A stretch of DNA of 64,000 bases from NCBI GenBank assembly GCA_003168335.1, contig PMSM01000013.1:62001-126000 (forward strand). The letters run 5' to 3'. A model generated the notes under the pieces. It had not been told where the DNA came from. It did no database searches and saw only the letters and a list, made by a program, of their open reading frames with translations. Source of the stretch: Blastocatellia bacterium (GTDB lineage Bacteria > Acidobacteriota > Blastocatellia > Pyrinomonadales > Pyrinomonadaceae). Positions within the stretch are counted from its first letter, which is position 1; every line of letters begins with the position of its first letter. Shown piece after piece: positions 1 to 64,000 of the stretch. The position numbers and the translations under genes were made by a program.

Positions 1-828
1 ATCAGGCACTTTCATATCGTCCTTCCCGGTTATTACCAGACGTAACTTTCCTGGAAAAGTGCGATTGAATTTTTTGAAATATTCAAACAGCTCGGGGAAA
101 CCTTTGTTTGGATCGACGCGACCACAGTAGAGGAGATAGCGTGTAGAAGCTGCCGGGGGTTGTCGGCGCTTGGTATCGATGCCCATCGAGACAATCCTGC
201 CTGGTAGCGACCCCCACAAATTCTGACTTACTCGCTGTTCCGCGTCGGTGAGCCAGAGTGACTCTCGGGCCCGGTGGGCAGCATGCCGGTAAGCTGAAAG
301 ATAAGCCGTTTGCTCGCAGTGCAATGTTGGGGCAAACAGGGCATGGCCCGGAGGTACGCGCTGAAGTCCAAAATAAGTCGTGGGATAGAGGTAGGTAACA
401 AAGATCAGCGACCTGTAATCCGACCAATGAGTCTCGATAAACTGCATCAGCGGCTCGGAATAAGGGCCCTGGTTAAGGATGAACTCTTCCTGCAGAGGAA
501 TGCTCCATTGAAGTTTAAGAGGGTCTTCCGGATTACGATTCCTTCCGGGACGAAACCGACTGAACCCCGCGAGCAGTCTCTGATGCAGTTCGCCCCAATA
601 TGCACTCCGGCCGACTGTCACCGGAAATCTGACAATGTTCACTCCATCCTTCTTTATCGATCCTTCCGGGAGGACATTGGCCCAATCCGAGATATCCACA
701 GCCGTCGTCGTCAGAAGATCGACGTCGTATGCGTCACGCAAGAGAGTGGCGTAATGCCAGGCGAGAGATTCCGAGCCACCGACGACGCCTTCGTGATACC
801 GCTGAACAATAATCGCTAGTTTGTTCAT
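1..828 (-). CDS. GT4-type glycosyltransferase, 3' end beyond the window
   Basis: This frame has 276 open codons running off the left edge, so the C-terminus is missing. The N-terminus is a GT-B glycosyltransferase start: residues 1-10 form a beta strand, followed by the GGSE motif in VVGGSESLAWHYA. Near the cut end is GRVDPNKGFPELFEYF, which begins the nucleotide-sugar binding half. It probably transfers a sugar onto a surface polysaccharide or lipid carrier in the cytoplasm; the sugar cannot be told. The ATG overlaps the stop of the next upstream gene by 4 bp (ATGA), so the two are translationally coupled. The family call is firm; the exact role is inferred from neighbours. Confidence 0.85.
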   Translation of the reverse strand, partial: MNKLAIIVQRYHEGVVGGSESLAWHYATLLRDAYDVDLLTTTAVDISDWANVLPEGSIKKDGVNIVRFPVTVGRSAYWGELHQRLLAGFSRFRPGRNRNPEDPLKLQWSIPLQEEFILNQGPYSEPLMQFIETHWSDYRSLIFVTYLYPTTYFGLQRVPPGHALFAPTLHCEQTAYLSAYRHAAHRARESLWLTDAEQRVSQNLWGSLPGRIVSMGIDTKRRQPPAASTRYLLYCGRVDPNKGFPELFEYFKKFNRTFPGKLRLVITGKDDMKVPD

Positions 829-1913
829 TGAAGACACGAGAGAGCACGCAGAAAACTGCTTTCAATTATCTGGTTGGTAAACATGGCTTCATACCGTTGC
901 CGGCCTCTCAAACCCAACGCGGTTTTAACTGAGTTCTCTCTTAAGATTAGATCAATCGATTCTGCGATCAGAAAAGGATCGCGTTCGGGCCACGCCAGGC
1001 CTGCATCGCCCAGGGTCTCCGGGATCGCCGTCGAGGCGAAAGCAGTGATGGGCAACTTCATGGACATGGCTTCAACGAGTGGGACGCAGAACCCCTCGTG
1101 TTCGCTGGCCATGACGAAAGCATCGGCCACAAGGTAATACGCCTTTAGAGCTTCGTCTGATACGCCACCGCTGAAGACAACTGCATCTTTCAATCCGACT
1201 GAGCAGACGGCCAGGTGAAGAAGTTTTGAATATGGACTAAAGCCTTCTCCGCCTTTTCCCACAATGATCAGTCTGGAGTTGCGATTGCAGTTGTAATAGT
1301 AGCTGGCAAAACCTTCGATTAAGGCAAGGTGCCCTTTATTTGGCGTTACCCGGCCGACTGTCAAAATGTTTGCAGTACCATCCGAGTATTTTTTTAGCAC
1401 TGCTTCGTCGGCGGTAATTGTCGCTAAGCGATCGATGTGATGGAACGGTGGAACCACGAAGGAGCGAGCGTCGCTAGCCCCTTCCGCCACCAGTTCGTTC
1501 TTGTTGAATGTGGAGTCTGCGAGATAAAGATCGCACTGGGATTGGGCGAGATGGCCCAATTGCGCTCGGCCATCCTCACAAAGCCGCTGATCGCTACTGC
1601 TAAAGCCCATGAAGAACTTTGCCGGAGTTACATTGTGATACTTAATCGCCTTCCGGCATTTTAGTTCCCGCAGTAGCGACAATATCGGGCTCCAGCCCAC
1701 TGAGTAGTGATAGATAAGGACGTCATCAGCACCCTTTAGAAAGCGCTTGATCCCTGACACGTCAAAGATCTCATAGTTGCCGAGTGAACGTGTCTCTGAA
1801 AACAACCGCGCGTTGTTTCCTTGTCTCCGCAAAACGTCATACATTCCCAGCACGTCATTGCTGACGGCGTCGGCGGTAGTTAGGCTGGGACTTAAAATAC
1901 CGATTCTCGGCAA
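825..1913 (-). CDS. GT4 glycosyltransferase (tandem paralog 1)
   Basis: A 362-residue GT-B fold glycosyltransferase. Residues 187-195 read GRVTPNKGH, and 271-281 carry the GT4 E-x7-E signature (EHEGFCVPLVE), which binds the nucleotide-sugar donor. The start is a TTG: its downstream residues (PRIGILSPS) align with the ATG-started paralog just upstream (ARIAILTPT), so the TTG sits where that ATG lies. The two proteins share most motifs and length, so they arose by tandem duplication. The gene overlaps the following glycosyltransferase by 4 bp and lies 44 bp after its paralog. It likely acts in exopolysaccharide or O-antigen assembly; donor and acceptor are unknown. Confidence 0.88.
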   Translation of the reverse strand: MPRIGILSPSLTTADAVSNDVLGMYDVLRRQGNNARLFSETRSLGNYEIFDVSGIKRFLKGADDVLIYHYSVGWSPILSLLRELKCRKAIKYHNVTPAKFFMGFSSSDQRLCEDGRAQLGHLAQSQCDLYLADSTFNKNELVAEGASDARSFVVPPFHHIDRLATITADEAVLKKYSDGTANILTVGRVTPNKGHLALIEGFASYYYNCNRNSRLIIVGKGGEGFSPYSKLLHLAVCSVGLKDAVVFSGGVSDEALKAYYLVADAFVMASEHEGFCVPLVEAMSMKLPITAFASTAIPETLGDAGLAWPERDPFLIAESIDLILRENSVKTALGLRGRQRYEAMFTNQIIESSFLRALSCLQ

Positions 1914-1957
1914 CGTAGTTGTCAGTTTCCCCGTCGGTTTCTCTAGTTCGCGCCGTT

Positions 1958-3055
1958 CTACAGGTCAAGGCCTGTCTGGTGAAGCGCAGCCAGGAACTGC
2001 GATTCACTAGAGCGGTTTGAAAACATGTTCTCGTAACGCCGCCGGCCGGCTATACCCAAAGCCACTCCAGCGGATTCATTTCGAACCAAATGATCGACTG
2101 ATTCGGCCATCAAGAAAGGATCGCGTTCAGGCCAAACCAGTCCCGCATTGCCCACGGTTTCCGAGATTGCCGCGCCTCCATAAGCGACTATTGGCAATTT
2201 CATCGCCATCGCTTCAACCAGAGGCACGCCGAAACCCTCGTGTTCGCTGGTCATCAGGAAAGCATTCGACACAAGATAGTAAGCCTTTAAAGCGCTCTCG
2301 GAAACTTCTCCCGTAAATACAATCGAGAGATCGACACAGAGCAGCTCGGCTACCTCTCTGATCAATTTTGAATAGGTCTCAAATGCCGGCCCTTCAGGTC
2401 CGACGATAAAGAGTCGAGAATTGCAATCAAACTGGTAGAAGTAGTTGGCAAACGCCTCTATCAATGCGACATGACCTTTGTTCGGACGAACGCCGCCGAC
2501 CATCAGAAGGTTTGTCTTCCCGTCAGTATACTTGTCGACAAGATCCAGATCCGGCTCAGTTGCGTACAAGCGATCCGCGTTGTTGAAAGGGGGAACGACA
2601 AAGGTGGAAGACCTGCTTGTTCCGGCAGCTCGCAGCTCGTGCATGTTGTACGCGGAAGCCGCCAGATAAAGATCATGGCCGGCGCGGGCGATCACCTGAA
2701 GCTGAGAGCGCCCTTGCTTGCACAAGTTCTGGTAGTGCGGGCTGATACCCTCGAAAAACTCGGCCGGGGTGACGTTGTGATACTTTATAATGGTACGACA
2801 ATTGACCTCCCGCAAAATGTCGACTCCAGTATCCCAACCGATAGAATGATGATAGATGAGAACATCATCCGAGTCCTGCATGAATGAATTGATCGCAAGG
2901 TAGTGCTGAACCTGTCGTCCGTCCAGGCTCCAATCCTCGGCAAACATCTGAACCTCATGGCCGCGTGCACGTAATATTCGCCTCATTCCCAACACGTCAT
3001 TACTCACCGCATCAGCTGAGGCAATGGTCGGAGTCAGGATTGCGATGCGGGCCAT
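1958..3055 (-). CDS. GT4 glycosyltransferase (tandem paralog 2)
   Basis: A 365-residue GT4 protein and close paralog of the next gene downstream. It shares the N-terminal ADAVSNDVLGM stretch, KYHNVTPAEFF, GGVRPNKGHVALIEAF and the EHEGFGVPLVEAM donor-binding signature. It starts with an ATG but has no clear Shine-Dalgarno sequence. It is first of the three glycosyltransferases, 100 bp after the methyltransferase gene and in the same direction, so a common polysaccharide operon is likely. Two paralogs may add the same sugar in successive linkages, but this is inference. Confidence 0.9.
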   Translation of the reverse strand: MARIAILTPTIASADAVSNDVLGMRRILRARGHEVQMFAEDWSLDGRQVQHYLAINSFMQDSDDVLIYHHSIGWDTGVDILREVNCRTIIKYHNVTPAEFFEGISPHYQNLCKQGRSQLQVIARAGHDLYLAASAYNMHELRAAGTSRSSTFVVPPFNNADRLYATEPDLDLVDKYTDGKTNLLMVGGVRPNKGHVALIEAFANYFYQFDCNSRLFIVGPEGPAFETYSKLIREVAELLCVDLSIVFTGEVSESALKAYYLVSNAFLMTSEHEGFGVPLVEAMAMKLPIVAYGGAAISETVGNAGLVWPERDPFLMAESVDHLVRNESAGVALGIAGRRRYENMFSNRSSESQFLAALHQTGLDL

Positions 3056-3155
3056 GGGTTAGGTTGTTGCGGCGTTGTTGACGATTGCGTGAAGTCCACT
3101 ATGATTTGCCTGGCGCAAAGAGATGTGTTCTGCCCAGGCGAGCCAACGCTGCTAA

Positions 3156-4835
3156 TCACACTTTGCGACCCAAAATTCCGTAGTCCATCGGTCCGAAAAA
3201 ATAATGATTTACGAATTTCGCCACTTCATCGTCTCCCTTGAGAATCGCCGAAGTCATCGGATATGACTTCAGGACCTCGACGCGACAAAGCCCTCTTGAC
3301 TCAAGAAGAAACTGCATCGTTTGGCTGGGGATCGGATTCTTATGTGTGGGATCAAGATAAAAGTTACATGCGCCAACCAGGATATTTTCCGGGTTGGGTG
3401 TTTCCAGAATAACAACGCCGCCTGGCTTAAGCGTTCGCGCTATTTCGTCGAGAAAACTAATCAGAGTTTCGAGTGGGAGATGTTCTACAAAATGAAAAGC
3501 TGTGATTGCACTCAAACTATTATCAGCCTGTGATCGCAGATACGTTATTGCCTCGCCGGCAGCAGCCGGGAGCCCCCGGCGCTGACAGTCCTCGATCATG
3601 ACTCGGCTGATATCAATCCCACGAGCGGCGAGACCCGCTTCTTTCAAAACTTCCAACCATTCGCCCCGGCCGCAGCCGATATCCACGATGTCCGTCGTGA
3701 TACTGGCGTCTCGGAGCATTGGCAAATAGGATCTGGCCTTCTCTTTAATATCTTCCCTCGTCCCGCGGAACTGATCCTCGAGTGAGCAATAGAGCGAGTC
3801 GAGCAGATGGTCTTTCTCGGTGCTGAGAATTTGCATCTGATCCGGCTCAAATGGCTGAGGCAACCGTTTGCGCGCCTCTTCCAACAGAAGACTTAATCGT
3901 CTTTCCTGCAACACGAGCTCCATTCGCGATTTTTGCAGGCTGGTGTCCATCTTTGTGCTCAACTCATGCAACTCCGCGGCTTGTGATTCTTGCGCGGCGG
4001 CCTGTCGCTTAAACTGATCCTGTATCGCATCCAGTTGCGCCGAGATGTCGGCTTTCAGTCTATTCCGATCTTCGTTTATTTCATGCTGCTCGCGAATGAG
4101 CGCCTTGAGTTGCTGGTGATGTAAGTCGGCGACCTTTTTGTACAATTCGGAAAGTTCGGCAATTGCTTTGACGAGCCGCTCAGACAGGTTTGCATCGCTT
4201 TCGTCCAGGCGGCTGAAAAAGCTTGCGTCCCGGACGTTGATCTGTGCAGCCAAATGCTCGTATCGCGCAGTCAAATGTGCTTCAAGTCTTCTGTGGTCCG
4301 TAATCAGGGCGGGAAGTCGAATGATTCCAACCAGACGTTCGATCAGGTAACCCAACACCGGGACGTTATAGAGTTTTTTGAAAAGCAGGGGTCTGTCTAG
4401 CCTACTAACTTTTACATCCCTTAACCGGCCCTCCGGCGAGAACCTTAGACTAGTAAGAATATCGACCTTGCTGCGGCGTCCGTCTCGGAGATTCTCTAAA
4501 TACTTCGCGAATCCCGAGTCATCCGGCTCGCGCTTAAGAATTGCGCGGTAGGCGTTGCGAACGAACGCCTCGTCGTTCAAAACAAGAAGGTCTTCAAGTT
4601 GATAATGCTCGCGAGCTTCGAACTCCGATTCAAGAGCTAGTGCCGGAAAAGAGCTGGCGCCAAGCGAAGTTGCTGAGCTGGATATTGAAGTAGCGAACCT
4701 GCCCTCGGTTTTCAGAAGGTCAGTGAGGATGGCTGAAGCATCGACCGGGGAGTTGCTCTTGCGCTTTTCCGCGTCTTCCCTGATCCGAGCCATTAGTTGC
4801 GCAAGATCCAGCGCTTGATTACCATTTTCGTTCAT
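3156..4835 (-). CDS. DUF4214 / coiled-coil / SAM methyltransferase fusion
   Basis: A 559-residue three-part protein. The N-terminus (1-30) resembles the short helical leader of many polysaccharide-cluster enzymes. Residues about 80-140 look like DUF4214 (FVRNAYRAILKREPDDSGFAKYL). Residues about 180-325 are heptad-rich, charged and without proline, predicted coiled coil. Residues 380-545 are a class I methyltransferase: motif I DIGCGRGEW at 385-393, a FVEHLP loop near 449-454, and LKPGGVVILETPNPEN near 469-484. A methyltransferase joined to a long coiled coil recalls WbdD-type O-antigen chain terminators, where the coil sets chain length; domain order and companion domains differ here, so a terminator role is only a hypothesis. 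Cytoplasmic, probably at the membrane. Confidence 0.82.
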   Translation of the reverse strand: MNENGNQALDLAQLMARIREDAEKRKSNSPVDASAILTDLLKTEGRFATSISSSATSLGASSFPALALESEFEAREHYQLEDLLVLNDEAFVRNAYRAILKREPDDSGFAKYLENLRDGRRSKVDILTSLRFSPEGRLRDVKVSRLDRPLLFKKLYNVPVLGYLIERLVGIIRLPALITDHRRLEAHLTARYEHLAAQINVRDASFFSRLDESDANLSERLVKAIAELSELYKKVADLHHQQLKALIREQHEINEDRNRLKADISAQLDAIQDQFKRQAAAQESQAAELHELSTKMDTSLQKSRMELVLQERRLSLLLEEARKRLPQPFEPDQMQILSTEKDHLLDSLYCSLEDQFRGTREDIKEKARSYLPMLRDASITTDIVDIGCGRGEWLEVLKEAGLAARGIDISRVMIEDCQRRGLPAAAGEAITYLRSQADNSLSAITAFHFVEHLPLETLISFLDEIARTLKPGGVVILETPNPENILVGACNFYLDPTHKNPIPSQTMQFLLESRGLCRVEVLKSYPMTSAILKGDDEVAKFVNHYFFGPMDYGILGRKV

Positions 4836-4868
4836 CTAGAATTCCTGTATCTCTTTAATTCGACGCAT

Positions 4869-5065
4869 CTATCGATGCTGGAAGAATGCGTCGCCGACTG
4901 CAAGAGCTTCATCAACGATCAGCATCAGAGGCGAGGTAAAAATTCCAGTGGCAAAGCGAGTCGGACATACATACCGCTGGAGTAAGCCTTAAGCGGTTGG
5001 TAAATGAAGTCGCCGATCTCGGCGAAACGTTCGATTATCTTGAAAGGCTACAATCAAAAAAGCGC
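4869..5065 (-). pseudogene. Remnant of Wzt/KpsT-type polysaccharide ABC-transporter ATPase
   Basis: Read on the minus strand from about 5060, the sequence gives [20 protein letters not shown], then [10 protein letters not shown], the ABC signature of polysaccharide and teichoic acid exporters. One base is then missing; restoring it gives [20 protein letters not shown] followed by GDAFFQHR, which is the Walker B and D-loop region, and then a TAG at 4869-4871. The Walker A half and the C-terminus are absent, so it cannot work as a transporter. Further upstream on the same strand (about 5079-5150) is a short hydrophobic open stretch of unknown origin. The remnant adjoins the polysaccharide genes, so the cluster has lost an exporter or was rearranged. 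Confidence 0.8.
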
Positions 5066-5151
5066 GTCAGGCATCACCGATCACAATGAGAAGGAAAACC
5101 GCTGAGATCATGGCCATCACACGGGCGTTCCTCTTTACCTGACTACTTAGC

Positions 5152-7722
5152 CTAGGGGATCGTTACGTGCGGCGCGGAGGCAGTCGGCCGGCTTGTTGCC
5201 GTGCCCACCGTGATCACAATTGGAAGATCGCCTCGATCGACTGCTGCAGGCAGCGTAAGATCAATCTCCTCAAATCCCGGTTGATCCAGCAAAATCACGT
5301 TTGATGGAACTATTATAGTCGTGCCAATAGTCACAGTGATCGAACCGGCGGCCGTACCACGCACGCCGGTTACATGGATCTCGAGCACGGTTGGGACTTG
5401 CGTGCCCGTACCGTCGTCAGACGTGATATTGAACGGCTCCGTCACACAGCCTGGCGTAATCGGGTTAGTGATGTTGCACACCACCGCGCGCCCGCCAGGG
5501 CCGTTTGAGTCCGTAAAGATATCGGGTTGCGCCGGTACAATTACCACCCGACCGCGAATCACCGTGCCGTTGTTATTGATGACCACCGGATAGCTGTCTA
5601 TTCCAGAGTTGGGCACGAGACCCACAGGCACGACGAAGCTGATCTGTGCCGGTGATGTGCTGACCGAGTACAACCCGCAAGCGGCTCCATTGATTGACAT
5701 GGAAACGCCGTTGAGTTCAATTGGCAACGCGGGCGAGCGCTTTGCATAAGACGCATTGTTGTTGCTCACCTGAGCGTTTGAAGGCGCCAGGGCGACATTG
5801 GATTGCACAACGCCCAGCTCGCCGGGCGCCAGGCCGGGCGCAAAGCCCGGAGGCGTAATGGGCGAAGCGACAGGACTGGCCGCTGGACTTGCAGTTGGAG
5901 TTGCGGTTGGACTTACCAACGGGACCATGCTGGCGCCCGTGAATAGCGAGATCGTTCCGGCTGACTCAGTCGTGATAGTCGGCGACAAGTGATAGAAGAC
6001 TTCACTTAGGCCATCCGCGTTCCCGCCACCCAGTTCAGCCGTCAAAGAGAATGCTATCCGGCTGCTGAGGTTACTCGGAAGCCCGCGCAGGCCGGCGAAC
6101 GTCGGGATATTTGTGAGACGAGTGAACGGTCCCGTTGAGGTTGCCGGAAGCGGGGCTGCCGGCAGCGGGGCCAGAAAAAGCTGCTCAGCGCGCAGCGGAT
6201 TCAACCCGGTGCTGTCCTGATCGGCAGTGGGGAAGGTGCCGTCGGGTAGGAAGTTCAAAGCCGAAGTGAATACTACCGAGTGCGGGCTTAGCGCGCCGTC
6301 GTAGTCAGTAAACGTCGGAAAGTGGAAAATGTCTCCGGGAGCCGACAGAGCACGTGGTCCAACCTGAGCGAAAGTGTCCAACTGCACGTTGTAAACAAAG
6401 GTGACGGAGAATATCGGTGATGCCGCCGGTGATGCCGCCGGCGAGGCGGCCGGTGATGACGCTGCATTCGCTTTCGGATCAATGGCCGTCGACTCAAAGG
6501 CAATTAACTTCCCATCGCGACTTAACCTTCTGCCAAAGCCGAAAATGTTGGTCGTGGCTGACGTAGTGGCGTCGTTCTTTGTCTTGGTGACCTGCCGCAA
6601 ACCGCCGGTATCGCTCACATAAACTTCCGCGTTCGAAAAACCTCCGCCGTCGTCGTTGTTGCCCGTCAGATTCGCATTGGAAACAAACGCGAGCACTGAT
6701 CCATCACTGGAAAGACACGGATTCGAGCTGAAGATCGGATTGTTCAGTGACGTAGACTTTGTGTTGGTTACTTGAGTAAACGTCGCGCCGTTATCGTTAG
6801 TTCGAAAGACTTCCGGGTTCCCTCCCGGGGGAAGCGCAGTGGTATCCAAATTACCGACCGCCGGCACAAGATTCCGGGTTGAGATGAAAGCGATGACATT
6901 TCCATTATCGCTGATGCTCGCTTCGCGATTATCGTCGGCGACTCGAGGCGCCAAGGTTGTCGATCCGGCAGCCGGCGCGATGCTGGCCGGCGTATTTGTA
7001 ATTTGCTTGAACGTGCCAGTCGACAGATCTATAGGTCCCACGTCGGCTCCACTGGAAAGACTTGCGACGTCAGCAACGGTGAACTTGTAAGTCCAGATCT
7101 CCTGATTCGCATCAGCCGCCAGGGCAGCGCTCGTAGTCCCGTCAAAACTCGCCGGAGTGGGCGCATTCGAGCTGAAAACGATTGTGTACGTGTGCTGTCC
7201 GGCAACCGGCACCGACCCCTCCAGAGTAATCATCGGACGGTTACTGCTGATCTCAATCGCGACATTGCTCAGATCTACCGGGGTCGGCGAAGGAGTGGGC
7301 GTCGGCGATGGGCTGACCGATGGACTTGGACTCGGGCTTGGGCTCGGCGTTGGCGAAGGACTACCCGGGGGGTTCAGTACGCTCCTGGTATTAGTCAGCT
7401 GGAAAATCCGCCGCTGCGCATAGTCGTACAAAAAAATCTCGCGATTACCGTCTTCGTTGTTGCGCGCATTGGGATTAATGGTTCCATTAGGATTAAGCGT
7501 CGGCACCTTCTCAGTCGCGATATCGCCGTTCGATTCAATGACCACAAAGCGGCCATTGGCGGACATGTCGCCGGCAAAAGAGTCGCGCGTTGAGTTGGTG
7601 ACTTGCGTGACGAACGGATCGGGCGTGGAGTTCGCCGGGCTTTGCGCCGACGACGAAAGCGCGCCCACGACCATCATGCACGCGGCTGCTGCGAACAGAA
7701 AAGCAAGTATCAGTCTCACCAT
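5152..7722 (-). CDS. Secreted WD40-like propeller protein with TIGR03437-like C-terminal domain
   Basis: An 856-residue exported protein. The start was placed at the ATG at 7722 because it opens a signal peptide (MVRLILAFLFAAAACMMVVG, then SSAQS); the frame continues upstream only to a TTG at 7794. The middle has TolB/PD40-like repeats, with phrases such as DGSVLAFVSN, DGKLIAFES and NREIFLYDY. Three low-complexity tracts of Pro-Ser-Thr-Ala (TPSPSPSPS and ASPAASPAASP) act as linkers. The last 200 residues match the TIGR03437 pattern seen in acidobacterial secreted proteins (INGAACGLYSVSTSPAQISF). No catalytic residues are visible; a cell-surface binding or structural role is likely. The serine-proline tracts are repetitive DNA that may vary in length. 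Confidence 0.8.
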   Translation of the reverse strand: MVRLILAFLFAAAACMMVVGALSSSAQSPANSTPDPFVTQVTNSTRDSFAGDMSANGRFVVIESNGDIATEKVPTLNPNGTINPNARNNEDGNREIFLYDYAQRRIFQLTNTRSVLNPPGSPSPTPSPSPSPSPSVSPSPTPTPSPTPVDLSNVAIEISSNRPMITLEGSVPVAGQHTYTIVFSSNAPTPASFDGTTSAALAADANQEIWTYKFTVADVASLSSGADVGPIDLSTGTFKQITNTPASIAPAAGSTTLAPRVADDNREASISDNGNVIAFISTRNLVPAVGNLDTTALPPGGNPEVFRTNDNGATFTQVTNTKSTSLNNPIFSSNPCLSSDGSVLAFVSNANLTGNNDDGGGFSNAEVYVSDTGGLRQVTKTKNDATTSATTNIFGFGRRLSRDGKLIAFESTAIDPKANAASSPAASPAASPAASPIFSVTFVYNVQLDTFAQVGPRALSAPGDIFHFPTFTDYDGALSPHSVVFTSALNFLPDGTFPTADQDSTGLNPLRAEQLFLAPLPAAPLPATSTGPFTRLTNIPTFAGLRGLPSNLSSRIAFSLTAELGGGNADGLSEVFYHLSPTITTESAGTISLFTGASMVPLVSPTATPTASPAASPVASPITPPGFAPGLAPGELGVVQSNVALAPSNAQVSNNNASYAKRSPALPIELNGVSMSINGAACGLYSVSTSPAQISFVVPVGLVPNSGIDSYPVVINNNGTVIRGRVVIVPAQPDIFTDSNGPGGRAVVCNITNPITPGCVTEPFNITSDDGTGTQVPTVLEIHVTGVRGTAAGSITVTIGTTIIVPSNVILLDQPGFEEIDLTLPAAVDRGDLPIVITVGTATSRPTASAPHVTIP

Positions 7723-8186
7723 CAAGACACCCAACAGACAACGAACATGCTCACTGGGGATTGAGCCAAAATTGAGCCAAATTAGCCAGAACAAATACCG
7801 CGAAGCGTTCAGCGGTTAGAGTTCGACATTGTAATCGTTAGCCCTTGGCAACCGCAAGCCGCCATCTCCGGGTTGCTTAAAATATGAGTCGGTACGAAAG
7901 CATATGCAGATCCCGGGTTTTGATTAGCTTGAGCCTGACAAATCTTCCTTAGACACGGCGACCAAATGCGGCGATCAATATACATCAGGCCACTTTGAGA
8001 TTACAGTATCCCTCCCGGCGTTGCCCGGATCGCGCCGCCACAGAGCGGAGGGCCGCAAAAAAACAACGAATAACGTTCCGCGGCGTGATATGAGGCGTGA
8101 TAAGATTGGCGGCGCGGCGCCGTCCCCCGCCGCAGCCTATCAGCAGTCCTGGTTGCTGACCTTCGCTTTTCATCGACGGAAGAAAG
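7723..8186. other. Intergenic region between divergent secreted-protein genes
   Basis: 464 bp between divergent starts (7722 minus, 8187 plus). It must hold promoters in both directions. No convincing -35/-10 pair, hairpin terminator or conserved RNA was recognised. Open frames crossing the right part are shadows of the plus-strand metalloprotease. Confidence 0.5.
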
Positions 8187-9542
8187 ATGAGTCGAAAAGG
8201 ACTGAGCGCCGCGGTTGTCTTGTTCGCGCTCATTAGCGCACAGGCGCCGGTCCGCGCGTACACGCTGCAATACCGCGACAACTCGGGCATAGTTGCCCGG
8301 CGCTGGCTCGCCCGCCCCATCATCGTCGCCTTCTCGAGCTCGCTCAGTTCGCCACCCTCGAACATCAAGACCGGTAGTGATGTGATTGGCTCGGCGCGTC
8401 ACGCGCTGGAACACTGGGCGAACGTTGCTGATATTCAATTTCTCGAAACCAGATCTACCGCCCAGACGATCAGTCCGCCGAATAACGGCGATCGCATTAA
8501 TCTGATTACCGTCTCGCCCGAGAATGGCGCGGTGTTCGGCACATCGGAAAGCCCGGGCCGGACGCGGGTCTTCTCAGATTCCGGCGGCGCGATCGTGGAA
8601 GCTGACATAGCCTTGAATCCGAACGAGCTTTTCTCGAGCGATGGCACGCCCGGCACATACGATCTTGAATCAACGTTCACGCACGAAGTCGGACATCTCC
8701 TGGGGCTCGAACATTCTGCCGTCATTGGCGCGACGATGCAGCCGCGCCAGGCACTGAACGGTGTCTATGGACTGCCGGCCTTTACTCAACGGACCTTGTC
8801 CGCGGATGATGCGGTGGGCGCGCGAGCTCTTTACGGATCCAAAGCCGGCACCGGCTCAATCTCCGGGAAGTTGATCGGCGCTGCCGTAGCCGGACTATCG
8901 CAACCGATCTTTGGCGGACACGTATTCGCGGAAGATGTGTTGACCGGCAGATTGATCGCAGGCAGCGTTACTTTGCCTTCCGGAGAATATCGCCTCGACG
9001 CCCTCCCTCCCGGTAGCTATCGTTTGATCGGACAGAGCCTGGACGGTCCAATCAGCGCCGCCGACATCGCACCTGCGGGCGGATCGTATGCGGGTCTGAT
9101 GGAAACGAAACCTTCATTCCGCACTTTCATTTTCGCGGGCCGCTCTGCTTCTCGGTCGATCAGCATCACCGCCGATGTCGCCTCCTCGCTGGGTTCCTTT
9201 GTATCTCTAAATTCGGCGGCGACGCTCAAGCCGCAGCTGATCGGAATGAACGGCGAGCTATCGACCGCGGCCCTGCCGTTGGAAGCGGGTAAGAAGTTCA
9301 CGATTTATGTAGGCGGCGAGGGACTGGATCAAATCGCCGCTGACGGCATTTCCATAAGCTCGCCTTTCATCACCGTCGACCCGGCCACCTTGACTGAAGA
9401 ACAGTTTGATACGCCTTACCCGGTTATCAGTTTCGAAGTCACCATAGCGCCGAATGCTCCGCCCGGCGACTACAGTATTCGCTTGCAATCAATCAGCGGC
9501 GAACTGGCGTATCTTCCTGGCGCGCTGACAATTGATCCCTAA
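8187..9542 (+). CDS. Secreted matrixin-type (M10) zinc metalloprotease
   Basis: A 451-residue protein with signal peptide (residues 1-24, ending PVRA). The metzincin zinc site HEVGHLLGLEH lies at 166-176, with H166, H170 and H176 as ligands and E167 as general base; M184 in ATMQPR is the Met-turn. Residues about 220-290 look like a carboxypeptidase-regulatory or CNA-B-like beta sandwich (GEYRLDALPPGSYRL). A further beta-rich domain follows at 340-451. No obvious cysteine-switch propeptide is seen. It should cleave extracellular proteins; the substrate is unknown. The ATG is preceded by GGAAGAAAG. It is divergent from the WD40-like gene. Confidence 0.88.
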   Translation: MSRKGLSAAVVLFALISAQAPVRAYTLQYRDNSGIVARRWLARPIIVAFSSSLSSPPSNIKTGSDVIGSARHALEHWANVADIQFLETRSTAQTISPPNNGDRINLITVSPENGAVFGTSESPGRTRVFSDSGGAIVEADIALNPNELFSSDGTPGTYDLESTFTHEVGHLLGLEHSAVIGATMQPRQALNGVYGLPAFTQRTLSADDAVGARALYGSKAGTGSISGKLIGAAVAGLSQPIFGGHVFAEDVLTGRLIAGSVTLPSGEYRLDALPPGSYRLIGQSLDGPISAADIAPAGGSYAGLMETKPSFRTFIFAGRSASRSISITADVASSLGSFVSLNSAATLKPQLIGMNGELSTAALPLEAGKKFTIYVGGEGLDQIAADGISISSPFITVDPATLTEEQFDTPYPVISFEVTIAPNAPPGDYSIRLQSISGELAYLPGALTIDP

Positions 9543-9751
9543 ATGACCTTCTGCGGCCTGGAGGTCATGCCGGAGCGAAGGAAAGACTTGACCCCTGGTG
9601 GCAAATCTTTCCTGAGAAAGGCTTGCCTTATCCGTCGCGCTGGCGTTAACATGCAGCCGTCTAAAAAAGGTTCATTCATATAGCGGGATCGGCCCCGTGG
9701 CTTTATCTGTAACCTTCATTCGAAGAGCTTAGTGAACGCCGGAGGTTAATA

Positions 9752-9961
9752 ATGGTTGACTTTCTGCTGTCAATTGTAGGTTTGGCCGCTTTGGGTGGCG
9801 GGATTTTTGAATTCTACAAGTTCGTAACTGACACCACCCCGGGGGGCGGGCACATGAACGGCTGGATTGCCCTCGGGCTGGCCGTGATCTTCTGCGCGTG
9901 CGCGCTGATGTTGTTCCTGCGCCACGTTAACAAGGAAGAGGAAATTCACATTACCCAGTAG
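9752..9961 (+). CDS. Small two-helix membrane protein, unknown function
   Basis: 69 residues with two predicted membrane helices (about 3-23 and 37-57), a short extramembrane loop with GGGHMNG, and a charged, Glu-rich C-terminus (NKEEEIHITQ). A GGAGG lies 8 bases before the ATG, which supports a real gene. No family was recognised. It is followed by a hairpin terminator about 130 bp downstream. Confidence 0.7.
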   Translation: MVDFLLSIVGLAALGGGIFEFYKFVTDTTPGGGHMNGWIALGLAVIFCACALMLFLRHVNKEEEIHITQ

Positions 9962-10089
9962 AAGGGGCTGCAAGTATCACTGCGCGAATCGGGATGATTG
10001 CTTGCAACAGATTTGTAGAAACCAGCACTGCTGATCGCCGGCATGAGCTTCGCGGCCGAGCACCAGCGATGAAGGGGTTACAAAGCGAC

Positions 10090-10138
10090 GCCGTTTGCGT
10101 CTGCGGCCATTCGCCCACGCAAACGGCCGTTTTTGTTT
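10090..10138 (+). terminator. Rho-independent terminator
   Basis: Perfect 11-bp stem GCCGTTTGCGT (10090-10100) with ACGCAAACGGC (10117-10127), a 16-nt loop, then CGTTTTTGTTT. It ends transcription of the small membrane protein gene, or of a short RNA from the 130 bp between the two. Confidence 0.85.
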
Positions 10139-10213
10139 CAGTCCTGGTCTACCCTTCGTGAGTTTGTTTGCAGCGGACTTTCCAAGACTGACTTTCCGAG
10201 GAGTAATTAAGTA

Positions 10214-10576
10214 ATGTTGCCAACCTTAGCGCTACTGTTCATGCAAACCGAAATGAGCGCGAAGCAACCCAGCTACTTTGCCGTGGTGCTGGTAGGAACT
10301 CTCGTGGCGGGCGGCATCGGCTGGCTTATTGCCGCAGTGCTCGGATTTGCCCGCGCAAGGGCCTTTGGCGCTTCGGCGCGATGGTTTAGCATGGCCGCCG
10401 TGTGTCTGCTGATCTATCATATCCAGTTCCTATTGCTGGGATTCCTCGCAGTCCTGGGCGCCCAACAAAATGACTTCGATTCGGTGCTGTCCTTTGGCGC
10501 GTTCTTGAACGTCTTTGTGGTGCTGGGCGCCATTTGCTCCATCATGGGCTTTGTGCGGCTAACTAACCCGCGCTAA
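10214..10576 (+). CDS. Small integral membrane protein, unknown function
   Basis: 120 residues with three predicted membrane helices (about 23-47, 58-82, 92-114) separated by short loops; the middle loop has Arg-rich FARARAFGASARW. The ATG is preceded by GAGGAG. No family recognised. It lies between a terminator upstream and, 31 bp downstream, the glycoside hydrolase gene on the same strand, with which it may be cotranscribed. Confidence 0.7.
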   Translation: MLPTLALLFMQTEMSAKQPSYFAVVLVGTLVAGGIGWLIAAVLGFARARAFGASARWFSMAAVCLLIYHIQFLLLGFLAVLGAQQNDFDSVLSFGAFLNVFVVLGAICSIMGFVRLTNPR

Positions 10577-10607
10577 GCGGTTAATCAGACTTTCCATTTC
10601 GCTGTTC

Positions 10608-12401
10608 ATGTCCAGGAAACAATTGCTTTTCGCCGCGTTCGCATTGATTGCGGGCGCGGCAGTTTTGTTTGCAATTTCGAACTGGCGCGGCGCCGGAGGC
10701 CGTGGTCGTCCCGCGTTCGTTCAGACTGACGGCCCGCGTTTGGTGATCGACGGAAAGCCGTTTCGTTTCGTGGGCGCGAACGCGGCTTTGATGTATCGGG
10801 ATGATGATCGCGCGCGCATGCCTGAGACTTTGCGCCAAGCGGCCCGGGTAGGAATAAAGGTAGTGCGCGTGTGGGCCTCGGGTGAAGGCGGACCCAACGA
10901 CGTCAAGCCGATCGCCGACTTCAACGATTGGCCCCGCACCCATTCGTTTCGATCCGCACCCGACAAATGGAACGAAGCAGAGTTGATCTTTCTCGATCGA
11001 GTGCTGGTCGAAGCCGCGCGCAATGGACTGCGCGTGCAATTGTGTCTGGCGAACTGGTGGCGGGACACCGGCGGCGTGACGCAGTATTTGCGCTGGGCGG
11101 GCATTGCCGGGGCCGACGACGATAAGTATCCATTCGGCATCAACAATGAAAAGGCGATGCAGTTCTATTCGAACGAGACCGCCCGCCGTCTTTATCGCGA
11201 GCACGTCGAGAAGATTGCCACCCGGCGCAATAGCGTCAATGGAATTCTATACCGCGACGATCCGACAATCTTTGGTTACGAGCTGATGAATGAAGCGCAA
11301 TGTTTGACCGGACGTTGGGCCGAGCGCAGGGCGTGGATGGCCGAGATGAGTGGCTATTTGAAATCGCTGGACCCGGATCATTTGATCGCACCGGGCGAAT
11401 GGGGCTATCGCTCAGCCGCCGAGCGACGCGAATGGCTGATCGATCACGCCTTGCCCAATATAGACTTTTGCGATGTGCACAATTATCCGCGTGACGACAC
11501 AGACAGTTTTGTCGATTCGCCCAAAGCGCTCGGCGAATTCATCGAGAATCGCGTCGCCGCGGCGTACTCAATCAAGAAGCCCCTGGTGCTTGGCGAGTTC
11601 GGTATGTCGAGCGATGGTTATAAGGGCTCCACCCAGGTCGAATGGTATCGCGCGTATTTTGAAAACGCGGTCCAAGCCGGCACGAGCGGCGCAATGTTCT
11701 GGATACTCACCCCCGATCCCGCGCGAGGTTACGGCGTGACTTATTCTTCGCCGCGCGATGCGGGTGTGCTGGCAGAGGTTACCGGTGCTTCCCATTTGTT
11801 TGCTTCGCTCGCCAATGCTGCGCCGCCGCCGACTTTGCTCGAATCGGGACATTTGATACCGCGACAGTTTGCTTTTGCCCAGGCAGAAAACGATCGCGCA
11901 GTGCAACCTCACCTCACTTTTAGACAGAATGGGACGATCCTGTATCGCTTCTCGCCCAACACGGTCGTGCGCGGACGGTTTGAAAAACTCGGCGGGGGCG
12001 ACGGCTATGTTTGGGGAGCGGGCGCTGGTTACTTTGAATACATTATTCCAGGTCGCACTGACCACCGCCGGGTCGGGCAAATCGTGGTGCGGGCCCACCT
12101 CCAACCGGTGTTGCCGGTGGACGCAAAGCCCTCGTGGACTCAAACGCGCGTCACGCTGTTCGTGAATGGAACCGATTGCGGCTCGCGTCTAATTCCAGTG
12201 GAAGATCCGAAAGCACCTTTGATTCAGGAATGGAAGATCGATGCGTGGTCGGTGCGTCTGCGCGCCGCGCGTGGGTTGCCGTTTGTGATTCGCTTTGCGG
12301 TCACGCCCGAATCGGATTGGCTTTATGGCGTGAACATCTCGAACTGGCCGCTTGGTTACGAGTCACACGACGCCGCGCCGGTAGAGGTTGAGATCGACTG
12401 A
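10608..12401 (+). CDS. GH5-like glycoside hydrolase (mannanase/cellulase clan)
   Basis: 597 residues. An N-terminal hydrophobic helix (6-24) is an export signal or membrane anchor. Residues 40-400 form a GH-A clan TIM barrel: FRFVGANAALM at 53-62, VVRVWASGEGG at 85-95, the acid/base glutamate E229 in GYELMNEAQ, and the nucleophile E330 in PLVLGEFGMS. The order and spacing fit GH5-type beta-mannanases. The last 170 residues are beta-rich and may bind carbohydrate (VRGRFEKLGGGDGYVWG). The likely role is hydrolysis of a plant or microbial beta-1,4-linked glycan outside the cytoplasm; the substrate cannot be decided from sequence. Confidence 0.8.
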   Translation: MSRKQLLFAAFALIAGAAVLFAISNWRGAGGRGRPAFVQTDGPRLVIDGKPFRFVGANAALMYRDDDRARMPETLRQAARVGIKVVRVWASGEGGPNDVKPIADFNDWPRTHSFRSAPDKWNEAELIFLDRVLVEAARNGLRVQLCLANWWRDTGGVTQYLRWAGIAGADDDKYPFGINNEKAMQFYSNETARRLYREHVEKIATRRNSVNGILYRDDPTIFGYELMNEAQCLTGRWAERRAWMAEMSGYLKSLDPDHLIAPGEWGYRSAAERREWLIDHALPNIDFCDVHNYPRDDTDSFVDSPKALGEFIENRVAAAYSIKKPLVLGEFGMSSDGYKGSTQVEWYRAYFENAVQAGTSGAMFWILTPDPARGYGVTYSSPRDAGVLAEVTGASHLFASLANAAPPPTLLESGHLIPRQFAFAQAENDRAVQPHLTFRQNGTILYRFSPNTVVRGRFEKLGGGDGYVWGAGAGYFEYIIPGRTDHRRVGQIVVRAHLQPVLPVDAKPSWTQTRVTLFVNGTDCGSRLIPVEDPKAPLIQEWKIDAWSVRLRAARGLPFVIRFAVTPESDWLYGVNISNWPLGYESHDAAPVEVEID

Positions 12402-12468
12402 TTCAATTGGTGTGAGTACTGGTGACGCGGCAATGACTTCAAGCGAACTGCGCTGCGAGTGATGAGCG

Positions 12469-13347
12469 CTACTTAACATCGGCTTCATTTCCGAGTTTCG
12501 TGCATCGCTTGAGATCACAAACGTCACACATCTCGTAGAAACACATTTCACTCTTGCCGTCCCATCCGCCAAAGTCCATCGCATAGCTGTTCAACCTGCC
12601 AAATGAAATGTCCTGATGAGCGTACAGGTTTCTAGTACCGCCTGGATTCGTGCGCCTCGTCTTCACGCTGAAGCTGTCTTTCTTTGCGCCGTCGGTTTTG
12701 AAGTAGAGCCGGGTCTTGTCGATATCCAGGTTAACGGTGATTGTCTTCCCGGCCGCCAGCAAAGACGATACTTCAAACCTGTAGCTCGGCTTATCTCGAC
12801 CGGATTGTTCAGTGAGGAAGAGTTGCGACGTTGGTCCGTCCTGATTGGCGGTAAGCGAGAGACCTAAGCCGTTCGCAGCAATGCTCATCGTCTGAACCTG
12901 GCCCGATGTTAGCGGGACGCTGCGAAAGCCGACGACAAAACCGGGCCCGGTCATGCTGAGATCGACATCTACTTTGGCCGCTGATTTACCAACGATCGTA
13001 ACTTTGTAAGGCCGGCCGGATTTGTCGAAGGGTAGGACGTACGTCGCAGAATTCTCCTGGGTAATCGCTCTGGCGTTGGGGATTTCGTTGACAAACTTCC
13101 GGCGGTTGAAATCGAAGCCGATGCGCTTTCCATCAGAGTCTTCAATGAGGACCTCGGCATCCACATTCAGAGAGATCTGGACGGCCTTTGCCGCCGCTGC
13201 CCGTTGAGTTGTATTTGGCGCCTGTAACTGCACTTCAGGAGTGGGCCCAGCGCAGGTGAGCGGCGCCATCGTAGCAGTTGGTAAATTCGCCAGCCACAAA
13301 CCAGCCGTCACTACCAACAAACCTGATGAGAGACGCAGCATTAGCAT
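12469..13347 (-). CDS. Secreted stand-alone copy of the island's C-terminal beta domain
   Basis: 292 residues with an N-terminal signal (MLMLRLSSGLLVVTAGLWLA). Residues about 60-285 align along their length with the last 240 residues of the two larger proteins at 13391-15214 and 18892-20715: DSDGKRIGFDFNRRKFVNEI, GPGFVVGFRSV, SLTANQDGPTSQLFLT, DIDKTRLYFKTDGAKKDSF, and WDGKSEMCF. It lacks their Cys-His domain and ends with four clustered cysteines (CFYEMCDVCDLKRC). The gene is 43 bp after its larger paralog on the same strand, so likely cotranscribed. Function unknown; it may be a binding or inhibitor partner. Confidence 0.75.
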   Translation of the reverse strand: MLMLRLSSGLLVVTAGLWLANLPTATMAPLTCAGPTPEVQLQAPNTTQRAAAAKAVQISLNVDAEVLIEDSDGKRIGFDFNRRKFVNEIPNARAITQENSATYVLPFDKSGRPYKVTIVGKSAAKVDVDLSMTGPGFVVGFRSVPLTSGQVQTMSIAANGLGLSLTANQDGPTSQLFLTEQSGRDKPSYRFEVSSLLAAGKTITVNLDIDKTRLYFKTDGAKKDSFSVKTRRTNPGGTRNLYAHQDISFGRLNSYAMDFGGWDGKSEMCFYEMCDVCDLKRCTKLGNEADVK

Positions 13348-13390
13348 CGCGCCTTATGGGGCCCGAAATGACCGCGCTAGCCGGCCGGAG

Positions 13391-15214
13391 CTAGTACCAC
13401 AACAACGCGGTGATTGGCTGGTGAGGTTGAAAGTAATTTCTCGCCTCAGCCGGCTTCTTTGCCGGCTTCTCGTTTGGCTCTTCAGTGCAGGGATCGTCGT
13501 CGAAGCCGTTGCCCTCATCGTCATCCTCGAAACACATTTCGCCCTTGCCGTCCCATTTGCTGAAGTCCATTTCGTAATTGTCAGTCTTCTTGGCTATCTC
13601 AAGGTCATGATGCTCGTATGAACTCGTGGTGCCGTCCGGATTGACACGGGTCACTCGGACATCATAAGCGTCCCTCTTCGCGTCGTTATCTTTGAAGAAC
13701 AACTTTTGCTTTTCCAGATCGAGTTTCATGGTGACGGTCTTGCCCGGGCTGAGTTTAATGCCGCCGATTTCAAAGAAGTAACTCGGATCCTTGCGACCGG
13801 TGGCAATCGTGATGAAGATCTTCGGGGTTTGACCGTCCTGACTGGCGGTGAAGGAAAGTTCGCGGCCATTCGGGCTGATGGTCATGGTTAGGTTCTCGCC
13901 CGGATCGACGAGAATGTCCTGAAAGCCCACAACGAATCCGGGACCCTCCATGTCCAGATCGGCGTCGACTTCGTGGTCTATGGATTTGCCGGCGACGTTG
14001 ATGGTGTAAGGCTTGCTCGACTGAATGTGTGGCAGGTGATATTCAGGAGGTATGTTCTTGCCCATCCCGCCTTCGATTGGCACGACGTCGGCATCGGGAA
14101 TCTCATTCACAAAACGGTTCTTGGCGAAATCGTAGCCGATGCGCTTACCGTTTGGATCGGTAATCAGATATTCGCCTTCGCCATCGAGGGCAAACCCAAC
14201 CTGATCTTTTTTCGGTTTCTTGACTGCTGATACATGATGCAACGCGGCGCGTTCGCTGCTATCCGAACAAAACGGACAGCCGTACACGGGCAGTTCCCGG
14301 GCTGCCTGGCTCTTTAGGCCGAGCGTTTGGCTGGTGGCATCTCCGATATAATCACTGGCAGTCTTGGTTGGATCCGCGGCGGTGTGATAGCGCCAGGTCT
14401 CTTCTTTCGTGTCGAATATGACAACCTTGGTCGCGTCGCCGGGATAATTACTATCATAAACATACAGGTGATAGATTCCTTCGCCCATGTCTTCGACCGC
14501 ATACGGAGAGATGGCATGTCCGCGCGTATAGCGGCCGTCTTCGCGCATGCCGATACTGAGTACGTAGTGGTCTTTGCTGTCATCCTTCATCGAATCGATC
14601 AGCATGTGAAGTATTACGGAAGGCTTCATCTTCCAGGTTTCGGCTCTGAAAGCCGAGATCTCTGAGAGTTTCTGCAACACATGATAGTGGGCGACATAGT
14701 TCGAGATGGCGGCCGTGTGTTCGAGATCGGAAACCTTATGCGCGCCTGATTGCCAGTCCGTTAGAGCAGTCTTGCCGTCGAACGGCAACCCTTGCCACAG
14801 CCGTAAGCTGGTGACCGCCAATCCCTCACAGTGCCCGCCTTCCAGGAGCTTAACCGCTTCCGCCAGCCATTCTTGGGCAGGTTCATTCAGGACGCAGTCG
14901 CTGGCCGTGGTGCCGGACTCGCAGACATTCTCGGCCCCAAAGATCGTCACAAGGTTACCGGCATTCAGATCATTTTCATTGTCATGGTCGCGGCCATAAT
15001 TCCGAAAGCCGTAGCCGTACACTGTCGGATCATATTCCTTGAGCTGAGCGACAATCGTACCTTTCTCGCCCTGAACTTGAGCCACCGAATTGGTCCGTCG
15101 GACATGGGGATTGGACTTCGCGGTCGATCGTGGAACCAGGACCAGGCCGATGGCGATAGCGGTCAGCGCAAATAAGTAAAGTGACGACTTGAAAATAGTT
15201 AGATGGCGTTTCAT
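13391..15214 (-). CDS. Secreted papain-fold-like protein with Cys-His-Asp/Asn signature, paralog A
   Basis: 607 residues. An N-terminal signal or anchor (8-30) is followed by a domain with conserved GGHCEGLAV (C129), GHAISPYAVE (H233) and YDSNYPG (D254/N256). This order and spacing are what a papain, C39 or transglutaminase-like cysteine peptidase would show. C98 and C107 may form a disulfide, and CPFC at 313-316 is a metal-binding or redox pair. The C-terminal 240 residues are the beta domain shared with the smaller neighbour, ending in an acidic loop (CFEDDDEGNGFDDDPC) that could bind calcium. Cysteine protease activity is inferred from motif order only. No family name was recognised. Confidence 0.75.
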   Translation of the reverse strand: MKRHLTIFKSSLYLFALTAIAIGLVLVPRSTAKSNPHVRRTNSVAQVQGEKGTIVAQLKEYDPTVYGYGFRNYGRDHDNENDLNAGNLVTIFGAENVCESGTTASDCVLNEPAQEWLAEAVKLLEGGHCEGLAVTSLRLWQGLPFDGKTALTDWQSGAHKVSDLEHTAAISNYVAHYHVLQKLSEISAFRAETWKMKPSVILHMLIDSMKDDSKDHYVLSIGMREDGRYTRGHAISPYAVEDMGEGIYHLYVYDSNYPGDATKVVIFDTKEETWRYHTAADPTKTASDYIGDATSQTLGLKSQAARELPVYGCPFCSDSSERAALHHVSAVKKPKKDQVGFALDGEGEYLITDPNGKRIGYDFAKNRFVNEIPDADVVPIEGGMGKNIPPEYHLPHIQSSKPYTINVAGKSIDHEVDADLDMEGPGFVVGFQDILVDPGENLTMTISPNGRELSFTASQDGQTPKIFITIATGRKDPSYFFEIGGIKLSPGKTVTMKLDLEKQKLFFKDNDAKRDAYDVRVTRVNPDGTTSSYEHHDLEIAKKTDNYEMDFSKWDGKGEMCFEDDDEGNGFDDDPCTEEPNEKPAKKPAEARNYFQPHQPITALLWY

Positions 15215-15277
15215 TTTCGACTCCGTAGGGTGAACCGACGACTTCTGGAGATCTTAAGGATCCTTTTCGTGAAGGAC

Positions 15278-15304
15278 GGTATATCCCATTAACCCTGTTG
15301 TCAA
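15278..15304 (-). promoter_or_regulatory. Candidate sigma70-type promoter, leftward
   Basis: Minus-strand TTGACA (15299-15304), 15-bp spacer, TATACC (15278-15283), about 64 bp before the ATG of the minus-strand peptidase-like gene. The spacer is shorter than ideal. Confidence 0.4.
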
Positions 15305-15328
15305 CGAAGGACTTCCCGGAAAACTCTC

Positions 15329-15357
15329 TTGACTTTTGTTGTCTGGAAACTTAGTTT
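15329..15357 (+). promoter_or_regulatory. Candidate sigma70-type promoter, rightward
   Basis: TTGACT (15329-15334), 17-bp spacer, TAGTTT (15352-15357), 70 bp before the ATG at 15427. With the leftward candidate it makes a divergent control region of 212 bp between the two arms of the secreted island. Confidence 0.5.
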
Positions 15358-15426
15358 CTCAGTGCATCAACACCGCAACGGGCATTCAAGTAATTAATCG
15401 ACGAATATTCTCAATAGGAGCAGACA

Positions 15427-16260
15427 ATGAATAAACGACTACCCACAAAGGCTCTTAACGCCATCCTGTTAACCGCAGCATTAGTTTTCTGTCTGGTTCC
15501 AGCACAGAAAACGATTGTCTTCGCACAACAGGCCGGGTCGAAGGAAAGCTTGACCCCGACCTTCTGGCAGAGGGATCCAGATGCCGACTTTGAGGATGAG
15601 GGAAGGATGCATTGTGCACCGACGTCGGTTTCGGATGGACTCATTTATTTGTCCAGGGCATTCGGCCTGAAGGACCTGGTCCCAGGCACAGAGCAGAAGA
15701 AAGACCAGATCAAACTTATCCAGGAACTCGCCGACGAATTTAGTACTGATCCCAGCATCGGCGGTACCAACCCGGACAAAGTTTTGACTGGGCTACAAAG
15801 CTATGTGAAGTCCAAAGGCTATGAGTTGAGCCGTCTGGAGATTATGACCTGGCGTTCCGTTAGCGAATCAAACAAGCAATTCAAGACCGGTACAAAGCCT
15901 GACATGTCCTGGATGCGCAGTGCCGCGAACAGCAAAGACACCGTCGTGGTATTCAACTTCGGCTGGTACCACAAGACGGACGACGGTTACACCCGAAAAG
16001 GCGGCCACTGGGTTGCCGTGGTGGGCGCCTCCGGCAATGGGTTCACCGTTCACAATCCGATTCTACCGTCTGAACAGCAGTCGGAAAAGAAGTCCTTGAC
16101 ACTCACCCTGTTGGATGAGGACTTCATAGTGGTCAAGGACTCGGGCGAAGCTAACATGAAAGGCTTTTATGACGGCGAAGGCCCTGGCCTGCCTCGTCGT
16201 GATGCCGTCGAAGCAGCGATTTTGGATGCGGTGATCGTTTTCAGTCTGAAGAAACAATGA
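15427..16260 (+). CDS. Secreted C39-like cysteine peptidase-fold protein
   Basis: 277 residues with signal peptide (cleavage near VFAQQA, 31-36). A C39/papain-like arrangement is visible: Q48 in FWQRD as possible oxyanion residue, C63 in MHCAPTS, H194 in GGHWVAVVG, and N210 in VHNP. This fits the peptidase C39-like family, whose members are either peptidases or inactive binding folds. There is no ABC domain, so it is not a bacteriocin exporter. An AGGAG precedes the ATG and a good promoter lies 70 bp upstream. First gene of the rightward arm of the island. Confidence 0.78.
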   Translation: MNKRLPTKALNAILLTAALVFCLVPAQKTIVFAQQAGSKESLTPTFWQRDPDADFEDEGRMHCAPTSVSDGLIYLSRAFGLKDLVPGTEQKKDQIKLIQELADEFSTDPSIGGTNPDKVLTGLQSYVKSKGYELSRLEIMTWRSVSESNKQFKTGTKPDMSWMRSAANSKDTVVVFNFGWYHKTDDGYTRKGGHWVAVVGASGNGFTVHNPILPSEQQSEKKSLTLTLLDEDFIVVKDSGEANMKGFYDGEGPGLPRRDAVEAAILDAVIVFSLKKQ

Positions 16261-16408
16261 TCGCAGCCCCAGATGCGCTGCGGTGCAGATCTGCGGCGCT
16301 GATGTATTTTCGATAGATGCCTACCGAAGCGTCCAAGGATCGCCTCTTTGGGCAGTTCTACTTTTCATTCGCAAGCGTACCGGTGATTGCACCGGGGAAG
16401 GGAAAATA

Positions 16409-16993
16409 ATGAAGTTACCTCGTTTCGTCTGGTTGTTTGTTTTGATTTCTGTCTCGGGACTTATTTCTTTCGTTCAGGCGAAAGGGCAAGTCTGGTCGCT
16501 AACAACTGAAGCCGTTTCGCCGCTTTTCGCTGCTCAGGAAAACAGCGTAAACAAGGCGAACGAATTGGGAATCCAGTTCGTCGTGCCAGCGGGCTGGCAG
16601 GTCAAGAAGGACCCGAACGGGACCGTAACAGCATCCAAAAAAGACGGCGATGGCTATGTCGTAGTGGCTTTCTCGTCCTTCGCGCCTGACGCCTCTACGC
16701 TTACGCCCGATGCCCTGTTCAAAGCCTTCGCCGAAGGCATTTTTTCGAATGCCAAGAAAGATTTTGGGAATGAATTCAAAACGGGTGAGATAGGCACGGC
16801 CCCCCAAAACGGCGTGACGATGACCATGCAATCATTTTCCGGAAAGCAGGATGGTGCGGACATTAGCGGTGTGGTGATCGTGCTGAACGCCACCAAGCCC
16901 GTCGGTATTTACATGCAAGCCACAACGAAACTTTCCGATAGTCTTGGCAAGGAAAGCGAATTGCTCTTTAAGAGTATCAAGAAACTCGAATAG
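16409..16993 (+). CDS. Secreted DcrB/PsbP-like protein, unknown function
   Basis: 194 residues. The ATG at 16409 was chosen over the longest frame (from 16283) because it follows GGGGAAGGG and opens a signal peptide (MKLPRFVWLFVLISVSG). The mature part starts with GIQFVVPAGWQVKKD, a pattern of the Mog1/PsbP/DcrB fold, and continues as alternating strands and one amphipathic helix. There are no catalytic residues. A protein with the same opening pattern (LSLCVPNGWSVET) is encoded at 29670-30200. It sits 148 bp after the C39-like gene, same strand. Confidence 0.65.
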   Translation: MKLPRFVWLFVLISVSGLISFVQAKGQVWSLTTEAVSPLFAAQENSVNKANELGIQFVVPAGWQVKKDPNGTVTASKKDGDGYVVVAFSSFAPDASTLTPDALFKAFAEGIFSNAKKDFGNEFKTGEIGTAPQNGVTMTMQSFSGKQDGADISGVVIVLNATKPVGIYMQATTKLSDSLGKESELLFKSIKKLE

Positions 16994-17058
16994 GTTTGAC
17001 AGAGTTGCTGTCAGCCACCGCATAACAGATTTTGAGCAATACTTAAGAGGAGTACCCT

Positions 17059-17523
17059 ATGGCTTTCCGACTGACAATGATCGTTGTTTTTTGCATGGCT
17101 TTCTGCGCTCTCGCCTCAGCGCAGGAAGATCGAACTACGATAAATAAGTCGCTGGTACCTGGTGTGGTTGGCCGGAATGCTCAGTTCGTTCAAGTTGGAA
17201 GCGCCTCAGTCCCGCAACCTACTTACATCGGCCAATGGTCCAACGGTCGGGGAGACACGCTGGCTATTACAGCAACCACAATCCGGTTTGCCAATGATAA
17301 ACCTGTGAAATACCGTGACGGGACTAAAGTAACTAACGGCCGCGAGTTCCACTTGGAAATTACTTCCGCAGGCAAGCTCAATTATCTTACGAAGTTTCTT
17401 TCGCTATCCATGGGTGAGGGAGAGAAACCCGATGAGATGAAAATGACCCTTTATGATTCCTATAAAGACATGGTGGATGGGGCGAATTCACAGGGCGAGG
17501 CTACCTGGTATCGGGACAAGTGA
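17059..17523 (+). CDS. Small secreted protein, unknown function
   Basis: 154 residues with a signal peptide (MAFRLTMIVVFCMAFCALAS, AQ). The mature part is beta-rich with QPTYIGQWSNGRGDTLAITA, suggesting a lipocalin-like or small beta-barrel fold, but no family was recognised. AAGAGGAG lies 6 bases before the ATG. It is 65 bp downstream of the PsbP-like gene and probably in the same transcript. Confidence 0.65.
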   Translation: MAFRLTMIVVFCMAFCALASAQEDRTTINKSLVPGVVGRNAQFVQVGSASVPQPTYIGQWSNGRGDTLAITATTIRFANDKPVKYRDGTKVTNGREFHLEITSAGKLNYLTKFLSLSMGEGEKPDEMKMTLYDSYKDMVDGANSQGEATWYRDK

Positions 17524-17665
17524 AGCAAGTCCACCCAGCGCGCAGCCTATCTGAAAAAAACGTCTTAAACTGCTGCTTCCATTTCCAGCCAGGCGCTGTT
17601 CTTGACGGGGCTTTGTTCGCCGATGCTTGACTGCTCACCTCCATCGATGACCGACTACAACTTCG

Positions 17666-17694
17666 TTGACTTTCTTTCTGATAGAGCGTATTTT
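17666..17694 (+). promoter_or_regulatory. Candidate sigma70-type promoter
   Basis: TTGACT (17666-17671), 17-bp spacer, TATTTT (17689-17694), 82 bp before the ATG at 17776. It shares the TTGACT-N17 form with the promoter at 15329. Confidence 0.5.
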
Positions 17695-17775
17695 CGCCTG
17701 CATCAAAACGAGTTCCAGTCAGGAACGCAGGCCTAGCAACGCTTAAAACCTCAAATTGAGTAAGGAGAAACACCT

Positions 17776-18600
17776 ATGCGGAAAACAATGCTCATGTCGA
17801 TGTCGGTGGGGTTGCTCGTAGGTATCGGCTTTTTGAGTTCCTTTATTTCGGCGCGCGCTCAGGCCAGACGCTCGGATGAAGTCACTGTCACTGGGAAATG
17901 GGAGCTGGTCGGAAAAGAGGGAGAATGGAAAAATGCGGTTGAAATGGTAGCGATGGACGGCTTCCTGTGGAGCGTGGAGAAGGATGGGTCGCTTTACAAG
18001 ACCGATCCCGCCACCGGGAAACGCACTCAGGTCGGAGAAAAGGGAGCTTTTGAAAATATTCAAAATCTCGAAGGGATGGATCACCTCCTATGGTCGATTG
18101 AAGCTGGAACTCTCTATAAGAACGATCCCAAGACGGGCAAGTGGGAGATGGCTGGCAAAGAAGGCGAATGGTCCAAGACCATTGATTTCGTGGCGCTGGG
18201 TGGGGTTCTGTATTCGATTGAACCCGATGGCTCGCTCTGGAAAACCGACAAGAACGGGAATAACACCCTGATTGATAAAGGCGACTTCAAGGGCTGCACG
18301 CGTTTGACCGAGATGGGCGGAAAATTGTGGACGATTGAGAACGGCACTCTATACGAAACCGACCCCAACACTCTCAACTGGAAGCAAGCTGGTAAGGAAG
18401 GTGAATTCTCCAAGATCAACGCGATGGAAGGAACTAAAACCTACATCTTCATGATTGACAAGTCCGGAAACCTCTACAAGGTTGACAAGGATGGGACCAA
18501 GACCCTGCTCGGTGACGATTACGGTGAGACCAGGATCTTGACAACCTTGGATGGAAGGTTATGGACGGTTGAGGGAGGCAGCCTCTACAAGACAAATTAG
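17776..18600 (+). CDS. Secreted six-bladed tectonin-like beta-propeller
   Basis: 274 residues with a signal peptide (to about residue 31, SARAQA). The mature protein is six tandem repeats of 35-40 residues with the core L(W/Y)S(I/V)E-x-G-(S/T)-LYKTD, for example FLWSVEKDGSLYKTD and KLWTIENGTLYETD. The first strand (GKWELVGKEGEW) and last repeat (RLWTVEGGSLYKTN) would close the ring. This resembles tectonin and tachylectin propellers, which bind glycans or lipopolysaccharide. AAGGAG precedes the ATG. A paralog that is a lipoprotein lies at 20774-21649. The ligand is unknown. Confidence 0.78.
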   Translation: MRKTMLMSMSVGLLVGIGFLSSFISARAQARRSDEVTVTGKWELVGKEGEWKNAVEMVAMDGFLWSVEKDGSLYKTDPATGKRTQVGEKGAFENIQNLEGMDHLLWSIEAGTLYKNDPKTGKWEMAGKEGEWSKTIDFVALGGVLYSIEPDGSLWKTDKNGNNTLIDKGDFKGCTRLTEMGGKLWTIENGTLYETDPNTLNWKQAGKEGEFSKINAMEGTKTYIFMIDKSGNLYKVDKDGTKTLLGDDYGETRILTTLDGRLWTVEGGSLYKTN

Positions 18601-18891
18601 CAAGTAGAGTCTCAATCTTTCTTCTCGATCTTTAAGACGTCCGTGTCTCGGTGTTGGGCTTTCGCAGCGTGATTCTCACCGAAGAGGCACAGAGATGACG
18701 CGGAGATTAAATCAAACTGCGACAATACGAGTTTAGGTTGGCCGGGGCCACGAGATATCCGGACTCTGGTCAGCATTCTCAATTTCTTTGTCAGCATTGA
18801 TCGAGAGCGAAGCCATTCCAGTTAGCATACGCGGTGGAGCCGGCGCCGACAGGAATCGGATGTCGAGATATCAATGAAGGAGAAACGAACA

Positions 18892-20715
18892 ATGACGCGA
18901 AGTCCGCGGGCACTTATCTGGGCCATCGCAATGCTGCTTGGAGGCGCATTAATGGTTCTGCCTGGGAGTGTCAACTCATCCGCAGGTGTTGGGACGGCGA
19001 ACAGCTCGGCTGCGGCACAAGATAAGGAGCCGGAGGGCAAAATAGTTGCGAAGCTTGATTTCACACCCAAACCAAACGGCTTCCATTTTGAAAACTACGG
19101 GAATGACAGCGAGTCGGCGAATGATCTGGGACCGGCGGACATGATCGACTTGTTCGGCGCTGAGAATGTATGCGAGAGCGGCAGCACCGCTGAGGATTGC
19201 CTACTCTCTGAACCGGCCCAGGCCTGGATGGAAGAGAAGACTAAGGGGATGAATGGTGGGCATTGCGAGGGAATGGCAGTGGCTGCTCTCCGCTTTTTGG
19301 AAGGGAAAGAGTTTAAGGGTAAAGGGAAGCCGAGCAGTTTTCAGGACGGCGCCGAATCGGTTTTCGATCTGAAAAAAGAGGGCGCCGTTAGAAACTACAT
19401 CGCACACTATTTTGTCACTCAGTATCTTGACGAGGTCTCTGGCCCAACTCACGAAATCGCGCAAAAAAGTCCGGCTGAGGTCCTGGATCTTTTGATCAGC
19501 CATCTGCATGACGGCAAGGATGCCGTGGCGCTGGGAATTTATAAGTTCAGCGAGGGCAGGAGAGTCGACGGACATGCCGTCACGCCTTTCGCCGTCGAAG
19601 AAATGGGCGACGACGTGTATCGCGTGCATCTCTACGACAACAACTATCCCGGCGAAACGAAATACCTCACGGTCAATAAGAAGGAGGAAACGTGGACCTA
19701 TCACACCACTACCAAGCCCGGCGAGCCGGAAGCGGAGTATAAAGGCGATGCTAACACTCATACCCTCGAGATAACTGCTGAGTCCTTGCGCGATGCGACG
19801 CCTTTTACTTGTCCGTTTTGCAGCGGCTCCGACTCAAGTTCAGGAGAAAGACACCACGCGGCTCGACCCGCTGCGCCTCGAACTCAGTATGTCGGATTTC
19901 TGATGGATGGAGAGGGCGACATGTTGATTACCGACGAGGCCGGCAAGCGCGTCGGATTCGACTTTAAGAACAGCAAGTTCGTCAATGAAATTGCGGGTTC
20001 GAGGGTCGTATTCGAAAAAGGCGGACTAAACAAGAATATGCCTCCGGAGATAAGCCTGCCGCTCCGCAACTCAAGCAAGCCTTACACCGTAACCCTGTCG
20101 GGCAAGTCGCTGAAACGCGGAGTCGATGCCGACCTGGACCTGGAGGGTCCGGGCTTTGTAGTCGGATTCCGCGACATCATGCTCGATCCGGGCGAGTCGC
20201 TGACGATGAGCGCAACGCCCGACGGGCGAGAGCTCAGCTTCACTGCCAGCAACGATGGCCAGACACCGAACGTCTTCATCACGATCGAATCCGGGAGAAA
20301 GCATCCCACTTACTTTTTTGAAATAGGCGGGATCAAACTCACTCCCGGCAAGACCGTTACCATGAAGCTCGATCTGGAAAAGCAAAAGTTGTTCTTCAAG
20401 GACAACGACGCGAAGCGGGATGCGTACGACGTGCTGGTCACACGTATCAATCCCGACGGCACCAAAAATTTTTACGAGCATCACGATCTTGAGATAGCCA
20501 AGAAGACCGATAGTTACGAGATGGACTTCAGCAAGTGGGACGGTAAGGGCGAGATGTGCTTTGAGGAGGACGAGGAGGGTAACGGCTTCGACGACGACAA
20601 GTGCGTGGAAGAGCCGAACGAAACGAAACCGCCGAAGAAGACAAGTTCGCTTAGAAGTGGCGATGGTCTGTTCAACATCAGCCGATTGGTTCTGCCAATT
20701 GTTTGGTCGCTTTGA
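18892..20715 (+). CDS. Secreted papain-fold-like protein with Cys-His-Asp/Asn signature, paralog B
   Basis: 607 residues and paralog of the protein at 13391-15214. The ATG at 18892 is preferred over the one at 18874 because AAGGAG lies 12 bases before it, as in neighbouring genes. It has a signal sequence (7-32), GGHCEGMAV with C125, GHAVTPFAVE with H228, YDNNYPG with D249, a CPFC pair, and the same C-terminal beta domain and acidic loop (CFEEDEEGNGFDDDKC). The C-terminal halves are more alike than the N-terminal halves, so the shared domain is under stronger constraint. It stands between two tectonin-like propeller genes. Peptidase activity is inferred. Confidence 0.75.
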   Translation: MTRSPRALIWAIAMLLGGALMVLPGSVNSSAGVGTANSSAAAQDKEPEGKIVAKLDFTPKPNGFHFENYGNDSESANDLGPADMIDLFGAENVCESGSTAEDCLLSEPAQAWMEEKTKGMNGGHCEGMAVAALRFLEGKEFKGKGKPSSFQDGAESVFDLKKEGAVRNYIAHYFVTQYLDEVSGPTHEIAQKSPAEVLDLLISHLHDGKDAVALGIYKFSEGRRVDGHAVTPFAVEEMGDDVYRVHLYDNNYPGETKYLTVNKKEETWTYHTTTKPGEPEAEYKGDANTHTLEITAESLRDATPFTCPFCSGSDSSSGERHHAARPAAPRTQYVGFLMDGEGDMLITDEAGKRVGFDFKNSKFVNEIAGSRVVFEKGGLNKNMPPEISLPLRNSSKPYTVTLSGKSLKRGVDADLDLEGPGFVVGFRDIMLDPGESLTMSATPDGRELSFTASNDGQTPNVFITIESGRKHPTYFFEIGGIKLTPGKTVTMKLDLEKQKLFFKDNDAKRDAYDVLVTRINPDGTKNFYEHHDLEIAKKTDSYEMDFSKWDGKGEMCFEEDEEGNGFDDDKCVEEPNETKPPKKTSSLRSGDGLFNISRLVLPIVWSL

Positions 20716-20773
20716 GCGTCCGTTTGAAAGAGAAGCCACGACAAACAACAAAAATCCTAAGGAGAAAAACAAA

Positions 20774-21649
20774 ATGATCAGGAAAGTTATGTTCGCGACT
20801 GCTTTGATTGGACTGATGCTCGCGGTCAGCTCCTGTGGTAGCAAGACTACCGCCCCGGCTGGACCGTCAACAGCAACCAGTCCCGCCAGTACGACCTCAA
20901 CCAGCAGTACCGCCAGTCCACGCGCCGATGTAACGGTAACCGGGAAGTGGGAGCTGGTTGGAAAAGAAGGAGAGTGGAAAGGCACTGTCGATATGGTTGG
21001 AATGGACGGCTTCATCTGGAGCGTGGAATCCGACGGCTCTCTCTTCAAGACCGATCCCGCTACGGGCAACTTCACGCAAGTTGGCGAGAAGGGCTCGTTT
21101 CAGCGTTTGAAGTTGATTGAAGGAATGGACCACATACTCTGGTCGGTTGAAGGCGATACTCTTTATAAGTCCGATCCCGCTACCGGAAAGTGGGAACGAT
21201 CCGGCGAGGGCGGCGGATGGTCGCGCACGATCGACATGGTTGGCCTGAACGGGGTGCTCTATTCGGTTGAACCTGACGGCTCGCTTTGGAAGACCGAAAA
21301 GAACGGCACCGATACGCTGATCGACAAGGGCAGTTTTAAGGGCGTTACCCATTTGACAGAGATGGGCGGAAAACTCTGGACGGTTGAAGAAGGCACTCTC
21401 TACCAAACTGACCCGACGACTCTAAAGTGGTCGCAGGTCGGAAAAGAGGGCGACTTCGCCAACGTTTCCGCGATGGAAGGAGCTGGTACGTTTATTTGGA
21501 TGGTCGACAAAGCCGGCGTCCTATACAAGGTTGATAAGGACGGGACCAAGACCAAGCTTGGCGACGACTACGGCCAGACTACCATTCTGACCACGCTGAA
21601 TGGGAAACTGTGGACCGTCGAGGGCGGCAGCCTCTACAAGACCAATTAA
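20774..21649 (+). CDS. Tectonin-like beta-propeller lipoprotein
   Basis: 291 residues from the ATG at 20774, which follows AAGGAG; the longer frame upstream overlaps the previous gene and is rejected. The N-terminus is a lipoprotein signal (MLAVSSC lipobox, Cys at about 23), followed by a 35-residue Ser/Thr/Pro-rich tether. The rest is a six-repeat propeller closely matching the secreted paralog at 17776-18600 (GKWELVGKEGEW, FIWSVESDGSLFKTD, SVEGDTLYKSD). It therefore displays at the membrane surface what the paralog releases in soluble form. It lies 58 bp after the peptidase-like gene and is probably cotranscribed. Confidence 0.78.
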   Translation: MIRKVMFATALIGLMLAVSSCGSKTTAPAGPSTATSPASTTSTSSTASPRADVTVTGKWELVGKEGEWKGTVDMVGMDGFIWSVESDGSLFKTDPATGNFTQVGEKGSFQRLKLIEGMDHILWSVEGDTLYKSDPATGKWERSGEGGGWSRTIDMVGLNGVLYSVEPDGSLWKTEKNGTDTLIDKGSFKGVTHLTEMGGKLWTVEEGTLYQTDPTTLKWSQVGKEGDFANVSAMEGAGTFIWMVDKAGVLYKVDKDGTKTKLGDDYGQTTILTTLNGKLWTVEGGSLYKTN

Positions 21650-21666
21650 TTCGAGCAAGTTGTTGG

Positions 21667-21727
21667 AAGCTGGAAAATAAGCGGCGGTCCGCACCGATTT
21701 CAGGGGCGCGCTGCTTATTTCCAGCTT
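21667..21727. repeat. Inverted repeat downstream of propeller gene
   Basis: AAGCTGGAAAATAAGC (21667-21682) faces GCTTATTTCCAGCTT (21713-21727): 15 pairs with one bulged A. No T-tract follows, so it is a strong hairpin but not a standard terminator; it may stabilise the 3' end of the transcript. Confidence 0.6.
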
Positions 21728-21835
21728 GATACGGGCGCGCGTTGCGCTCGCGGGGCCTGGCATGCCGCGTCCGGCGCGCCGCCGATTTGCTTGCGCGACA
21801 ATAATTCCGGAAAAGGCCCAGAGAGGAATCAGACT

Positions 21836-22297
21836 GTGAAGAACATCCGAAGCCGGCGACTGATCCTGCTCAGCAGTGCTGCGTTGATCTTCAGTTTCGC
21901 TCAATACTCAAGGGTCCAATGCCAGGTTACCGATCAATTACATACGCCCGCAAAAGGAAGCCCCGAACGCACTGCGATATTGGATGTCTTGCGTGAAGAG
22001 TATAAGAGCGGCCAGGGCATTCACGTTATATTCCAGGTGAATCACCTGAAGGTCCATGATGGATGGGCCTGGGTTACCTGCACGCCGCTTGACGATAGTG
22101 GAAAACCCATCGGTGAACTATGGCCGTCGCTGTTGCACTACGAGAAAGATAAGTGGGTGATCAAGGATTTAGTGGCAATCGCAGAGGCGCTGAATGATCC
22201 GGTGGGTCCGATGGAGCCTAGCCGGAAATATCTCAACGAGGTTCAGAAAAAATATCCGGGCGTTCCGGCTGATATTTTCCCGAAGGCCCGCGGGTGA
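21836..22297 (+). CDS. Small secreted protein, unknown function
   Basis: 153 residues. A GTG start at 21836 is chosen because AGAGAGGAA precedes it and a signal peptide follows (VKNIRSRRLILLSSAALIFS); the frame extends upstream only to a TTG. The mature part has EYKSGQGIHVIFQVNHLKVH and a WPSLLHYEKDKWVIKDLVAI stretch, an alpha+beta pattern like NTF2 or SnoaL-type secreted proteins, but the family is not certain. Last gene of the rightward arm of the secreted island; it converges on the amidohydrolase gene. Confidence 0.6.
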   Translation: MKNIRSRRLILLSSAALIFSFAQYSRVQCQVTDQLHTPAKGSPERTAILDVLREEYKSGQGIHVIFQVNHLKVHDGWAWVTCTPLDDSGKPIGELWPSLLHYEKDKWVIKDLVAIAEALNDPVGPMEPSRKYLNEVQKKYPGVPADIFPKARG

Positions 22298-22363
22298 AAC
22301 TTGATTCGCGGGGTTTTCAGCTTTGACATCGACGATTGCTTAGAGCGACCTCTCCTGCCTACC

Positions 22364-23689
22364 TCAACGGAACCCATAGAGATGCACTGCATTTTCGTGC
22401 AGCACCATCCGCGCCAACTCGAGCGCTCGCTCACGATTGATCTCGCCGTCGTTCATCATTCCCGTCAAAGCCAGCGCCAGCGCCTGGCGAGCGGTAGTAT
22501 TTGAAAGCCAGGCGACTTCACCCCAATCGACTGCCGCACCAAATGAGAAAGCATCAGTGCCGAACAAAACTTTGTCGGGATAGCTTTCCAGCCAGGTGCG
22601 AAGAATGTCACTCAGCTCTCGCGGATAAGTTAAGAAAGTCTGCGCGGAAAAATCTGCATAGACGTTCGGCTTGCTCATCAGCGAGCCCATCTCTTTGGTG
22701 AACGGGTAGCCGCCATGTACGACGACGAAGTTCGTTTGGCGCAAAGTCGGATCATTGAACGCCGCTTCCAACAACAATGGGTCGCTCCCGCTTTGCCGAT
22801 AGAAACCACCCACGCCAGAGATGCAGTGAATGTGTACCGCCATGCCCAGACGGCCCGCCTCCCGCGCGATGTAATAGAAGAGAAAATCCTGCAGCGCTTT
22901 GTAGCCACTGGCCGGAGGTTCGCCGCCGCGCACGAATCGCGCATAAATCGCGCTCGCTCGTGCTTCGTCGGGATCGTCAAAGTCGAGCTTCCGCAAATAA
23001 GCGGCTTCAAACTTAATCGCGACTGCGCCGCCTTTCCTTTGGCGTTCGAGGGTTGGCGTAACGATTCTTCGAAGATAGTCGTCAAGCGACGGCGGCAAGC
23101 CGCGCACACCTAAATCGCCGAGATAACGTTTAAGTAGCAGCTCTTCGCCCGGATAAAACCCGCGATAGTCAGGATTGGATCGCTTCGCGGCTTCGTTGTT
23201 GAGCGGGAAGACTAGCGCGTCGTCAAACGCGACCCAGCGAAAGCGCGGCGCCGTCAGACCTCGACCCATCGCGACTCGGTTGGCGAACATGGTTTCGATG
23301 TTGAGCTGATCCAGAACCCAGGCGGGGAACGCATCGCCACGTTCTTTCAGCACGCTTTGCTTGGCATCCAGCAATTCGCGCACGTGCGCTTCGCTCATGT
23401 CGCGGTAAGCGTAGCCGTAGAGATCATGCCACGCGCGTGTGAATTCCGGATTCGTGGGACTTAGGCGAACAGGCAAAGGGGAAGGCCCGATGGCATCCAG
23501 CGGCAGCGCATCGAACTCGTCGTCAGGCTTCTCGCCCGGAGCGACATATTTCAGCGGATGCGCGTGATTGTCGATGGCTTTGATCTTGAAGATCTCTGCG
23601 AGCAGATCGCGATCGACCGCGGTCTGAGCGCGGACCTTCATCGATCCGGTTGTTAATAGTAAGCACAGTAAGATGACAAACTTTTTCAT
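22364..23689 (-). CDS. Exported amidohydrolase-type metal-dependent hydrolase
   Basis: 441 residues from the ATG at 23689, which begins a signal peptide (MKKFVILLCLLLTTGSMKVR, A). The frame extends 63 codons upstream without signal-like content. The N-terminal metal motif NHAH (H42, H44) and later IHCISGVGG, VVHGGYPF and FGTDAF suit an amidohydrolase-superfamily (amidohydrolase 2) TIM barrel with divalent metal. The substrate is unknown. It lies about 120 bp downstream of the nucleotidase gene on the same strand. Confidence 0.75.
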   Translation of the reverse strand: MKKFVILLCLLLTTGSMKVRAQTAVDRDLLAEIFKIKAIDNHAHPLKYVAPGEKPDDEFDALPLDAIGPSPLPVRLSPTNPEFTRAWHDLYGYAYRDMSEAHVRELLDAKQSVLKERGDAFPAWVLDQLNIETMFANRVAMGRGLTAPRFRWVAFDDALVFPLNNEAAKRSNPDYRGFYPGEELLLKRYLGDLGVRGLPPSLDDYLRRIVTPTLERQRKGGAVAIKFEAAYLRKLDFDDPDEARASAIYARFVRGGEPPASGYKALQDFLFYYIAREAGRLGMAVHIHCISGVGGFYRQSGSDPLLLEAAFNDPTLRQTNFVVVHGGYPFTKEMGSLMSKPNVYADFSAQTFLTYPRELSDILRTWLESYPDKVLFGTDAFSFGAAVDWGEVAWLSNTTARQALALALTGMMNDGEINRERALELARMVLHENAVHLYGFR

Positions 23690-23810
23690 TTCAGGTTGCA
23701 CCTTTAATCTAATAGGTTCAAAAGCCATCCACGGATTTCGCAGATTGCACAGATGATAAGGCCAATCTGGGTAATCTGTAGAGAGATTCGCCGTCGAGGC
23801 TCCGTACCGA

Positions 23811-25400
23811 TCAATTGCACGAACTCTGATCCTTTGCCGTGCCAACGCGCTTGATCCTGCCATCGGTTTGCGGCCCAATCGCCGCGGCAGACGCGATGGC
23901 CTTCAGTAAGATGTCCGTTTCGGACAGGCCTTGTTCGGGACCTGTGACGAGCGGCGCGTTACGGAACATGTCATAGCCGTCGCCCGCGTCGAGAGCCACG
24001 TAACTCGTGGTCGCCAGTGTATACGTGCGCTTGTCGTCGAGCGGTTTTCCATTGATCGTAATGCTCGTGATCCGGGCGCCGGGTTTCCGCCTGGCGTCGT
24101 ACTCAAAGCGCAGGCCCGAGACCTGGGGAAAGCGACCGGGTTGGGCTTCGACTCCGATGCTGGCCACTCCGTGCTCGAACGCCGCGCGAATCACCGCGCC
24201 GGTGAGCTGCATCTTCACCACGCGATTGTTGTAGGGGAGGATCGAAAGTACATCGCGCTTGGTCAGGATGCCCGGCTCGATGATTGTATCGGCGCGAATC
24301 GAACCGCCATTGACCAGCGCGACATCGGCTCCCGCGGCTTGTCTAAAAGCATCGGCGATGAAATCGCCCATGTTTGTTTCCTGAGTGCGCACGTCGGCAC
24401 TTTTGATATTCAACTCAACTTCAGTTCGCCCGACCGTTTGTTCCAGACTCTTCAAAAGCGGCCCGTACTTTTCATTAAGGGGCGCGAAAGCGGCATCGTC
24501 CTTAATCTTGTCGGTCACGGGAATGACTTGCCAGTCGATGCTCTCGAGCTTGCCGGTGGATTTTGAAATGTTGAGATCAATGCGGCCGAGTTCGCGCGCG
24601 TCCGAAGTCATTTTAAAGATCGGCGCATGTCCGGACATCGATTCCAGCAACGTGTGCTCGTGGCCGCCAATGATCAGGTCGACGCCCGAGCAACGCGCCA
24701 ATCGTTTGTCTTCGCCCATCGACAGATGCGTCAGGGCAATGATTACCTGCGCACCGGCCGCGTGAATTTTCGGTATCACGCGCGCAGCGGTAGCGCACGG
24801 ATCGAGGATCTCGACATCCGGCCCGGGCCGCGAAGTTTGTAGAGTCTCCTGCAAGAGTATCCCGAAGATTCCGATCTTTACCCCGTCGAATTCGCGCACG
24901 ACGAACTCCGGAGTGTCGGCAAATAATTTCCCGGTCTTTTTGTCGATCACGTTTGCGGCCAACCACTTGAAATGCGATTCACCCATTCGTTCGCGCAGGA
25001 CGTCAGGCCCGAAGTCAAACTCGTGATTGCCAAAGGTGGCATAATCGAGGCCGCCCGCGTTCCACGCTTCGATCATTTGCTTGCCTTTATAAGTATTCGA
25101 CTCGATCGAAGGCGAGAGAGTATCGCCCGCCAGAAAAAAGAGCGTGTGTGGTGACTCGCTCATAATCTGTTTTCGCAGGGTCAGGACGCGCGCTAATCCG
25201 CCGCGGGCACCGCCATCAACCGGAGCGAACTGATAGACGTCGTTTACCTGCAAGAGCGTCACGCGCACCGGACATTCGCGTTGTTCCTGCGCGGCCGCCG
25301 GCCTGAGTCCTGACATGGCGAGACCGGCCGCCAGGATCACCGTAAGCAGCGCGACAGAGGCGAGCGCAATTCGCCGTGGTGGAACTCGATTAAGAATCAT
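23811..25400 (-). CDS. UshA-type 5'-nucleotidase / 2',3'-cyclic phosphodiesterase
   Basis: 529 residues with signal peptide (cleavage after RPAAAQ). The N-terminal calcineurin-like metallophosphatase has LLQVNDVYQF, GNHEFDFG, LTHLS and GGHEH, the dinuclear metal ligands. The C-terminal half is the 5'-nucleotidase substrate domain (ALVNGGSIRA, LPYNNRVVKMQLTG, and a YDMFRNAPLV stretch). The usual UshA DNHD-type first motif is here VNDVYQF, as in several related phosphoesterases. It likely hydrolyses nucleotides in the periplasm for phosphate or nucleoside salvage. Exact specificity is unclear. Confidence 0.85.
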   Translation of the reverse strand: MILNRVPPRRIALASVALLTVILAAGLAMSGLRPAAAQEQRECPVRVTLLQVNDVYQFAPVDGGARGGLARVLTLRKQIMSESPHTLFFLAGDTLSPSIESNTYKGKQMIEAWNAGGLDYATFGNHEFDFGPDVLRERMGESHFKWLAANVIDKKTGKLFADTPEFVVREFDGVKIGIFGILLQETLQTSRPGPDVEILDPCATAARVIPKIHAAGAQVIIALTHLSMGEDKRLARCSGVDLIIGGHEHTLLESMSGHAPIFKMTSDARELGRIDLNISKSTGKLESIDWQVIPVTDKIKDDAAFAPLNEKYGPLLKSLEQTVGRTEVELNIKSADVRTQETNMGDFIADAFRQAAGADVALVNGGSIRADTIIEPGILTKRDVLSILPYNNRVVKMQLTGAVIRAAFEHGVASIGVEAQPGRFPQVSGLRFEYDARRKPGARITSITINGKPLDDKRTYTLATTSYVALDAGDGYDMFRNAPLVTGPEQGLSETDILLKAIASAAAIGPQTDGRIKRVGTAKDQSSCN

Positions 25401-25556
25401 GTTCGACGCCTTTCAGCTTTTGAGTGGACCCGCAACGTGTTGGATCAAAACGTTTGGATTATACTTGAGACGAATCAAATGTCCGATGAAGGAAGCTCTG
25501 AAGAAATTGATAGCGGGAGAAATGGAATTGTCACGCAGGAATTTGTTTCTCAGCTT

Positions 25557-25768
25557 AGGCCCGAAGGGCCGGCATGCAATAGCCACGCCCGTAAGGGCGT
25601 GGTCGCGACTGCCTCGAACCGCCTTGAGGCCCGAAGGGCCGGCAGTTCATACCATGCGATGTCATCAATCATTGCTTTGTGCCGCACCTTCGGTGCTCAA
25701 TCGTCTTTACAAAGCTTCGGATCCACGCCCTTACGGGCGTGGCTATTGAATGTCGGCCCTGCGGGCCT
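25557..25768. repeat. Large inverted repeat with 46-bp arms
   Basis: Left arm 25557-25602 and right arm 25723-25768 match at 43 of 46 positions as inverted copies. Each arm contains two smaller palindromes: a GGCCCNNAGGGCC type and CCACGCCCGTAAGGGCGTGG. A further AGGCCCGAAGGGCCGGCA copy lies inside at 25627-25644. The element fills most of the 413 bp between the divergent nucleotidase and SDR genes and ends 46 bp before the SDR ATG. Confidence 0.85.
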
Positions 25769-25813
25769 GCGATATTAAGGAATCGGGACGAAGAATTCAG
25801 GACCTTTTCTAAA

Positions 25814-26887
25814 ATGCCTTTCAATGAAACAGTCTTTGTTACCGGGTTTCCGGGATTCATCGCCACTCGTCTGGTGAAGCGTCTGGCTGCTGAAGGCGCG
25901 CGATTTATTCTCTTGACCCAGCCGGCCTTTCTGGCGGCAGCGCGCGCGGAAGCAGCAGCCATCGCCGGCGAAACGGGTGTCGACCCCGGGAGATTTACAA
26001 TTGTCGCGGGCGACATCACCGAACCCAACCTGGGACTTGACGCGGGAGCGCTGGAAAACGCGCGCCGGGAAACAACCACTGTGTTTCACCTCGCCGCCAT
26101 TTACGATCTGGCTGTGGCCGAGGACATCGCCAGGCACGTGAATGTCGAAGGCACGCGCAACGTCAACAAGTTTGCAAAATCGATTGAGCACCTGAAGCGA
26201 TATCATTACGTTTCTACGTGCTATGTCTCAGGCAGACGCCAGGGCATCATTCAGGAAAGCGAACTGCATCACGACGCGGGCTTTCGCAATCACTATGAAG
26301 AGACAAAGTACCTCGCCGAAACGGAAGTTGAGGCGTTGAAGGCGGAACTGCCCATTACCATTCATCGGCCGTCGGTGGTCTGCGGCGATTCGCGCGCGGG
26401 CGAGACGGCAAAGTACGACGGCATCTATTACTTGATTCACTACCTGCGCAAGTGGCCCGGCGGACTGACGTTGCTGAACATTGGCAAGCGCGAGGCGAAT
26501 CTAAATCTGGTTCCGATTGATTTCTTGATCGAAGCAATGTGTGCGCTCGCCACAGACGATCGCGCGATTGGCGCCACCGTCCAGCTTGCCGACCCGTCGC
26601 CACTAACGACGCATCAATTGTTTGACGAGATTTCGAAAGCGATTGGCGGCCGCGATTCGTTTGCTACGATTCCGGCAGGCATCGTGTATCCGGTGCTGAA
26701 GTTGCCGTTGGCGCCAAAGATTACCGGGCTCCCCCATTCAGCCGTGCCGTATTTCTTTCTCGAACAAACTTACGACACGACGCGCGCGGGCGAATTGCTG
26801 GAACCTCACGGCATTCGTTGCCCCAGTTTTCCGGATTACGTGGGGGCATTGGTGGATTTTGTGGCCGGGCATCCGACGCTTCGGTGA
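25814..26887 (+). CDS. Extended SDR-family NAD(P)-dependent oxidoreductase
   Basis: 357 residues from the ATG at 25814; upstream in-frame starts run through the palindromic element and are rejected. The Rossmann motif is VFVTGFPGFIATRL (8-21, TGxxGxxA/G form), and the catalytic Tyr-Lys is in HYEETKYLAE (YxxxK). DITEPNLGLD and VFHLAAIYDLAV are typical of the extended, fatty acyl-CoA reductase or thioester-reductase-like SDR branch (NAD_binding_4). The C-terminus is not a sterile domain, so it is not a full acyl-CoA reductase. The substrate is unknown. Confidence 0.8.
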   Translation: MPFNETVFVTGFPGFIATRLVKRLAAEGARFILLTQPAFLAAARAEAAAIAGETGVDPGRFTIVAGDITEPNLGLDAGALENARRETTTVFHLAAIYDLAVAEDIARHVNVEGTRNVNKFAKSIEHLKRYHYVSTCYVSGRRQGIIQESELHHDAGFRNHYEETKYLAETEVEALKAELPITIHRPSVVCGDSRAGETAKYDGIYYLIHYLRKWPGGLTLLNIGKREANLNLVPIDFLIEAMCALATDDRAIGATVQLADPSPLTTHQLFDEISKAIGGRDSFATIPAGIVYPVLKLPLAPKITGLPHSAVPYFFLEQTYDTTRAGELLEPHGIRCPSFPDYVGALVDFVAGHPTLR

Positions 26888-26923
26888 GGTGCGAATAAGA
26901 CCTATCGGCCCTATGTTCCTTCT

Positions 26924-27544
26924 TTAAGGTTCCAGTCTCTCGATCACCCACGCGCCATCATCCTGCAATCGATAGCGCAGACGATCGTGCAGACGGTTGT
27001 CGCGGCCCTGCCAGAACTCGATTGAGTTTGGTCTCAACCGATAGCCGCCCCAGTGCGTCGGTCTGGGCACGTCTTCGCCAAAACGTTTTTCGAGTTCGGC
27101 AAAGCGCGCTTCCAGAGTGTCGCGACTGTCGACGACCTCGCTCTGGTTTGAAGCCCAGGCGCCCAGCTTGCTCCCCAGCGGCCGGCTCTGGAAATACTCT
27201 TCAGATTCGGCAGCAGAAACTTTCTCGACCGCGCCTTCGATTCGCACCTGTCGCCAAAAACTGGACCAGTAGAACAGCAGGCAGGCCTGCGGGTTTTCGT
27301 CCAGCTCTTGTCCTTTGCCGCTGAGGTAATTCGTGTAGAAGACAAAACCGCGATCGTCAAAACTTTTCAGCAAGACCACTCGCGCTGACGGCCGGGCATC
27401 TTTGGTCGCGGTGGCCAGTGTCATCGAGATCGCGTCCTGTTCCGACACGCCGCTCGCGCGCACTTCATCCAACCACTTTGCAAATTGCTTCAAAGGGTCG
27501 CGGTCAACGCCACCTTTGTTAAGGTCGGGTAACTTGTTACTCAT
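26924..27544 (-). CDS. pdxH: Pyridoxamine 5'-phosphate oxidase
   Basis: 206 residues, the normal length. It oxidises pyridoxamine or pyridoxine 5'-phosphate to pyridoxal 5'-phosphate using FMN in the cytoplasm. Signature regions are ARVVLLKSFDDRGFVFYTNY, LLFYWSSFWRQVRIEG, the SRPLGSKLGAWASNQS stretch and the C-terminal GYRLRPNSIEFWQGR...RLHDR family signature. The ATG at 27544 is 7 bp after the stop of a small acidic protein gene, so the two are probably cotranscribed. Confidence 0.95.
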   Translation of the reverse strand: MSNKLPDLNKGGVDRDPLKQFAKWLDEVRASGVSEQDAISMTLATATKDARPSARVVLLKSFDDRGFVFYTNYLSGKGQELDENPQACLLFYWSSFWRQVRIEGAVEKVSAAESEEYFQSRPLGSKLGAWASNQSEVVDSRDTLEARFAELEKRFGEDVPRPTHWGGYRLRPNSIEFWQGRDNRLHDRLRYRLQDDGAWVIERLEP

Positions 27545-27550
27545 CGAGGG

Positions 27551-27784
27551 TCACGAAACGAGCTCGGATTCGATCTCGCCTCCGGCGTCGTCTTTTTTCT
27601 TGGTCCACATGCCGGCGATCTGCTGCGCTTCGGCGTAGGTCAGATTGTCATAGATGTCCTCTTTTTTCTTCACGACGCCGTTTTCCAATTCCGCCACTTC
27701 CCAATCGGGCGCTTCGGGATCAGTGCCCGCGCGACCCTCTGAGACACGGATTTCCCAGCTTAAGTTTAAGTCTTCTTCAGTCAT
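27551..27784 (-). CDS. Small acidic protein upstream of pdxH, unknown function
   Basis: 77 residues, acidic, with Trp-containing LSWEIRVSEG and DWEVAELENGVVKK, then YAEAQQIAGMW and a charged tail. No signal or membrane segment is visible. Tight spacing to pdxH (6 bp) and its own ATG support a real gene. No family recognised; it could be a small regulatory or stabilising protein. Divergent from der. Confidence 0.6.
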   Translation of the reverse strand: MTEEDLNLSWEIRVSEGRAGTDPEAPDWEVAELENGVVKKKEDIYDNLTYAEAQQIAGMWTKKKDDAGGEIESELVS

Positions 27785-27916
27785 TGAATGTCACCTTTGC
27801 TTATCGTACGGCTTCAATCGCCTTAGGCTTATGGTTAAGAGCACGTGATTATGACTTACTGAAGTAACGACTCGCAACCGTTTGCGATATCATTAGACCT
27901 GATCGATGTTGACGCT

Positions 27917-29323
27917 ATGAAATTTCAACCCGAAAAAAGCGCGGTGGGCAAGGCACTGCCGCTGGTCGCCATCGTCGGCCGGCCCAACGTCGGCAAGTCG
28001 ACGCTGTTCAATCGCCTGATTGGAGAGCGGCGATCGATCGTCGGTGACGAGTCGGGGATCACGCGCGATCGTATCTACGGGGAATCTGACTGGCGCACAA
28101 AGCGATTTGCCCTGGTCGACACCGGCGGCATCGTGCCCGATGATGACGCGGTGATTCCGGCAAACATTCTGAAGCAGGCCGGCTTTGCGATCGACGAAGC
28201 GGAAGCGCTTATCTGGGTCGTCGATGTGCGCAAAGGCATCACACCGTTGGATCAGGAACTGGCGCGTTTGTTGCGCTCAACCGGAAAGCGCGTGCTGGTG
28301 GCAGCGAACAAGGCCGACGCCACTAGTCTGGAAAGCGCTGCCGGAGAATTTCACAGCTTTGGCTTCGCCGAAGTGTTTCCGATTTCGGCCGAACATGGAA
28401 ATGGCATTGGAGACTTGCTCGACACGCTGGTGACCGGGCTTGAGGAAAGGGGCCCTGACGATTGGGCCGCAGAACCGAGTCGGGCGCGCTCGCAAGCCCC
28501 ACGCGAACTGCGGTTGGCGATCGTGGGCCGGCCCAACGTTGGCAAATCTTCTTTGCTTAACCGTCTGCTGGGTGAAGAGCGGGCGATTGTCTCGCCACAG
28601 GCCGGAACGACGCGCGATGCGGTTGATACCTTGCTTGAAACTCCAGATCAGGCTTTTCGCATCATTGACACCGCCGGGATCCGCCGCAAGGGGAAGACCC
28701 AGGCGATGGCCGAAAAACTTTCGGTCGTGATGGCGCGGAAAAGTCTGGAGCGCGCGGATGTGGCGATCGTGGTGCTTGATGCCGAGCAGGGAATTGCAGC
28801 GCTGGACGCGGCGATCGCCGGCTACGCGGTCGAGGCCGGGTGTTCGATTATCCTGGTGCTGAACAAGTGGGACACGATTGAGAACAAAGACACGCACACC
28901 GGCTCGGCCTTTGAACGCAAGGTTCGCGAGCAAATGAAGTTTCTTAGTTGGGCGTCGGTGGTTACTATTTCAGCTTTGACCGGACAGCGCGTGCCAAAGC
29001 TTTTGCCGCTCGCCGTCGAAGCCAACAAAGCTCGTAACGTTCGCATTTCAACTTCGCGTTTGAACGAGTTCTATGAAAGGACGATCACTCAAGGGTCAGG
29101 CATATTGCCGGCCAGGCCGCATGGCGGCTCGCGCCTGCACGTGCAGTACATCACGCAAATTGGCATTCGTCCGCCCACGTTTATCGTTTTCACGTCCGGT
29201 GGAAAAGCAGGCCTGCATTTCTCTTTCGTGCGGCATCTCGAGAATCGCATGCGTGAGGAATTTGGATTCCTGGCCACGCCGATCCGGTTTGTCGAACGGC
29301 ATAAGTCGAAACGGCGGCGGTAA
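27917..29323 (+). CDS. der: Ribosome assembly GTPase Der (EngA)
   Basis: 468 residues with two GTPase domains in tandem, the hallmark of Der. Domain 1: GRPNVGKSTLF (P-loop), DTGGIV, NKAD. Domain 2: GRPNVGKSSLL, DTAGIRRKG, NKWD. A C-terminal KH-like domain follows (PPTFIVFTS, RHLENRMREEFGF). It acts in 50S subunit maturation. The ATG at 27917 is 132 bp from the divergent small-protein start. Slightly longer than usual because of a 12-residue N-terminal extension and the linker between the two GTPase domains. Confidence 0.97.
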   Translation: MKFQPEKSAVGKALPLVAIVGRPNVGKSTLFNRLIGERRSIVGDESGITRDRIYGESDWRTKRFALVDTGGIVPDDDAVIPANILKQAGFAIDEAEALIWVVDVRKGITPLDQELARLLRSTGKRVLVAANKADATSLESAAGEFHSFGFAEVFPISAEHGNGIGDLLDTLVTGLEERGPDDWAAEPSRARSQAPRELRLAIVGRPNVGKSSLLNRLLGEERAIVSPQAGTTRDAVDTLLETPDQAFRIIDTAGIRRKGKTQAMAEKLSVVMARKSLERADVAIVVLDAEQGIAALDAAIAGYAVEAGCSIILVLNKWDTIENKDTHTGSAFERKVREQMKFLSWASVVTISALTGQRVPKLLPLAVEANKARNVRISTSRLNEFYERTITQGSGILPARPHGGSRLHVQYITQIGIRPPTFIVFTSGGKAGLHFSFVRHLENRMREEFGFLATPIRFVERHKSKRRR

Positions 29324-29429
29324 AATAGCTGCGGGCGTGTCGGCATTGTCGCCGCAACCCGAGAGACGCTCAGGCTAATTGAACTCAACGGGCCAGGAGT
29401 GTAAGACGTTCATCGATTGGCTTGGCGTT

Positions 29430-29603
29430 CACTCCGTTAGGAGTGAGAGGTTTATGGTCCGGAGCGCAAAATGCAGTCTAGACTCCGTTCGGAGGAGCGG
29501 AATTTCAACTAGAGCTTTACCACTCCAAAATCGCTCCGCTCCTCCGAACGGAGCCATTGAGAGTTGCTCCTTGATCTATAAACATGTCACCCCTTACGGA
29601 GTG
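29430..29603. repeat. Nested inverted repeats after der
   Basis: Inner arms CTCCGTTCGGAGGAGCGG (29483-29500) and CCGCTCCTCCGAACGGAG (29536-29553) match 18 of 18. Outer arms 29430-29445 and 29588-29603 match 14 of 16, and each is itself a CACTCC/GGAGTG-type palindrome. The element fills most of the 346 bp between der and the next gene, which holds nothing else. Confidence 0.85.
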
Positions 29604-29669
29604 AAATCCGTTCGCGAACGTCAGGTCTTCAATTGAAGCCATCCATACTTGGTGCCGACAGGAGAGAAA

Positions 29670-30200
29670 ATGAAATTCATTACCAGAGGCGTGGTCGTGC
29701 TCGGGCTATCGTTGATCGCGATTTCCGGCGGGCTGGCCCAGGAAACCTGCAAACGTGACGTTGAACCGGGGCTCTCGTTGTGCGTACCTAATGGCTGGAG
29801 CGTCGAGACAAAAGCGGACCAGAAATTCAAAACTTTGTTTGCGCCGCCGGCGGAAACTTTTACCGCCAACATCAACCTGAGAGATGACACTTCATCCGCG
29901 TCGTTAAAGAGTTATGTCGATGATTCGATCAAGTTGATCCTCTCTAATCCTCCAGAAATCGGAGCAGCCAGTATCAAGCTGGCCGGCGAGACGGATTTTG
30001 CGACCGCCTCTGGCCTGAACGGCAACCAGGTGGTTTTTGAAACGGAGTACAAGGGACTGCTGATCAGAACGATTCAGTACTATCTGGAAGCCGGACAAAA
30101 TCATAAGTTCATCGTCACGGGCACTTGCCTGGTTAAGGACAAGGATACTTTTGACAGCGTATTCGAGCGGGCGGCGAAATCCTTCCAGGTCGAAAATTGA
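29670..30200 (+). CDS. Secreted PsbP/DcrB-like protein, unknown function
   Basis: 176 residues. The ATG at 29670 follows ACAGGAGAG and begins a signal peptide (MKFITRGVVVLGLSLIAISG, GLAQ). The mature N-terminus LSLCVPNGWSVET has the same pattern as the protein at 16409-16993. Two cysteines near the mature N-terminus (CKRDVEPGLSLC) may form a disulfide. No catalytic residues. It lies 51 bp before tgt and may share its transcript. Confidence 0.65.
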   Translation: MKFITRGVVVLGLSLIAISGGLAQETCKRDVEPGLSLCVPNGWSVETKADQKFKTLFAPPAETFTANINLRDDTSSASLKSYVDDSIKLILSNPPEIGAASIKLAGETDFATASGLNGNQVVFETEYKGLLIRTIQYYLEAGQNHKFIVTGTCLVKDKDTFDSVFERAAKSFQVEN

Positions 30201-30251
30201 GTTTCTTCAGCGCCCCTCCTAACTGCCGTCTGCGCGAGCAATAACCTGGCA

Positions 30252-31511
30252 ATGACAGATCACACCATCGACTTCGAAGTTCAGGCTCGTGAAGGCGAGG
30301 CCCGCGCGGGAATTCTGACGACTCGCCGAGGCCCAATCGAAACGCCGGTGTTCATGCCGGTAGGAACCGCGGGCACGGTAAAAGGGATTCGCTTCGAAGA
30401 GCTCGAGTCGCCGGAACTCGATGCGCGGATCATCCTGGGGAATACCTATCATCTCTGGTTGCGACCGGGAATCGAAGTGATCAGGGCGTGCGGTGGGCTG
30501 CACAAATTCATCGGCTGGGAGCGCGCGATGTTGACTGATTCCGGCGGCTTCCAGGTTTGGAGTCTGGGAGCACTGCGCAAGATTACGGAGGAGGGAACTG
30601 AGTTTCGTTCGCATATCGACGGCGCGAGCTGTTTTCTGTCGCCGGAGATCTCGATCGAAATTCAGGCCACGCTCGGCGCCGAGATCGCGATGGCGTTCGA
30701 TGAATGCGCACCCGGGGAAGCAACGTATGAAGAAGCGAGACGCAGTATGGAACTGACGCTGCGTTGGGCGAAACGATCGCGGGAGGCTTTTGAACGGCTT
30801 CAACGATACGGAACCGCTCGCGGTAGCGAGCGGGTACGCGAGGCCCTGAGCGGCTCTGGTCTTGAGGTCGACCCGCTCGCTACCGCGAGCGGTTCCGTAA
30901 CCACACCAGCGCAAGTTAACAACTTGCGCCACCGGCAAGCGCTGTTTGGTATCGTTCAAGGTGCATCGCATCTCGATCTCCGGCGCGAGAGCTTGGAACG
31001 CACAGTAGAGATCGGCTTTGCAGGGTACGCAATCGGCGGTCTCAGTGTTGGTGAAGAGAAACCCGTAATGCTGGAAGTGATCGAAGAGATCGCGCCGCGC
31101 ATGCCCCCCGACAATCCGCGTTACCTGATGGGGGTGGGCACGCCGGAAGATTTGATCGAAGCCGTTGCCCGAGGCATAGACATGTTCGACTGTGTAATGC
31201 CCACGCGCAACGGCCGCAACGGACAGGCCTTCACTTCACGTGGCCGGCTGAACATAAAAAATGCGCGCTATGCGGAAGACCAGTTGCCTTTGGACGAAGA
31301 GTGCAAGTGTTCGGTTTGTCGTCGTCACACGCGCGCGTTTCTCAGGCATCTCTATCAATCCGGCGAAATGCTCGCCAGCATCCTTCTGACTCATCACAAT
31401 CTGGCGTTCTTCCTTGACACTATGCGACGCGTCAGGCAAGCTATCCGTTCTGGCCAATTCGCGAAATTTCGGCGAGAGTACACTGAGCAACTAAGCTCCG
31501 GATTGGGATGA
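30252..31511 (+). CDS. tgt: tRNA-guanine(34) transglycosylase with an internal in-frame insertion
   Basis: 419 residues; bacterial Tgt is usually about 370-390. It swaps guanine 34 of His/Asp/Asn/Tyr tRNAs for preQ1, leading to queuosine. Visible: TDSGGFQVWSL (active-site Asp), FDECAPGEATYEE, GGLSVGEEKPVM, DMFDCVMPTRNGRNG (nucleophile Asp) and the zinc site CKCSVC with a later His. Between the helix AKRSREAFERLQ and the strand QALFGIVQGAS, where E. coli Tgt has about five residues, lie some 43 extra ones, encoded by a palindromic repeat (30807-30929). The repeat keeps frame and has no stop, so the enzyme may remain active. Upstream of yajC-secD-secF in the usual order. Confidence 0.95.
   Translation: MTDHTIDFEVQAREGEARAGILTTRRGPIETPVFMPVGTAGTVKGIRFEELESPELDARIILGNTYHLWLRPGIEVIRACGGLHKFIGWERAMLTDSGGFQVWSLGALRKITEEGTEFRSHIDGASCFLSPEISIEIQATLGAEIAMAFDECAPGEATYEEARRSMELTLRWAKRSREAFERLQRYGTARGSERVREALSGSGLEVDPLATASGSVTTPAQVNNLRHRQALFGIVQGASHLDLRRESLERTVEIGFAGYAIGGLSVGEEKPVMLEVIEEIAPRMPPDNPRYLMGVGTPEDLIEAVARGIDMFDCVMPTRNGRNGQAFTSRGRLNIKNARYAEDQLPLDEECKCSVCRRHTRAFLRHLYQSGEMLASILLTHHNLAFFLDTMRRVRQAIRSGQFAKFRREYTEQLSSGLG
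30807..30929. repeat. Palindromic repeat inserted inside tgt
   Basis: Arms 30807-30835 and 30871-30899 are perfect 29-bp inverted repeats, separated by 35 bp. A second palindrome follows: GCGCAAGTT (30909-30917) and AACTTGCGC (30921-30929). The whole 123 bp equals 41 codons and reads through. About 23 of 28 bases of the right arm match a piece of the intergenic repeat near 59708-59735, so it is a dispersed element. Confidence 0.85.
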
Positions 31512-31580
31512 GCGCGGGCCTCGGACTGAGCACGCTCCTCGCCCCTTACCGCGGGCACTACTAATCAAACTAATCACTTT

Positions 31581-31886
31581 ATGTTCTTATTTCTTTTTCA
31601 GGGCGGCATTGGCGGGTTGGGTGGAGCCCTGGTCCCGATGCTGCTGATCTTTGGCGTGTTTTATCTGTTATTGATCAGACCTCAGCAGAAAAAACAACGT
31701 CAGCTTCAGGCAACGATTGCCGAATTGAAATCAGGCGACAAAGTGATTACGACGGGTGGAGTCATCGGTGTGATCACCGCCGTGCGCGACACCAGTTTTC
31801 TGATCAGAAGCGCCGACAAGACAATCCTCGAGATTGCGCGCTCGTCCGTGGCTGGAGTTGACGCCGACGAAGAAGTAAAGAAGTAG
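31581..31886 (+). CDS. yajC: Preprotein translocase subunit YajC
   Basis: 101 residues: one N-terminal membrane helix (about 13-36, ALVPMLLIFGVFYLLLIRP), then the YajC motif RPQQKKQRQLQ and a small cytoplasmic beta domain (GDKVITTGGVIGVI). It joins SecD and SecF in the auxiliary complex of SecYEG. The gene order tgt-yajC-secD-secF supports the name. 43 bp precede secD. Confidence 0.93.
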   Translation: MFLFLFQGGIGGLGGALVPMLLIFGVFYLLLIRPQQKKQRQLQATIAELKSGDKVITTGGVIGVITAVRDTSFLIRSADKTILEIARSSVAGVDADEEVKK

Positions 31887-31928
31887 CATCAGGAAGTCCG
31901 GCAAACCGAAGTTTGTCGAACAGGGTAG

Positions 31929-33647
31929 ATGAAGAAAAAGAACTTACTCCAACGATCGATTATTATCGGCATTGTCACGGTTGTCGGTTTTTACATAGTC
32001 ATTGGACCTCACGGGCGTCGTCCACATCTCAGCGACCTTACCCCTGCCGGGGTCAAAGCGAATCTCGCGCAAAACATTCATCTCGGACTGGATCTGAAAG
32101 GTGGATCGCACCTCGTCATGCGGGTGAAAGTCGAGGAGTTTTTCAAAACCCTTACGCAAGCGAATGCGATCGCCGCGCAAGATGCTGCTAAAGGAGCGGG
32201 CTTAGACGTTAAGGAAGCACGCGCTGAAACTGCCGGCGGAAACTATCGAGTCGTCCTGCAGGTTGCAGATCCGGCCAAGTCCCAGGAGATTCGCGACGCG
32301 GTTGAAAAGAAAGCCGATCTTAGCGATCGAGTGGGTTGGTCCTTTTCATCCTCAGGAGACACTCTGAGCTGGACCTTGACGGGAGCGGCGCAGCGCACCC
32401 TGGCGGAATCTGCAACGGACCAGGCGATGAAGATCATCGAGACTCGGATCAACGCCGTCGGGGTGACCGAGCCGACGCTGGCACGTCATGGCGGGCAGAA
32501 CTCTCATGAGATCTTATTGCAGATGCCCGGTATCCAGGATCCCGAGCACGTCAAGCAGTTGCTGGGAAAACAGTCACATCTCGAACTCGTACACGTAGTC
32601 AGTGCTCCGGCGCCACAATCTGCGCAGACGTATGCATCCGAGGCCGAAGCAACCGCCTCGCTGAACAGTGGCGGAAAGATTCCGGCGAACCGGCGCGTGC
32701 TTGCTTATTCTGAGCGGCCTGAACTGGCAGGCCAGGATGCGAACGCGAACACGAACGCGAATGCACAGGCACAAAAGAAATGGGTGGTAATTGAATCGCC
32801 GGCCATCATTGACGGAGCAGAGTTACGCAGCGCTACCGCTAGTCAATCACGTGCCGGCGCCGACGAGTACGAAATCGATTTTGCCCTGAAGAAAGGGGGC
32901 GCCGATAAGTTTGGCGCCTGGACCGGCGCTAATATTAATGAGTACATGGGCGTAGTGCTGGAAAATGAGGTGCGGTCGATCGCGTACATCAAAGGCCAGA
33001 TTTTCGACCAGGGGCAGATCACCGGAAGATTCTCGAAGCAGTCCGCTGACGATCTCGCGCTGACGCTTCGCTCGGGTGCCCTGCCGGCGCCGATTGAATA
33101 TCAGGAAGAGCGTACCGTCGGACCAAGCCTGGGTGCTGATTCGATCCGCTCCGGGGTCCGTGCTTCAGTGCTCGGCCTGACACTGGTTGTGCTCTTCATG
33201 CTGATCTACTATCGCGGCTCAGGCGTCAACGCGGTCATCGCCCTGTTGCTGAACATGGTTCTCATGATGGCGGGATTGATCATCTTTGGCGCCACCCTGA
33301 CGCTACCCGGTATCGCCGGCATGATCCTGACAATCGGCATGGCCGTGGATTCAAATGTGCTGATTTTCGAGCGCATCCGTGAAGAACTCCGCTCTGGTAA
33401 AACCATACCTTCGGCAATCGAGCAGGGTTTCGCGCGCGCGTTCGTGACGATTATCGACACGCACGTGACCACGATTGTTTCATCACTATTCCTGTACGCG
33501 TTTGGCGCCGGACCAATTCGCGGCTTTGCGGTGACGCTCGTGTTGGGATTGCTGGTCAACCTGTTCTCAGCAGTCTATGTTTCGCGGACCATCTTTATGT
33601 GGCTCCTCAGCCGCAAAGGAAGGCATGTCGAGTCACTCAGTATTTAG
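31929..33647 (+). CDS. secD: Protein translocase subunit SecD
   Basis: 572 residues. Membrane helix at about 11-26, then GLDLKGGSHLVMRV, the SecD D1 motif. The periplasmic P1 domain (about 50-380) is followed by five membrane helices (from about 415) with the conserved GMAVDSNVLIFERIREE and TIIDTHVTTI, which carry proton-relay residues. It uses proton flow to pull exported proteins out of SecYEG. In the P1 domain a short Asn-Ala repeat (DANANTNANAQAQ, near 32736-32775) looks like a flexible loop inserted in this lineage. Confidence 0.96.
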   Translation: MKKKNLLQRSIIIGIVTVVGFYIVIGPHGRRPHLSDLTPAGVKANLAQNIHLGLDLKGGSHLVMRVKVEEFFKTLTQANAIAAQDAAKGAGLDVKEARAETAGGNYRVVLQVADPAKSQEIRDAVEKKADLSDRVGWSFSSSGDTLSWTLTGAAQRTLAESATDQAMKIIETRINAVGVTEPTLARHGGQNSHEILLQMPGIQDPEHVKQLLGKQSHLELVHVVSAPAPQSAQTYASEAEATASLNSGGKIPANRRVLAYSERPELAGQDANANTNANAQAQKKWVVIESPAIIDGAELRSATASQSRAGADEYEIDFALKKGGADKFGAWTGANINEYMGVVLENEVRSIAYIKGQIFDQGQITGRFSKQSADDLALTLRSGALPAPIEYQEERTVGPSLGADSIRSGVRASVLGLTLVVLFMLIYYRGSGVNAVIALLLNMVLMMAGLIIFGATLTLPGIAGMILTIGMAVDSNVLIFERIREELRSGKTIPSAIEQGFARAFVTIIDTHVTTIVSSLFLYAFGAGPIRGFAVTLVLGLLVNLFSAVYVSRTIFMWLLSRKGRHVESLSI

Positions 33648-33718
33648 GGGCCTTGAAACCGCAACAGAGAAACCGCGCGTGGGCGATTCCCTGATTACGG
33701 TTCACGATTAACGAGTTC

Positions 33719-34819
33719 ATGTTTCAATTATTCAAAGACGTAAAAATTGACTGGCTGGGTAAGCGACGTTTCTTTATCGGCATCTCGATAGTCTTGATGC
33801 TGGCCGGCATGGGCACCGCTTTTTATCGGCACAAGTTCCATCCGAACGGCACGGAAGCGTTCAACCTGGGCGTGGATTTCAAAGGTGGCACAGTCATTAC
33901 GGCTAGATTTAAGCAGGCCCCTTCGCCTGAGACGATTCGCGCGGCTATTCATAGCGCGGGTCTTAGCGATGCGACGATTCAGCCGGTTCTTGATAAGCCG
34001 GGCGAGTTTCTCATCAAAGTGCCGCACCAGGGATTCGAGGCATCGGAAACACAGGAGAACCAGGCCGGTGTTGATGCGGCTCGTTCCAAGGTAAAGAAGG
34101 CGCTGGATTCGTTCGGGCCGGAAGCGGAAGCCACCAGGAGTCTCGAAGAGGATTCCAAAGCTACGTACAAGATCGAAGGCACCGACGCCGTCGGCCAGGT
34201 TGCGAGCAAGCAATTGCGCAATCAGGCGATCGCCGTAACGATTGCGGCCCTCGTTGGCATGCTTCTCTTCATCGCCTTTCGATTCGAGTGGACTTATGGG
34301 GCGGCCGCGGTCATTGCGGTATTCCACACGGTGCTGGTCACCCTCGGGCTGTTTTCTATCTTTCAGATCGAGATCAACTTGACTGTCATCGCCGCGCTGC
34401 TGACGCTGGTCGGTTTTGACGTGAACGATTCGATCGTTATTTTTGATAGGATTCGCGAGAATCGAAAGTTGTATCGCCGGATGAGTCTCTATGATGTGAC
34501 GAACCTGTCAATCAACCAGACACTCTCGCGCACGGTAATTACGTCAGGGCTCGTATTTCTTTCCGTGGTGGCGCTGGTTATCCTGGGTGGTGAAACGCTA
34601 AGACCGTTCTCGCTGGCTTTGTTAATGGGTATCATCTTTGGCACGTACGACACGATTGCGGTTGCCGGTCCGATCATGGTCTGGTGGGAAAAGAGGATCG
34701 CGGCTGCAAACAAAGTGCCCGCGGCGAATGTCCGCGAAAACAACCTCAAGTCGGGTCGCGGCGCAGCGCGCGGTGACCGCGCGCGCGACGGTGTGGGCAA
34801 GCCTTCGCAAGCGGCTTGA
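33719..34819 (+). CDS. secF: Protein translocase subunit SecF
   Basis: 366 residues. Helix 1 (about 18-36), GVDFKGGTVITARF (D1 motif), a periplasmic domain, then five helices with GFDVNDSIVIFDRIRENRK and TSGLVFLSVVALVILGGE. It partners SecD. The periplasmic segment is slightly long (FEASETQENQAGVDAARSKV). The C-terminus is basic and disordered. It is last of the tgt-sec block; no terminator hairpin was recognised after it. Confidence 0.96.
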   Translation: MFQLFKDVKIDWLGKRRFFIGISIVLMLAGMGTAFYRHKFHPNGTEAFNLGVDFKGGTVITARFKQAPSPETIRAAIHSAGLSDATIQPVLDKPGEFLIKVPHQGFEASETQENQAGVDAARSKVKKALDSFGPEAEATRSLEEDSKATYKIEGTDAVGQVASKQLRNQAIAVTIAALVGMLLFIAFRFEWTYGAAAVIAVFHTVLVTLGLFSIFQIEINLTVIAALLTLVGFDVNDSIVIFDRIRENRKLYRRMSLYDVTNLSINQTLSRTVITSGLVFLSVVALVILGGETLRPFSLALLMGIIFGTYDTIAVAGPIMVWWEKRIAAANKVPAANVRENNLKSGRGAARGDRARDGVGKPSQAA

Positions 34820-34925
34820 GTGGGAACTAAAAATTGATTCGAGGTGTCTAACTTGCTGTGTTTGTTTTCCAGCAACATGCGCGGTTGAGAGGGGCAAAGA
34901 GGCTATTTCGCACTTGGATTTGCCC

Positions 34926-34955
34926 TTGACTTTGCGAGCGATTGCGGCATAGACT
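34926..34955 (+). promoter_or_regulatory. Candidate sigma70-type promoter upstream of tonB
   Basis: TTGACT (34926-34931), 18-bp spacer, TAGACT (34950-34955), in the 413-bp gap between secF and tonB. This would leave a 5' leader of about 270 nt. Nothing else was recognised in the gap. Confidence 0.4.
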
Positions 34956-35232
34956 GCAAAACGTTGCTGGCCAATTAAATACGCTCGTTATCGTGCCTTG
35001 GATTCAGAGGGTAGGATGCACGGTGGTTTGTACGTTGAGATGGCCAGTTTCTTTGTGTCTCGCATAGTGGCCGGACTCAACGTGATGGCGTGGTGAATGC
35101 GCCAGGCCTTTCGGCTGTAATTCCTCTTCTAGTAGTCAGCAAGCGGGTTTCGAGCGATGGGTTCATGGTCGCAAATTTGATTGATTATTGTAATCCCTGA
35201 CCCATTTGGCACCGATTTGGGAGGACAGAAGG

Positions 35233-36015
35233 ATGTTCGATAACCTGGTTGAGTCTGGTTCGCACTCGGCGGATGTAAGGCGAAAAGGCTCTTTTCTACT
35301 CGTCACTTTGGCTGTGTACGGCGTCTTGATCGTGGCAGGTCTTGTTGCCGGCATCCTGATGGCGCCGGCATACATCGATCAGCAAACTCTGGAGCTGACT
35401 GCCTTGATTGCTCCGGTTCCAGTTCCGCAGCAGCAACAAGCGAAAAAGGATGAACCGAAACCTGAGAAGGTCGAAATCAACAAGAACGTGGACGTGCGGC
35501 GCGAATTGATTGCTGACGTCTCGCGTACTGACCTGGTACCAAAAACGATTTCGGCCAAAGCCAGCGACGTGCCGCCAGTACGTAAGGGCGTGGTGACCAT
35601 GCTCGGCAGCGGCGACTCGAACGCGGTCGCGCCGATCGCGCCGGGAAACGGCACTGGCCAGATCATTTCCGGCCCTCAGAAGGTGGATATTAAGGACGAG
35701 CCGCCACCGCCGCCGCCAAAGCCGACGCCGCATGCGCCAGTCTCCGGAGGCGTGCTTAACGGCAAGGCTATTCACCTGGTGCAACCGCCTTATCCTCCGA
35801 TTGCTCGGAGTGCGCATGCTTCAGGTCAAGTAGTGGTGCAGGTGTTGATAGACGAGAACGGCAACGTTGTTGCAGCGCACGCAACTTCTGGTCATCCGCT
35901 GCTGCAGGCAGCCGCTGTCAACGCCGCGCGTTCATCGAAGTTTACGCCGACGAAGCTTTCCGGGCAGCCGGTGAAGGTCAACGGCGTCATCATCTACAAC
36001 TTTGTAGCGCAGTAA
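35233..36015 (+). CDS. tonB: TonB-family energy transducer
   Basis: 260 residues from the ATG at 35233, which follows GGGAGGACAGAAGG; a TTG 9 codons upstream is rejected. One membrane helix (about 20-45), then a Pro/Gln/Lys-rich periplasmic spacer including KDEPPPPPPKPTPHAP, and a C-terminal TonB fold (PPYPPIARSAHASGQVVVQV, GHPLLQAAAVNAARSSKFTP). It transmits proton-motive force from ExbB/ExbD to outer-membrane receptors. It heads a block with exbB, two exbD genes and a TPR lipoprotein. No TonB-dependent receptor lies in the window. Confidence 0.9.
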   Translation: MFDNLVESGSHSADVRRKGSFLLVTLAVYGVLIVAGLVAGILMAPAYIDQQTLELTALIAPVPVPQQQQAKKDEPKPEKVEINKNVDVRRELIADVSRTDLVPKTISAKASDVPPVRKGVVTMLGSGDSNAVAPIAPGNGTGQIISGPQKVDIKDEPPPPPPKPTPHAPVSGGVLNGKAIHLVQPPYPPIARSAHASGQVVVQVLIDENGNVVAAHATSGHPLLQAAAVNAARSSKFTPTKLSGQPVKVNGVIIYNFVAQ

Positions 36016-36122
36016 AATAATTCCGGCGCGCTGGTTCGCTCCAGAAAAGCCGAGAGCTACCAGCTCGGTTTTAATTGCCGGTAAGGAATCAATGTAATCA
36101 AAACCTTTTTGGAGGAGTTACC

Positions 36123-36902
36123 GTGACTATTCTGACAAGCATCCTCGGAACGAAAGCGTTTGGCTTGCTTTTCGCTCTCTGGCAAACCGCCACCCCGTCG
36201 GCCAGTCCTGCTGCCGGTGGCAACGAATTCACCATCACCGAGATGGTCAGGAACATGGGCCCCGTGGCCATCACGGTCGTGATCATTCTGTTGATTATGT
36301 CCGTGTACTCGATAGCCATCATGGTCGAACGTTACCTGACCTATACGGCGGCTAAGAAACAATCCCGCGAGTTTGCCCCGCGGGTGGCCCAGGCGCTCAA
36401 GAACAACCGTATCGAAGAGGCCATTAATATCAGCGACAAGCATCGCAAGTCGCACCTCGCGATGGTGGTTAATAGCGGGCTGCAGGAATTTCGCGCGCAC
36501 GAACAATCAAACGAGATTTCGGGTGACGAGATCGAGGCGTCCAAGCGCGCTCTGCAGAGGGCTATCGCCATCAAGACAGCCGAGTTTCGCCGTGGGCTTT
36601 CCGGCCTCGCCACGATCGGCTCGACGGCGCCCTTCGTGGGTCTGTTCGGTACCGTGTTCGGCATTATCAATGCGTTCCGTGGAATGAAGAACGCTGAAAC
36701 CGCCGGTATCGCAGCCGTTGCGGGCGGTATTTCGGAAGCGCTGTTTACGACGGCGCTCGGTCTGGTAGTGGCAGTGCCGGCGGTCTGGCTCTTCAACTAC
36801 TTTACCGGCAAGGTTGATGGCTTCATTGTAGAAATGGACAACTCAGCTTCGGAGCTGGTTGACTATTTCATCAAGAATCGCACCAAGCAACTGAATCCGT
36901 AG
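36123..36902 (+). CDS. exbB: ExbB/TolQ-family proton channel subunit
   Basis: 259 residues from a GTG at 36123 preceded by GGAGGAG; longer frames start with a TTG. Three membrane regions: about 40-62, 155-180 and 195-215. The MotA/TolQ/ExbB signature is visible in RGLSGLATIGSTAPFVGLFG, then GTVFGIINAF and GGISEALFTTALGLVVAVPA. With ExbD it forms the inner-membrane proton channel that energises TonB. An N-terminal Ala/Ser/Pro-rich stretch precedes the first helix. Confidence 0.93.
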   Translation: MTILTSILGTKAFGLLFALWQTATPSASPAAGGNEFTITEMVRNMGPVAITVVIILLIMSVYSIAIMVERYLTYTAAKKQSREFAPRVAQALKNNRIEEAINISDKHRKSHLAMVVNSGLQEFRAHEQSNEISGDEIEASKRALQRAIAIKTAEFRRGLSGLATIGSTAPFVGLFGTVFGIINAFRGMKNAETAGIAAVAGGISEALFTTALGLVVAVPAVWLFNYFTGKVDGFIVEMDNSASELVDYFIKNRTKQLNP

Positions 36903-36992
36903 CGCGAGTTTGACGGGTGATATCGAGGACGCGGATCAATCCGTGGCCCGAGGCCCTGTTCGTCACACTCAGTGGCCAAAGGAGAGTGATTT

Positions 36993-37454
36993 ATGGGAAT
37001 GCAGGCAGGCGGCGGCGGCGGCGGATTGCAGTCGGAGATTAATGTCACGCCGATGGTAGACGTTATGCTGGTGCTGCTGATTATCTTCATGGTGGTGACT
37101 CCGTTCCTGCAGCAAGGCATTGCGGTCGCTCTTCCGCGCGAGTTGAGAAATCCTGATGAAGATCAGGCCATCAATAAAGAGTCTTCGGTGATCATTTCGG
37201 TCCCGAAAGATGGCGACTATTATCTCGGCAAGAAGAAAGTCAATCTGGACGACCTCAAGACGGCGGTTGAGAAGGCGCTGGCGAACAAGAAGGAAGAGGA
37301 CAAGATTGTCTATATCAGGAGTGGGGTCGAAGTCAGTTACGGCGAAGTGGTTAAAGTCATTAACGCCGTCCGCGAAAAGGGTGTTGATAAGATAGGACTG
37401 GTTGCTGATAAGAAGAAGAAGGCTGGCGCTGCGGCGGCGGCCCCGGCAACCTAA
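36993..37454 (+). CDS. exbD: ExbD/TolR-family protein, copy 1
   Basis: 153 residues. A Gly-rich N-terminus (MQAGGGGGGLQSEINVTPMV) leads into the helix DVMLVLLIIFMVVTPFL, whose Asp is the proton-carrying residue of ExbD, followed by a periplasmic domain (VYIRSGVEVSYGEVVKVINA). It works with ExbB. It differs from the second copy in its C-terminus (Lys/Ala-rich tail). 90 bp after exbB and 69 bp before copy 2. Confidence 0.92.
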   Translation: MGMQAGGGGGGLQSEINVTPMVDVMLVLLIIFMVVTPFLQQGIAVALPRELRNPDEDQAINKESSVIISVPKDGDYYLGKKKVNLDDLKTAVEKALANKKEEDKIVYIRSGVEVSYGEVVKVINAVREKGVDKIGLVADKKKKAGAAAAAPAT

Positions 37455-37523
37455 TTTGAAACGAATCTCGGAGCGGCGATTGCCAAGTCCTGGTGCACGC
37501 TGATCCGAACAGAGGATGAGTTT

Positions 37524-38021
37524 ATGGCAATGGCTACCGGGGGTGGCAACCGTGCTGTTCCCTACATCAACGTCACGCCGCTGATCGACGTGCTTCTGGT
37601 CGTGATAATTATTTTCATGGTGGTCACGCCGTTGAAGCCCAGTCGCTTCAAAGCTGATATTCCGACCCAGCGCGATCCGAACGAAAACATCCAGAACCTG
37701 AAGCCTAATCCGCTCACGCTCGTGGTATCGATCGCGCCGGACCTGCAAATAAAGCTCAATCAGGATCTGATGGGCTCAGTTAACGACACCAGCGCGCTGG
37801 CTGCCAAATTGCAACAGACGTTCCAACAGCGGAAGGAACAGCGCGCCTATAAGGTCGGTATGGAAACGGCGACGAATATTCCGGAAGATCAGCGGATTGA
37901 AAAGACCGTGTTCGTAAAGGCGCCACGCGCCCTGCACTACGGCGATGTCGTAAAGGTAATAGACGCAATTAAAGGAGCCGGTGCGAATCCCGTCGGCTTG
38001 CAGGTTGACGATCTGCCGTAG
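37524..38021 (+). CDS. exbD: ExbD/TolR-family protein, copy 2
   Basis: 165 residues: NVTPLIDVLLVVIIIFMVVT with the conserved helix Asp, then a periplasmic domain with a longer middle loop (TFQQRKEQRAYKVGMETATN) and KAPRALHYGDVVKVIDAIKG. Two different ExbD proteins beside one ExbB suggest a hetero-oligomeric ExbD ring or two alternative motors. The two are clearly paralogs but diverged in the periplasmic part. Confidence 0.92.
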   Translation: MAMATGGGNRAVPYINVTPLIDVLLVVIIIFMVVTPLKPSRFKADIPTQRDPNENIQNLKPNPLTLVVSIAPDLQIKLNQDLMGSVNDTSALAAKLQQTFQQRKEQRAYKVGMETATNIPEDQRIEKTVFVKAPRALHYGDVVKVIDAIKGAGANPVGLQVDDLP

Positions 38022-38123
38022 TAAAACCTGTGACGATATTCGCCGGTATTTCTTCCGCCAGGAAGGCTTTCTTGCTTACCGGAAAGCTCGGCGGCATCTT
38101 TCATTTAAAACGGAGCTAATAGA

Positions 38124-38975
38124 ATGAGATTCTCTTGGTCCAGGATCGGCGCGACAGCGGTCCTGGCTTTGTTTGTCGCCGGCGGTACGGGCTGTAGTCT
38201 CGTCAACAAGATCAGGGCCAAGAACGAGTTGAACGAAACGGCGAAGGCGTACAAAGAGGGACGCTTTGAAGAAGCCGAACAGCACGCGAAGCGCGCTCTG
38301 TACCTCGATCCTGATAGCAAGACTGCTCCCATTTTCATCGCGCGTGTGATTCACCAGCAGTACAAGCAGGGCGTGGACACCCCAGAGAATGTTGCCAAAG
38401 CTCGCGAGGCAATCGAGGCGTATAAACGCGTGATCGAAAGGGATCCCGGCAACGACGAGGCGTATCGGGCGATTTCCGTGCTCTACGCTTTCATCAAGGA
38501 CGAGCAACACTTGCGCGATTGGATCTCAGCGCGGGCCAACGATTCCAACGTGTCGAGCGAGAAGCGCGCCGAAGCTTACGCAATTCTGGCCGGCAAAGAT
38601 TGGGATTGTTCATACAAAATAACCGAACTTCCCGATGTGAAAGTCACCTCAATCGAGGGCGGAAAGCCGAACGTCGTTTACAAGAAACCTAAGGAGCAGA
38701 AGGATTTTGACACCGCCCAAAAGTGCGTAGTGCGCGGGCTCGAAGAAGGCGAAACCGCGATCAAGTTCGATTCCAACAGCGAATCAGCCTGGTCCTACAA
38801 GACCAACCTCTTGCTTGAGGCGGCCAAGCTTGCCGAAATGAACGGCGATGCGGATCACAAAGCTCAGTATCAGAAGCAGGCCGACGTTGCCGGCAAGAAA
38901 GCCGCGGCTCTGAGTGAGGAACGGCGCAAGAAAGAGGAGGCCGCCGAGCTAGCGGCGGCTACGCCTACGCCCTGA
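38124..38975 (+). CDS. TPR-containing lipoprotein
   Basis: 283 residues. A lipoprotein signal (ALFVAGGTGC, Cys at about 25) and TPR-like helix pairs: YKEGRFEEAEQHAKRALYLD and AYKRVIERDPGNDEAYRAIS. The C-terminus is a charged, Ala/Glu/Lys-rich helix (RKKEEAAELAAATPTP). It closes the tonB-exb block, 102 bp after the second exbD, and is followed by a terminator. A periplasmic scaffold for the TonB system is likely but inferred from position. Confidence 0.75.
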   Translation: MRFSWSRIGATAVLALFVAGGTGCSLVNKIRAKNELNETAKAYKEGRFEEAEQHAKRALYLDPDSKTAPIFIARVIHQQYKQGVDTPENVAKAREAIEAYKRVIERDPGNDEAYRAISVLYAFIKDEQHLRDWISARANDSNVSSEKRAEAYAILAGKDWDCSYKITELPDVKVTSIEGGKPNVVYKKPKEQKDFDTAQKCVVRGLEEGETAIKFDSNSESAWSYKTNLLLEAAKLAEMNGDADHKAQYQKQADVAGKKAAALSEERRKKEEAAELAAATPTP

Positions 38976-39020
38976 CGAGAATAGGGGAAGCGCCCGGGCG
39001 CTAGACAGACGGTAAACATC

Positions 39021-39063
39021 AATAGGTGACGCGGACCTTGGGGTCGAGCGTCACCTATTTTGT
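39021..39063 (+). terminator. Rho-independent terminator after the TonB block
   Basis: Perfect 12-bp stem AATAGGTGACGC (39021-39032) with GCGTCACCTATT (39048-39059), 15-nt loop, then a short T-rich tail (TTTTGTT including the stem end). Confidence 0.85.
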
Positions 39064-39202
39064 TATAATCAGACTTGTACTTGGTTCTTTGTACTTTGGG
39101 CTTTGCAAACTTACTCTACCACCTAAGCAAACCGGCTAGCTCTACCCAACCAGCCACGAAGCGCACAAAGAACAAAGGACAGGGAACAGGGCACGAATCG
39201 TT

Positions 39203-41386
39203 ATGGTCCGAATCGAAGAAATCTGCGAAAAAGTCCGGCGCAATCATCCGCAGGCAGACCTCAATCTCCTGCGGCGCGCTTACCTGTTTTCTGCCCGCGA
39301 GCACAAGGGCCAAAAACGCGCCTCGGGCGAGTCCTACATGGTGCATCCCCTGGAAGTCGCAAACATTCTGGCCGATATGCGGCTGGACGTCGTCTCGGTC
39401 TCGACCGGTTTGCTCCATGATGTGGTGGAGGACACGCTCGCGGATACCGCTACCATTCGCGAATACTTCGGCGAAGAAGTAGCGCACCTGGTCGAGGGCC
39501 TCACGAAGATTGCGCACATCAGTAGCGTCTCGCGCGAGGAACAACAGGCCGAAAATGTTCGCAAGATGTTGCTGGCGATGGTTGACGACGTGCGCGTCGT
39601 GCTGGTGAAACTCGCGGATCGCTTGCACAACATGCGCACGCTGGAGTACCTCAGTCTCGAAAAGCGTCGCCGGATCGCGCAGGAAACGATGGACATCTAC
39701 GCGCCCATCGCCCACCGCCTGGGAATGGGCAAACTGCGCGGCGAGTTGGAAGACCTGGCTTTCAAAAATCTTCATCCGGAAGACTACCGCGAACTCACCG
39801 CCCAAATGGAGAAGCGGCGGGCCGCCAACGAAGCGTTCCTGAATGACGTCACGGCCACGATCAAGCAGAAGATGGAGGAAGCGGGCGTTCCGTTCGTGCG
39901 CGTCGAAGGCCGCGTCAAGCGTCTCTACTCAATCTGGAAAAAGCTGGGCCGGCAGGAAGTTGAACTGGATCAGGTTTACGATCTCGTTGCCGCCAGGGTG
40001 ATCACGCCCGACGAAATTCGAGACTGTTATGCGGCGCTCGGCGTGATTCATACTACCTGGAAGCCGGTGCCGGGCCGCTTCAAAGACTGGATTGCGACCC
40101 CGCGCGATAATCTATACCAGTCATTGCATACATCAGTCATTGGATCGAAAGGCCAACCCTTCGAAGTGCAAATCCGAACTGAGCAGATGCATCTGACCGC
40201 CGAGGAAGGGGTGGCCGCGCACTGGAAATATAAGGAAGGGAAACGCGGAGCGCGCGACGACGACGAGGCGCTGAAGGTTTTGCGCTCGCTGGTCGAGTGG
40301 ACTCAGGACGTGAAAGACTCGCGCGAGTTTATCGATGCGCTAAAACTCGATCTCTACCCGAAGGATGTTTACGCCTTTACGCCGATGGGCAAAGTGATTC
40401 AGTTGCCGAAAGGCGCCACTCCGGTAGATTTCGCGTACATGATTCACTCTGAAGTTGGCAACACCTGTACCGGAGCGCGCCTCAACGGCCGGATGGTGCC
40501 GCTGCGAACATTGATTCAAAACGGCGATGTAGTCGAGATCATCCGAAGCACCAATGCTCACCCATCGCGCGACTGGCTGAACTTCGTGGCTACGTCGCGC
40601 GCGCGCAATCGCGTGCGCCACTGGGTTGCCGACCAGCAACGCGCTGAATCGATCGAAATCGGGCGCAAGCTTTTCGAGAAGGAAGCCGGCCGTTTTCAGC
40701 TTTCGGTCAAGAAGATAATCGGCGACAGCAACGGCGACCTCAAACGTATCGCCGGCGAATACGGCTATGGACGGACTGACGATCTCCTGGCGGCAATGGG
40801 CTACGGCAAGATTGGGCCGCGGAACGTAATCGCGAAGTACCTGGGCCCGGAAAAGTTCGCAGCCCTGGACAACCAGAAAGAATCCCGCCTGCGGACCGGG
40901 GTGCGCGCGGTGAAGCGCCTGATCACCGGCGACGACGCCATTGTAGTTCGCGGCGTGGAAGACCTGATGGTGAATCGCGCCCGGTGTTGCAATCCTCTGC
41001 ACGGTGAAAAGATCATCGGCTACATCACCCGGGGCAAGGGGGTTGCCGTGCACACCGCGCGCTGCAAAAACGTGAAACAGTTAATGATTAATCCCGAACG
41101 AATCGTGACGGTCGAATGGGCTTCCAGGCCTGAGAAGACGGCCTATGCCGTGAAGCTCTTGGCGGTTACTGAGAACCGCACCGGAATGATTGCGGGCATT
41201 ACCGGGGCGATCTCTGACATGAAGACCGGGATTCGCGACGCGCGCGCTTCAATTGGGCCCGATCAAAAAGGCCGGATCGAAGTTACCGTAGAAGTGTTTG
41301 ACGTAAAGCACCTGGACAAAGTGATGAGTTCGATCAAGAACGTCTCTGGCGTGTTGGACGTTGAGCGGCTTCAGGGTGCGGCGTGA
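39203..41386 (+). CDS. Bifunctional (p)ppGpp synthetase/hydrolase, RelA/SpoT family
   Basis: 727 residues, full RSH length. Hydrolase domain (about 25-180): MVHPLEVANILADM, the HD pair in LLHDVVEDT, and RLHNMRTLEYL. Synthetase domain (about 235-350): YDLVAARVIT, GRFKDWIATPRDNLYQSLHT. TGS domain (about 385-450, VYAFTPMGKVIQLPKGATPV), conserved Cys residues near 595 (RCCNPLHGEKIIGYITRGKG), and a C-terminal ACT domain (650-725). Both HD and synthetase motifs look intact, so it should be bifunctional. It sets the stringent response alarmone level. It may be the only long RSH in the genome. Confidence 0.95.
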   Translation: MVRIEEICEKVRRNHPQADLNLLRRAYLFSAREHKGQKRASGESYMVHPLEVANILADMRLDVVSVSTGLLHDVVEDTLADTATIREYFGEEVAHLVEGLTKIAHISSVSREEQQAENVRKMLLAMVDDVRVVLVKLADRLHNMRTLEYLSLEKRRRIAQETMDIYAPIAHRLGMGKLRGELEDLAFKNLHPEDYRELTAQMEKRRAANEAFLNDVTATIKQKMEEAGVPFVRVEGRVKRLYSIWKKLGRQEVELDQVYDLVAARVITPDEIRDCYAALGVIHTTWKPVPGRFKDWIATPRDNLYQSLHTSVIGSKGQPFEVQIRTEQMHLTAEEGVAAHWKYKEGKRGARDDDEALKVLRSLVEWTQDVKDSREFIDALKLDLYPKDVYAFTPMGKVIQLPKGATPVDFAYMIHSEVGNTCTGARLNGRMVPLRTLIQNGDVVEIIRSTNAHPSRDWLNFVATSRARNRVRHWVADQQRAESIEIGRKLFEKEAGRFQLSVKKIIGDSNGDLKRIAGEYGYGRTDDLLAAMGYGKIGPRNVIAKYLGPEKFAALDNQKESRLRTGVRAVKRLITGDDAIVVRGVEDLMVNRARCCNPLHGEKIIGYITRGKGVAVHTARCKNVKQLMINPERIVTVEWASRPEKTAYAVKLLAVTENRTGMIAGITGAISDMKTGIRDARASIGPDQKGRIEVTVEVFDVKHLDKVMSSIKNVSGVLDVERLQGAA

Positions 41387-41425
41387 AATAGGCGCTATGA
41401 GTCCTATATGACGTATTACCCCAGC

Positions 41426-42799
41426 CTATTTCTTCGGCTTTCCCTCAGTATCGTAAAGCTCGATCGCGTCTGCATAGGGCTTCACCTGTTCGCTGATCTC
41501 GACGGCGTCACCGACAATTACGATGGCTGCGCGATCGGGCGTCACGTAATTTTGCGCCGCCCGCTGAATATCTTCTACGGTGACCGCGTTGACCTGCTCG
41601 CGGTAGGTTTCCAGGTAGTTGGACGGAAGATCGTACATCCTGATGCTGACCAGCTGATCGATCAATCCGTCCTGAGTTTCAATGCGGATCGGAAAGACGC
41701 CGGCCAGGTAAGACTTGGCGTTCTTGAGTTCCTCAGCAGACACAGCCTCGTTGCGAATCCGCTCCAGCTCGTAGAAGAATTCATGCATTGAAGCGCCGGT
41801 TACCGACGTTCGCACTTCGGCTGTGGCCCGGAACGTGCCGGCCAGGCGCCGCGCGTCCAGATTTGAATACGCGCCATAGGTGTAGCCCTTTTCCTCGCGC
41901 AGATTCATGAACAGGCGTGACGAAGCGTTTGCTCCCAGAATCGTATGCATCAAGAGCATCGGAAAATAATCCGGGCTGGTGCGAGTGATGCCTTCATTTG
42001 CAATCACGATGTTCGACTGGGCTGAGTCTGGACGATCGACCACATGAATAGAGCGCGCGGACCGTTTTGGCAGCGCGGGAAGATCCAGATCAGGCAAAGC
42101 ACCGGGCTTCCAAGCGGCAAAAAGTTGCTCAATGCGCGCGATGATCGCGTCGCGGTCAACATCGCCGACAACCATCAGAACCCCGTTATTGGGAATGTAG
42201 GTGGCCTCGCGAAATCTCACCAGGTCGTCGCGCGTCATGGCGTCCAGCATTTCCGGTGTGGGCGAAAGCCGCGAATAAGGATGCTTGCCAAACATGACCT
42301 GCGACAGGCGTTCAGAGGCGAGAAACGTGGGCTGAGCGCGTTGCTGGATGAGAAGTTGCTTGGTGTTCTCACGGGCCAGGTCGACTTCGTTCTGCGGAAA
42401 CGACGGGTTCATGGAGACATCGGCCATCAAATCCAGAATCTCGTCAGCATAGACAGAAAGTGACGAAGCCGCCACAGTGGTGAAGTCCGAGCTTGATCCT
42501 ACTGCCAGGGTCGCCCCAAAGCGTTCGACCTCTTCAGCAATCTGGCGGCTGGTCCGGGTCGCTGTGCCTTCTGTCATCAAGCTCGACATCATATCGCTCA
42601 AGCCCGGCTGGTCCGCGGGATCGTTCGCATCGCCGGATCGAAAGGCCATGCGAAAGCTGATCAGCGGCAGGCGTTTATCTTCAACCACCACCAGACCCAA
42701 TCCATTCGAAAGCGTAGTCTCGAGATGCTCAGGAAGATTCAATGGCCGGGGCGCAAGCGGCGGTGGCATTTGGCGGCGAAAGGCTTCGGTCTCAGTCAT
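41426..42799 (-). CDS. M16 peptidase-like subunit without zinc motif
   Basis: 457 residues of the M16B family. The normal HxxEH site is replaced (LSDMMSSLMTEGT), so it cannot bind zinc, but it keeps the Arg/Tyr pair region SSRLFMNLREEKGYTYGAYS that completes the active site of a partner. In bacterial M16 heterodimers one subunit carries HxxEH and the other Arg/Tyr, exactly as here with the upstream gene. No signal peptide is visible. It lies 47 bp after the catalytic subunit gene. Confidence 0.9.
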   Translation of the reverse strand: MTETEAFRRQMPPPLAPRPLNLPEHLETTLSNGLGLVVVEDKRLPLISFRMAFRSGDANDPADQPGLSDMMSSLMTEGTATRTSRQIAEEVERFGATLAVGSSSDFTTVAASSLSVYADEILDLMADVSMNPSFPQNEVDLARENTKQLLIQQRAQPTFLASERLSQVMFGKHPYSRLSPTPEMLDAMTRDDLVRFREATYIPNNGVLMVVGDVDRDAIIARIEQLFAAWKPGALPDLDLPALPKRSARSIHVVDRPDSAQSNIVIANEGITRTSPDYFPMLLMHTILGANASSRLFMNLREEKGYTYGAYSNLDARRLAGTFRATAEVRTSVTGASMHEFFYELERIRNEAVSAEELKNAKSYLAGVFPIRIETQDGLIDQLVSIRMYDLPSNYLETYREQVNAVTVEDIQRAAQNYVTPDRAAIVIVGDAVEISEQVKPYADAIELYDTEGKPKK

Positions 42800-42846
42800 G
42801 TAAGGGCCCGTTCTCTCGGTTGAGTTACTAAAAGATTAATTCCAGA

Positions 42847-44274
42847 TCAAGTTGATTCGATCGCGGCTTCGGCCTGTGGCTGCGCAGCGATTGGCGCGCC
42901 CGTCTCAGGGTCGTCAGAAGCGGCCGGCATTTGCGGTGGGGTTGCGGCGGCCGGCTGTTTGTTGAGCTCGCCGGGCTCTGTGGGCGCAGCGGTTGCGGCT
43001 TCCTGCGGCGCCGGCACAATTTCCAGCAGCACACGATTGCTGGTATCGAGAAAGTTCGCCACCGCATCGCGAATCTCGGCGGCAGTGATTTTCAGATAGT
43101 TGTCCAGATCGGTGTTGAATAGTTCCGGGTCATTGTCATAGAGCGCGAATTCGGCAAGTTGCTGGGCGCGATACACCGACGACTGGCGGCTGCGCACGGC
43201 ACTGTTGAAGAGGTTGTTGCGCAACTTCTCCATTTCTTCGTCGCTGGGGCCCTGCGTAGCAAGCTCCCTGATTTCCGCGAGGATAGCGTCGCGAATCTGC
43301 CCACCCTCGCTATCGGGTTTGGGGATCACGACGATGAGCAATCCTGAAGGCCCGCGGCGCTCATCAATTCCGCCCTGTATTTGCACGACCGATTCTTCGC
43401 CTTTGACCAGTTTCTGATACAGCCGCGCGCTTTCGCCTTCGAACAGCAAGTGGCTGGCGAGAGAGAGCGAGTAAAAATCCGGGCTGCGGCGCTCTGGAAT
43501 CTTCCAGCCCAGCGCGAAGGCTGGGACCGGCGCCAGCTTGTCGAGAAAAGTATCCTGGTGTTGGGCGACTTCGGTAGGTTCGCTCACATCAACCGGGGGT
43601 GGCGCCGGCTGGCTGGGGATGGTGGCAAAATACTTTCCGATCAGCGCTCGCGTGTCGGCCATATCAAAATCTCCGGCAATCGAAAGCACGGCGTTGTTAG
43701 GCGCGTAATAAATGCGAAAGAATTCGCGTATGTCTTCGACCGTAGCAGCGTCCAGATCCTCCATCGATCCGATAGTCGAATGTGCATTCGCGTGGTTGCG
43801 GAAACACATTTCGAATAAACGTAGAAACCCGTTCACGTACGGCTGATTATCATAACGGAGACGTTTTTCTTCCTGCACGGCTGAGCGCTGATTATCGAGA
43901 TTTTCCTGCGTCACATTCAGCGAGCGCATGCGATCGCTCTCCAGCCAGAGGGCCAGTGGTAACTGACTGGCAGGCAGCGTCTCGAAATAGTTGGTGCGCT
44001 CACTCGAAGTGGTCCCGTTCATCGTGCCGCCCGCGTTTGAGATGTACTGGAAGTGCCCGGCTTTGGGTACGTTTTCCGAGCCCTGGAACATCATGTGCTC
44101 GAAAAGATGAGCGAAACCGGTGCGGCCCTCGCGCTCGTTGCGGGAGCCGACGTCGTAATAGACGGCCACCGAAACTACCGGTACTGAGTGGTCTTCGTTC
44201 AAAACCACACGCAGGCCGTTACCCAGACTAAATTGTTCGATAGGGGTGTGTGGAACCTGAAAAGTTTTCTGCAC
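42847..44274 (-). CDS. M16 zinc metallopeptidase, catalytic subunit
   Basis: 475 residues. The inverted zinc motif HLFEH is at FAHLFEHMMFQGS, with the third ligand glutamate in the SAVQEEKRLR helix. It starts with GTG at 44274 and no strong ribosome-binding site. No signal peptide is visible, so the location is uncertain. The C-terminal 45 residues are low-complexity (Ala/Pro/Thr/Glu). It pairs with the non-catalytic M16 protein 47 bp downstream; together they degrade peptides in a closed chamber. Confidence 0.92.
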   Translation of the reverse strand: MQKTFQVPHTPIEQFSLGNGLRVVLNEDHSVPVVSVAVYYDVGSRNEREGRTGFAHLFEHMMFQGSENVPKAGHFQYISNAGGTMNGTTSSERTNYFETLPASQLPLALWLESDRMRSLNVTQENLDNQRSAVQEEKRLRYDNQPYVNGFLRLFEMCFRNHANAHSTIGSMEDLDAATVEDIREFFRIYYAPNNAVLSIAGDFDMADTRALIGKYFATIPSQPAPPPVDVSEPTEVAQHQDTFLDKLAPVPAFALGWKIPERRSPDFYSLSLASHLLFEGESARLYQKLVKGEESVVQIQGGIDERRGPSGLLIVVIPKPDSEGGQIRDAILAEIRELATQGPSDEEMEKLRNNLFNSAVRSRQSSVYRAQQLAEFALYDNDPELFNTDLDNYLKITAAEIRDAVANFLDTSNRVLLEIVPAPQEAATAAPTEPGELNKQPAAATPPQMPAASDDPETGAPIAAQPQAEAAIEST

Positions 44275-44373
44275 GTGACAGCTCGATTAAACCGCGCAAC
44301 GCGGTTGATTTGCACATCATTTGTAGAGCTTACAGATTAGAGTTTACCGCGTCCGGCCCCGGATTAACAAAGA

Positions 44374-44412
44374 CGCTCCACTCTGCAATTCAGTCGAATG
44401 CAGAATGGAGCG
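44374..44412 (-). terminator. Probable terminator of the small coiled-coil gene
   Basis: 14-nt arms at 44374-44387 and 44399-44412. Read on the minus strand all 14 positions pair, one as U-G; on the plus strand the same site is a C-A mismatch. TCTTTGTT follows on the minus strand. The 185 bp between the two minus-strand genes holds nothing else. Confidence 0.6.
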
Positions 44413-44459
44413 AATTGTCAGAAAGCCGAATCGAAAAGAAGGGCCCTGACGTCGTCGCG

Positions 44460-44885
44460 TTAGTCTTTTTTCTCGGCCACCAGGCCGCGTAATTCAGCGC
44501 GGAGGCGCTCGATCTCAGTCAGCTTTTGTGCGACACGCTCGAACAAAGGCCCCTGCGTCTTGATGCCTTCATCGATCAAAAATGCCGCCGCTTCAGCCCG
44601 AGTGCCGAACACGCCGGCCTGCACCAGTTGGCCCAGCTTATGCTGCGCGTCCTGCGACACTTTTACCGCGAGCATGTAATCATCCTTCGCGGAGATCGCA
44701 CGTTCAATGGTGCGGCTGATGTCCCTGCCGATCGCGGAAAGTTGCTCCGGGATGCGCGCGGCCATGTCCCGCATGGACGAACTCACGTTGGCACGTTCAT
44801 CCGGCTGCTCTGCTTCGCCCTCGTGCATAATTAATTCCTCTTTCGGTTCCGACGGGTCTGTTTGCGACTGAAAAGATGTACTCAT
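44460..44885 (-). CDS. Helical, coiled-coil protein of unknown function
   Basis: 141 residues, acidic N-terminus, then about 100 residues of predicted helix (ISRTIERAISAKDDYMLAVK, GVFGTRAEAAAFLIDEGIKT, and a leucine-heptad tail ERLRAELRGLVAEKKD). The middle phrase GTRAEAAAFLIDEGI resembles ribbon-helix-helix or sporulation-type small regulators, but no family is certain. GGAAGGAG lies 9 bases before the ATG. No signal peptide. Confidence 0.65.
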   Translation of the reverse strand: MSTSFQSQTDPSEPKEELIMHEGEAEQPDERANVSSSMRDMAARIPEQLSAIGRDISRTIERAISAKDDYMLAVKVSQDAQHKLGQLVQAGVFGTRAEAAAFLIDEGIKTQGPLFERVAQKLTEIERLRAELRGLVAEKKD

Positions 44886-45112
44886 TAGATAGTGCTCCTT
44901 CCGGGTTTGGTAAAACTCTTGTACGCTGCGTTGGGGTTACAAGTTCATTCTAAGAAGCCCTCAGATGAGCGTCAAGGAGGCGCATTTCCGCGCTGGTTTG
45001 GTTTGCATTGGACGAACCTCATTAGCACCTCAATTCAGTGAGGTGCCAGGCAAGTGTCGTTTAGTCTGAATAACCGTTTCTAACGGGCGCTAGCGTGTTT
45101 CTTAACCTCAAA

Positions 45113-45133
45113 CGACAAACTAAGAGTTTGTCG
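45113..45133. repeat. Dispersed palindrome, AAACT/AGTTT type
   Basis: CGACAAACT-AAG-AGTTTGTCG, perfect 9-bp arms, next to the 3' end of the secreted-protein gene. Other copies are at 51874-51893 and 56990-57009, with a partial one at 31898-31917 and a half copy at 51919. A separate 8-bp-stem hairpin lies at 45025-45046. Confidence 0.75.
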
Positions 45134-45148
45134 GACATTGTGACTTTG

Positions 45149-45880
45149 TTACTGACAATCCTTAGCGAGTTTGAACCCGGCCTTTTCGGCTTCGTCCTTG
45201 TCCTTGAATTTGATTCGGTTAGGTGCCGAGACGCTTTGCAAAGCCGAGCAAGTGGACGGGTAGAAGAGCTTCGTGCGTTGGTCGCCAATGACCATCGCTG
45301 CAGCTGCTTCGGCGGCCGCGGCTGCTTCCTCTCGGCGAGTGGCGATGGTCTCTTGCGCGGTGTCGTCGCTGATTCGAATGCTGGGACTGCCGGCAATCAC
45401 TGACGCAAACAGTGAGAACCCTTCGCAACTCATTTGCCGGCCAGCTCGTTTGTTTGACCATTCCGTGGGAAGGTTCAGGGGCTTGCTGATGCCGGCGACG
45501 AAAGCATCGAGCGTCTGCCACTTGAAAGTGCTCTCGAATCCGATCCACAGACCGACCAACTTGCCGTCCAGGAAATCCAGCGAGATCGTGCGCACGTCTG
45601 CGAAGGCTACCTTGTCAATGTGTGGATCGAAATAGGGATTAATGCTCGTCTTCGCCACGCCGAATTGATCCGCCTGGCCAAACTGAACCTGCGGCACGAG
45701 CGCCTTTACCTGGTCGTAAGTCATTCCCAGGCGAAAGCCCCGCAGCTCGGCCGCATCAGGCAACTGATCGATTCTTAGTGAGCAGGCTGCTGGTTGAGCG
45801 GAAGCGCCGGTCGCAGTCAGCAAGACCACGATGAGCGGCCAGAGTGCAATGCTAAAGCTCGAGATCGGATGGAAGAACAT
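45149..45880 (-). CDS. Secreted protein with Ada-like metal-binding tail
   Basis: 243 residues with signal peptide (ending TGASAQ at about 29). Residues 40-150 hold GFRLGMTYDQVKALVP and FLDGKLVGLWIGFES, a pattern of small secreted proteins. An alanine-rich helix follows (EEAAAAAEAAAAMVI), then a C-terminal module FYPSTCSALQSVSAPNRIKF with KAGFKLAKDC, which looks like the zinc-knuckle of Ada-type proteins, here with only two cysteines. It overlaps the receiver gene by 29 bp. Function unknown. Confidence 0.65.
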   Translation of the reverse strand: MFFHPISSFSIALWPLIVVLLTATGASAQPAACSLRIDQLPDAAELRGFRLGMTYDQVKALVPQVQFGQADQFGVAKTSINPYFDPHIDKVAFADVRTISLDFLDGKLVGLWIGFESTFKWQTLDAFVAGISKPLNLPTEWSNKRAGRQMSCEGFSLFASVIAGSPSIRISDDTAQETIATRREEAAAAAEAAAAMVIGDQRTKLFYPSTCSALQSVSAPNRIKFKDKDEAEKAGFKLAKDCQ

Positions 45881-46301
45881 TGATACCGGAAGACTCTCTG
45901 CTTGCGATCAGGCTCTTAATCAGTTCGGCCAGTGCACTTGGTTCAAAAGGCGTCGAGACATATTCGTTGCAGCCTGCCTCGATTGCGATTGACCGGTATT
46001 CGTCGGCTCCATAAGCAGAAACCGCGACGATCGGTGTCCGGCGCAAAGCCTGATACTCGCGTATTCGCTGCGTAGCGTCAAGGCCGTTCATGCCAGGCAT
46101 CATCACGTCCATAATGATCAAATCGGGCCGTTCGCGTTGCGCGACGTTGATTGCCTCCTGGCCGGTTTCTGCTTCCAGCACACGATAGCCGTTCTTCACC
46201 AGCCAAAGCTTCATCATCAGGCGCGTGTCATCAAAGTCTTCCACGAGCAGGATCGTGCGTAGAGCCGCTGCGGCATAGTTCTGGGCGGTTGGGTATTCCA
46301 T
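45852..46301 (-). CDS. Stand-alone response-regulator receiver domain
   Basis: 149 residues from the ATG at 46301 (the frame reaches a TTG at 46325). Receiver fold: acidic pair E21-D22, phosphoacceptor D65 in LIIMDVMMPGMNG, and the Ser of VAVSAYG. The conserved lysine normally before Pro-Phe is replaced: VSTPFEP instead of a KPF pattern. There is no output domain, so it acts by protein contact. The lysine loss may change phosphorylation kinetics or mark a pseudo-receiver. No histidine kinase is near; the tRNA-Arg gene lies 28 bp upstream. Confidence 0.85.
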   Translation of the reverse strand: MEYPTAQNYAAAALRTILLVEDFDDTRLMMKLWLVKNGYRVLEAETGQEAINVAQRERPDLIIMDVMMPGMNGLDATQRIREYQALRRTPIVAVSAYGADEYRSIAIEAGCNEYVSTPFEPSALAELIKSLIASRESSGINVLPSDLEL

Positions 46302-46329
46302 CGGCAACAATTGGAGGATGGGCAAGACG

Positions 46330-46406
<77 letters not shown>

Positions 46407-46524
46407 ACGGACAATTCAAACGATAGCATAGCGACGAAGCAAGCAGGAAGCAGACGGCAGTAGGCAGTAAGCAGAAAACTTAATTAACGACTGACCTCTG
46501 ATCTCCGACCACTGACTTCTGCTC

Positions 46525-47145
46525 TCAGGAGTGTTTGATAATCACGCCTTCAATGATATTCGCGACGTGTTCGCAACGATCGATGGCCGCTTCCAGTTTC
46601 TCATAAACGTCTTTCCACTTTATCACTGTCAGCGGATCGAGAGTGTCGTGAAAGAGTCCGCCCACGGCGCGTTGATAAATATCATCGCCCTCGTGTTCCA
46701 GCCGGTGGAGTTCGACCAGCCGTTCGGTTACGCCCTTGGGTTTTTGCAGCATCGAAACTACTTCATGCAGTTGCAGCGCCATGCGCTGGATGATACCGGC
46801 CATTTGCTTGGCGGGTTCGGTACTTTCGTGAATGTCGTACATGACTACCGCCCGCGCCGCGCCGTCGATCAGATCCACCACGTCGTCGAGCGCTTTGGAC
46901 ATCATGTAAATGTCTTCGCGGTCGAAAGGTGTGATGAAAGATTGATTCAGGCGGGTCGAGACGGTGTGCGTCAGATCGTCGCAGGCATGCTCGATGCCCT
47001 TGATGCGCTGCACGTATTCCTGATAGTCACCGTTGTGGTGCGAGAACATCTCGACCAGAGTTCTGGCGGCATCGTTGATGTACGAAGTCATCTGGGCGAA
47101 GAGCGAAAAATACTGTTCTTCACGCGGTAGAAGCTTTGCGAACAT
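46525..47145 (-). CDS. DUF47/PhoU-like protein (Pit accessory family)
   Basis: 206 residues from the ATG at 47145, which follows AGGAG; an ATG 20 codons upstream is rejected for lack of a ribosome-binding site. All-helical, with conserved HACDDLTHTVSTRLNQSFIT and FDREDIYMMSKALDDVVDLI, then HRLEHEGDDIY: the metal-binding pattern of the YkaA/DUF47 family, which sits beside low-affinity phosphate (Pit) transporters. No Pit gene adjoins it here, which is unusual. Confidence 0.88.
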   Translation of the reverse strand: MFAKLLPREEQYFSLFAQMTSYINDAARTLVEMFSHHNGDYQEYVQRIKGIEHACDDLTHTVSTRLNQSFITPFDREDIYMMSKALDDVVDLIDGAARAVVMYDIHESTEPAKQMAGIIQRMALQLHEVVSMLQKPKGVTERLVELHRLEHEGDDIYQRAVGGLFHDTLDPLTVIKWKDVYEKLEAAIDRCEHVANIIEGVIIKHS

Positions 47146-47307
47146 TACAGACTCCTGCGAATTTCCACTGGGATTCTCGAAAATCAGGACGCGACCGAAG
47201 AGCATGAAGTTTAGCGGATGGACGGGGTTCGTGTCTATGCCTGCTGCTTCGGATTTTCCGCCGCTACTTGCAAATTGCTTCGCTACTCGTATATCAAAGG
47301 TGGCGAC

Positions 47308-48297
47308 ATGGGCGAAAGATCCGATTACTCACAAGTGGTGGAACTGCTGCGCGCGGAATCCGAGGCGATTGCCAAAGCCGCTTCACGTCTGCAAGTGGAC
47401 GAGGTTGACCGCGTGATAGCGATTCTGACGGGCTGCAAAGGAAAGATAATTCTGCTCGGCGTCGGCAAGTCAGGGATCATTGCGCAAAAGATCGCCGCCA
47501 CCATGGTTAGCAGCGGCACGGCAGCAGTCAACCTGAATCCGTCGGACGCCTTGCATGGCGGGTTGGGCATCGTGACTGCGGACGACGTGGTGTTGATGTT
47601 GAGTAACAGCGGCGAGACCGACGAACTGTTGCAACTGCTGCCTTACCTCAAGCGGCGCGGCGTGCCGCTGGTGGCGATCGTCGGCAATGTGAAGTCAACC
47701 ATCGCGCAGCGTGCCGACGGCGTTGTCGATGCTTCGGTGGATCAGGAGGCTTGCCCTCTCAACCTGGCGCCAACGACCAGTACCACGGTTGCCCTGGCGA
47801 TGGGCGATGCGCTGGCAATGGCGCTGATGAGCGCGAAAGGGTTAACCCAAGACGACTTTGCACACAATCATCCGGCGGGCCAACTCGGAAAGCGGCTGAC
47901 TTTACGCGTCGCGGATTTAATGCACGGTGGCGAGCAAAACCCGACGATACCGGCGGACTCTTCCTGGATGGATATCATCTCGGCCATTACCCACTTCAGT
48001 CTGGGCGCTGTCAATGTTGTCGACCACGAAGGCCGGCTGGCCGGTATCATCACCGATGGTGACCTGCGCCGTTCGCTACAGCGAATCAACTCTGCCGAGC
48101 TCGCCTTCGCAAACATCACCTGCGACGATTTGATGACGCGTAACCCGATCGTTACTAATCCCGAGATGCTGGCCTTTGACGCGCTGCGTTTAATGGAAGA
48201 TCGTCCATCGCAGATCAACGTACTATCGGTCGTAGATGGTGGCGGATTGTGCGTTGGCCTGATTCGTTTGCACGACATTGTGCGCAGCGGGCTGTAG
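47308..48297 (+). CDS. kdsD: Arabinose-5-phosphate isomerase (KdsD type), SIS + two CBS
   Basis: 329 residues from the ATG at 47308 (AAAGGTGG upstream). The SIS domain (about 35-190) has GVGKSGIIAQKIAATMVSSG, LNPSDALHGGLG, SNSGETDELL and the NLAPTTSTT loop. HNHPAGQLGKRL joins it to two CBS domains (about 210-329). It converts ribulose-5-phosphate to arabinose-5-phosphate, the first step to Kdo for lipopolysaccharide, which points to a Gram-negative envelope. The GutQ paralog has the same layout, so the in vivo role is inferred. Confidence 0.92.
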   Translation: MGERSDYSQVVELLRAESEAIAKAASRLQVDEVDRVIAILTGCKGKIILLGVGKSGIIAQKIAATMVSSGTAAVNLNPSDALHGGLGIVTADDVVLMLSNSGETDELLQLLPYLKRRGVPLVAIVGNVKSTIAQRADGVVDASVDQEACPLNLAPTTSTTVALAMGDALAMALMSAKGLTQDDFAHNHPAGQLGKRLTLRVADLMHGGEQNPTIPADSSWMDIISAITHFSLGAVNVVDHEGRLAGIITDGDLRRSLQRINSAELAFANITCDDLMTRNPIVTNPEMLAFDALRLMEDRPSQINVLSVVDGGGLCVGLIRLHDIVRSGL

Positions 48298-48380
48298 CGA
48301 ATCCTGGAAGCGGCGTGTTGCAGGAAAGCGGGCTTGAGTAAGCCTTGACGATTTTGAAATGCAAAGAGCGCCAAGGTTTT

Positions 48381-48442
48381 CGCAAAGGTCGCAAAGTGTT
48401 GTTCCTTAGCGTGCCATTGCGGCTTCCTTTGCGCCCTTTGCG
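48381..48442. repeat. Dispersed inverted repeat, CGCAAAG/CTTTGCG type
   Basis: Arms 48381-48396 and 48427-48442 match 15 of 16. A related, longer element is at 60339-60430. It lies between kdsD and the next gene; the remaining bases of that 192-bp gap show nothing else. Confidence 0.75.
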
Positions 48443-48489
48443 TTAAGGTCCAACAGTTCGATACGACTCAAGTAGGGAGTTCAATTAGC

Positions 48490-49212
48490 ATGCAAGGTAA
48501 ACCTTCGCGCGGTCTGAGAGTAATAATATTCATCATTCTTCTTGTTGGCGTATCTTCCTTTGATAGCGCCAACGCCCAGGAATCAACAGCCACTCGCGAC
48601 CGGCGAGCGAGCAATGTGCCCGCAGCCGAGGCGACCGTAACCGTCAACGAACAATTTCTGAACTCTTTTCTCGCGGCCATCTTCGATAATTTGCAAGAGC
48701 CTTCGATGCCTCTGACGATCGGCGGGGCGTCGAGTCCGGGGACTCAGGGACCCAGCGCCCAGTGTGCCAGCGAGATCAGATTGAAACGCGAAGTCGAGGG
48801 TGTCCGCACCGCGGTTCATTTCGAGAATGGTCGCATCGTTGGCCCGCTGGCGTTTGCCGGTGCGTATAGTTCATCGATATTGGGCTGTATCGAGTTTTCC
48901 GGCTGGGCGGATTCAGAGGTCAATCTTGAGTTCAACAGCGATCACCGCGCCCTGGTAGCTCGCTTTCACTTGCGCGAAATCCACCTCAACAACGTGCCGG
49001 CAATCGCCAACGGACCGCTCCTGAACATGGTGCAGACAGCGATCGACCGGCGCTACAATCCCGTCGATCTGTTTACGTTGGAACAACTCTCAACGACCGT
49101 GAATATCCAGCCGGCAAAAGGTGCGCTAAAGTTACGAGCGAAAGAAATTCGACCAGAGTTAACTCCATCGGCGCTCACGCTGCACATCACGTACGAGTTC
49201 GTAAAAGGATAG
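48490..49212 (+). CDS. Secreted protein, unknown function
   Basis: 240 residues with signal peptide (to about 29, SANAQ). The mature part starts with EATVTVNEQFLNSFLAAIFD and has alternating strands (RLKREVEGVRTAVHFENGRI, GWADSEVNLEFNSDHRALVA), with a lipid-binding TULIP-like or DUF2993-like flavour. This is a guess from pattern only. No cysteine cluster or catalytic motif. It lies between kdsD and the S9 peptidase. Confidence 0.65.
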   Translation: MQGKPSRGLRVIIFIILLVGVSSFDSANAQESTATRDRRASNVPAAEATVTVNEQFLNSFLAAIFDNLQEPSMPLTIGGASSPGTQGPSAQCASEIRLKREVEGVRTAVHFENGRIVGPLAFAGAYSSSILGCIEFSGWADSEVNLEFNSDHRALVARFHLREIHLNNVPAIANGPLLNMVQTAIDRRYNPVDLFTLEQLSTTVNIQPAKGALKLRAKEIRPELTPSALTLHITYEFVKG

Positions 49213-49365
49213 GCGAGCGCTCGTGTTGAGGTCGCTACCGCTCCCGGTACTGACCTCAGTCCTCATCGGCCGACAACTCGTTACGCTTCTTCCACCTTCC
49301 CAGTCCTTCTGATAGAATCCGCTCTCTTCAACAGACCAGCCTGGAATTCTTCGGGAGGACTCGAC

Positions 49366-51834
49366 GTGCGCAAGAGAACATTTGCATTTGTAACTCTGCT
49401 AATCATCACGGCTACGACAGGAATTGCCCAGACCCCTGACGCCTCGCGCTACCTGATGCCGCCAAAAGAGATTGTCGCGGCGTTTGACGTCCAGCCGCTG
49501 CCGGCGGCAATGCTCAGCCCGACGAAGCAGGTAATTGCGCTCACCTCGCGCAGAGTCTATCCGACAATCGCCGAACTCTCACAACCAGTCCTGCGCCTGG
49601 CCGGAGCGCGCGCCAATCCAAAGACCAATGGCCCGCAGCGCACGGCCAACATTTTTGCGATCACGTTGAAGAAGATTGCGGATGGGAGTGAAGTGAAAGT
49701 TACCGTGCCGCCACAAGCGAATCTCTCGAACCTCCACTTTTCGCCCGACGGTTTGCATCTTTCCTTTCTGAATACAAAGGACAACGGCATCGAGTTGTGG
49801 GTGGCAGAGACCGCAACCGGTCGCGCGAAGATGGTGAGCGGAACGGATCGTCTTAACGCCACGACCGGTGATCCCTGCGACTGGCTACGTGACAATGCGA
49901 CGTTGATTTGTGAACTGGTGCCGGTCGGTCGGGGCCCGGCGCCGCCAGAGCCCACCGTGCCGATGGGACCGAATATTCAAGAGACGAGCGGAAAAGCCGC
50001 GCCCGCAGCGACCTATGAAGACATGATCAAAACCGCGCACGACGAAGCGCTGTTTGAATACTATTTCTCCAGCCAACTCGCCGCCATCAACATCACTTCG
50101 GGGAGCAAGACGCTGATTGGGCGTCCGGCGATCTTCGAGAGCGTCACGCCCTCGCCCAGCGGCGAATACCTCCTAATAGCGAAGATTAAGCGCCCGTTCT
50201 CGCATTTGATTCCGATGAACGGATTTCCTGAAGACGTTGAGATCTGGACCCGTCCTGGAGAAGTCGCGCGGACAATCGCCGATGTGCCCTCGCGCGAAGG
50301 CGTGCCGCTGACCGGAGTGCAGACCGGCCCACGTGGATATCGTTGGCGGCCGGATCAACCCGCGACGGTTGTGTGGACCGAAGCACTCGATGGTGGCGAC
50401 ATGAAAAACAAGGTTCCGCTCCGCGACAAGATCATGTCGCTGGCGGCGCCGTTCAGCAGCGCACCGGCCGACTTTGCCAGGACGGAATGGCGCTTCGCCG
50501 GTCTCTCGTTTACTGAAAAAGGGATCGCGCTCTTGAGTGAGGCCGATCGCGCGACTCGCCACACGCGCACCTGGATTCTCGAGCCGGGCGCCGAGCCCCG
50601 GAAACTATGGGATCGCCGGCAGGATGCTGCTTACGAGAATCCGGGCAGCCCGGTCATGCGCCGCGACAGTGGCGGCGGCGGTTTTGGTGGCGGAGGCTTC
50701 GGCGGCGGAGGTGGGGCCAACGCGATCATGCAGACCGGAGATTCTATTTATCTCACCGGGCAGGGTTCGTCTCCGGAAGGTGATCGCCCGTTTCTTGATC
50801 GTCTGAACTTAAAGACGCTCGCCACTGATCGTCTGTTCCGCAGCGACGCGAAATCCTATGAAACAGTGGTTGCGCCGCTCAACGATGAGGCCGGGACTGT
50901 GCTCACGCGCTTTGAGACGCCGACCGATCCACCGAACTATTATGTTCGCGATCTGCCAGCCAATTCCCGGCGCGCGGTCACGGCATTCAAGGATCCGCAG
51001 CCACAATTGCGCGGCGCGAAACATCAGTTCATTACTTACCAACGCAAGGACGGCGTAAAGTTATCGGCGACGTTATATCTGCCCCCCGGCTATAAACAGG
51101 GCGAGCGGTTGCCGGTGATCATGTGGGCTTATCCGCGTGAATTCGGCGATCCCGATTCGGCCAGTCAAATCACCGGCTCGCCCAATCGCTTCACCGTCGT
51201 CGCGGGTTATTCGCACTTGTTCCTGCTGTTGTCCGGCTACGCGATTCTTGATAACCCGACGATGCCGATCGTTGGGCCGGGAGAAACTGCTAACGATCAT
51301 TATGTCGAGCAACTGGTAGCCAGTGCCGAAGCGGCGATCGACAAGGTCGTCGAGATGGGTATCGGCGATCGCGATCGCATCGGGGTGGGAGGCCACAGCT
51401 ATGGCGCGTTCATGACGGCGAATTTGCTGGCCCACTCGCGGCTGTTCCGGGCCGGCTTTGCCGAAAGCGGCGCCTATAATCGTTCATTGACTCCGTTTGG
51501 TTTTCAGAGCGAGCGGCGCACTTTCTGGGAAGTGCCCGATCTCTACGCGAAGATGTCGCCGTTTTGGTTCGCGAATGAAGTCAAGGATCCGATCCTGCTG
51601 ATGCACGGCGAAGCCGATGACAACTCAGGGACTTTTCCGATCCAATCAGAGCGTTTCTACATGGCGCTCAAGGGTGAGGGCGCAACGGTCCGCTATGTGA
51701 CACTGCCGTTTGAAGCGCATGGCTATGCGGCTCGGGAAACGCTGCTGCACATTCTGGCTGAACGGATTAACTGGTTCGATAAGTACGTAAAGAACGCACC
51801 GCCGCGAGCGAAACAACAGACGGCGGCGAACTGA
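49366..51834 (+). CDS. Secreted S9 family prolyl-oligopeptidase-like peptidase
   Basis: 822 residues from a GTG preceded by GGGAGGAC; signal peptide to about residue 22. The N-terminal beta-propeller (about 60-540) has TolB-like repeats and a Gly-rich insert (GGGFGGGGFGGGGGAN, near 50674-50720). The C-terminal alpha/beta hydrolase has the catalytic Ser678 in GGHSYGAFM, Asp751 in HGEADD, and His785 in FEAHGY. It resembles glutamyl endopeptidase and acylaminoacyl-peptidase-like members of S9. It likely cuts short peptides outside the cytoplasm. Confidence 0.92.
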   Translation: MRKRTFAFVTLLIITATTGIAQTPDASRYLMPPKEIVAAFDVQPLPAAMLSPTKQVIALTSRRVYPTIAELSQPVLRLAGARANPKTNGPQRTANIFAITLKKIADGSEVKVTVPPQANLSNLHFSPDGLHLSFLNTKDNGIELWVAETATGRAKMVSGTDRLNATTGDPCDWLRDNATLICELVPVGRGPAPPEPTVPMGPNIQETSGKAAPAATYEDMIKTAHDEALFEYYFSSQLAAINITSGSKTLIGRPAIFESVTPSPSGEYLLIAKIKRPFSHLIPMNGFPEDVEIWTRPGEVARTIADVPSREGVPLTGVQTGPRGYRWRPDQPATVVWTEALDGGDMKNKVPLRDKIMSLAAPFSSAPADFARTEWRFAGLSFTEKGIALLSEADRATRHTRTWILEPGAEPRKLWDRRQDAAYENPGSPVMRRDSGGGGFGGGGFGGGGGANAIMQTGDSIYLTGQGSSPEGDRPFLDRLNLKTLATDRLFRSDAKSYETVVAPLNDEAGTVLTRFETPTDPPNYYVRDLPANSRRAVTAFKDPQPQLRGAKHQFITYQRKDGVKLSATLYLPPGYKQGERLPVIMWAYPREFGDPDSASQITGSPNRFTVVAGYSHLFLLLSGYAILDNPTMPIVGPGETANDHYVEQLVASAEAAIDKVVEMGIGDRDRIGVGGHSYGAFMTANLLAHSRLFRAGFAESGAYNRSLTPFGFQSERRTFWEVPDLYAKMSPFWFANEVKDPILLMHGEADDNSGTFPIQSERFYMALKGEGATVRYVTLPFEAHGYAARETLLHILAERINWFDKYVKNAPPRAKQQTAAN

Positions 51835-51873
51835 TAGGAGTTTGGACTGCGTGGAAAGCGGCAACGCGATGTC

Positions 51874-51893
51874 CGACAAACTTCAGTTTGTCG
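51874..51893. repeat. Dispersed palindrome, AAACT/AGTTT type
   Basis: CGACAAACT-TC-AGTTTGTCG, identical to the copy at 56990-57009. A half copy follows at 51919. It lies 40 bp after the S9 stop, in the 171 bp between convergent genes, and could serve as a bidirectional 3'-end hairpin. Confidence 0.8.
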
Positions 51894-52005
51894 TTTCAAG
51901 TTGAGAAGCTAAGAACGTCGACAAACTGAAGGAAGCTCTGAACAAGTTGCTGCGGACTTTCCTTTTCCAAACCAATGCAAATTTTTACACAACTTGTTCA
52001 GCGTG

Positions 52006-54051
52006 TTAGGTTCGGTTCTGGGGAGTATTGAGCGGCGTATTTATCGTCAGGCGGGTGCGCATCCGCTGTTGCCAGTTGCTGCGCCCTGTGTCTTCGCTTT
52101 CGAGCTGCGCCATCACGTCGTTCAAAGTCTCGCCGCCAAACTGTCGCATCTTCAAATAGAGCAGCGCCGGCACGATGGCCATTAACGGCAGCACGAAGAT
52201 GTTAACCAGGGATGCCAACGGCGTGAATACTTTGACATGTATATGTTTCCCTTCGCCGGTGGTGCCGATCAGCGCCCCGAGCACCGCTCCGACAATGGCG
52301 GGCACCAGGAACTGAATCAGCATCGCGAGGATGATAGTGCGCCATGAACGCGATGCCAGTGCGCGCGCACGCTTAAGTGCCGGCTTCTTTTCGAGTCCCT
52401 CAATCAGCACCACGGGCGCCCAGAGCGAGTAGCGCGCCATCATTACGAATCCCGGAATTACAAATAATATGAAGCCGAGCAGGATGCGCAGGGTGGCGCG
52501 GATGCCCGTTCTTAGGAATGGCCGCCAGCGTCGTCGCAAAACGGCGAAAGCCGCGCGCAGTTCCACTGGCTTAAGCGGCGCCACGGCCAGTTGAGTGACG
52601 ATGATTGCAGTGACCCCGGAAATGATCGATGGGGTGACGAAGCCCGCCGCTATTTGCAGCAAAGTGATTGGAACGAGCAGGGCGATCTTTGTCACTTTGC
52701 CCATTTGTGGTTCGGCCAGTCGCACAGCGATCAGCATCAACGTAACCACGATTACCGGAATATGGGCCAGCAGCGACAGCTTAAAAAACTTCGGAAAGTA
52801 TTCGCTGTAGAGCGCGAAGGCGCGGCGATACAGAGCGCCCAGTCCATCGGCGTTCGCCCGCATGGCGTTGGCAAAAGCCACCGCAGTTTGCGGTCGAGCG
52901 GCCGGATCTTTGTCCAGCGCCGACATGATCAGACGCGACACCCGCTTGGGCAGCTTGCCGTTGTGTACTCGTAAAGAAGTTGGTTGACTGTTGGTGTGGG
53001 CGCTAATGACTGAGGTCGTTTCGCCGGTGAAGGGCGGCGCTCCGGCGAGCATCTGGTAAGTAATGATGCCGAGGCTGTAGATGTCTGAGCGCGCGTCCAG
53101 ATTTTCGCCGCGACATTGTTCGGGCGACATGTACAAAGGCGTTCCCAGAATTGCGCCGACGCGCGTCAGGCCCGTGGTGGCGGCCGTGGAGGAAGCATCC
53201 GTCGTCCGATGTCCCGCTCCCGCCGCGGCGGCCGTGCGTTGGGCTGCGCCGTCGAGTAAGCGCGTCTGGTCGCCGTCGGCGACCGCCTGCGTTGCCCGCG
53301 CGTCGTTGGCGACCACTCGGGTTGCGCGCGCGTCGTCCTTAATCTCGGCGAGTGGCTGCACCAGCGTTTCAGACTCCAGATTAGTCATCGGGGAGACGGC
53401 AATCCGCGTCGCCTCCATCTGTGCAGCACCTGCCGCCGCCGTGGCCGCCAGCGGTGTCTGCGAGAGTTGCATGGTGGGCGTGTCATCAACGCGCTGACTA
53501 ATGGGCGCAATCTCCGGCGAGGTGTTCCCGGCTTCGGCAAGTTTCGCAATGCCAAAATCGAGTACCTTGACGCGATAACCACCGAGGCCGTTTGGTTCGA
53601 GCCAGATGTTATCGGGTTTCAGATCCCGGTGAACGATGCCTTGCTGATGCGCTTCGTGCACGGCGGAACAAACCTGTTCGAGAATGTCGACCACCCAGTA
53701 GAGCGGCAGACGCGTCTCTTCAGCCAGCACGTCGCTGAGCGTGCAGCCGTCGAGGTATTCCATCACGAGATAGGCGACGCTCTCTTTGCCGACCCGCGCA
53801 AAGCCAAAATCGGTCACGTCAACCACGTTCGGATGACGCAGGCGGCCCGCAGCCCGCGCTTCGCGCTTGAAACGCTCGACGAACTCTTCGTTGCGCATGA
53901 ACTGCGGCGTAATCAACTTTAGCGCGACGTAACGTTCCGTGCCCAAATGCGTGGCCAGATAGACTGCACCCATGCCGCCCTGCCCGAGCAGGCGCTCAAG
54001 GCGGTACTTCTCATCAAGAGTCTGACCGACGTATTGATCGAGGCTGTTCAT
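52006..54051 (-). CDS. Hanks-type Ser/Thr kinase with long activation-loop insert and membrane domain
   Basis: 681 residues from the ATG at 54051; upstream starts overlap yraN and lack a ribosome-binding site. Kinase: glycine loop GQGGMGAVYLA at 23-33, Lys45 in VALK, HRDLKPDN at 141-148, DFG at 165-167. Then an extra stretch of over 100 residues, rich in Thr/Ala/Asp, precedes GTPLYMSPE (303-311); this gap is normally about 20. It includes two near repeats (DDARATRVVA and NDARATQAVA). Residues 425-633 hold about five membrane segments, reversing the usual layout of a sensor outside. Membrane-bound cytoplasmic kinase; substrates unknown. Confidence 0.88.
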   Translation of the reverse strand: MNSLDQYVGQTLDEKYRLERLLGQGGMGAVYLATHLGTERYVALKLITPQFMRNEEFVERFKREARAAGRLRHPNVVDVTDFGFARVGKESVAYLVMEYLDGCTLSDVLAEETRLPLYWVVDILEQVCSAVHEAHQQGIVHRDLKPDNIWLEPNGLGGYRVKVLDFGIAKLAEAGNTSPEIAPISQRVDDTPTMQLSQTPLAATAAAGAAQMEATRIAVSPMTNLESETLVQPLAEIKDDARATRVVANDARATQAVADGDQTRLLDGAAQRTAAAAGAGHRTTDASSTAATTGLTRVGAILGTPLYMSPEQCRGENLDARSDIYSLGIITYQMLAGAPPFTGETTSVISAHTNSQPTSLRVHNGKLPKRVSRLIMSALDKDPAARPQTAVAFANAMRANADGLGALYRRAFALYSEYFPKFFKLSLLAHIPVIVVTLMLIAVRLAEPQMGKVTKIALLVPITLLQIAAGFVTPSIISGVTAIIVTQLAVAPLKPVELRAAFAVLRRRWRPFLRTGIRATLRILLGFILFVIPGFVMMARYSLWAPVVLIEGLEKKPALKRARALASRSWRTIILAMLIQFLVPAIVGAVLGALIGTTGEGKHIHVKVFTPLASLVNIFVLPLMAIVPALLYLKMRQFGGETLNDVMAQLESEDTGRSNWQQRMRTRLTINTPLNTPQNRT

Positions 54052-54070
54052 GTGAATAGATACAAATCTT

Positions 54071-54592
54071 TCAATCCCAACGCGCTTCATGCCAGTTTCG
54101 CTGGCGCAGCTTTTCATCAGTCCAAAAGTTTTTCAGCAGCTCAATCCGCGGCCCCGCCGTGATTTGTTTTTCCGCAGCGGAAAGAACCACCGTTACCACG
54201 TCGTAACGATAGGCCTCGCGCATCAGGCCAAGCATTCGGCGATAGCCGCGTGCCGCGCGCGCAATCTGCCGGCGCTTGCGCAGGTCGACGTTAACTTGCG
54301 GTGCGGCAAATTCATCCGACGCGCGCGTCTTTACTTCGACAAAACAGAGCGTTGGCCCATCGTAAGCCACGACGTCAATCTCGGCATAGATCAGCACGTC
54401 ACGCGTATTGCGTCCAATTGGCAGACGGAAGTTTGCTGCCACAATGCGATACCCCGCGCTCTCAAGATGTTCGATGGCCAGCGCTTCGCCGCGCCGGCCC
54501 AGTTCAAAATGCGGAGCGATACTTCGCTCACCAGAGATTACCTTGACGCTCGCCGGCGTCCGTTTAACTCGGTTCCAGAATGTAAATCTCAT
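54071..54592 (-). CDS. yraN: UPF0102 (YraN) family putative endonuclease
   Basis: 173 residues from the ATG at 54592. The YraN fold shows GRRGEALAIEHLESAGYRIV, then AEIDVVAYDGPTLCFVEVKT, the PD-(D/E)xK-like core (D, then E-V-K), and RKRRQIARAA. It has an N-terminal extension of about 30 residues. The open frame goes on to 54790 but would overlap the ribosomal protein THX gene, so that start is rejected. It sits 49 bp after THX and 19 bp before the kinase, in one transcript. Confidence 0.88.
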   Translation of the reverse strand: MRFTFWNRVKRTPASVKVISGERSIAPHFELGRRGEALAIEHLESAGYRIVAANFRLPIGRNTRDVLIYAEIDVVAYDGPTLCFVEVKTRASDEFAAPQVNVDLRKRRQIARAARGYRRMLGLMREAYRYDVVTVVLSAAEKQITAGPRIELLKNFWTDEKLRQRNWHEARWD

Positions 54593-54641
54593 GCTGGAGA
54601 GTGCTTCAGGGCCGATAAGCGGCCGGTTTAACTCTTTTGAG

Positions 54642-54800
54642 CTACGCGGCGGGCGCGGTTTCTTTGCGCGAGGCTTTCCTGGGTGCGCTCTCTGCCGCCG
54701 CCACCGGCTTGCTCGCGCCCTTGTGTGGTTTAGGTCGCCGTGCCCCGTAGGTCCCTCGATGAATTTTACCGCGCCGCGAACGCTGATCACCTTTGCCCAT
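54642..54800 (-). CDS. Small ribosomal subunit protein THX (bTHX)
   Basis: 52 residues, too short for usual gene calling. The N-terminus MGKGDQRSRRGKIHRGTYGA is nearly the Thermus THX peptide ([20 protein letters not shown]), a basic peptide lodged in the head of the 30S subunit. Here it has a C-terminal extension of about 25 residues rich in Lys/Ala/Pro (RRPKPHKGASKP and on), so it is longer than the 26-residue form. AAGGAG lies 9 bases before the ATG. The stop (54642-54644) is 49 bp before yraN. A strong, short but certain match. Confidence 0.9.
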   Translation of the reverse strand: MGKGDQRSRRGKIHRGTYGARRPKPHKGASKPVAAAESAPRKASRKETAPAA

Positions 54801-54923
54801 AGAATGATGCTCCTTATGACTGGTTCGAAAGTTCGAAGTCTAATTGGCGGAAGCCTTGACTCAGCTTCTCATAAGAATTGCCCGTGCGGCGATAGTAACC
54901 CGGACCATCGCGCCCCGCCGAGA

Positions 54924-56264
54924 TCACTTCTTCATCAGTTCCATTACCGCTGCTGTCATGGAACGGATGCCGGTGCGCAGAGTTGGTTCCGGCAGCGGCA
55001 CGAACAAACTCGAGTGCAACGAAGGCAGAGGCTTGCCCGATTTTCGGCTGGCTTCCACCTTCGCCGGCTCGACCGCGCCCAGCCAGAACATGAAAACCGG
55101 AATCTGATGATCGAGGCTGAAATAACCAAAGTCTTCACTAACCATCAGCGGCTGCGCCTTAATGACGTTGTCCTTTCCCACTGTCCTGCCAATCGCGGCT
55201 GCGATCCGTTCACTCAGCTCCGGATCGTTGTAACTTGCGGGCGAGTTCTCATTTTCGATCACCTTGAGGATGGGCGCGCGATCTTCGGGCACTCCGGCGG
55301 CCAGCGCCAGTCCCTTCGCGATGCGCTCGATAGAAGCCAGAATCTGCTGGCGCACTTCTTCTTTGTACGTTCTAATTGTTATTTGCAGCGTTACTTCGTC
55401 AGGAATGATATTCCGTTTGGTCCCACCATGAATCGAGCCCACCGTAATCACCGCCGGATCGAGGGCAGATTTCTCGCGACTGACGATAGTTTGCAACGCC
55501 AGAACCATCTGTGCCGCGATGATTACCGGATCCTTGGTACTTTCCGGTCTGGCTCCGTGACCGCCCAGGCCGCGGATTATTAGATCGACGGACGTCGCAC
55601 CGGCCATCGCATAACCTGGATAGTAGGTGATTTTGCCGGCTTCGACATCGCCGCTGTCGTGCAGCGCCAGGGCAAAATCCGGCTTTGGAAAGCGCGTATA
55701 TAAACCATCAGCCAGCATCGCCCGGGCGCCGTTGACAGTTTCTTCCGCGGGTTGTCCGATCATAACCAGCGTGCCATGCCATTGATCTTTCAAAGCGACC
55801 AGCATCTTCGCCGTGCCCAGAAACGACGTGATATGAATATCGTGACCACAGGCGTGCATCACACCGACTTCCTGGCCGGCGTCGTTCTTGGTTTTCACCG
55901 TGCTGGCGTACGGCAAGCCGGTCTTTTCCTCGACCGGAAGCGCGTCGAGTTCCGTGCGTACCAGGACCGTCGGCCCGGCACCGTTCTTCATAACGGCTAC
56001 GACACCATAGCTCGTCCACTCAGGCTCGGCATACTTGCCGACCCGTTCGGTAACCGTAAAGCCAAGGGCACGAAGCTGCGACGCGACGAAGGCCGCAGTC
56101 TTTTCTTCGTGATGCGAAAGCTCCGGCGCGGCGTGCAGCATCTTGTACGTACTGACGAGCGAAGCGATATCGCGATCGAGCATGCTATCGACCGACTGCT
56201 GGGCCGAAGCTGTGACGGCGACAGAGATGCTGAACAAAAAAGCAAAAAAGATAAGTTTTCTCAT
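54924..56264 (-). CDS. Exported M20-family amidohydrolase/peptidase
   Basis: 446 residues from the ATG at 56264, which opens a signal peptide (MRKLIFFAFLFSISVAVTAS, AQ). Zinc and catalytic motifs: TELDALPV, MHACGHDIHI, QPAEETVNGARAM, and the dimerisation loop GGHGARPE. This is the M20D amidohydrolase type (IAA-amino acid hydrolase, hippuricase, N-acyl amino acid). The substrate is probably an N-acylated amino acid or peptide outside the cytoplasm. It is downstream of the Nudix gene and 123 bp before the THX gene, same strand. Confidence 0.9.
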   Translation of the reverse strand: MRKLIFFAFLFSISVAVTASAQQSVDSMLDRDIASLVSTYKMLHAAPELSHHEEKTAAFVASQLRALGFTVTERVGKYAEPEWTSYGVVAVMKNGAGPTVLVRTELDALPVEEKTGLPYASTVKTKNDAGQEVGVMHACGHDIHITSFLGTAKMLVALKDQWHGTLVMIGQPAEETVNGARAMLADGLYTRFPKPDFALALHDSGDVEAGKITYYPGYAMAGATSVDLIIRGLGGHGARPESTKDPVIIAAQMVLALQTIVSREKSALDPAVITVGSIHGGTKRNIIPDEVTLQITIRTYKEEVRQQILASIERIAKGLALAAGVPEDRAPILKVIENENSPASYNDPELSERIAAAIGRTVGKDNVIKAQPLMVSEDFGYFSLDHQIPVFMFWLGAVEPAKVEASRKSGKPLPSLHSSLFVPLPEPTLRTGIRSMTAAVMELMKK

Positions 56265-56414
56265 AATTGGAGCGCCGACATCCTGCCCGCGCTTTTGGTA
56301 ATTGCGCCAGCAAGATACCCCAAAGAATGCCGCTCTAACAACCTGCATGTGGTTGTCTCGAAAATCCCAGTTGAGCCCAAACAGTTCGCGGCAAAGCCGG
56401 CGGCTGGGATTGCT

Positions 56415-56978
56415 TCAGACTGCCGGATAGTCAGGCGCGAACGCGGTAAGTCCAATCCGCGGTGCGGCGAGCATCAATCCGATGATCGTCTTGGCGTCTT
56501 CAATTTCGCCGTCGGTGATCATTTGCAAAGCGCGGTCGAGGGGCAGCCGCACGACTTCGATCATTTCATCTTCTTCCAGGCGCTGGGCCGTTTCCGTGAG
56601 ATCCGTCGCGAGATACAACCACATCTTTTCCTCGCAAAAGCCGGGCGAGATAAAAAACTCAGAGAGCTTTTCCATTCTGCCCGCCACCAGCCCCAGCTCT
56701 TCTTCCAACTCACGCGCGGCGCCTGCTTCCGGATGCTCTTTGTCATTCAACGTGCCGGCAGGGAGTTCGAGCAGGTAGCGCACGGCCGGATGCCGGTACT
56801 GACGCACCAGGGCGATCGTGCCATCGTCGAATGCCGGCAGGATGACCGCGCTGCCCGGATGGTGCACGACTTCGCGCACATACGTCTTGTCGCCTTCGCG
56901 CACCGTGTCCACGGTGACGTCGAACACGCGGCCTGAAAAGACCTGTTTGGAATTAAGAGACTCAGGAATTTGTGCCAT
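56415..56978 (-). CDS. Nudix hydrolase, ADP-ribose pyrophosphatase type
   Basis: 187 residues from the ATG at 56978. The Nudix box GTLNDKEHPEAGAARELEEE (GX5EX7REUXEE pattern) is complete, with the ALVRQYRHPAVRYLLELPAG lead typical of ADP-ribose or NDP-sugar hydrolases. The frame is open for 80 codons upstream but that part contains a palindromic repeat and no homology, so the ATG at MAQIPES is taken as start. No Shine-Dalgarno sequence lies before it; instead a hairpin (56990-57009) ends 12 bases upstream. Confidence 0.88.
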   Translation of the reverse strand: MAQIPESLNSKQVFSGRVFDVTVDTVREGDKTYVREVVHHPGSAVILPAFDDGTIALVRQYRHPAVRYLLELPAGTLNDKEHPEAGAARELEEELGLVAGRMEKLSEFFISPGFCEEKMWLYLATDLTETAQRLEEDEMIEVVRLPLDRALQMITDGEIEDAKTIIGLMLAAPRIGLTAFAPDYPAV

Positions 56979-56989
56979 GTATTTTTGTC

Positions 56990-57069
56990 CGACAAACTTC
57001 AGTTTGTCGCTTTGGTGGTTTAGAAGCGGGCTACCGCCCGCTTGGTCGGGCAGTAGCCCGACTCTAAAC
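56990..57069. repeat. Composite palindromic repeat between folC and the Nudix gene
   Basis: Three hairpins in a row: the AAACT/AGTTT palindrome (56990-57009), GCGGGC-TACC-GCCCGC, and CGGGC-AGTA-GCCCG followed by ACTCTAAAC (57047-57069). The last unit resembles one next to the nrnA stop (60487-60511). The remaining bases up to 57136 show nothing else. Confidence 0.8.
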
Positions 57070-57136
57070 GAATGCGCAATTAACAGCGACAGACTAACGT
57101 TTTGCCGTCCACTAGAGCTCAACAGTCTAGTGTCAG

Positions 57137-58408
57137 TCACGCCGATGAGCAACGCCCCGTAGATTCTTTCAGCGCTTGCTGGACCGCGCCCACCAGATAA
57201 AGAGATCCCGTAACACAAACCAGGCCATTTGCCGGCGTCACCTCACGTGCCATACTCAGCGCCCCAGCGACGGAAGATGAGCAATGCAGTCTGGCCTTAT
57301 CGAACTCCCTGGGCACAACTGCCTGCAGCGCTTCAAAAGTGGCAGCACGAGGGTTATCGAGTTTAGTAAGGATCAGTTCATTAGCTTTGGGAAACAGCGT
57401 CGCGGCCATTCCGGGTAGTGCTTTGTCGCGCATCGCTCCAAAGATCATAGTAATCGGTTGTTTGATGAACTCATCCAGGTAATAGCGCAGGGCGAGTGCG
57501 GCTGCCGGATTGTGCGCGCCGTCAAAAAGGATTTGGGGCGAGTCGTCCGACGCCTCCCATAATTCCAGGCGCCCCGGATGCCTGACCGTTTCGACTCCGC
57601 GAATGATCGCTTCGTGAGTGATCTTGAAGCCGCGCTCGCGCAGGGCTTCGGCCAGAGCAATCGCAGTCGAAACGTTGACGATCTGGTGCCGGCCGCGCAA
57701 ACCTATCGAGATGTTTTCATAGCGGTTCGGTTCAACGAATTTCGGTTCAACGCCGACTGCTTCACACCGATCAAGAATGACTTCGAGAGCATCCTCCTTT
57801 TGCGAAGCGACAATCGCCGTGACTCCCGGCCGAATGATTGCAGCTTTCTCTGCGGCGATCTCAGCGAGGGTGTGTCCCAGATATTCTTCATGGTCCTTCG
57901 CAATCGGCGTGATCGCGACAATCTCAGCGCCAGCGGCGGTAGTTGAATCAAGCCGCCCACCCAACCCCGTCTCCAGAATTGCCAGTTCGACCTTCGCTTC
58001 GCGGAACGCGAGCAAAGCGATCGCGGTCACTTGCTCGAAGAAGGTCGGCAGCGTTTCGAGACGGCCTTGCTGCACCAATTCTTCAGCGGCGGCTTTGACC
58101 TGCGCAGTCAGTTTCGCAAAGTCCGTCTCGGAAATCTCCGCGCCGTCGATCGTGATGCGCTCAGTTATTGAAATCAGGTGTGGCGAAGTAAAGAGCCCGG
58201 TGCGAATCCCCGCGGAGCGGCAAATTGAGTCCAGCGTGACCGCAGTCGAACCTTTGCCGTTGGTGCCGGCGATTTGAACTGCGGGAAACTCTTTGTGAGG
58301 ATCTCTGAGCGCGCTGAGAAGTGTTTCAGTATTCTCAAGTCCCAGCTTGATGGTTAATGTCTCGTGACCGAGACTAAGCAGGTAGGAAAGCGCTTCGTGA
58401 AAGTTCAT
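57137..58408 (-). CDS. folC: Folylpolyglutamate/dihydrofolate synthase
   Basis: 423 residues, usual length. The Mur-ligase-type P-loop is AGTNGKGST (47-55); SPHLISITERITIDG and ILETGLGGRLDSTTA are FolC signatures, as is FDGAHNPAAALAL in the C-terminal domain. It adds glutamate to folates, and probably makes dihydrofolate as well. It lies 33 bp after accD, a common bacterial pairing. The start is the ATG at 58408. Confidence 0.95.
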   Translation of the reverse strand: MNFHEALSYLLSLGHETLTIKLGLENTETLLSALRDPHKEFPAVQIAGTNGKGSTAVTLDSICRSAGIRTGLFTSPHLISITERITIDGAEISETDFAKLTAQVKAAAEELVQQGRLETLPTFFEQVTAIALLAFREAKVELAILETGLGGRLDSTTAAGAEIVAITPIAKDHEEYLGHTLAEIAAEKAAIIRPGVTAIVASQKEDALEVILDRCEAVGVEPKFVEPNRYENISIGLRGRHQIVNVSTAIALAEALRERGFKITHEAIIRGVETVRHPGRLELWEASDDSPQILFDGAHNPAAALALRYYLDEFIKQPITMIFGAMRDKALPGMAATLFPKANELILTKLDNPRAATFEALQAVVPREFDKARLHCSSSVAGALSMAREVTPANGLVCVTGSLYLVGAVQQALKESTGRCSSA

Positions 58409-58441
58409 CCGAGATCACAACCCTGGACCTTTTCGACGATG

Positions 58442-59359
58442 TTAGGGGTGCGAACCTGACACCTGAAACTTCAGTCCCGAAAGCTGGGCCGTGCTCTCGC
58501 TGGTGATGGCAGGATTCATCATGAAGTCGAGCGCCTTGATGATGTATGGCCGCATCTCGCGCCGGTCGACGATCTCGTCGATCATACCGTGACTCAACAG
58601 GAACTCGGATCGTTGAAAGTCTTTCGGCAGCTTCTGCCGGATCGTCTGTTCGATTACGCGCGGGCCCGCAAACCCCACCAGCGCTTTTGGCTCGGCAATG
58701 ATCAAGTCGCCCAGCATGGCAAAGCTGGCCGTCACGCCGCCCGTCGTCGGATCCGTGAGTACGGAGATGAAGGGCAGATGACGCTCTTCCAGGGCCGCCA
58801 GGGCCGCCGAGATTTTCGCCATCTGCATCAGCGACAGCGTGCCTTCCTGCATGCGCGCGCCGCCTGAGGCAGCAAAAATAATCACGGCGCCGCGTTCTTT
58901 CATCGCGTGCTCGATCAGTCGCGTGAGTTTTTCGCCGACGGCCGAGCCCATCGAGCCGCCGATGAAATTCATGTCCATCGCCCCGCCAAAAACGCGGTGG
59001 CCGCCTACTTTCCCGCGCGCTGTGATGACGGCCTCAGGCAAGCCCGTGGCGCGTTGTGCCTGCGCGATGCGGTTAACGTACGGTTTGCTGTCGACAAATT
59101 CCAGCGGGTCGGTAGAAACTACTTCGGCGTCGAGTTCTTCACAGTAGCCATCGTCAAAAAGCTTCTCCAGACGATCGTAGGCACCGAGGCGAAAATGATA
59201 ACTGCAGTGCACGCAAACCTGGAGTGCCTCTTCCAGCTCTTTCTTATAGAGGTGCTCGCCGCACTCTTCGCAACGGACAAAGACATTCTCAGTCCGGACG
59301 ACGCGCTCTTCGTCGCGCACCGGCTCGATCTTGCCTTTCTTTTTCCGAAACCATGGCAT
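58442..59359 (-). CDS. accD: Acetyl-CoA carboxylase carboxyltransferase subunit beta
   Basis: 305 residues. A four-Cys zinc ribbon near the N-terminus (CEECGEHLYKKELEEALQVC, VHC) and a carboxyltransferase core: DMNFIGGSMGSAVGEKL, ASGGARMQEGTLSLMQMAKI, TDPTTGGVTASFAMLGD and AEPKALVGFAGPRVIEQTIR. It pairs with AccA (not in the window) to make malonyl-CoA. Upstream region 59360-59519 has no recognised gene. Confidence 0.97.
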   Translation of the reverse strand: MPWFRKKKGKIEPVRDEERVVRTENVFVRCEECGEHLYKKELEEALQVCVHCSYHFRLGAYDRLEKLFDDGYCEELDAEVVSTDPLEFVDSKPYVNRIAQAQRATGLPEAVITARGKVGGHRVFGGAMDMNFIGGSMGSAVGEKLTRLIEHAMKERGAVIIFAASGGARMQEGTLSLMQMAKISAALAALEERHLPFISVLTDPTTGGVTASFAMLGDLIIAEPKALVGFAGPRVIEQTIRQKLPKDFQRSEFLLSHGMIDEIVDRREMRPYIIKALDFMMNPAITSESTAQLSGLKFQVSGSHP

Positions 59360-59519
59360 ATGAAAAATTGAAGTCAGGAGTCAGCAGCCTTAAGTCAGCC
59401 ACTAACTCAATATCGGGAACTCACGGTTTAGAGTTGAGGGAAAAAGGGTAGCACAAAAGGCGTGGGTTACAGAACCGGAAGTGGTCGCGACCTGATAAAG
59501 CGCCAAAGACGCGTAATGT

Positions 59520-59732
59520 AATAGCCTGGGCCAACGGCCCAGGACTAGTCGCCTTATTGATCAGCCAGCGCTGAAGGCGGGAAATAGACAAAGGCCGTCT
59601 TGGTAACCTAAATCGATGTCGCGCCTTCAGCGCTTTCCGACTTGGGAGGACCGTTGGTTCCTGGGGCGATGCCCCAGGCTATTGCATTTCGCGCCGTTGG
59701 CGCTTACCCACTTGCAACCGCGAGCGGTGCCG
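59520..59732. repeat. Large nested inverted-repeat element
   Basis: Outer arms AATAGCCTGGG (59520-59530) and CCCAGGCTATT (59673-59683); inner arms AGCGCTGAAGGCG (59567-59579) and CGCCTTCAGCGCT (59622-59634), both perfect. Each outer side has its own hairpin (CTGGGCC-AAC-GGCCCAG, TGGGGC-GAT-GCCCCA). At the right end a piece resembling the tgt repeat lies at 59708-59735. The element fills the accD-btuR gap with no gene inside. Confidence 0.85.
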
Positions 59733-59737
59733 CATCC

Positions 59738-60316
59738 TCAAAACTCGATCCCTTTTTGTGCCCTTATCCCCGCCTGAAACGGATGTTTGATCTCAGTCAT
59801 CTCTGTAACGAGGTCGGCGGCTTCGATCAGTTCTTTGGGAGCGTCGCGGCCGGTGACGACGATGTGCAGAGAAGGTTGGCGTTTCTGGGCGGCGCGGATT
59901 TCTTCCAGCACTTCTGCAATTGGCAGCATGTCATAGCTCAAGACGTAAACCAGTTCATCAAAGACGAGCAGATCATAATCTCCACTGCGAAGTTTTTCGA
60001 CGCAAAGGTTCCAGGTCTCGCGAGCAGTCTGGCGATCCTGTTCGGGATTTTTGGTGTCCCAGGTAAACCCATCGCCCATGGTGTTGACTTCGATGCCCAG
60101 CTTCTCAGCCGAGAGGTGTTCGCCATAGCGATCGTGGCGCGACTTCATGAATTGAATCATGCAGCAGTTAAGATTCTGGCCGGCGGCGCGCATCATCAAG
60201 CCGAGCGCGCAAGTGGTTTTGCCTTTGCCGTGGCCGGTGTGAACCATGAGGAGACCGCGCGTCTGCTCCTGATAATCTTCACGACGCCACTTGTATTTCT
60301 TTTCTTTAGCAGACAT
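59738..60316 (-). CDS. btuR: Cob(I)alamin adenosyltransferase, CobA/BtuR type
   Basis: 192 residues. The P-loop is HTGHGKGKTTCALGL; GMMxRA-type phrases LMMRAAGQNL and IQFMKS, the DLLVFDELVYVLSYDML motif and VVTGRDAPKELIEAADLVTE are CobA hallmarks. It transfers the adenosyl group of ATP to cobalamin. No cobalamin riboswitch was recognised near it. The C-terminus is short (ends KGIEF) and borders the palindromic element. Confidence 0.95.
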   Translation of the reverse strand: MSAKEKKYKWRREDYQEQTRGLLMVHTGHGKGKTTCALGLMMRAAGQNLNCCMIQFMKSRHDRYGEHLSAEKLGIEVNTMGDGFTWDTKNPEQDRQTARETWNLCVEKLRSGDYDLLVFDELVYVLSYDMLPIAEVLEEIRAAQKRQPSLHIVVTGRDAPKELIEAADLVTEMTEIKHPFQAGIRAQKGIEF

Positions 60317-60338
60317 TGAGTGGTGGCTAAGAAATATT

Positions 60339-60511
60339 TAAACGCAGAGGACGCGAAGGTCTTCGCAAAGGGACGCAGAGGAACAACTCTTTGCGTTGCC
60401 TTGCGAGAGCCTTTGCGTCTCTTGCGTTTAATGGCTGTTGCTGTCGGAGCCCTCTTACGGTCGGGCTTCTGACACGATCCGCAGCAGGCAGGCATTAGCC
60501 CGCCTCTAAAC
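60339..60511. repeat. Dispersed inverted repeat plus TAGCCCG unit between nrnA and btuR
   Basis: Arms 60339-60359 and 60410-60430 match 18 of 21 (CGCAGAGG/CTTTGCG type, as at 48381-48442). A second unit, GGCATTAGCCCGCCTCTAAAC (60491-60511), resembles the one near 57051-57069 and touches the nrnA stop codon. Confidence 0.75.
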
Positions 60512-61501
60512 CTACTTGAGCGCGTCCTCGGTTACGTCCTTCAAGCCATTCGCGCGCTCGACGGCGTCGCGCAGCAGGGGCACGACCTTCTGTTCGATCT
60601 CGTCCCAGTCGCCCCTGAGCGTGCAGCCCGCGGCATTGCGATGGCCGCCGCCGCCAAACAGTTCGGCGATCTTCGCGACGTTGACGTCGCCTTTCGAGCG
60701 CAGGCTGGTGCGATAGACACCCGGCGAGCATTCTTTGAAGAGCGCGGTCGCTTCGACTTCGCCCACCGCCAGAGGATAGTTGACGAAACCATCGGCGTCT
60801 TCGTCGGAAGCGCAGGTGCGCTCCTGCATCTCCATGGTCTGGCGCATCCAGGCGACGTGGCCGGTTTCATCGCGCCTGACCGTAGCCAGGACCTGGCTTA
60901 GCAGTTCAATCTTGGACCAGTGATAACTCCCAAAGATCGCTTCCGCGCTCTTGGCCGGTTTGACACCGGTGCGGACGAGCTCAGACGCAATCTTGAAGGT
61001 CCGCTCGGTCGTGTTCGAATAGTGAAACGATCCGGTATCGGTCAGCAGCGCGGTATAGACGCATTCGGCGATCTCTTTGGTCACGCGGACACCGGTGGCT
61101 TTGCAGAGATTGTAGATCATCTCGCCCACTGCCGAAGCCGTCGAGTCGATCCAGTTGACGGTGCCGAAGAGTTCGGTAGTCGAATGGTGATCGATATTGA
61201 CAACGAATTGCTTTTCCAGATCGATCAGGCCGGGACGATCAATGTCTGAGCACTCGATGACAAACACACCATCGTAGGTCCGGTCGACTACGGGGGTTAC
61301 GCGGATCGCATCGGCGCCCGGAAGTTTTTGATACGAATGGGGCGCCGAATCGCGCATGATGACTTCGACGTCTTTGTCGAGCGCGCGCAGCAGCCAGAAG
61401 AGACCCAGCGAGGAACCGAGACTGTCGCCATCGGGGCGAATATGGGAAGTAATCGCAAAGCGATCCTTGTTTTCAATGAGTTCAACTACTTGACTAAGCA
61501 T
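60512..61501 (-). CDS. nrnA: DHH-family nanoRNase/pAp phosphatase-like protein
   Basis: 329 residues from the ATG at 61501 (the longer frame runs through a repeat). DHH domain: ITSHIRPDGDSLGS, VNIDHHSTTELFG (DHH) and the YTALLTDTGSFHYSNT loop; the C-terminal DHHA1 domain has FGGGGHRNAAGC. It degrades 2-5 nt oligoribonucleotides and often 3'-phosphoadenosine 5'-phosphate. The gene order infB-rbfA-nrnA is a widespread cluster that supports the name. Confidence 0.92.
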   Translation of the reverse strand: MLSQVVELIENKDRFAITSHIRPDGDSLGSSLGLFWLLRALDKDVEVIMRDSAPHSYQKLPGADAIRVTPVVDRTYDGVFVIECSDIDRPGLIDLEKQFVVNIDHHSTTELFGTVNWIDSTASAVGEMIYNLCKATGVRVTKEIAECVYTALLTDTGSFHYSNTTERTFKIASELVRTGVKPAKSAEAIFGSYHWSKIELLSQVLATVRRDETGHVAWMRQTMEMQERTCASDEDADGFVNYPLAVGEVEATALFKECSPGVYRTSLRSKGDVNVAKIAELFGGGGHRNAAGCTLRGDWDEIEQKVVPLLRDAVERANGLKDVTEDALK

Positions 61502-61592
61502 CTTAGATTGCGGATTTCGAATTGCGAATTTCGAACTGCGGATTGAGAACGAATTCAGTCTTAAATCCGCAATCCGCAATCCGAAATTCGCA
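61502..61592. repeat. Inverted repeat between rbfA and nrnA
   Basis: TTGCGGATTT (61508-61517) pairs with AAATCCGCAA (61563-61572), and TGCGAATTTCG (61523-61533) with CGAAATTCGCA (61582-61592). It spans the whole gap between the two genes and lies just before the nrnA start. Confidence 0.7.
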
Positions 61593-61594
61593 TT

Positions 61595-61957
61595 TCATTC
61601 CGCATCCTTTATCCTTTCACTACCGGGTTCGATCTGCCGGAGGACGGAATCGACGTGCGCAGCCTTCTCTTCCACCGTGTCGCGGACAAAGTGCAGCGCC
61701 GGAGTATGCCGCAAGTTCAGCGCAAAGCCCAGTTGCTTGCGCACATAGGGCGCCGCGTGTTGCAAAGCGCGCAAAGCGGCTTTGTGTTCCTCTTCGTCGC
61801 CCGAAACCGTGACGTAAACGCTGGCGTCACGAAGATCGTCAGCCACGCGAACTTCCGTCACCGTGACTAACGTCAAGCGGGGGTCTTCCAATTCGTAACC
61901 CACGATCTGCGCAATCTCTTCACGCAAGGTTTCGGCGATGCGCTCTGGGCGATGCAT
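61595..61957 (-). CDS. rbfA: Ribosome-binding factor A
   Basis: 120 residues: HRPERIAETLREEIAQIVGY, ELEDPRLTLVTVTEVRVADD, then VYVTVSGDEEEHKAALRALQ and LNLRHTPALHFVRDT, the single KH-like fold of RbfA. It aids 30S maturation near helix 1 of 16S rRNA. It lies 73 bp after infB on the same strand. Confidence 0.97.
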   Translation of the reverse strand: MHRPERIAETLREEIAQIVGYELEDPRLTLVTVTEVRVADDLRDASVYVTVSGDEEEHKAALRALQHAAPYVRKQLGFALNLRHTPALHFVRDTVEEKAAHVDSVLRQIEPGSERIKDAE

Positions 61958-62030
61958 GTCAAATCAGCGAGCAGTAAGCAGTGAGCGGTGAGCAGCGGTC
62001 ACCCTGCTGCCGGCCCCTGCCGTCTGCCTC

Positions 62031-64000
62031 CTATAGTTCCGTCGCGGCCACCTTCTCGATCATATAAGCCTCGATCTGATCGCCAACCTTGATATCGTTG
62101 AAGTTTTCCAGCCCGATGCCGCATTCAAAACCTTCGCGGACCTCGGAGGCGTCGTCCTTGAAGCGGCGCAGGGAAATGATGTTGCCTTCCCAGGAAACCA
62201 CGCCGTCGCGAATCAAACGGGCGCGGGCATTGCGCTTCATGATTCCGTCGATGACCATGCTCCCGGCGATGGCCCCAATCTTCGGTACGCGAAAGACCTC
62301 GCGGACATCGGCCTTGCCCAGGATCTTCTCTCTTTCGATTTTGTCGAGCATGCCGATCATCGCGGCCTTAATTTCTTCTTCGACCTTGTAGATGATCGAG
62401 TGCAAACGGATGTCCACGCTTTCCTGTTTCGCCAGATCGCCGGCACGCGATTCGGGGCGCACGTTGAAACCGATAATGACGACCGCCGTGGACGAAGCCC
62501 CGGCCTGCGTGGCTGAGGCAAGCAGCACATCCGACTCAGTGATCGCACCTACTCCCGAGCGCACAACTTTCACTTTCACGCGCTCGCTGGACATCTTTTG
62601 CAGCGTCGATTTCAGCACTTCGACCGAGCCCTGCACGTCGGCCTTGAGGACCACGAGCAATTCTTTGACTTCGGTTTCGCCCAGCGCTTCGATCCCGCGC
62701 TTGGTCGACTTAATCAGCGTGCGTTGACGCTCGGCCGCTTTCCGGTGACCAGAGATCTGCTGGGCCCGAATCACGTCCGCAACCACCTGGAAACTCTCGC
62801 CGGCCTGCGGCACGCCCTGCAGTCCCAGCACCTCGACCGGAGTGGCCGGACCGGCTTCGGTCACCGGCTCGCCCCGATCGTTGAACATCGCGCGCACCTT
62901 CCCGAAAATCTGACCCACGATAAATGGATCGCCAACCCGGAGTGTGCCTTGCTGGACCAAAGCGGTGGCGACCGCACCGCGGCCGCGATCGAGCTTGGCT
63001 TCCAACACGACGCCGGATGCCAGACGCGTCGTGCTGGCGCGCAGATTCAGGATATCGGAAGTCAGCAGAATAGTTTCTAGCAGATTCTCGATGTTCTCTC
63101 GTTTCTTGGCCGAGACCTGGACCATCTCTGTTTCGCCGCCCCACTCAACCGGATTAAGGCCCTGTTGAGAGAGTTCCTGTCTGACTCGATCGGGATTCGC
63201 GGCAGGCACATCGATTTTATTGATTGCGACGATGATAGGAACGCCGGCCGCGCGCGAGTGTTCGATCGCCTCAATTGTCTGTGGCATGACGCCGTCGTCA
63301 GCGGCCACGACCAGCACGACCACGTCCGTGGCTTTCGCGCCGCGGGCCCGCATCAGCGTAAACGCTTCGTGCCCGGGGGTGTCGAGGAATACCACGCGTC
63401 TCGTTTCCGCCGGATTATCGGGGCTGGGCACTTCCACACTGTACGCGCCGATGTGTTGGGTGATACCGCCGGCCTCGCCGCCGGCGACATTCGTCGTGCG
63501 AATCGCATCCAGCAGGGAAGTCTTGCCGTGATCGACGTGACCCATTACGGTGACCACCGGCGCGCGCGGCACTTCGACATCATCGGCATCGGTGGCGATC
63601 AGTTCTTCAAACTCTTCCTCCGCAATCATCTCTTCGAAGGGCACAAAACTGACCTCGTAACCGAATCGCTGGCCGAGTTCCGCAGCCACTTCGTCGTTCA
63701 GAGCCTGATTGATGGTTGCAAATACTCCACGCTGAAGCAGCAGGGCGACCACGTCTTTCGGTTTGATGCCGAGCTTTTCGGCAAATTCCTTAACCGTCGA
63801 GCCCTCAACCAAACGCGCCGGCTTCAATTCTCCCTCACCCGTGGCGATGTCCATGCGCCCGGCGATTCGCTGTTCCAGCGTGAGCGTTGCCGGCGGTGCA
63901 ATAAAATCGCGATCAAACCTACCGCCTTTTCCATCACCCGGTCGTTTGCCACTGCGAGACGATCCGCGTCGCGATCGACGCCGGCCCGCGTCGGGCGGCG
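62031..64000 (-). CDS. infB: Translation initiation factor IF-2, N-terminus beyond the window
   Basis: About 656 residues are visible; the start lies beyond the right edge. The basic, Gly/Arg-rich stretch at the edge ([20 protein letters not shown]) is the variable N-terminal region, then the IF2_N fold ([20 protein letters not shown]). GTPase: [32 protein letters not shown]. Domains II, III and IV complete the C-terminus ([20 protein letters not shown], ending EKVAATEL). It delivers initiator tRNA to the 30S subunit. It is followed by rbfA and nrnA. Confidence 0.97.

Follow-up and report, generated by a model that had tools for sequence, protein, structure and literature searches.

Two groups of secreted endopeptidases are closest in predicted fold to the proteins described here: the staphopains (MEROPS family C47), whose catalytic residues follow the order Cys-His-Asn, and streptopain SpeB together with interpain A (MEROPS family C10). 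Pfam includes the clan CA peptidase families C47, C10, C39, C66 and similar ones. The DNA analysed, hereafter the window, is a stretch of 64,000 nucleotides from a Blastocatellia bacterium (assembly GCA_003168335.1, contig PMSM01000013.1, positions 62,001 to 126,000 of the forward strand); all positions are those of the window. Two of its genes, g2 and g7 (Table 1), encode paralogous two-domain proteins. Like the mature staphopains, g7 has a papain-like core, in its case modelled (Z 9.2–9.6 over 143–150 residues), and both are secreted cysteine enzymes, g7 by prediction. Unlike the staphopains, g2 and g7 are without sequence or Pfam match and carry an extra C-terminal beta-domain; since only about 30 mostly low-confidence residues lie between the signal helix of g7 and its catalytic domain, there is no pro-domain of staphopain size. 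SpeB and interpain A gave the best fold scores for the N-terminal domain (Z 9.4 and 9.3 over 174–178 residues), but at 10–11% identity. In some loci of the Pyrinomonadaceae type (L016, L017, L018, L021 and L049), the gene next to the family member encodes a Peptidase_C1 (papain) protein of the same fold class that is apparently secreted, whereas hhalign gave a probability of 0.1% between the C1 alignment and the g2/g7 family (0.3% for a C39-like alignment).

The full-length model of g7 had a pLDDT of 87. As the fold search with this model was filled by matches of the C-terminal beta-domain, the N-terminal domain was modelled separately (pLDDT 95.6, pTM 0.92). All 13 VIA rows with Z of at least 8 for this domain were SpeB, staphopain, interpain A or phytochelatin synthase, all of them papain-like enzymes. 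The best match was SpeB (Z 9.4, 174 aligned residues, 4.0 Å), and staphopain B reached Z 9.3; the scores of the C47 and C10 enzymes lay within one Z unit of each other. Lower matches were IdeS (Z 7.8), cathepsin B (6.9) and the peptidase/transporter PCAT1 (6.8), and zymogen rows of the same enzymes also scored lower (prostaphopain B, Z 7.0; SpeB zymogen, Z 7.3). With the full g7 model, staphopain C was matched at Z 9.6. Foldseek found no match at E 0.001 in the PDB for the full-length or the N-domain model, and none at E 0.001 in BFVD. Z scores of 9–9.6 at about 10–12% identity, obtained from a predicted structure, point to the fold and not to the function. In the secondary structure of the full-length model, Cys131 is at the start of a helix, His234 within a strand and Asn257 after a strand. 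This matches the clan CA order of a cysteine at a helix start with a conserved histidine and then an asparagine downstream, as seen from predicted structure and conservation combined, and the models place the N-terminal domain of g2 and g7 in the papain-like superfamily (clan CA).

An earlier sequence-only reading of the region had described g2 and g7 as two 607-residue paralogs with a Cys-His-Asp/Asn motif. The two proteins are indeed 55% identical over 589 residues, although g7 has 607 residues only from its second Met (18892), and both contain GHCEG, the histidine and the asparagine. They belong to a two-domain family without a name, present at 64 loci (L069 and L072 come from one genome) in eight bacterial phyla according to record titles. 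Alignment A4 holds g2, g7 and 55 locus sequences (57 in total), leaving out cut-off ORFs and some tandem copies; 15 of the sequences left out were added for a set of 72 members. In this larger set Cys131 and His234 are present in 72/72 members and Asn257 in 71/72, and a hydrophobic N-terminal segment was found in 67. The family also has an invariant GHC, Gln183 and Tyr254; one of the two search patterns for the family included GHCEG, so that conservation beside Cys131 is partly due to selection of the sequences. When the 57 members were searched against Pfam at E 0.01, 13 families were matched, none of them a peptidase: Peptidase C1 (PF00112) matched 0/57, and the other clan CA profiles (C47, C10, C39 and C66 type) matched none. 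Searches of Pfam, NCBIfam and PDB sequences with g2, g7 or their family gave nothing usable, and two plasmid-borne members in annotated records are labelled hypothetical protein. A calcium-loop-like motif, D..GNG..D, is clear at the C-terminal end of several Acidobacteriota members; as just 22/57 members have the pattern, we do not claim it as a family-wide feature.

Table 1. Features of the accessory island and its surroundings (window positions)
Feature	Positions	Strand	Remarks
Left flank, GH5-type (Cellulase) protein	10608..12401	+	conserved in genus
Accessory island (insertion), ~10 kb	12402..22363		flanked by GH5-type and amidohydrolase genes
g1, exported free-standing copy of g2/g7 C-terminal beta-domain	12469..13347	-	44% to g7 residues 329-585
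g2, 607-aa exported, predicted papain-like domain (Cys-His-Asn) + C-terminal beta-domain	13391..15214	-	
Left arm of 604-nt inverted repeat (g2 C-terminal module)	13470..14073		76% complementary to 20018-20621
g3, 277-aa exported C39-like protein	15427..16260	+	motif HCAPT ... GGHW ... HNP
g4, small exported protein, no known family	16409..16993	+	start codon picked by eye; in G460, too, follows C39-like gene
g5, 154-aa exported protein, no family	17059..17523	+	no relative in loci examined
g6, soluble exported propeller-type repeat protein (DUF6923, tectonin-like)	17776..18600	+	DUF6923 39.2 bits, 72% to g8
g7, 613-aa exported, predicted papain-like domain + C-terminal beta-domain	18874..20715	+	607 aa from second Met at 18892
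Right arm of inverted repeat (g7 C-terminal module)	20018..20621		
g8, lipoprotein-type propeller repeat protein (DUF6923), g6 paralog	20774..21649	+	DUF6923 33.0 bits; start by eye
g9, small exported protein, no family	21791..22297	+	
Right flank, Amidohydro_2 protein	22364..23878	-	conserved in most of genus

All nine adjacent reading frames proposed at 12469–22297 were found in place. Each starts with a hydrophobic segment (best 12-residue Kyte–Doolittle mean 2.07–3.02), in agreement with the export signals assigned before, and a lipobox-like LAVSSC is present in g8, in line with the lipid-anchored propeller of the earlier reading. On this crude scale a value of 2.0 is attained by 15 of the window's 34 other tabulated genes as well, among them membrane proteins and one clear false positive. 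The run of nine, with a chance of about 0.02 by our own arithmetic (0.44^9 × 35 positions), is therefore unusual but not extreme. Moreover, the flanking GH5-type and 5'-nucleotidase genes also look exported, which makes the nine part of a longer run. As for the proposed divergent promoter, a divergent gap of 212 bp exists at 15215–15426; none of the three promoter-like consensus sites found in a scan of the region (5.6 expected) lies inside it, and a promoter in this gap is plausible.

The nine genes fill one insertion. The convergent genes that flank it are direct neighbours in 4/6 other genomes of the genus (G432, G460, G465 and G546), where the site is empty and the matches to the flanking proteins are 79–114 bp apart; MAG contigs can be misassigned, and the contig of G465 ends just past its propeller gene. 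The alignment of flank DNA stops 3–10 bases from the left end of the island and 8–26 bases from its right end. Of the remaining two genomes, in G459 the gap is occupied by quite different genes, and G025 is without the amidohydrolase gene. Positions 12402–22363 are thus an accessory island that separates two convergent genes which, in most of the genus, lie next to each other. Inspection of the repeat search output revealed no evident border repeats at the island ends. Integration linked to a tRNA was rejected, as no tRNA lies within 9000–26000. Base composition was likewise discarded as a mark of the island: its GC content is about 0.51–0.55 and that of the right flank 0.54–0.60, but the first 6 kb of the window are equally low (0.52–0.54).

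The earlier reading could name no family with certainty apart from C39-like and tectonin-like folds. In Pfam and NCBIfam, g1–g5, g7 and g9 had no family above cut-off; g2 and g7 nevertheless do have a known fold by prediction, since their N-terminal domain is modelled as papain-like. The assignment of g3 as C39-like holds by motif: it shares the Cys-His-Asn pattern of C39-like and DUF3335 proteins, and C63, H194 and N210 are invariant in 4/4 aligned relatives, although it scores below the cut-offs of these Pfam models (15.1 bits against 25, and 12.8 bits against 24, respectively). The propeller paralogs g6 and g8 are 72–74% identical, and both pass the cut-off of 27 bits for DUF6923, a family of propeller-type repeats; the Tachylectin/tectonin model (PF14517) was missed by g6 (25.6 of 29.8 bits) and g8 had no listed match to it.

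A joint function of all nine, such as glycan processing or defence, had been suggested, and the distribution of the genes speaks against it. Searches of 50 family-bearing genomes, with 14 of the 64 loci left out, found the C39-like gene in 0/50 and the propeller in 3/50, always on other contigs, while the same C39-like profile detected 5/10 genomes of a positive control, including the window's own and a weak, partial match in G371. Relatives of g3 occur in 5/147 genomes of the class, its own included and one weak and partial, and no ORF of the 64 family loci was related to g3–g6, g8 or g9. Recurrence of the same gene set in other genomes had been named beforehand as decisive; the full nine were seen in one genome only. 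None of the nine proteins matched a PADLOC model of known anti-phage defence at E 0.01, and a defence island was rejected on this ground; no feature found in the island genes favours glycan processing. A single function shared by the nine genes lacks support. What holds of the proposed association is the shared island and one subset: in G460 a g8-like propeller gene, a C39-like gene and g4 are clustered at another chromosomal site. In the window's genome this set is missing from that position and lies beside g2 and g7 instead; it appears to have moved between sites.

It is quite possible, without being probable, that the island is simply cargo of a permissive site, in which nine exported proteins came together by chance, with g2/g7/g1 and propeller–C39–g4 as the only linked subsets and no common task. 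The different genes in the gap of G459 and the searches of the 50 genomes agree with this, as do L104 (5.9-kb contig) and L105 (15 kb), where the C39-like gene is not accompanied by relatives of the remaining island genes. Chance assembly accounts less well for the clustering of propeller, C39-like gene and g4 in G460 and again here at a different site, or for the presence of two propeller genes and two papain-like genes inside one island.

The extra C-terminal domain noticed in g1 was confirmed by its identity to g7 (Table 1). g1 is the sister of a 300-aa ORF in L012 (support 100/99), and each directly follows a full-length family gene. In the full-length model this domain had no convincing fold match, the best being a TerD homologue (Z 5.2), and we draw no conclusion on novelty from this. 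Between g2 and g7, identity is 44.6% in the N-domain and 74.1% in the C-domain. This C-minus-N difference of +0.295 is the largest of 2364 pairs; between genomes the mean is −0.145 (sd 0.08, maximum +0.172). A tandem pair in L037 shows the same tendency (+0.165), whereas in the pairs of L050, L051 and L056 C-domain identity is below that of the N-domain. The domain trees conflict, with clades for the AU test chosen after the trees had been seen: the N-domain tree places g2 with L012 (100/99) and rejects g2+g7 (p-AU 0.004), and the C-domain tree places g2 with g7 (94/97, not starred) and rejects g2+L012 (p-AU 0.022). Identity at fourfold sites is 0.46 in the C-domain and 0.36 in the N-domain, with 0.31 expected; since these sites are near saturation, any exchange between g2 and g7 would be old. 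Stronger selection on the C-domain alone, with no exchange between the copies, would also fit such saturation in both halves. We judge it rather unlikely, as the C-domain is the faster half family-wide and its identity to L012 is 59 and 64% in the two copies, compared with 74% between g2 and g7.

Because papain-like folds include transferases, g2 and g7 might act as transferases or amidases, in cross-linking or in processing of peptides or peptidoglycan stems, and not as endopeptidases. With Z 8.2, phytochelatin synthase Alr0975 ranks near the top of the fold matches, and the family with its invariant GHC, Gln183 and Tyr254 matches no Pfam peptidase model; as both groups of secreted endopeptidases score higher, this activity seems unlikely. 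Least probable is the joint surface system of the sequence-only reading, with propellers binding a surface or polymer that three papain-type enzymes process, for although all nine proteins look exported, are encoded in a single insertion and include the set that is absent from its G460 place and located beside g2/g7 here, the full set is confined to one genome and gaps of 141–273 bp (g5/g6, g6/g7, g8/g9) leave room for separate transcripts.

With modest confidence, we favour an island carrying two exported sets, one of them with two secreted cysteine peptidases, g2 and g7, that share a C-terminal module, and with g1 as a putative partner or restraint. This first set consists of g2 and g7, predicted papain-like two-domain enzymes, and of g1 as their free-standing C-terminal domain; the second is the propeller/C39-like/g4 set located elsewhere in a related genome. 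The predicted fold and the conserved residues suggest that g2 and g7 cut proteins outside the cytoplasm via Cys131, His234 and Asn257, and the C-terminal beta-domain may serve both as a common address or binding module. The likeness of the C-domains and the conflicting trees are consistent with a module kept alike while the catalytic domains diverge, possibly to different specificities. g1, the module without the enzyme, could engage the same binding partner or hold g2 and g7 in check. A more specific version, which we consider doubtful, would be a modular exported peptidase system whose C-module is an exchangeable address or inhibitor-binding part, exchanged between tandem copies, with g1 and the L012 ORF as dedicated partner or restraint and the island joining this system to the propeller/C39-like set.

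Within the genus, the site emerges as a chromosomal gap whose cargo varies. Beyond it, a predicted papain-like, exported family extends through eight phyla, as judged from record titles, and its two members in the window have no accepted Pfam or NCBIfam model. The conserved arrangement of two domains, the module that also occurs on its own and the unequal rates at which the halves of g2 and g7 have diverged lead to testable predictions on how secreted cysteine enzymes may be directed or restrained.

Comparison within the genus showed that the nine-gene stretch is an insertion between a GH5-type gene and an amidohydrolase gene. The GH5-type gene was matched in 7/7 genomes (own included; in G546, where the contig ends, the match covers the last 26 residues only), and six of the seven have a match to the amidohydrolase, G025 being without it. 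Their protein matches lie 79–114 bp apart in four genomes (G432, G460, G465 and G546), compared with a distance between the genes of nearly 10 kb in the window, and the flanking DNA of these four genomes could be aligned up to 3–10 bases from the left end of the island and up to 8–26 bases from its right end. A further genome, G459, carries about 3.3 kb of different genes in the gap (L136 2127-5312), namely a 781-aa membrane-type protein and a 113-aa/138-aa pair, which looks like a putative antitoxin and PIN-type toxin. Taken together, the window, G459 and the empty-gap genomes indicate that this gap holds variable cargo. Window positions 9000-26000 contain no tRNA, and base composition of the region gave no clear island signal.

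Genes of the island (window G000:C8:62001-126000; assembly total 5.16 Mb)
Gene	Position	Strand	Product type	Remark
g1	12469-13347	-	free-standing C-terminal module (C-module)	
g2	13391-15214	-	two-domain family	
g3	15427-16260	+	C39-like	
g4	16409-16993	+	small exported	start picked by eye
g5	17059-17523	+	small exported	
g6	17776-18600	+	propeller-type	
g7	18874-20715	+	two-domain family	
g8	20774-21649	+	propeller-type lipoprotein	start picked by eye
g9	21791-22297	+	small exported	

The sequence-only reading, that nine neighbouring genes all encode exported proteins, was borne out by export-type N-termini in 9/9 using a crude hydrophobicity-type measure. By the identical measure 15/34 other tabulated window genes also qualify, and the flanking GH5-type gene (10608-12401) and a 5'-nucleotidase gene (23811-25400) look exported too; the run is thus unusual, though exported genes are common in the window. 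An M10 metallopeptidase of Matrixin type, its N-terminus likewise of export type, is encoded two genes to the left of the island (8187-9542). Both proposed paralogies hold: g2 and g7 share 55% identity across 589 residues, and the propellers g6 and g8 share 72%. The similarity of g1 to g2/g7 is confined to their C-terminal part. Protein searches of the own genome found g1, g2 and g7 as the only family members and g6 and g8 as the only propeller relatives.

The N-domain of g2/g7 is predicted to adopt a papain-like fold. A full-protein model built with 57 sequences reached pLDDT 87 and pTM 0.84, and the N-domain modelled alone 95.6 and 0.92. The top VIA-align scores of the N-domain were SpeB 9.4, staphopain B 9.3, interpain A 9.3 and phytochelatin synthase 8.2, followed by the Bacteroides fragilis T6SS effector domain BtaeB 7.9, IdeS 7.8, cathepsin B 6.9 and PCAT1 6.8, all of them enzymes or domains of papain-like fold; the leading clan CA fold scores differ by less than 1. 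As Foldseek gave no E-value below 0.001 for the N-domain model, the assignment relies on how consistent this list is, together with the conservation of Cys131, His234 and Asn257 and the order of secondary structures. Conservation of GHCEG, which contains Cys131, is partly selected since it belonged to one of the two search patterns; His234, Gln183, Tyr254 and Asn257 lie outside both. Many members have a C-x-F-C motif at the end of the papain-like domain, and two further Cys are well conserved (54/57 and 53/57 in alignment A5). The member at L062 lacks all four, which may point to disulphides or metal binding.

The catalytic fold is already known. For the family, its two-domain layout and the free-standing module, the libraries searched (including Pfam and NCBIfam) gave no curated model that scored above its cut-off, and Pfam peptidase models matched none of the 57 family members. 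Among 396 genomes sampled from the phylum, five (own included) gave a family match. One of these, G189 (L008/L074), holds only a 107-residue remnant, whose N-terminal piece stops soon after GHCEG and whose C-terminal-tail-like piece lies in a neighbouring frame. An N-domain scan of a species-level genome collection yielded 64 loci from 63 genomes. By submitters' titles the 57 tree rows comprise Chloroflexota 25, Myxococcota 8, Acidobacteriota 7, Cyanobacteriota 4, Pseudomonadota 3, Verrucomicrobiota 3, Actinomycetota 2, Coprothermobacterota 1 and four without group, two being the window's own. Two Rhodococcus plasmids encode more distant members (29–30% identity), annotated as hypothetical proteins. 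The blastp alignment with g7 runs from the catalytic domain to past residue 498 in 56/75 matching ORFs (53/64 loci); the remaining 19 comprise two C-domain pieces and ORFs whose alignment stops earlier, some at a cut contig or gene and others, including the Roseiflexaceae types, where the second half resembles g7 too little. In Chloroflexota and one Verrucomicrobia genome, two to five family pieces stand in tandem (L022, L037, L050, L051, L056, L064).

As a rule the C-domain is less conserved than the N-domain (mean C−N between genomes −0.145, sd 0.08; 72 members, 2364 pairs). The g2/g7 pair is the extreme of the 2364, with 44.6% identity in the N-domain and 74.1% in the C-domain, and its block identity is 0.31–0.65 before residue 412 and 0.80–0.93 at 452–571. 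In the N-domain tree g2 groups with the member at L012 (100/99) and g2+g7 is rejected (p-AU 0.004), while in the C-domain tree g2 groups with g7 (94/97) and g2+L012 is rejected (p-AU 0.022), the tested groups having been picked after the trees were seen. At the DNA level the two C-modules form 604-nt inverted arms, 76% complementary and 5944 nt apart. An exchange of C-modules between g2 and g7 is therefore likely; fourfold sites are near saturation, so any exchange would be old. The tandem pair at L037 points in the same direction (C−N +0.165), the pairs at L022 go both ways, and those at L050, L051 and L056 show the opposite direction. Because of this disagreement we propose exchange for the window pair only and not as a general rule.

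A joint role of all nine proteins, as the sequence-only reading had suggested, is improbable. Searching the ORFs of L012-L075 at E 1e-4 gave no relatives of g3-g6, g8 or g9. Whole-genome searches covered 50 family-bearing genomes (14/64 loci fell outside): the C39-like profile, which matched 5/10 control genomes, one weakly, found 0/50, and g8 found 3/50, one at threshold (E 9.8e-4), all on contigs other than that of the family gene. Elsewhere a Peptidase_C1 protein that looks secreted is encoded before the family gene (L017, L018, L021 with two C1 proteins, L049 and partly L016). A BON-type protein accompanies them (L017, L021, L049), and farther upstream come a PD40-repeat protein of kinase type (L017, L018, L021, L049) and an ECF sigma factor (L017, L018, L049). 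Ten of these neighbours were identified by Pfam (six C1, one kinase, one BON, two sigma factors) and the rest by blastp cluster; as the five loci fall in one clade, the arrangement counts as one case.

Part of the island recurs at another site in G460, where a row of genes on contig C33 encodes a g8-like propeller lipoprotein, two small exported proteins, the C39-like protein, g4 and one more small exported protein. On one side lie S41-type peptidase, ion-channel-like, small and aspartyl-protease-like proteins, and on the other a cyclase-like protein (names by eye). These neighbours are kept in the own genome at G000:C1:15000-34000, where they enclose only a 98-aa ORF and a 179-aa protein related (39%) to one of the small G460 proteins; the propeller, the C39-like gene and g4 are all missing from this place. 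In G432 and G465 the propeller stands at the corresponding place, and a C39-like gene is absent from both genomes; within the genus it was matched in 2/7 genomes tested (own and G460). Most simply, the propeller, C39-like and g4 genes would be kept as one group, located either at the G460-type site or in the island. In G063 the C39-like gene adjoins an ORF resembling a tyrosine recombinase by eye (L105 4955-6166 and 6661-7479).

The g2/g7-type proteins thus are of export type, have two domains and conserve catalytic-type residues, and the C-modules of g2 and g7 are alike. A free-standing C-module follows a family gene in two genomes (the window and L012). From the fold and these residues, g2 and g7 would act as peptidases, which the C-module may direct or restrain; g1 may be their partner, and the propellers may bind something relevant. 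On balance we lean slightly towards the explanation as a whole, in which g2 and g7 would be exported papain-like peptidases sharing a C-module, with g1 as a partner.
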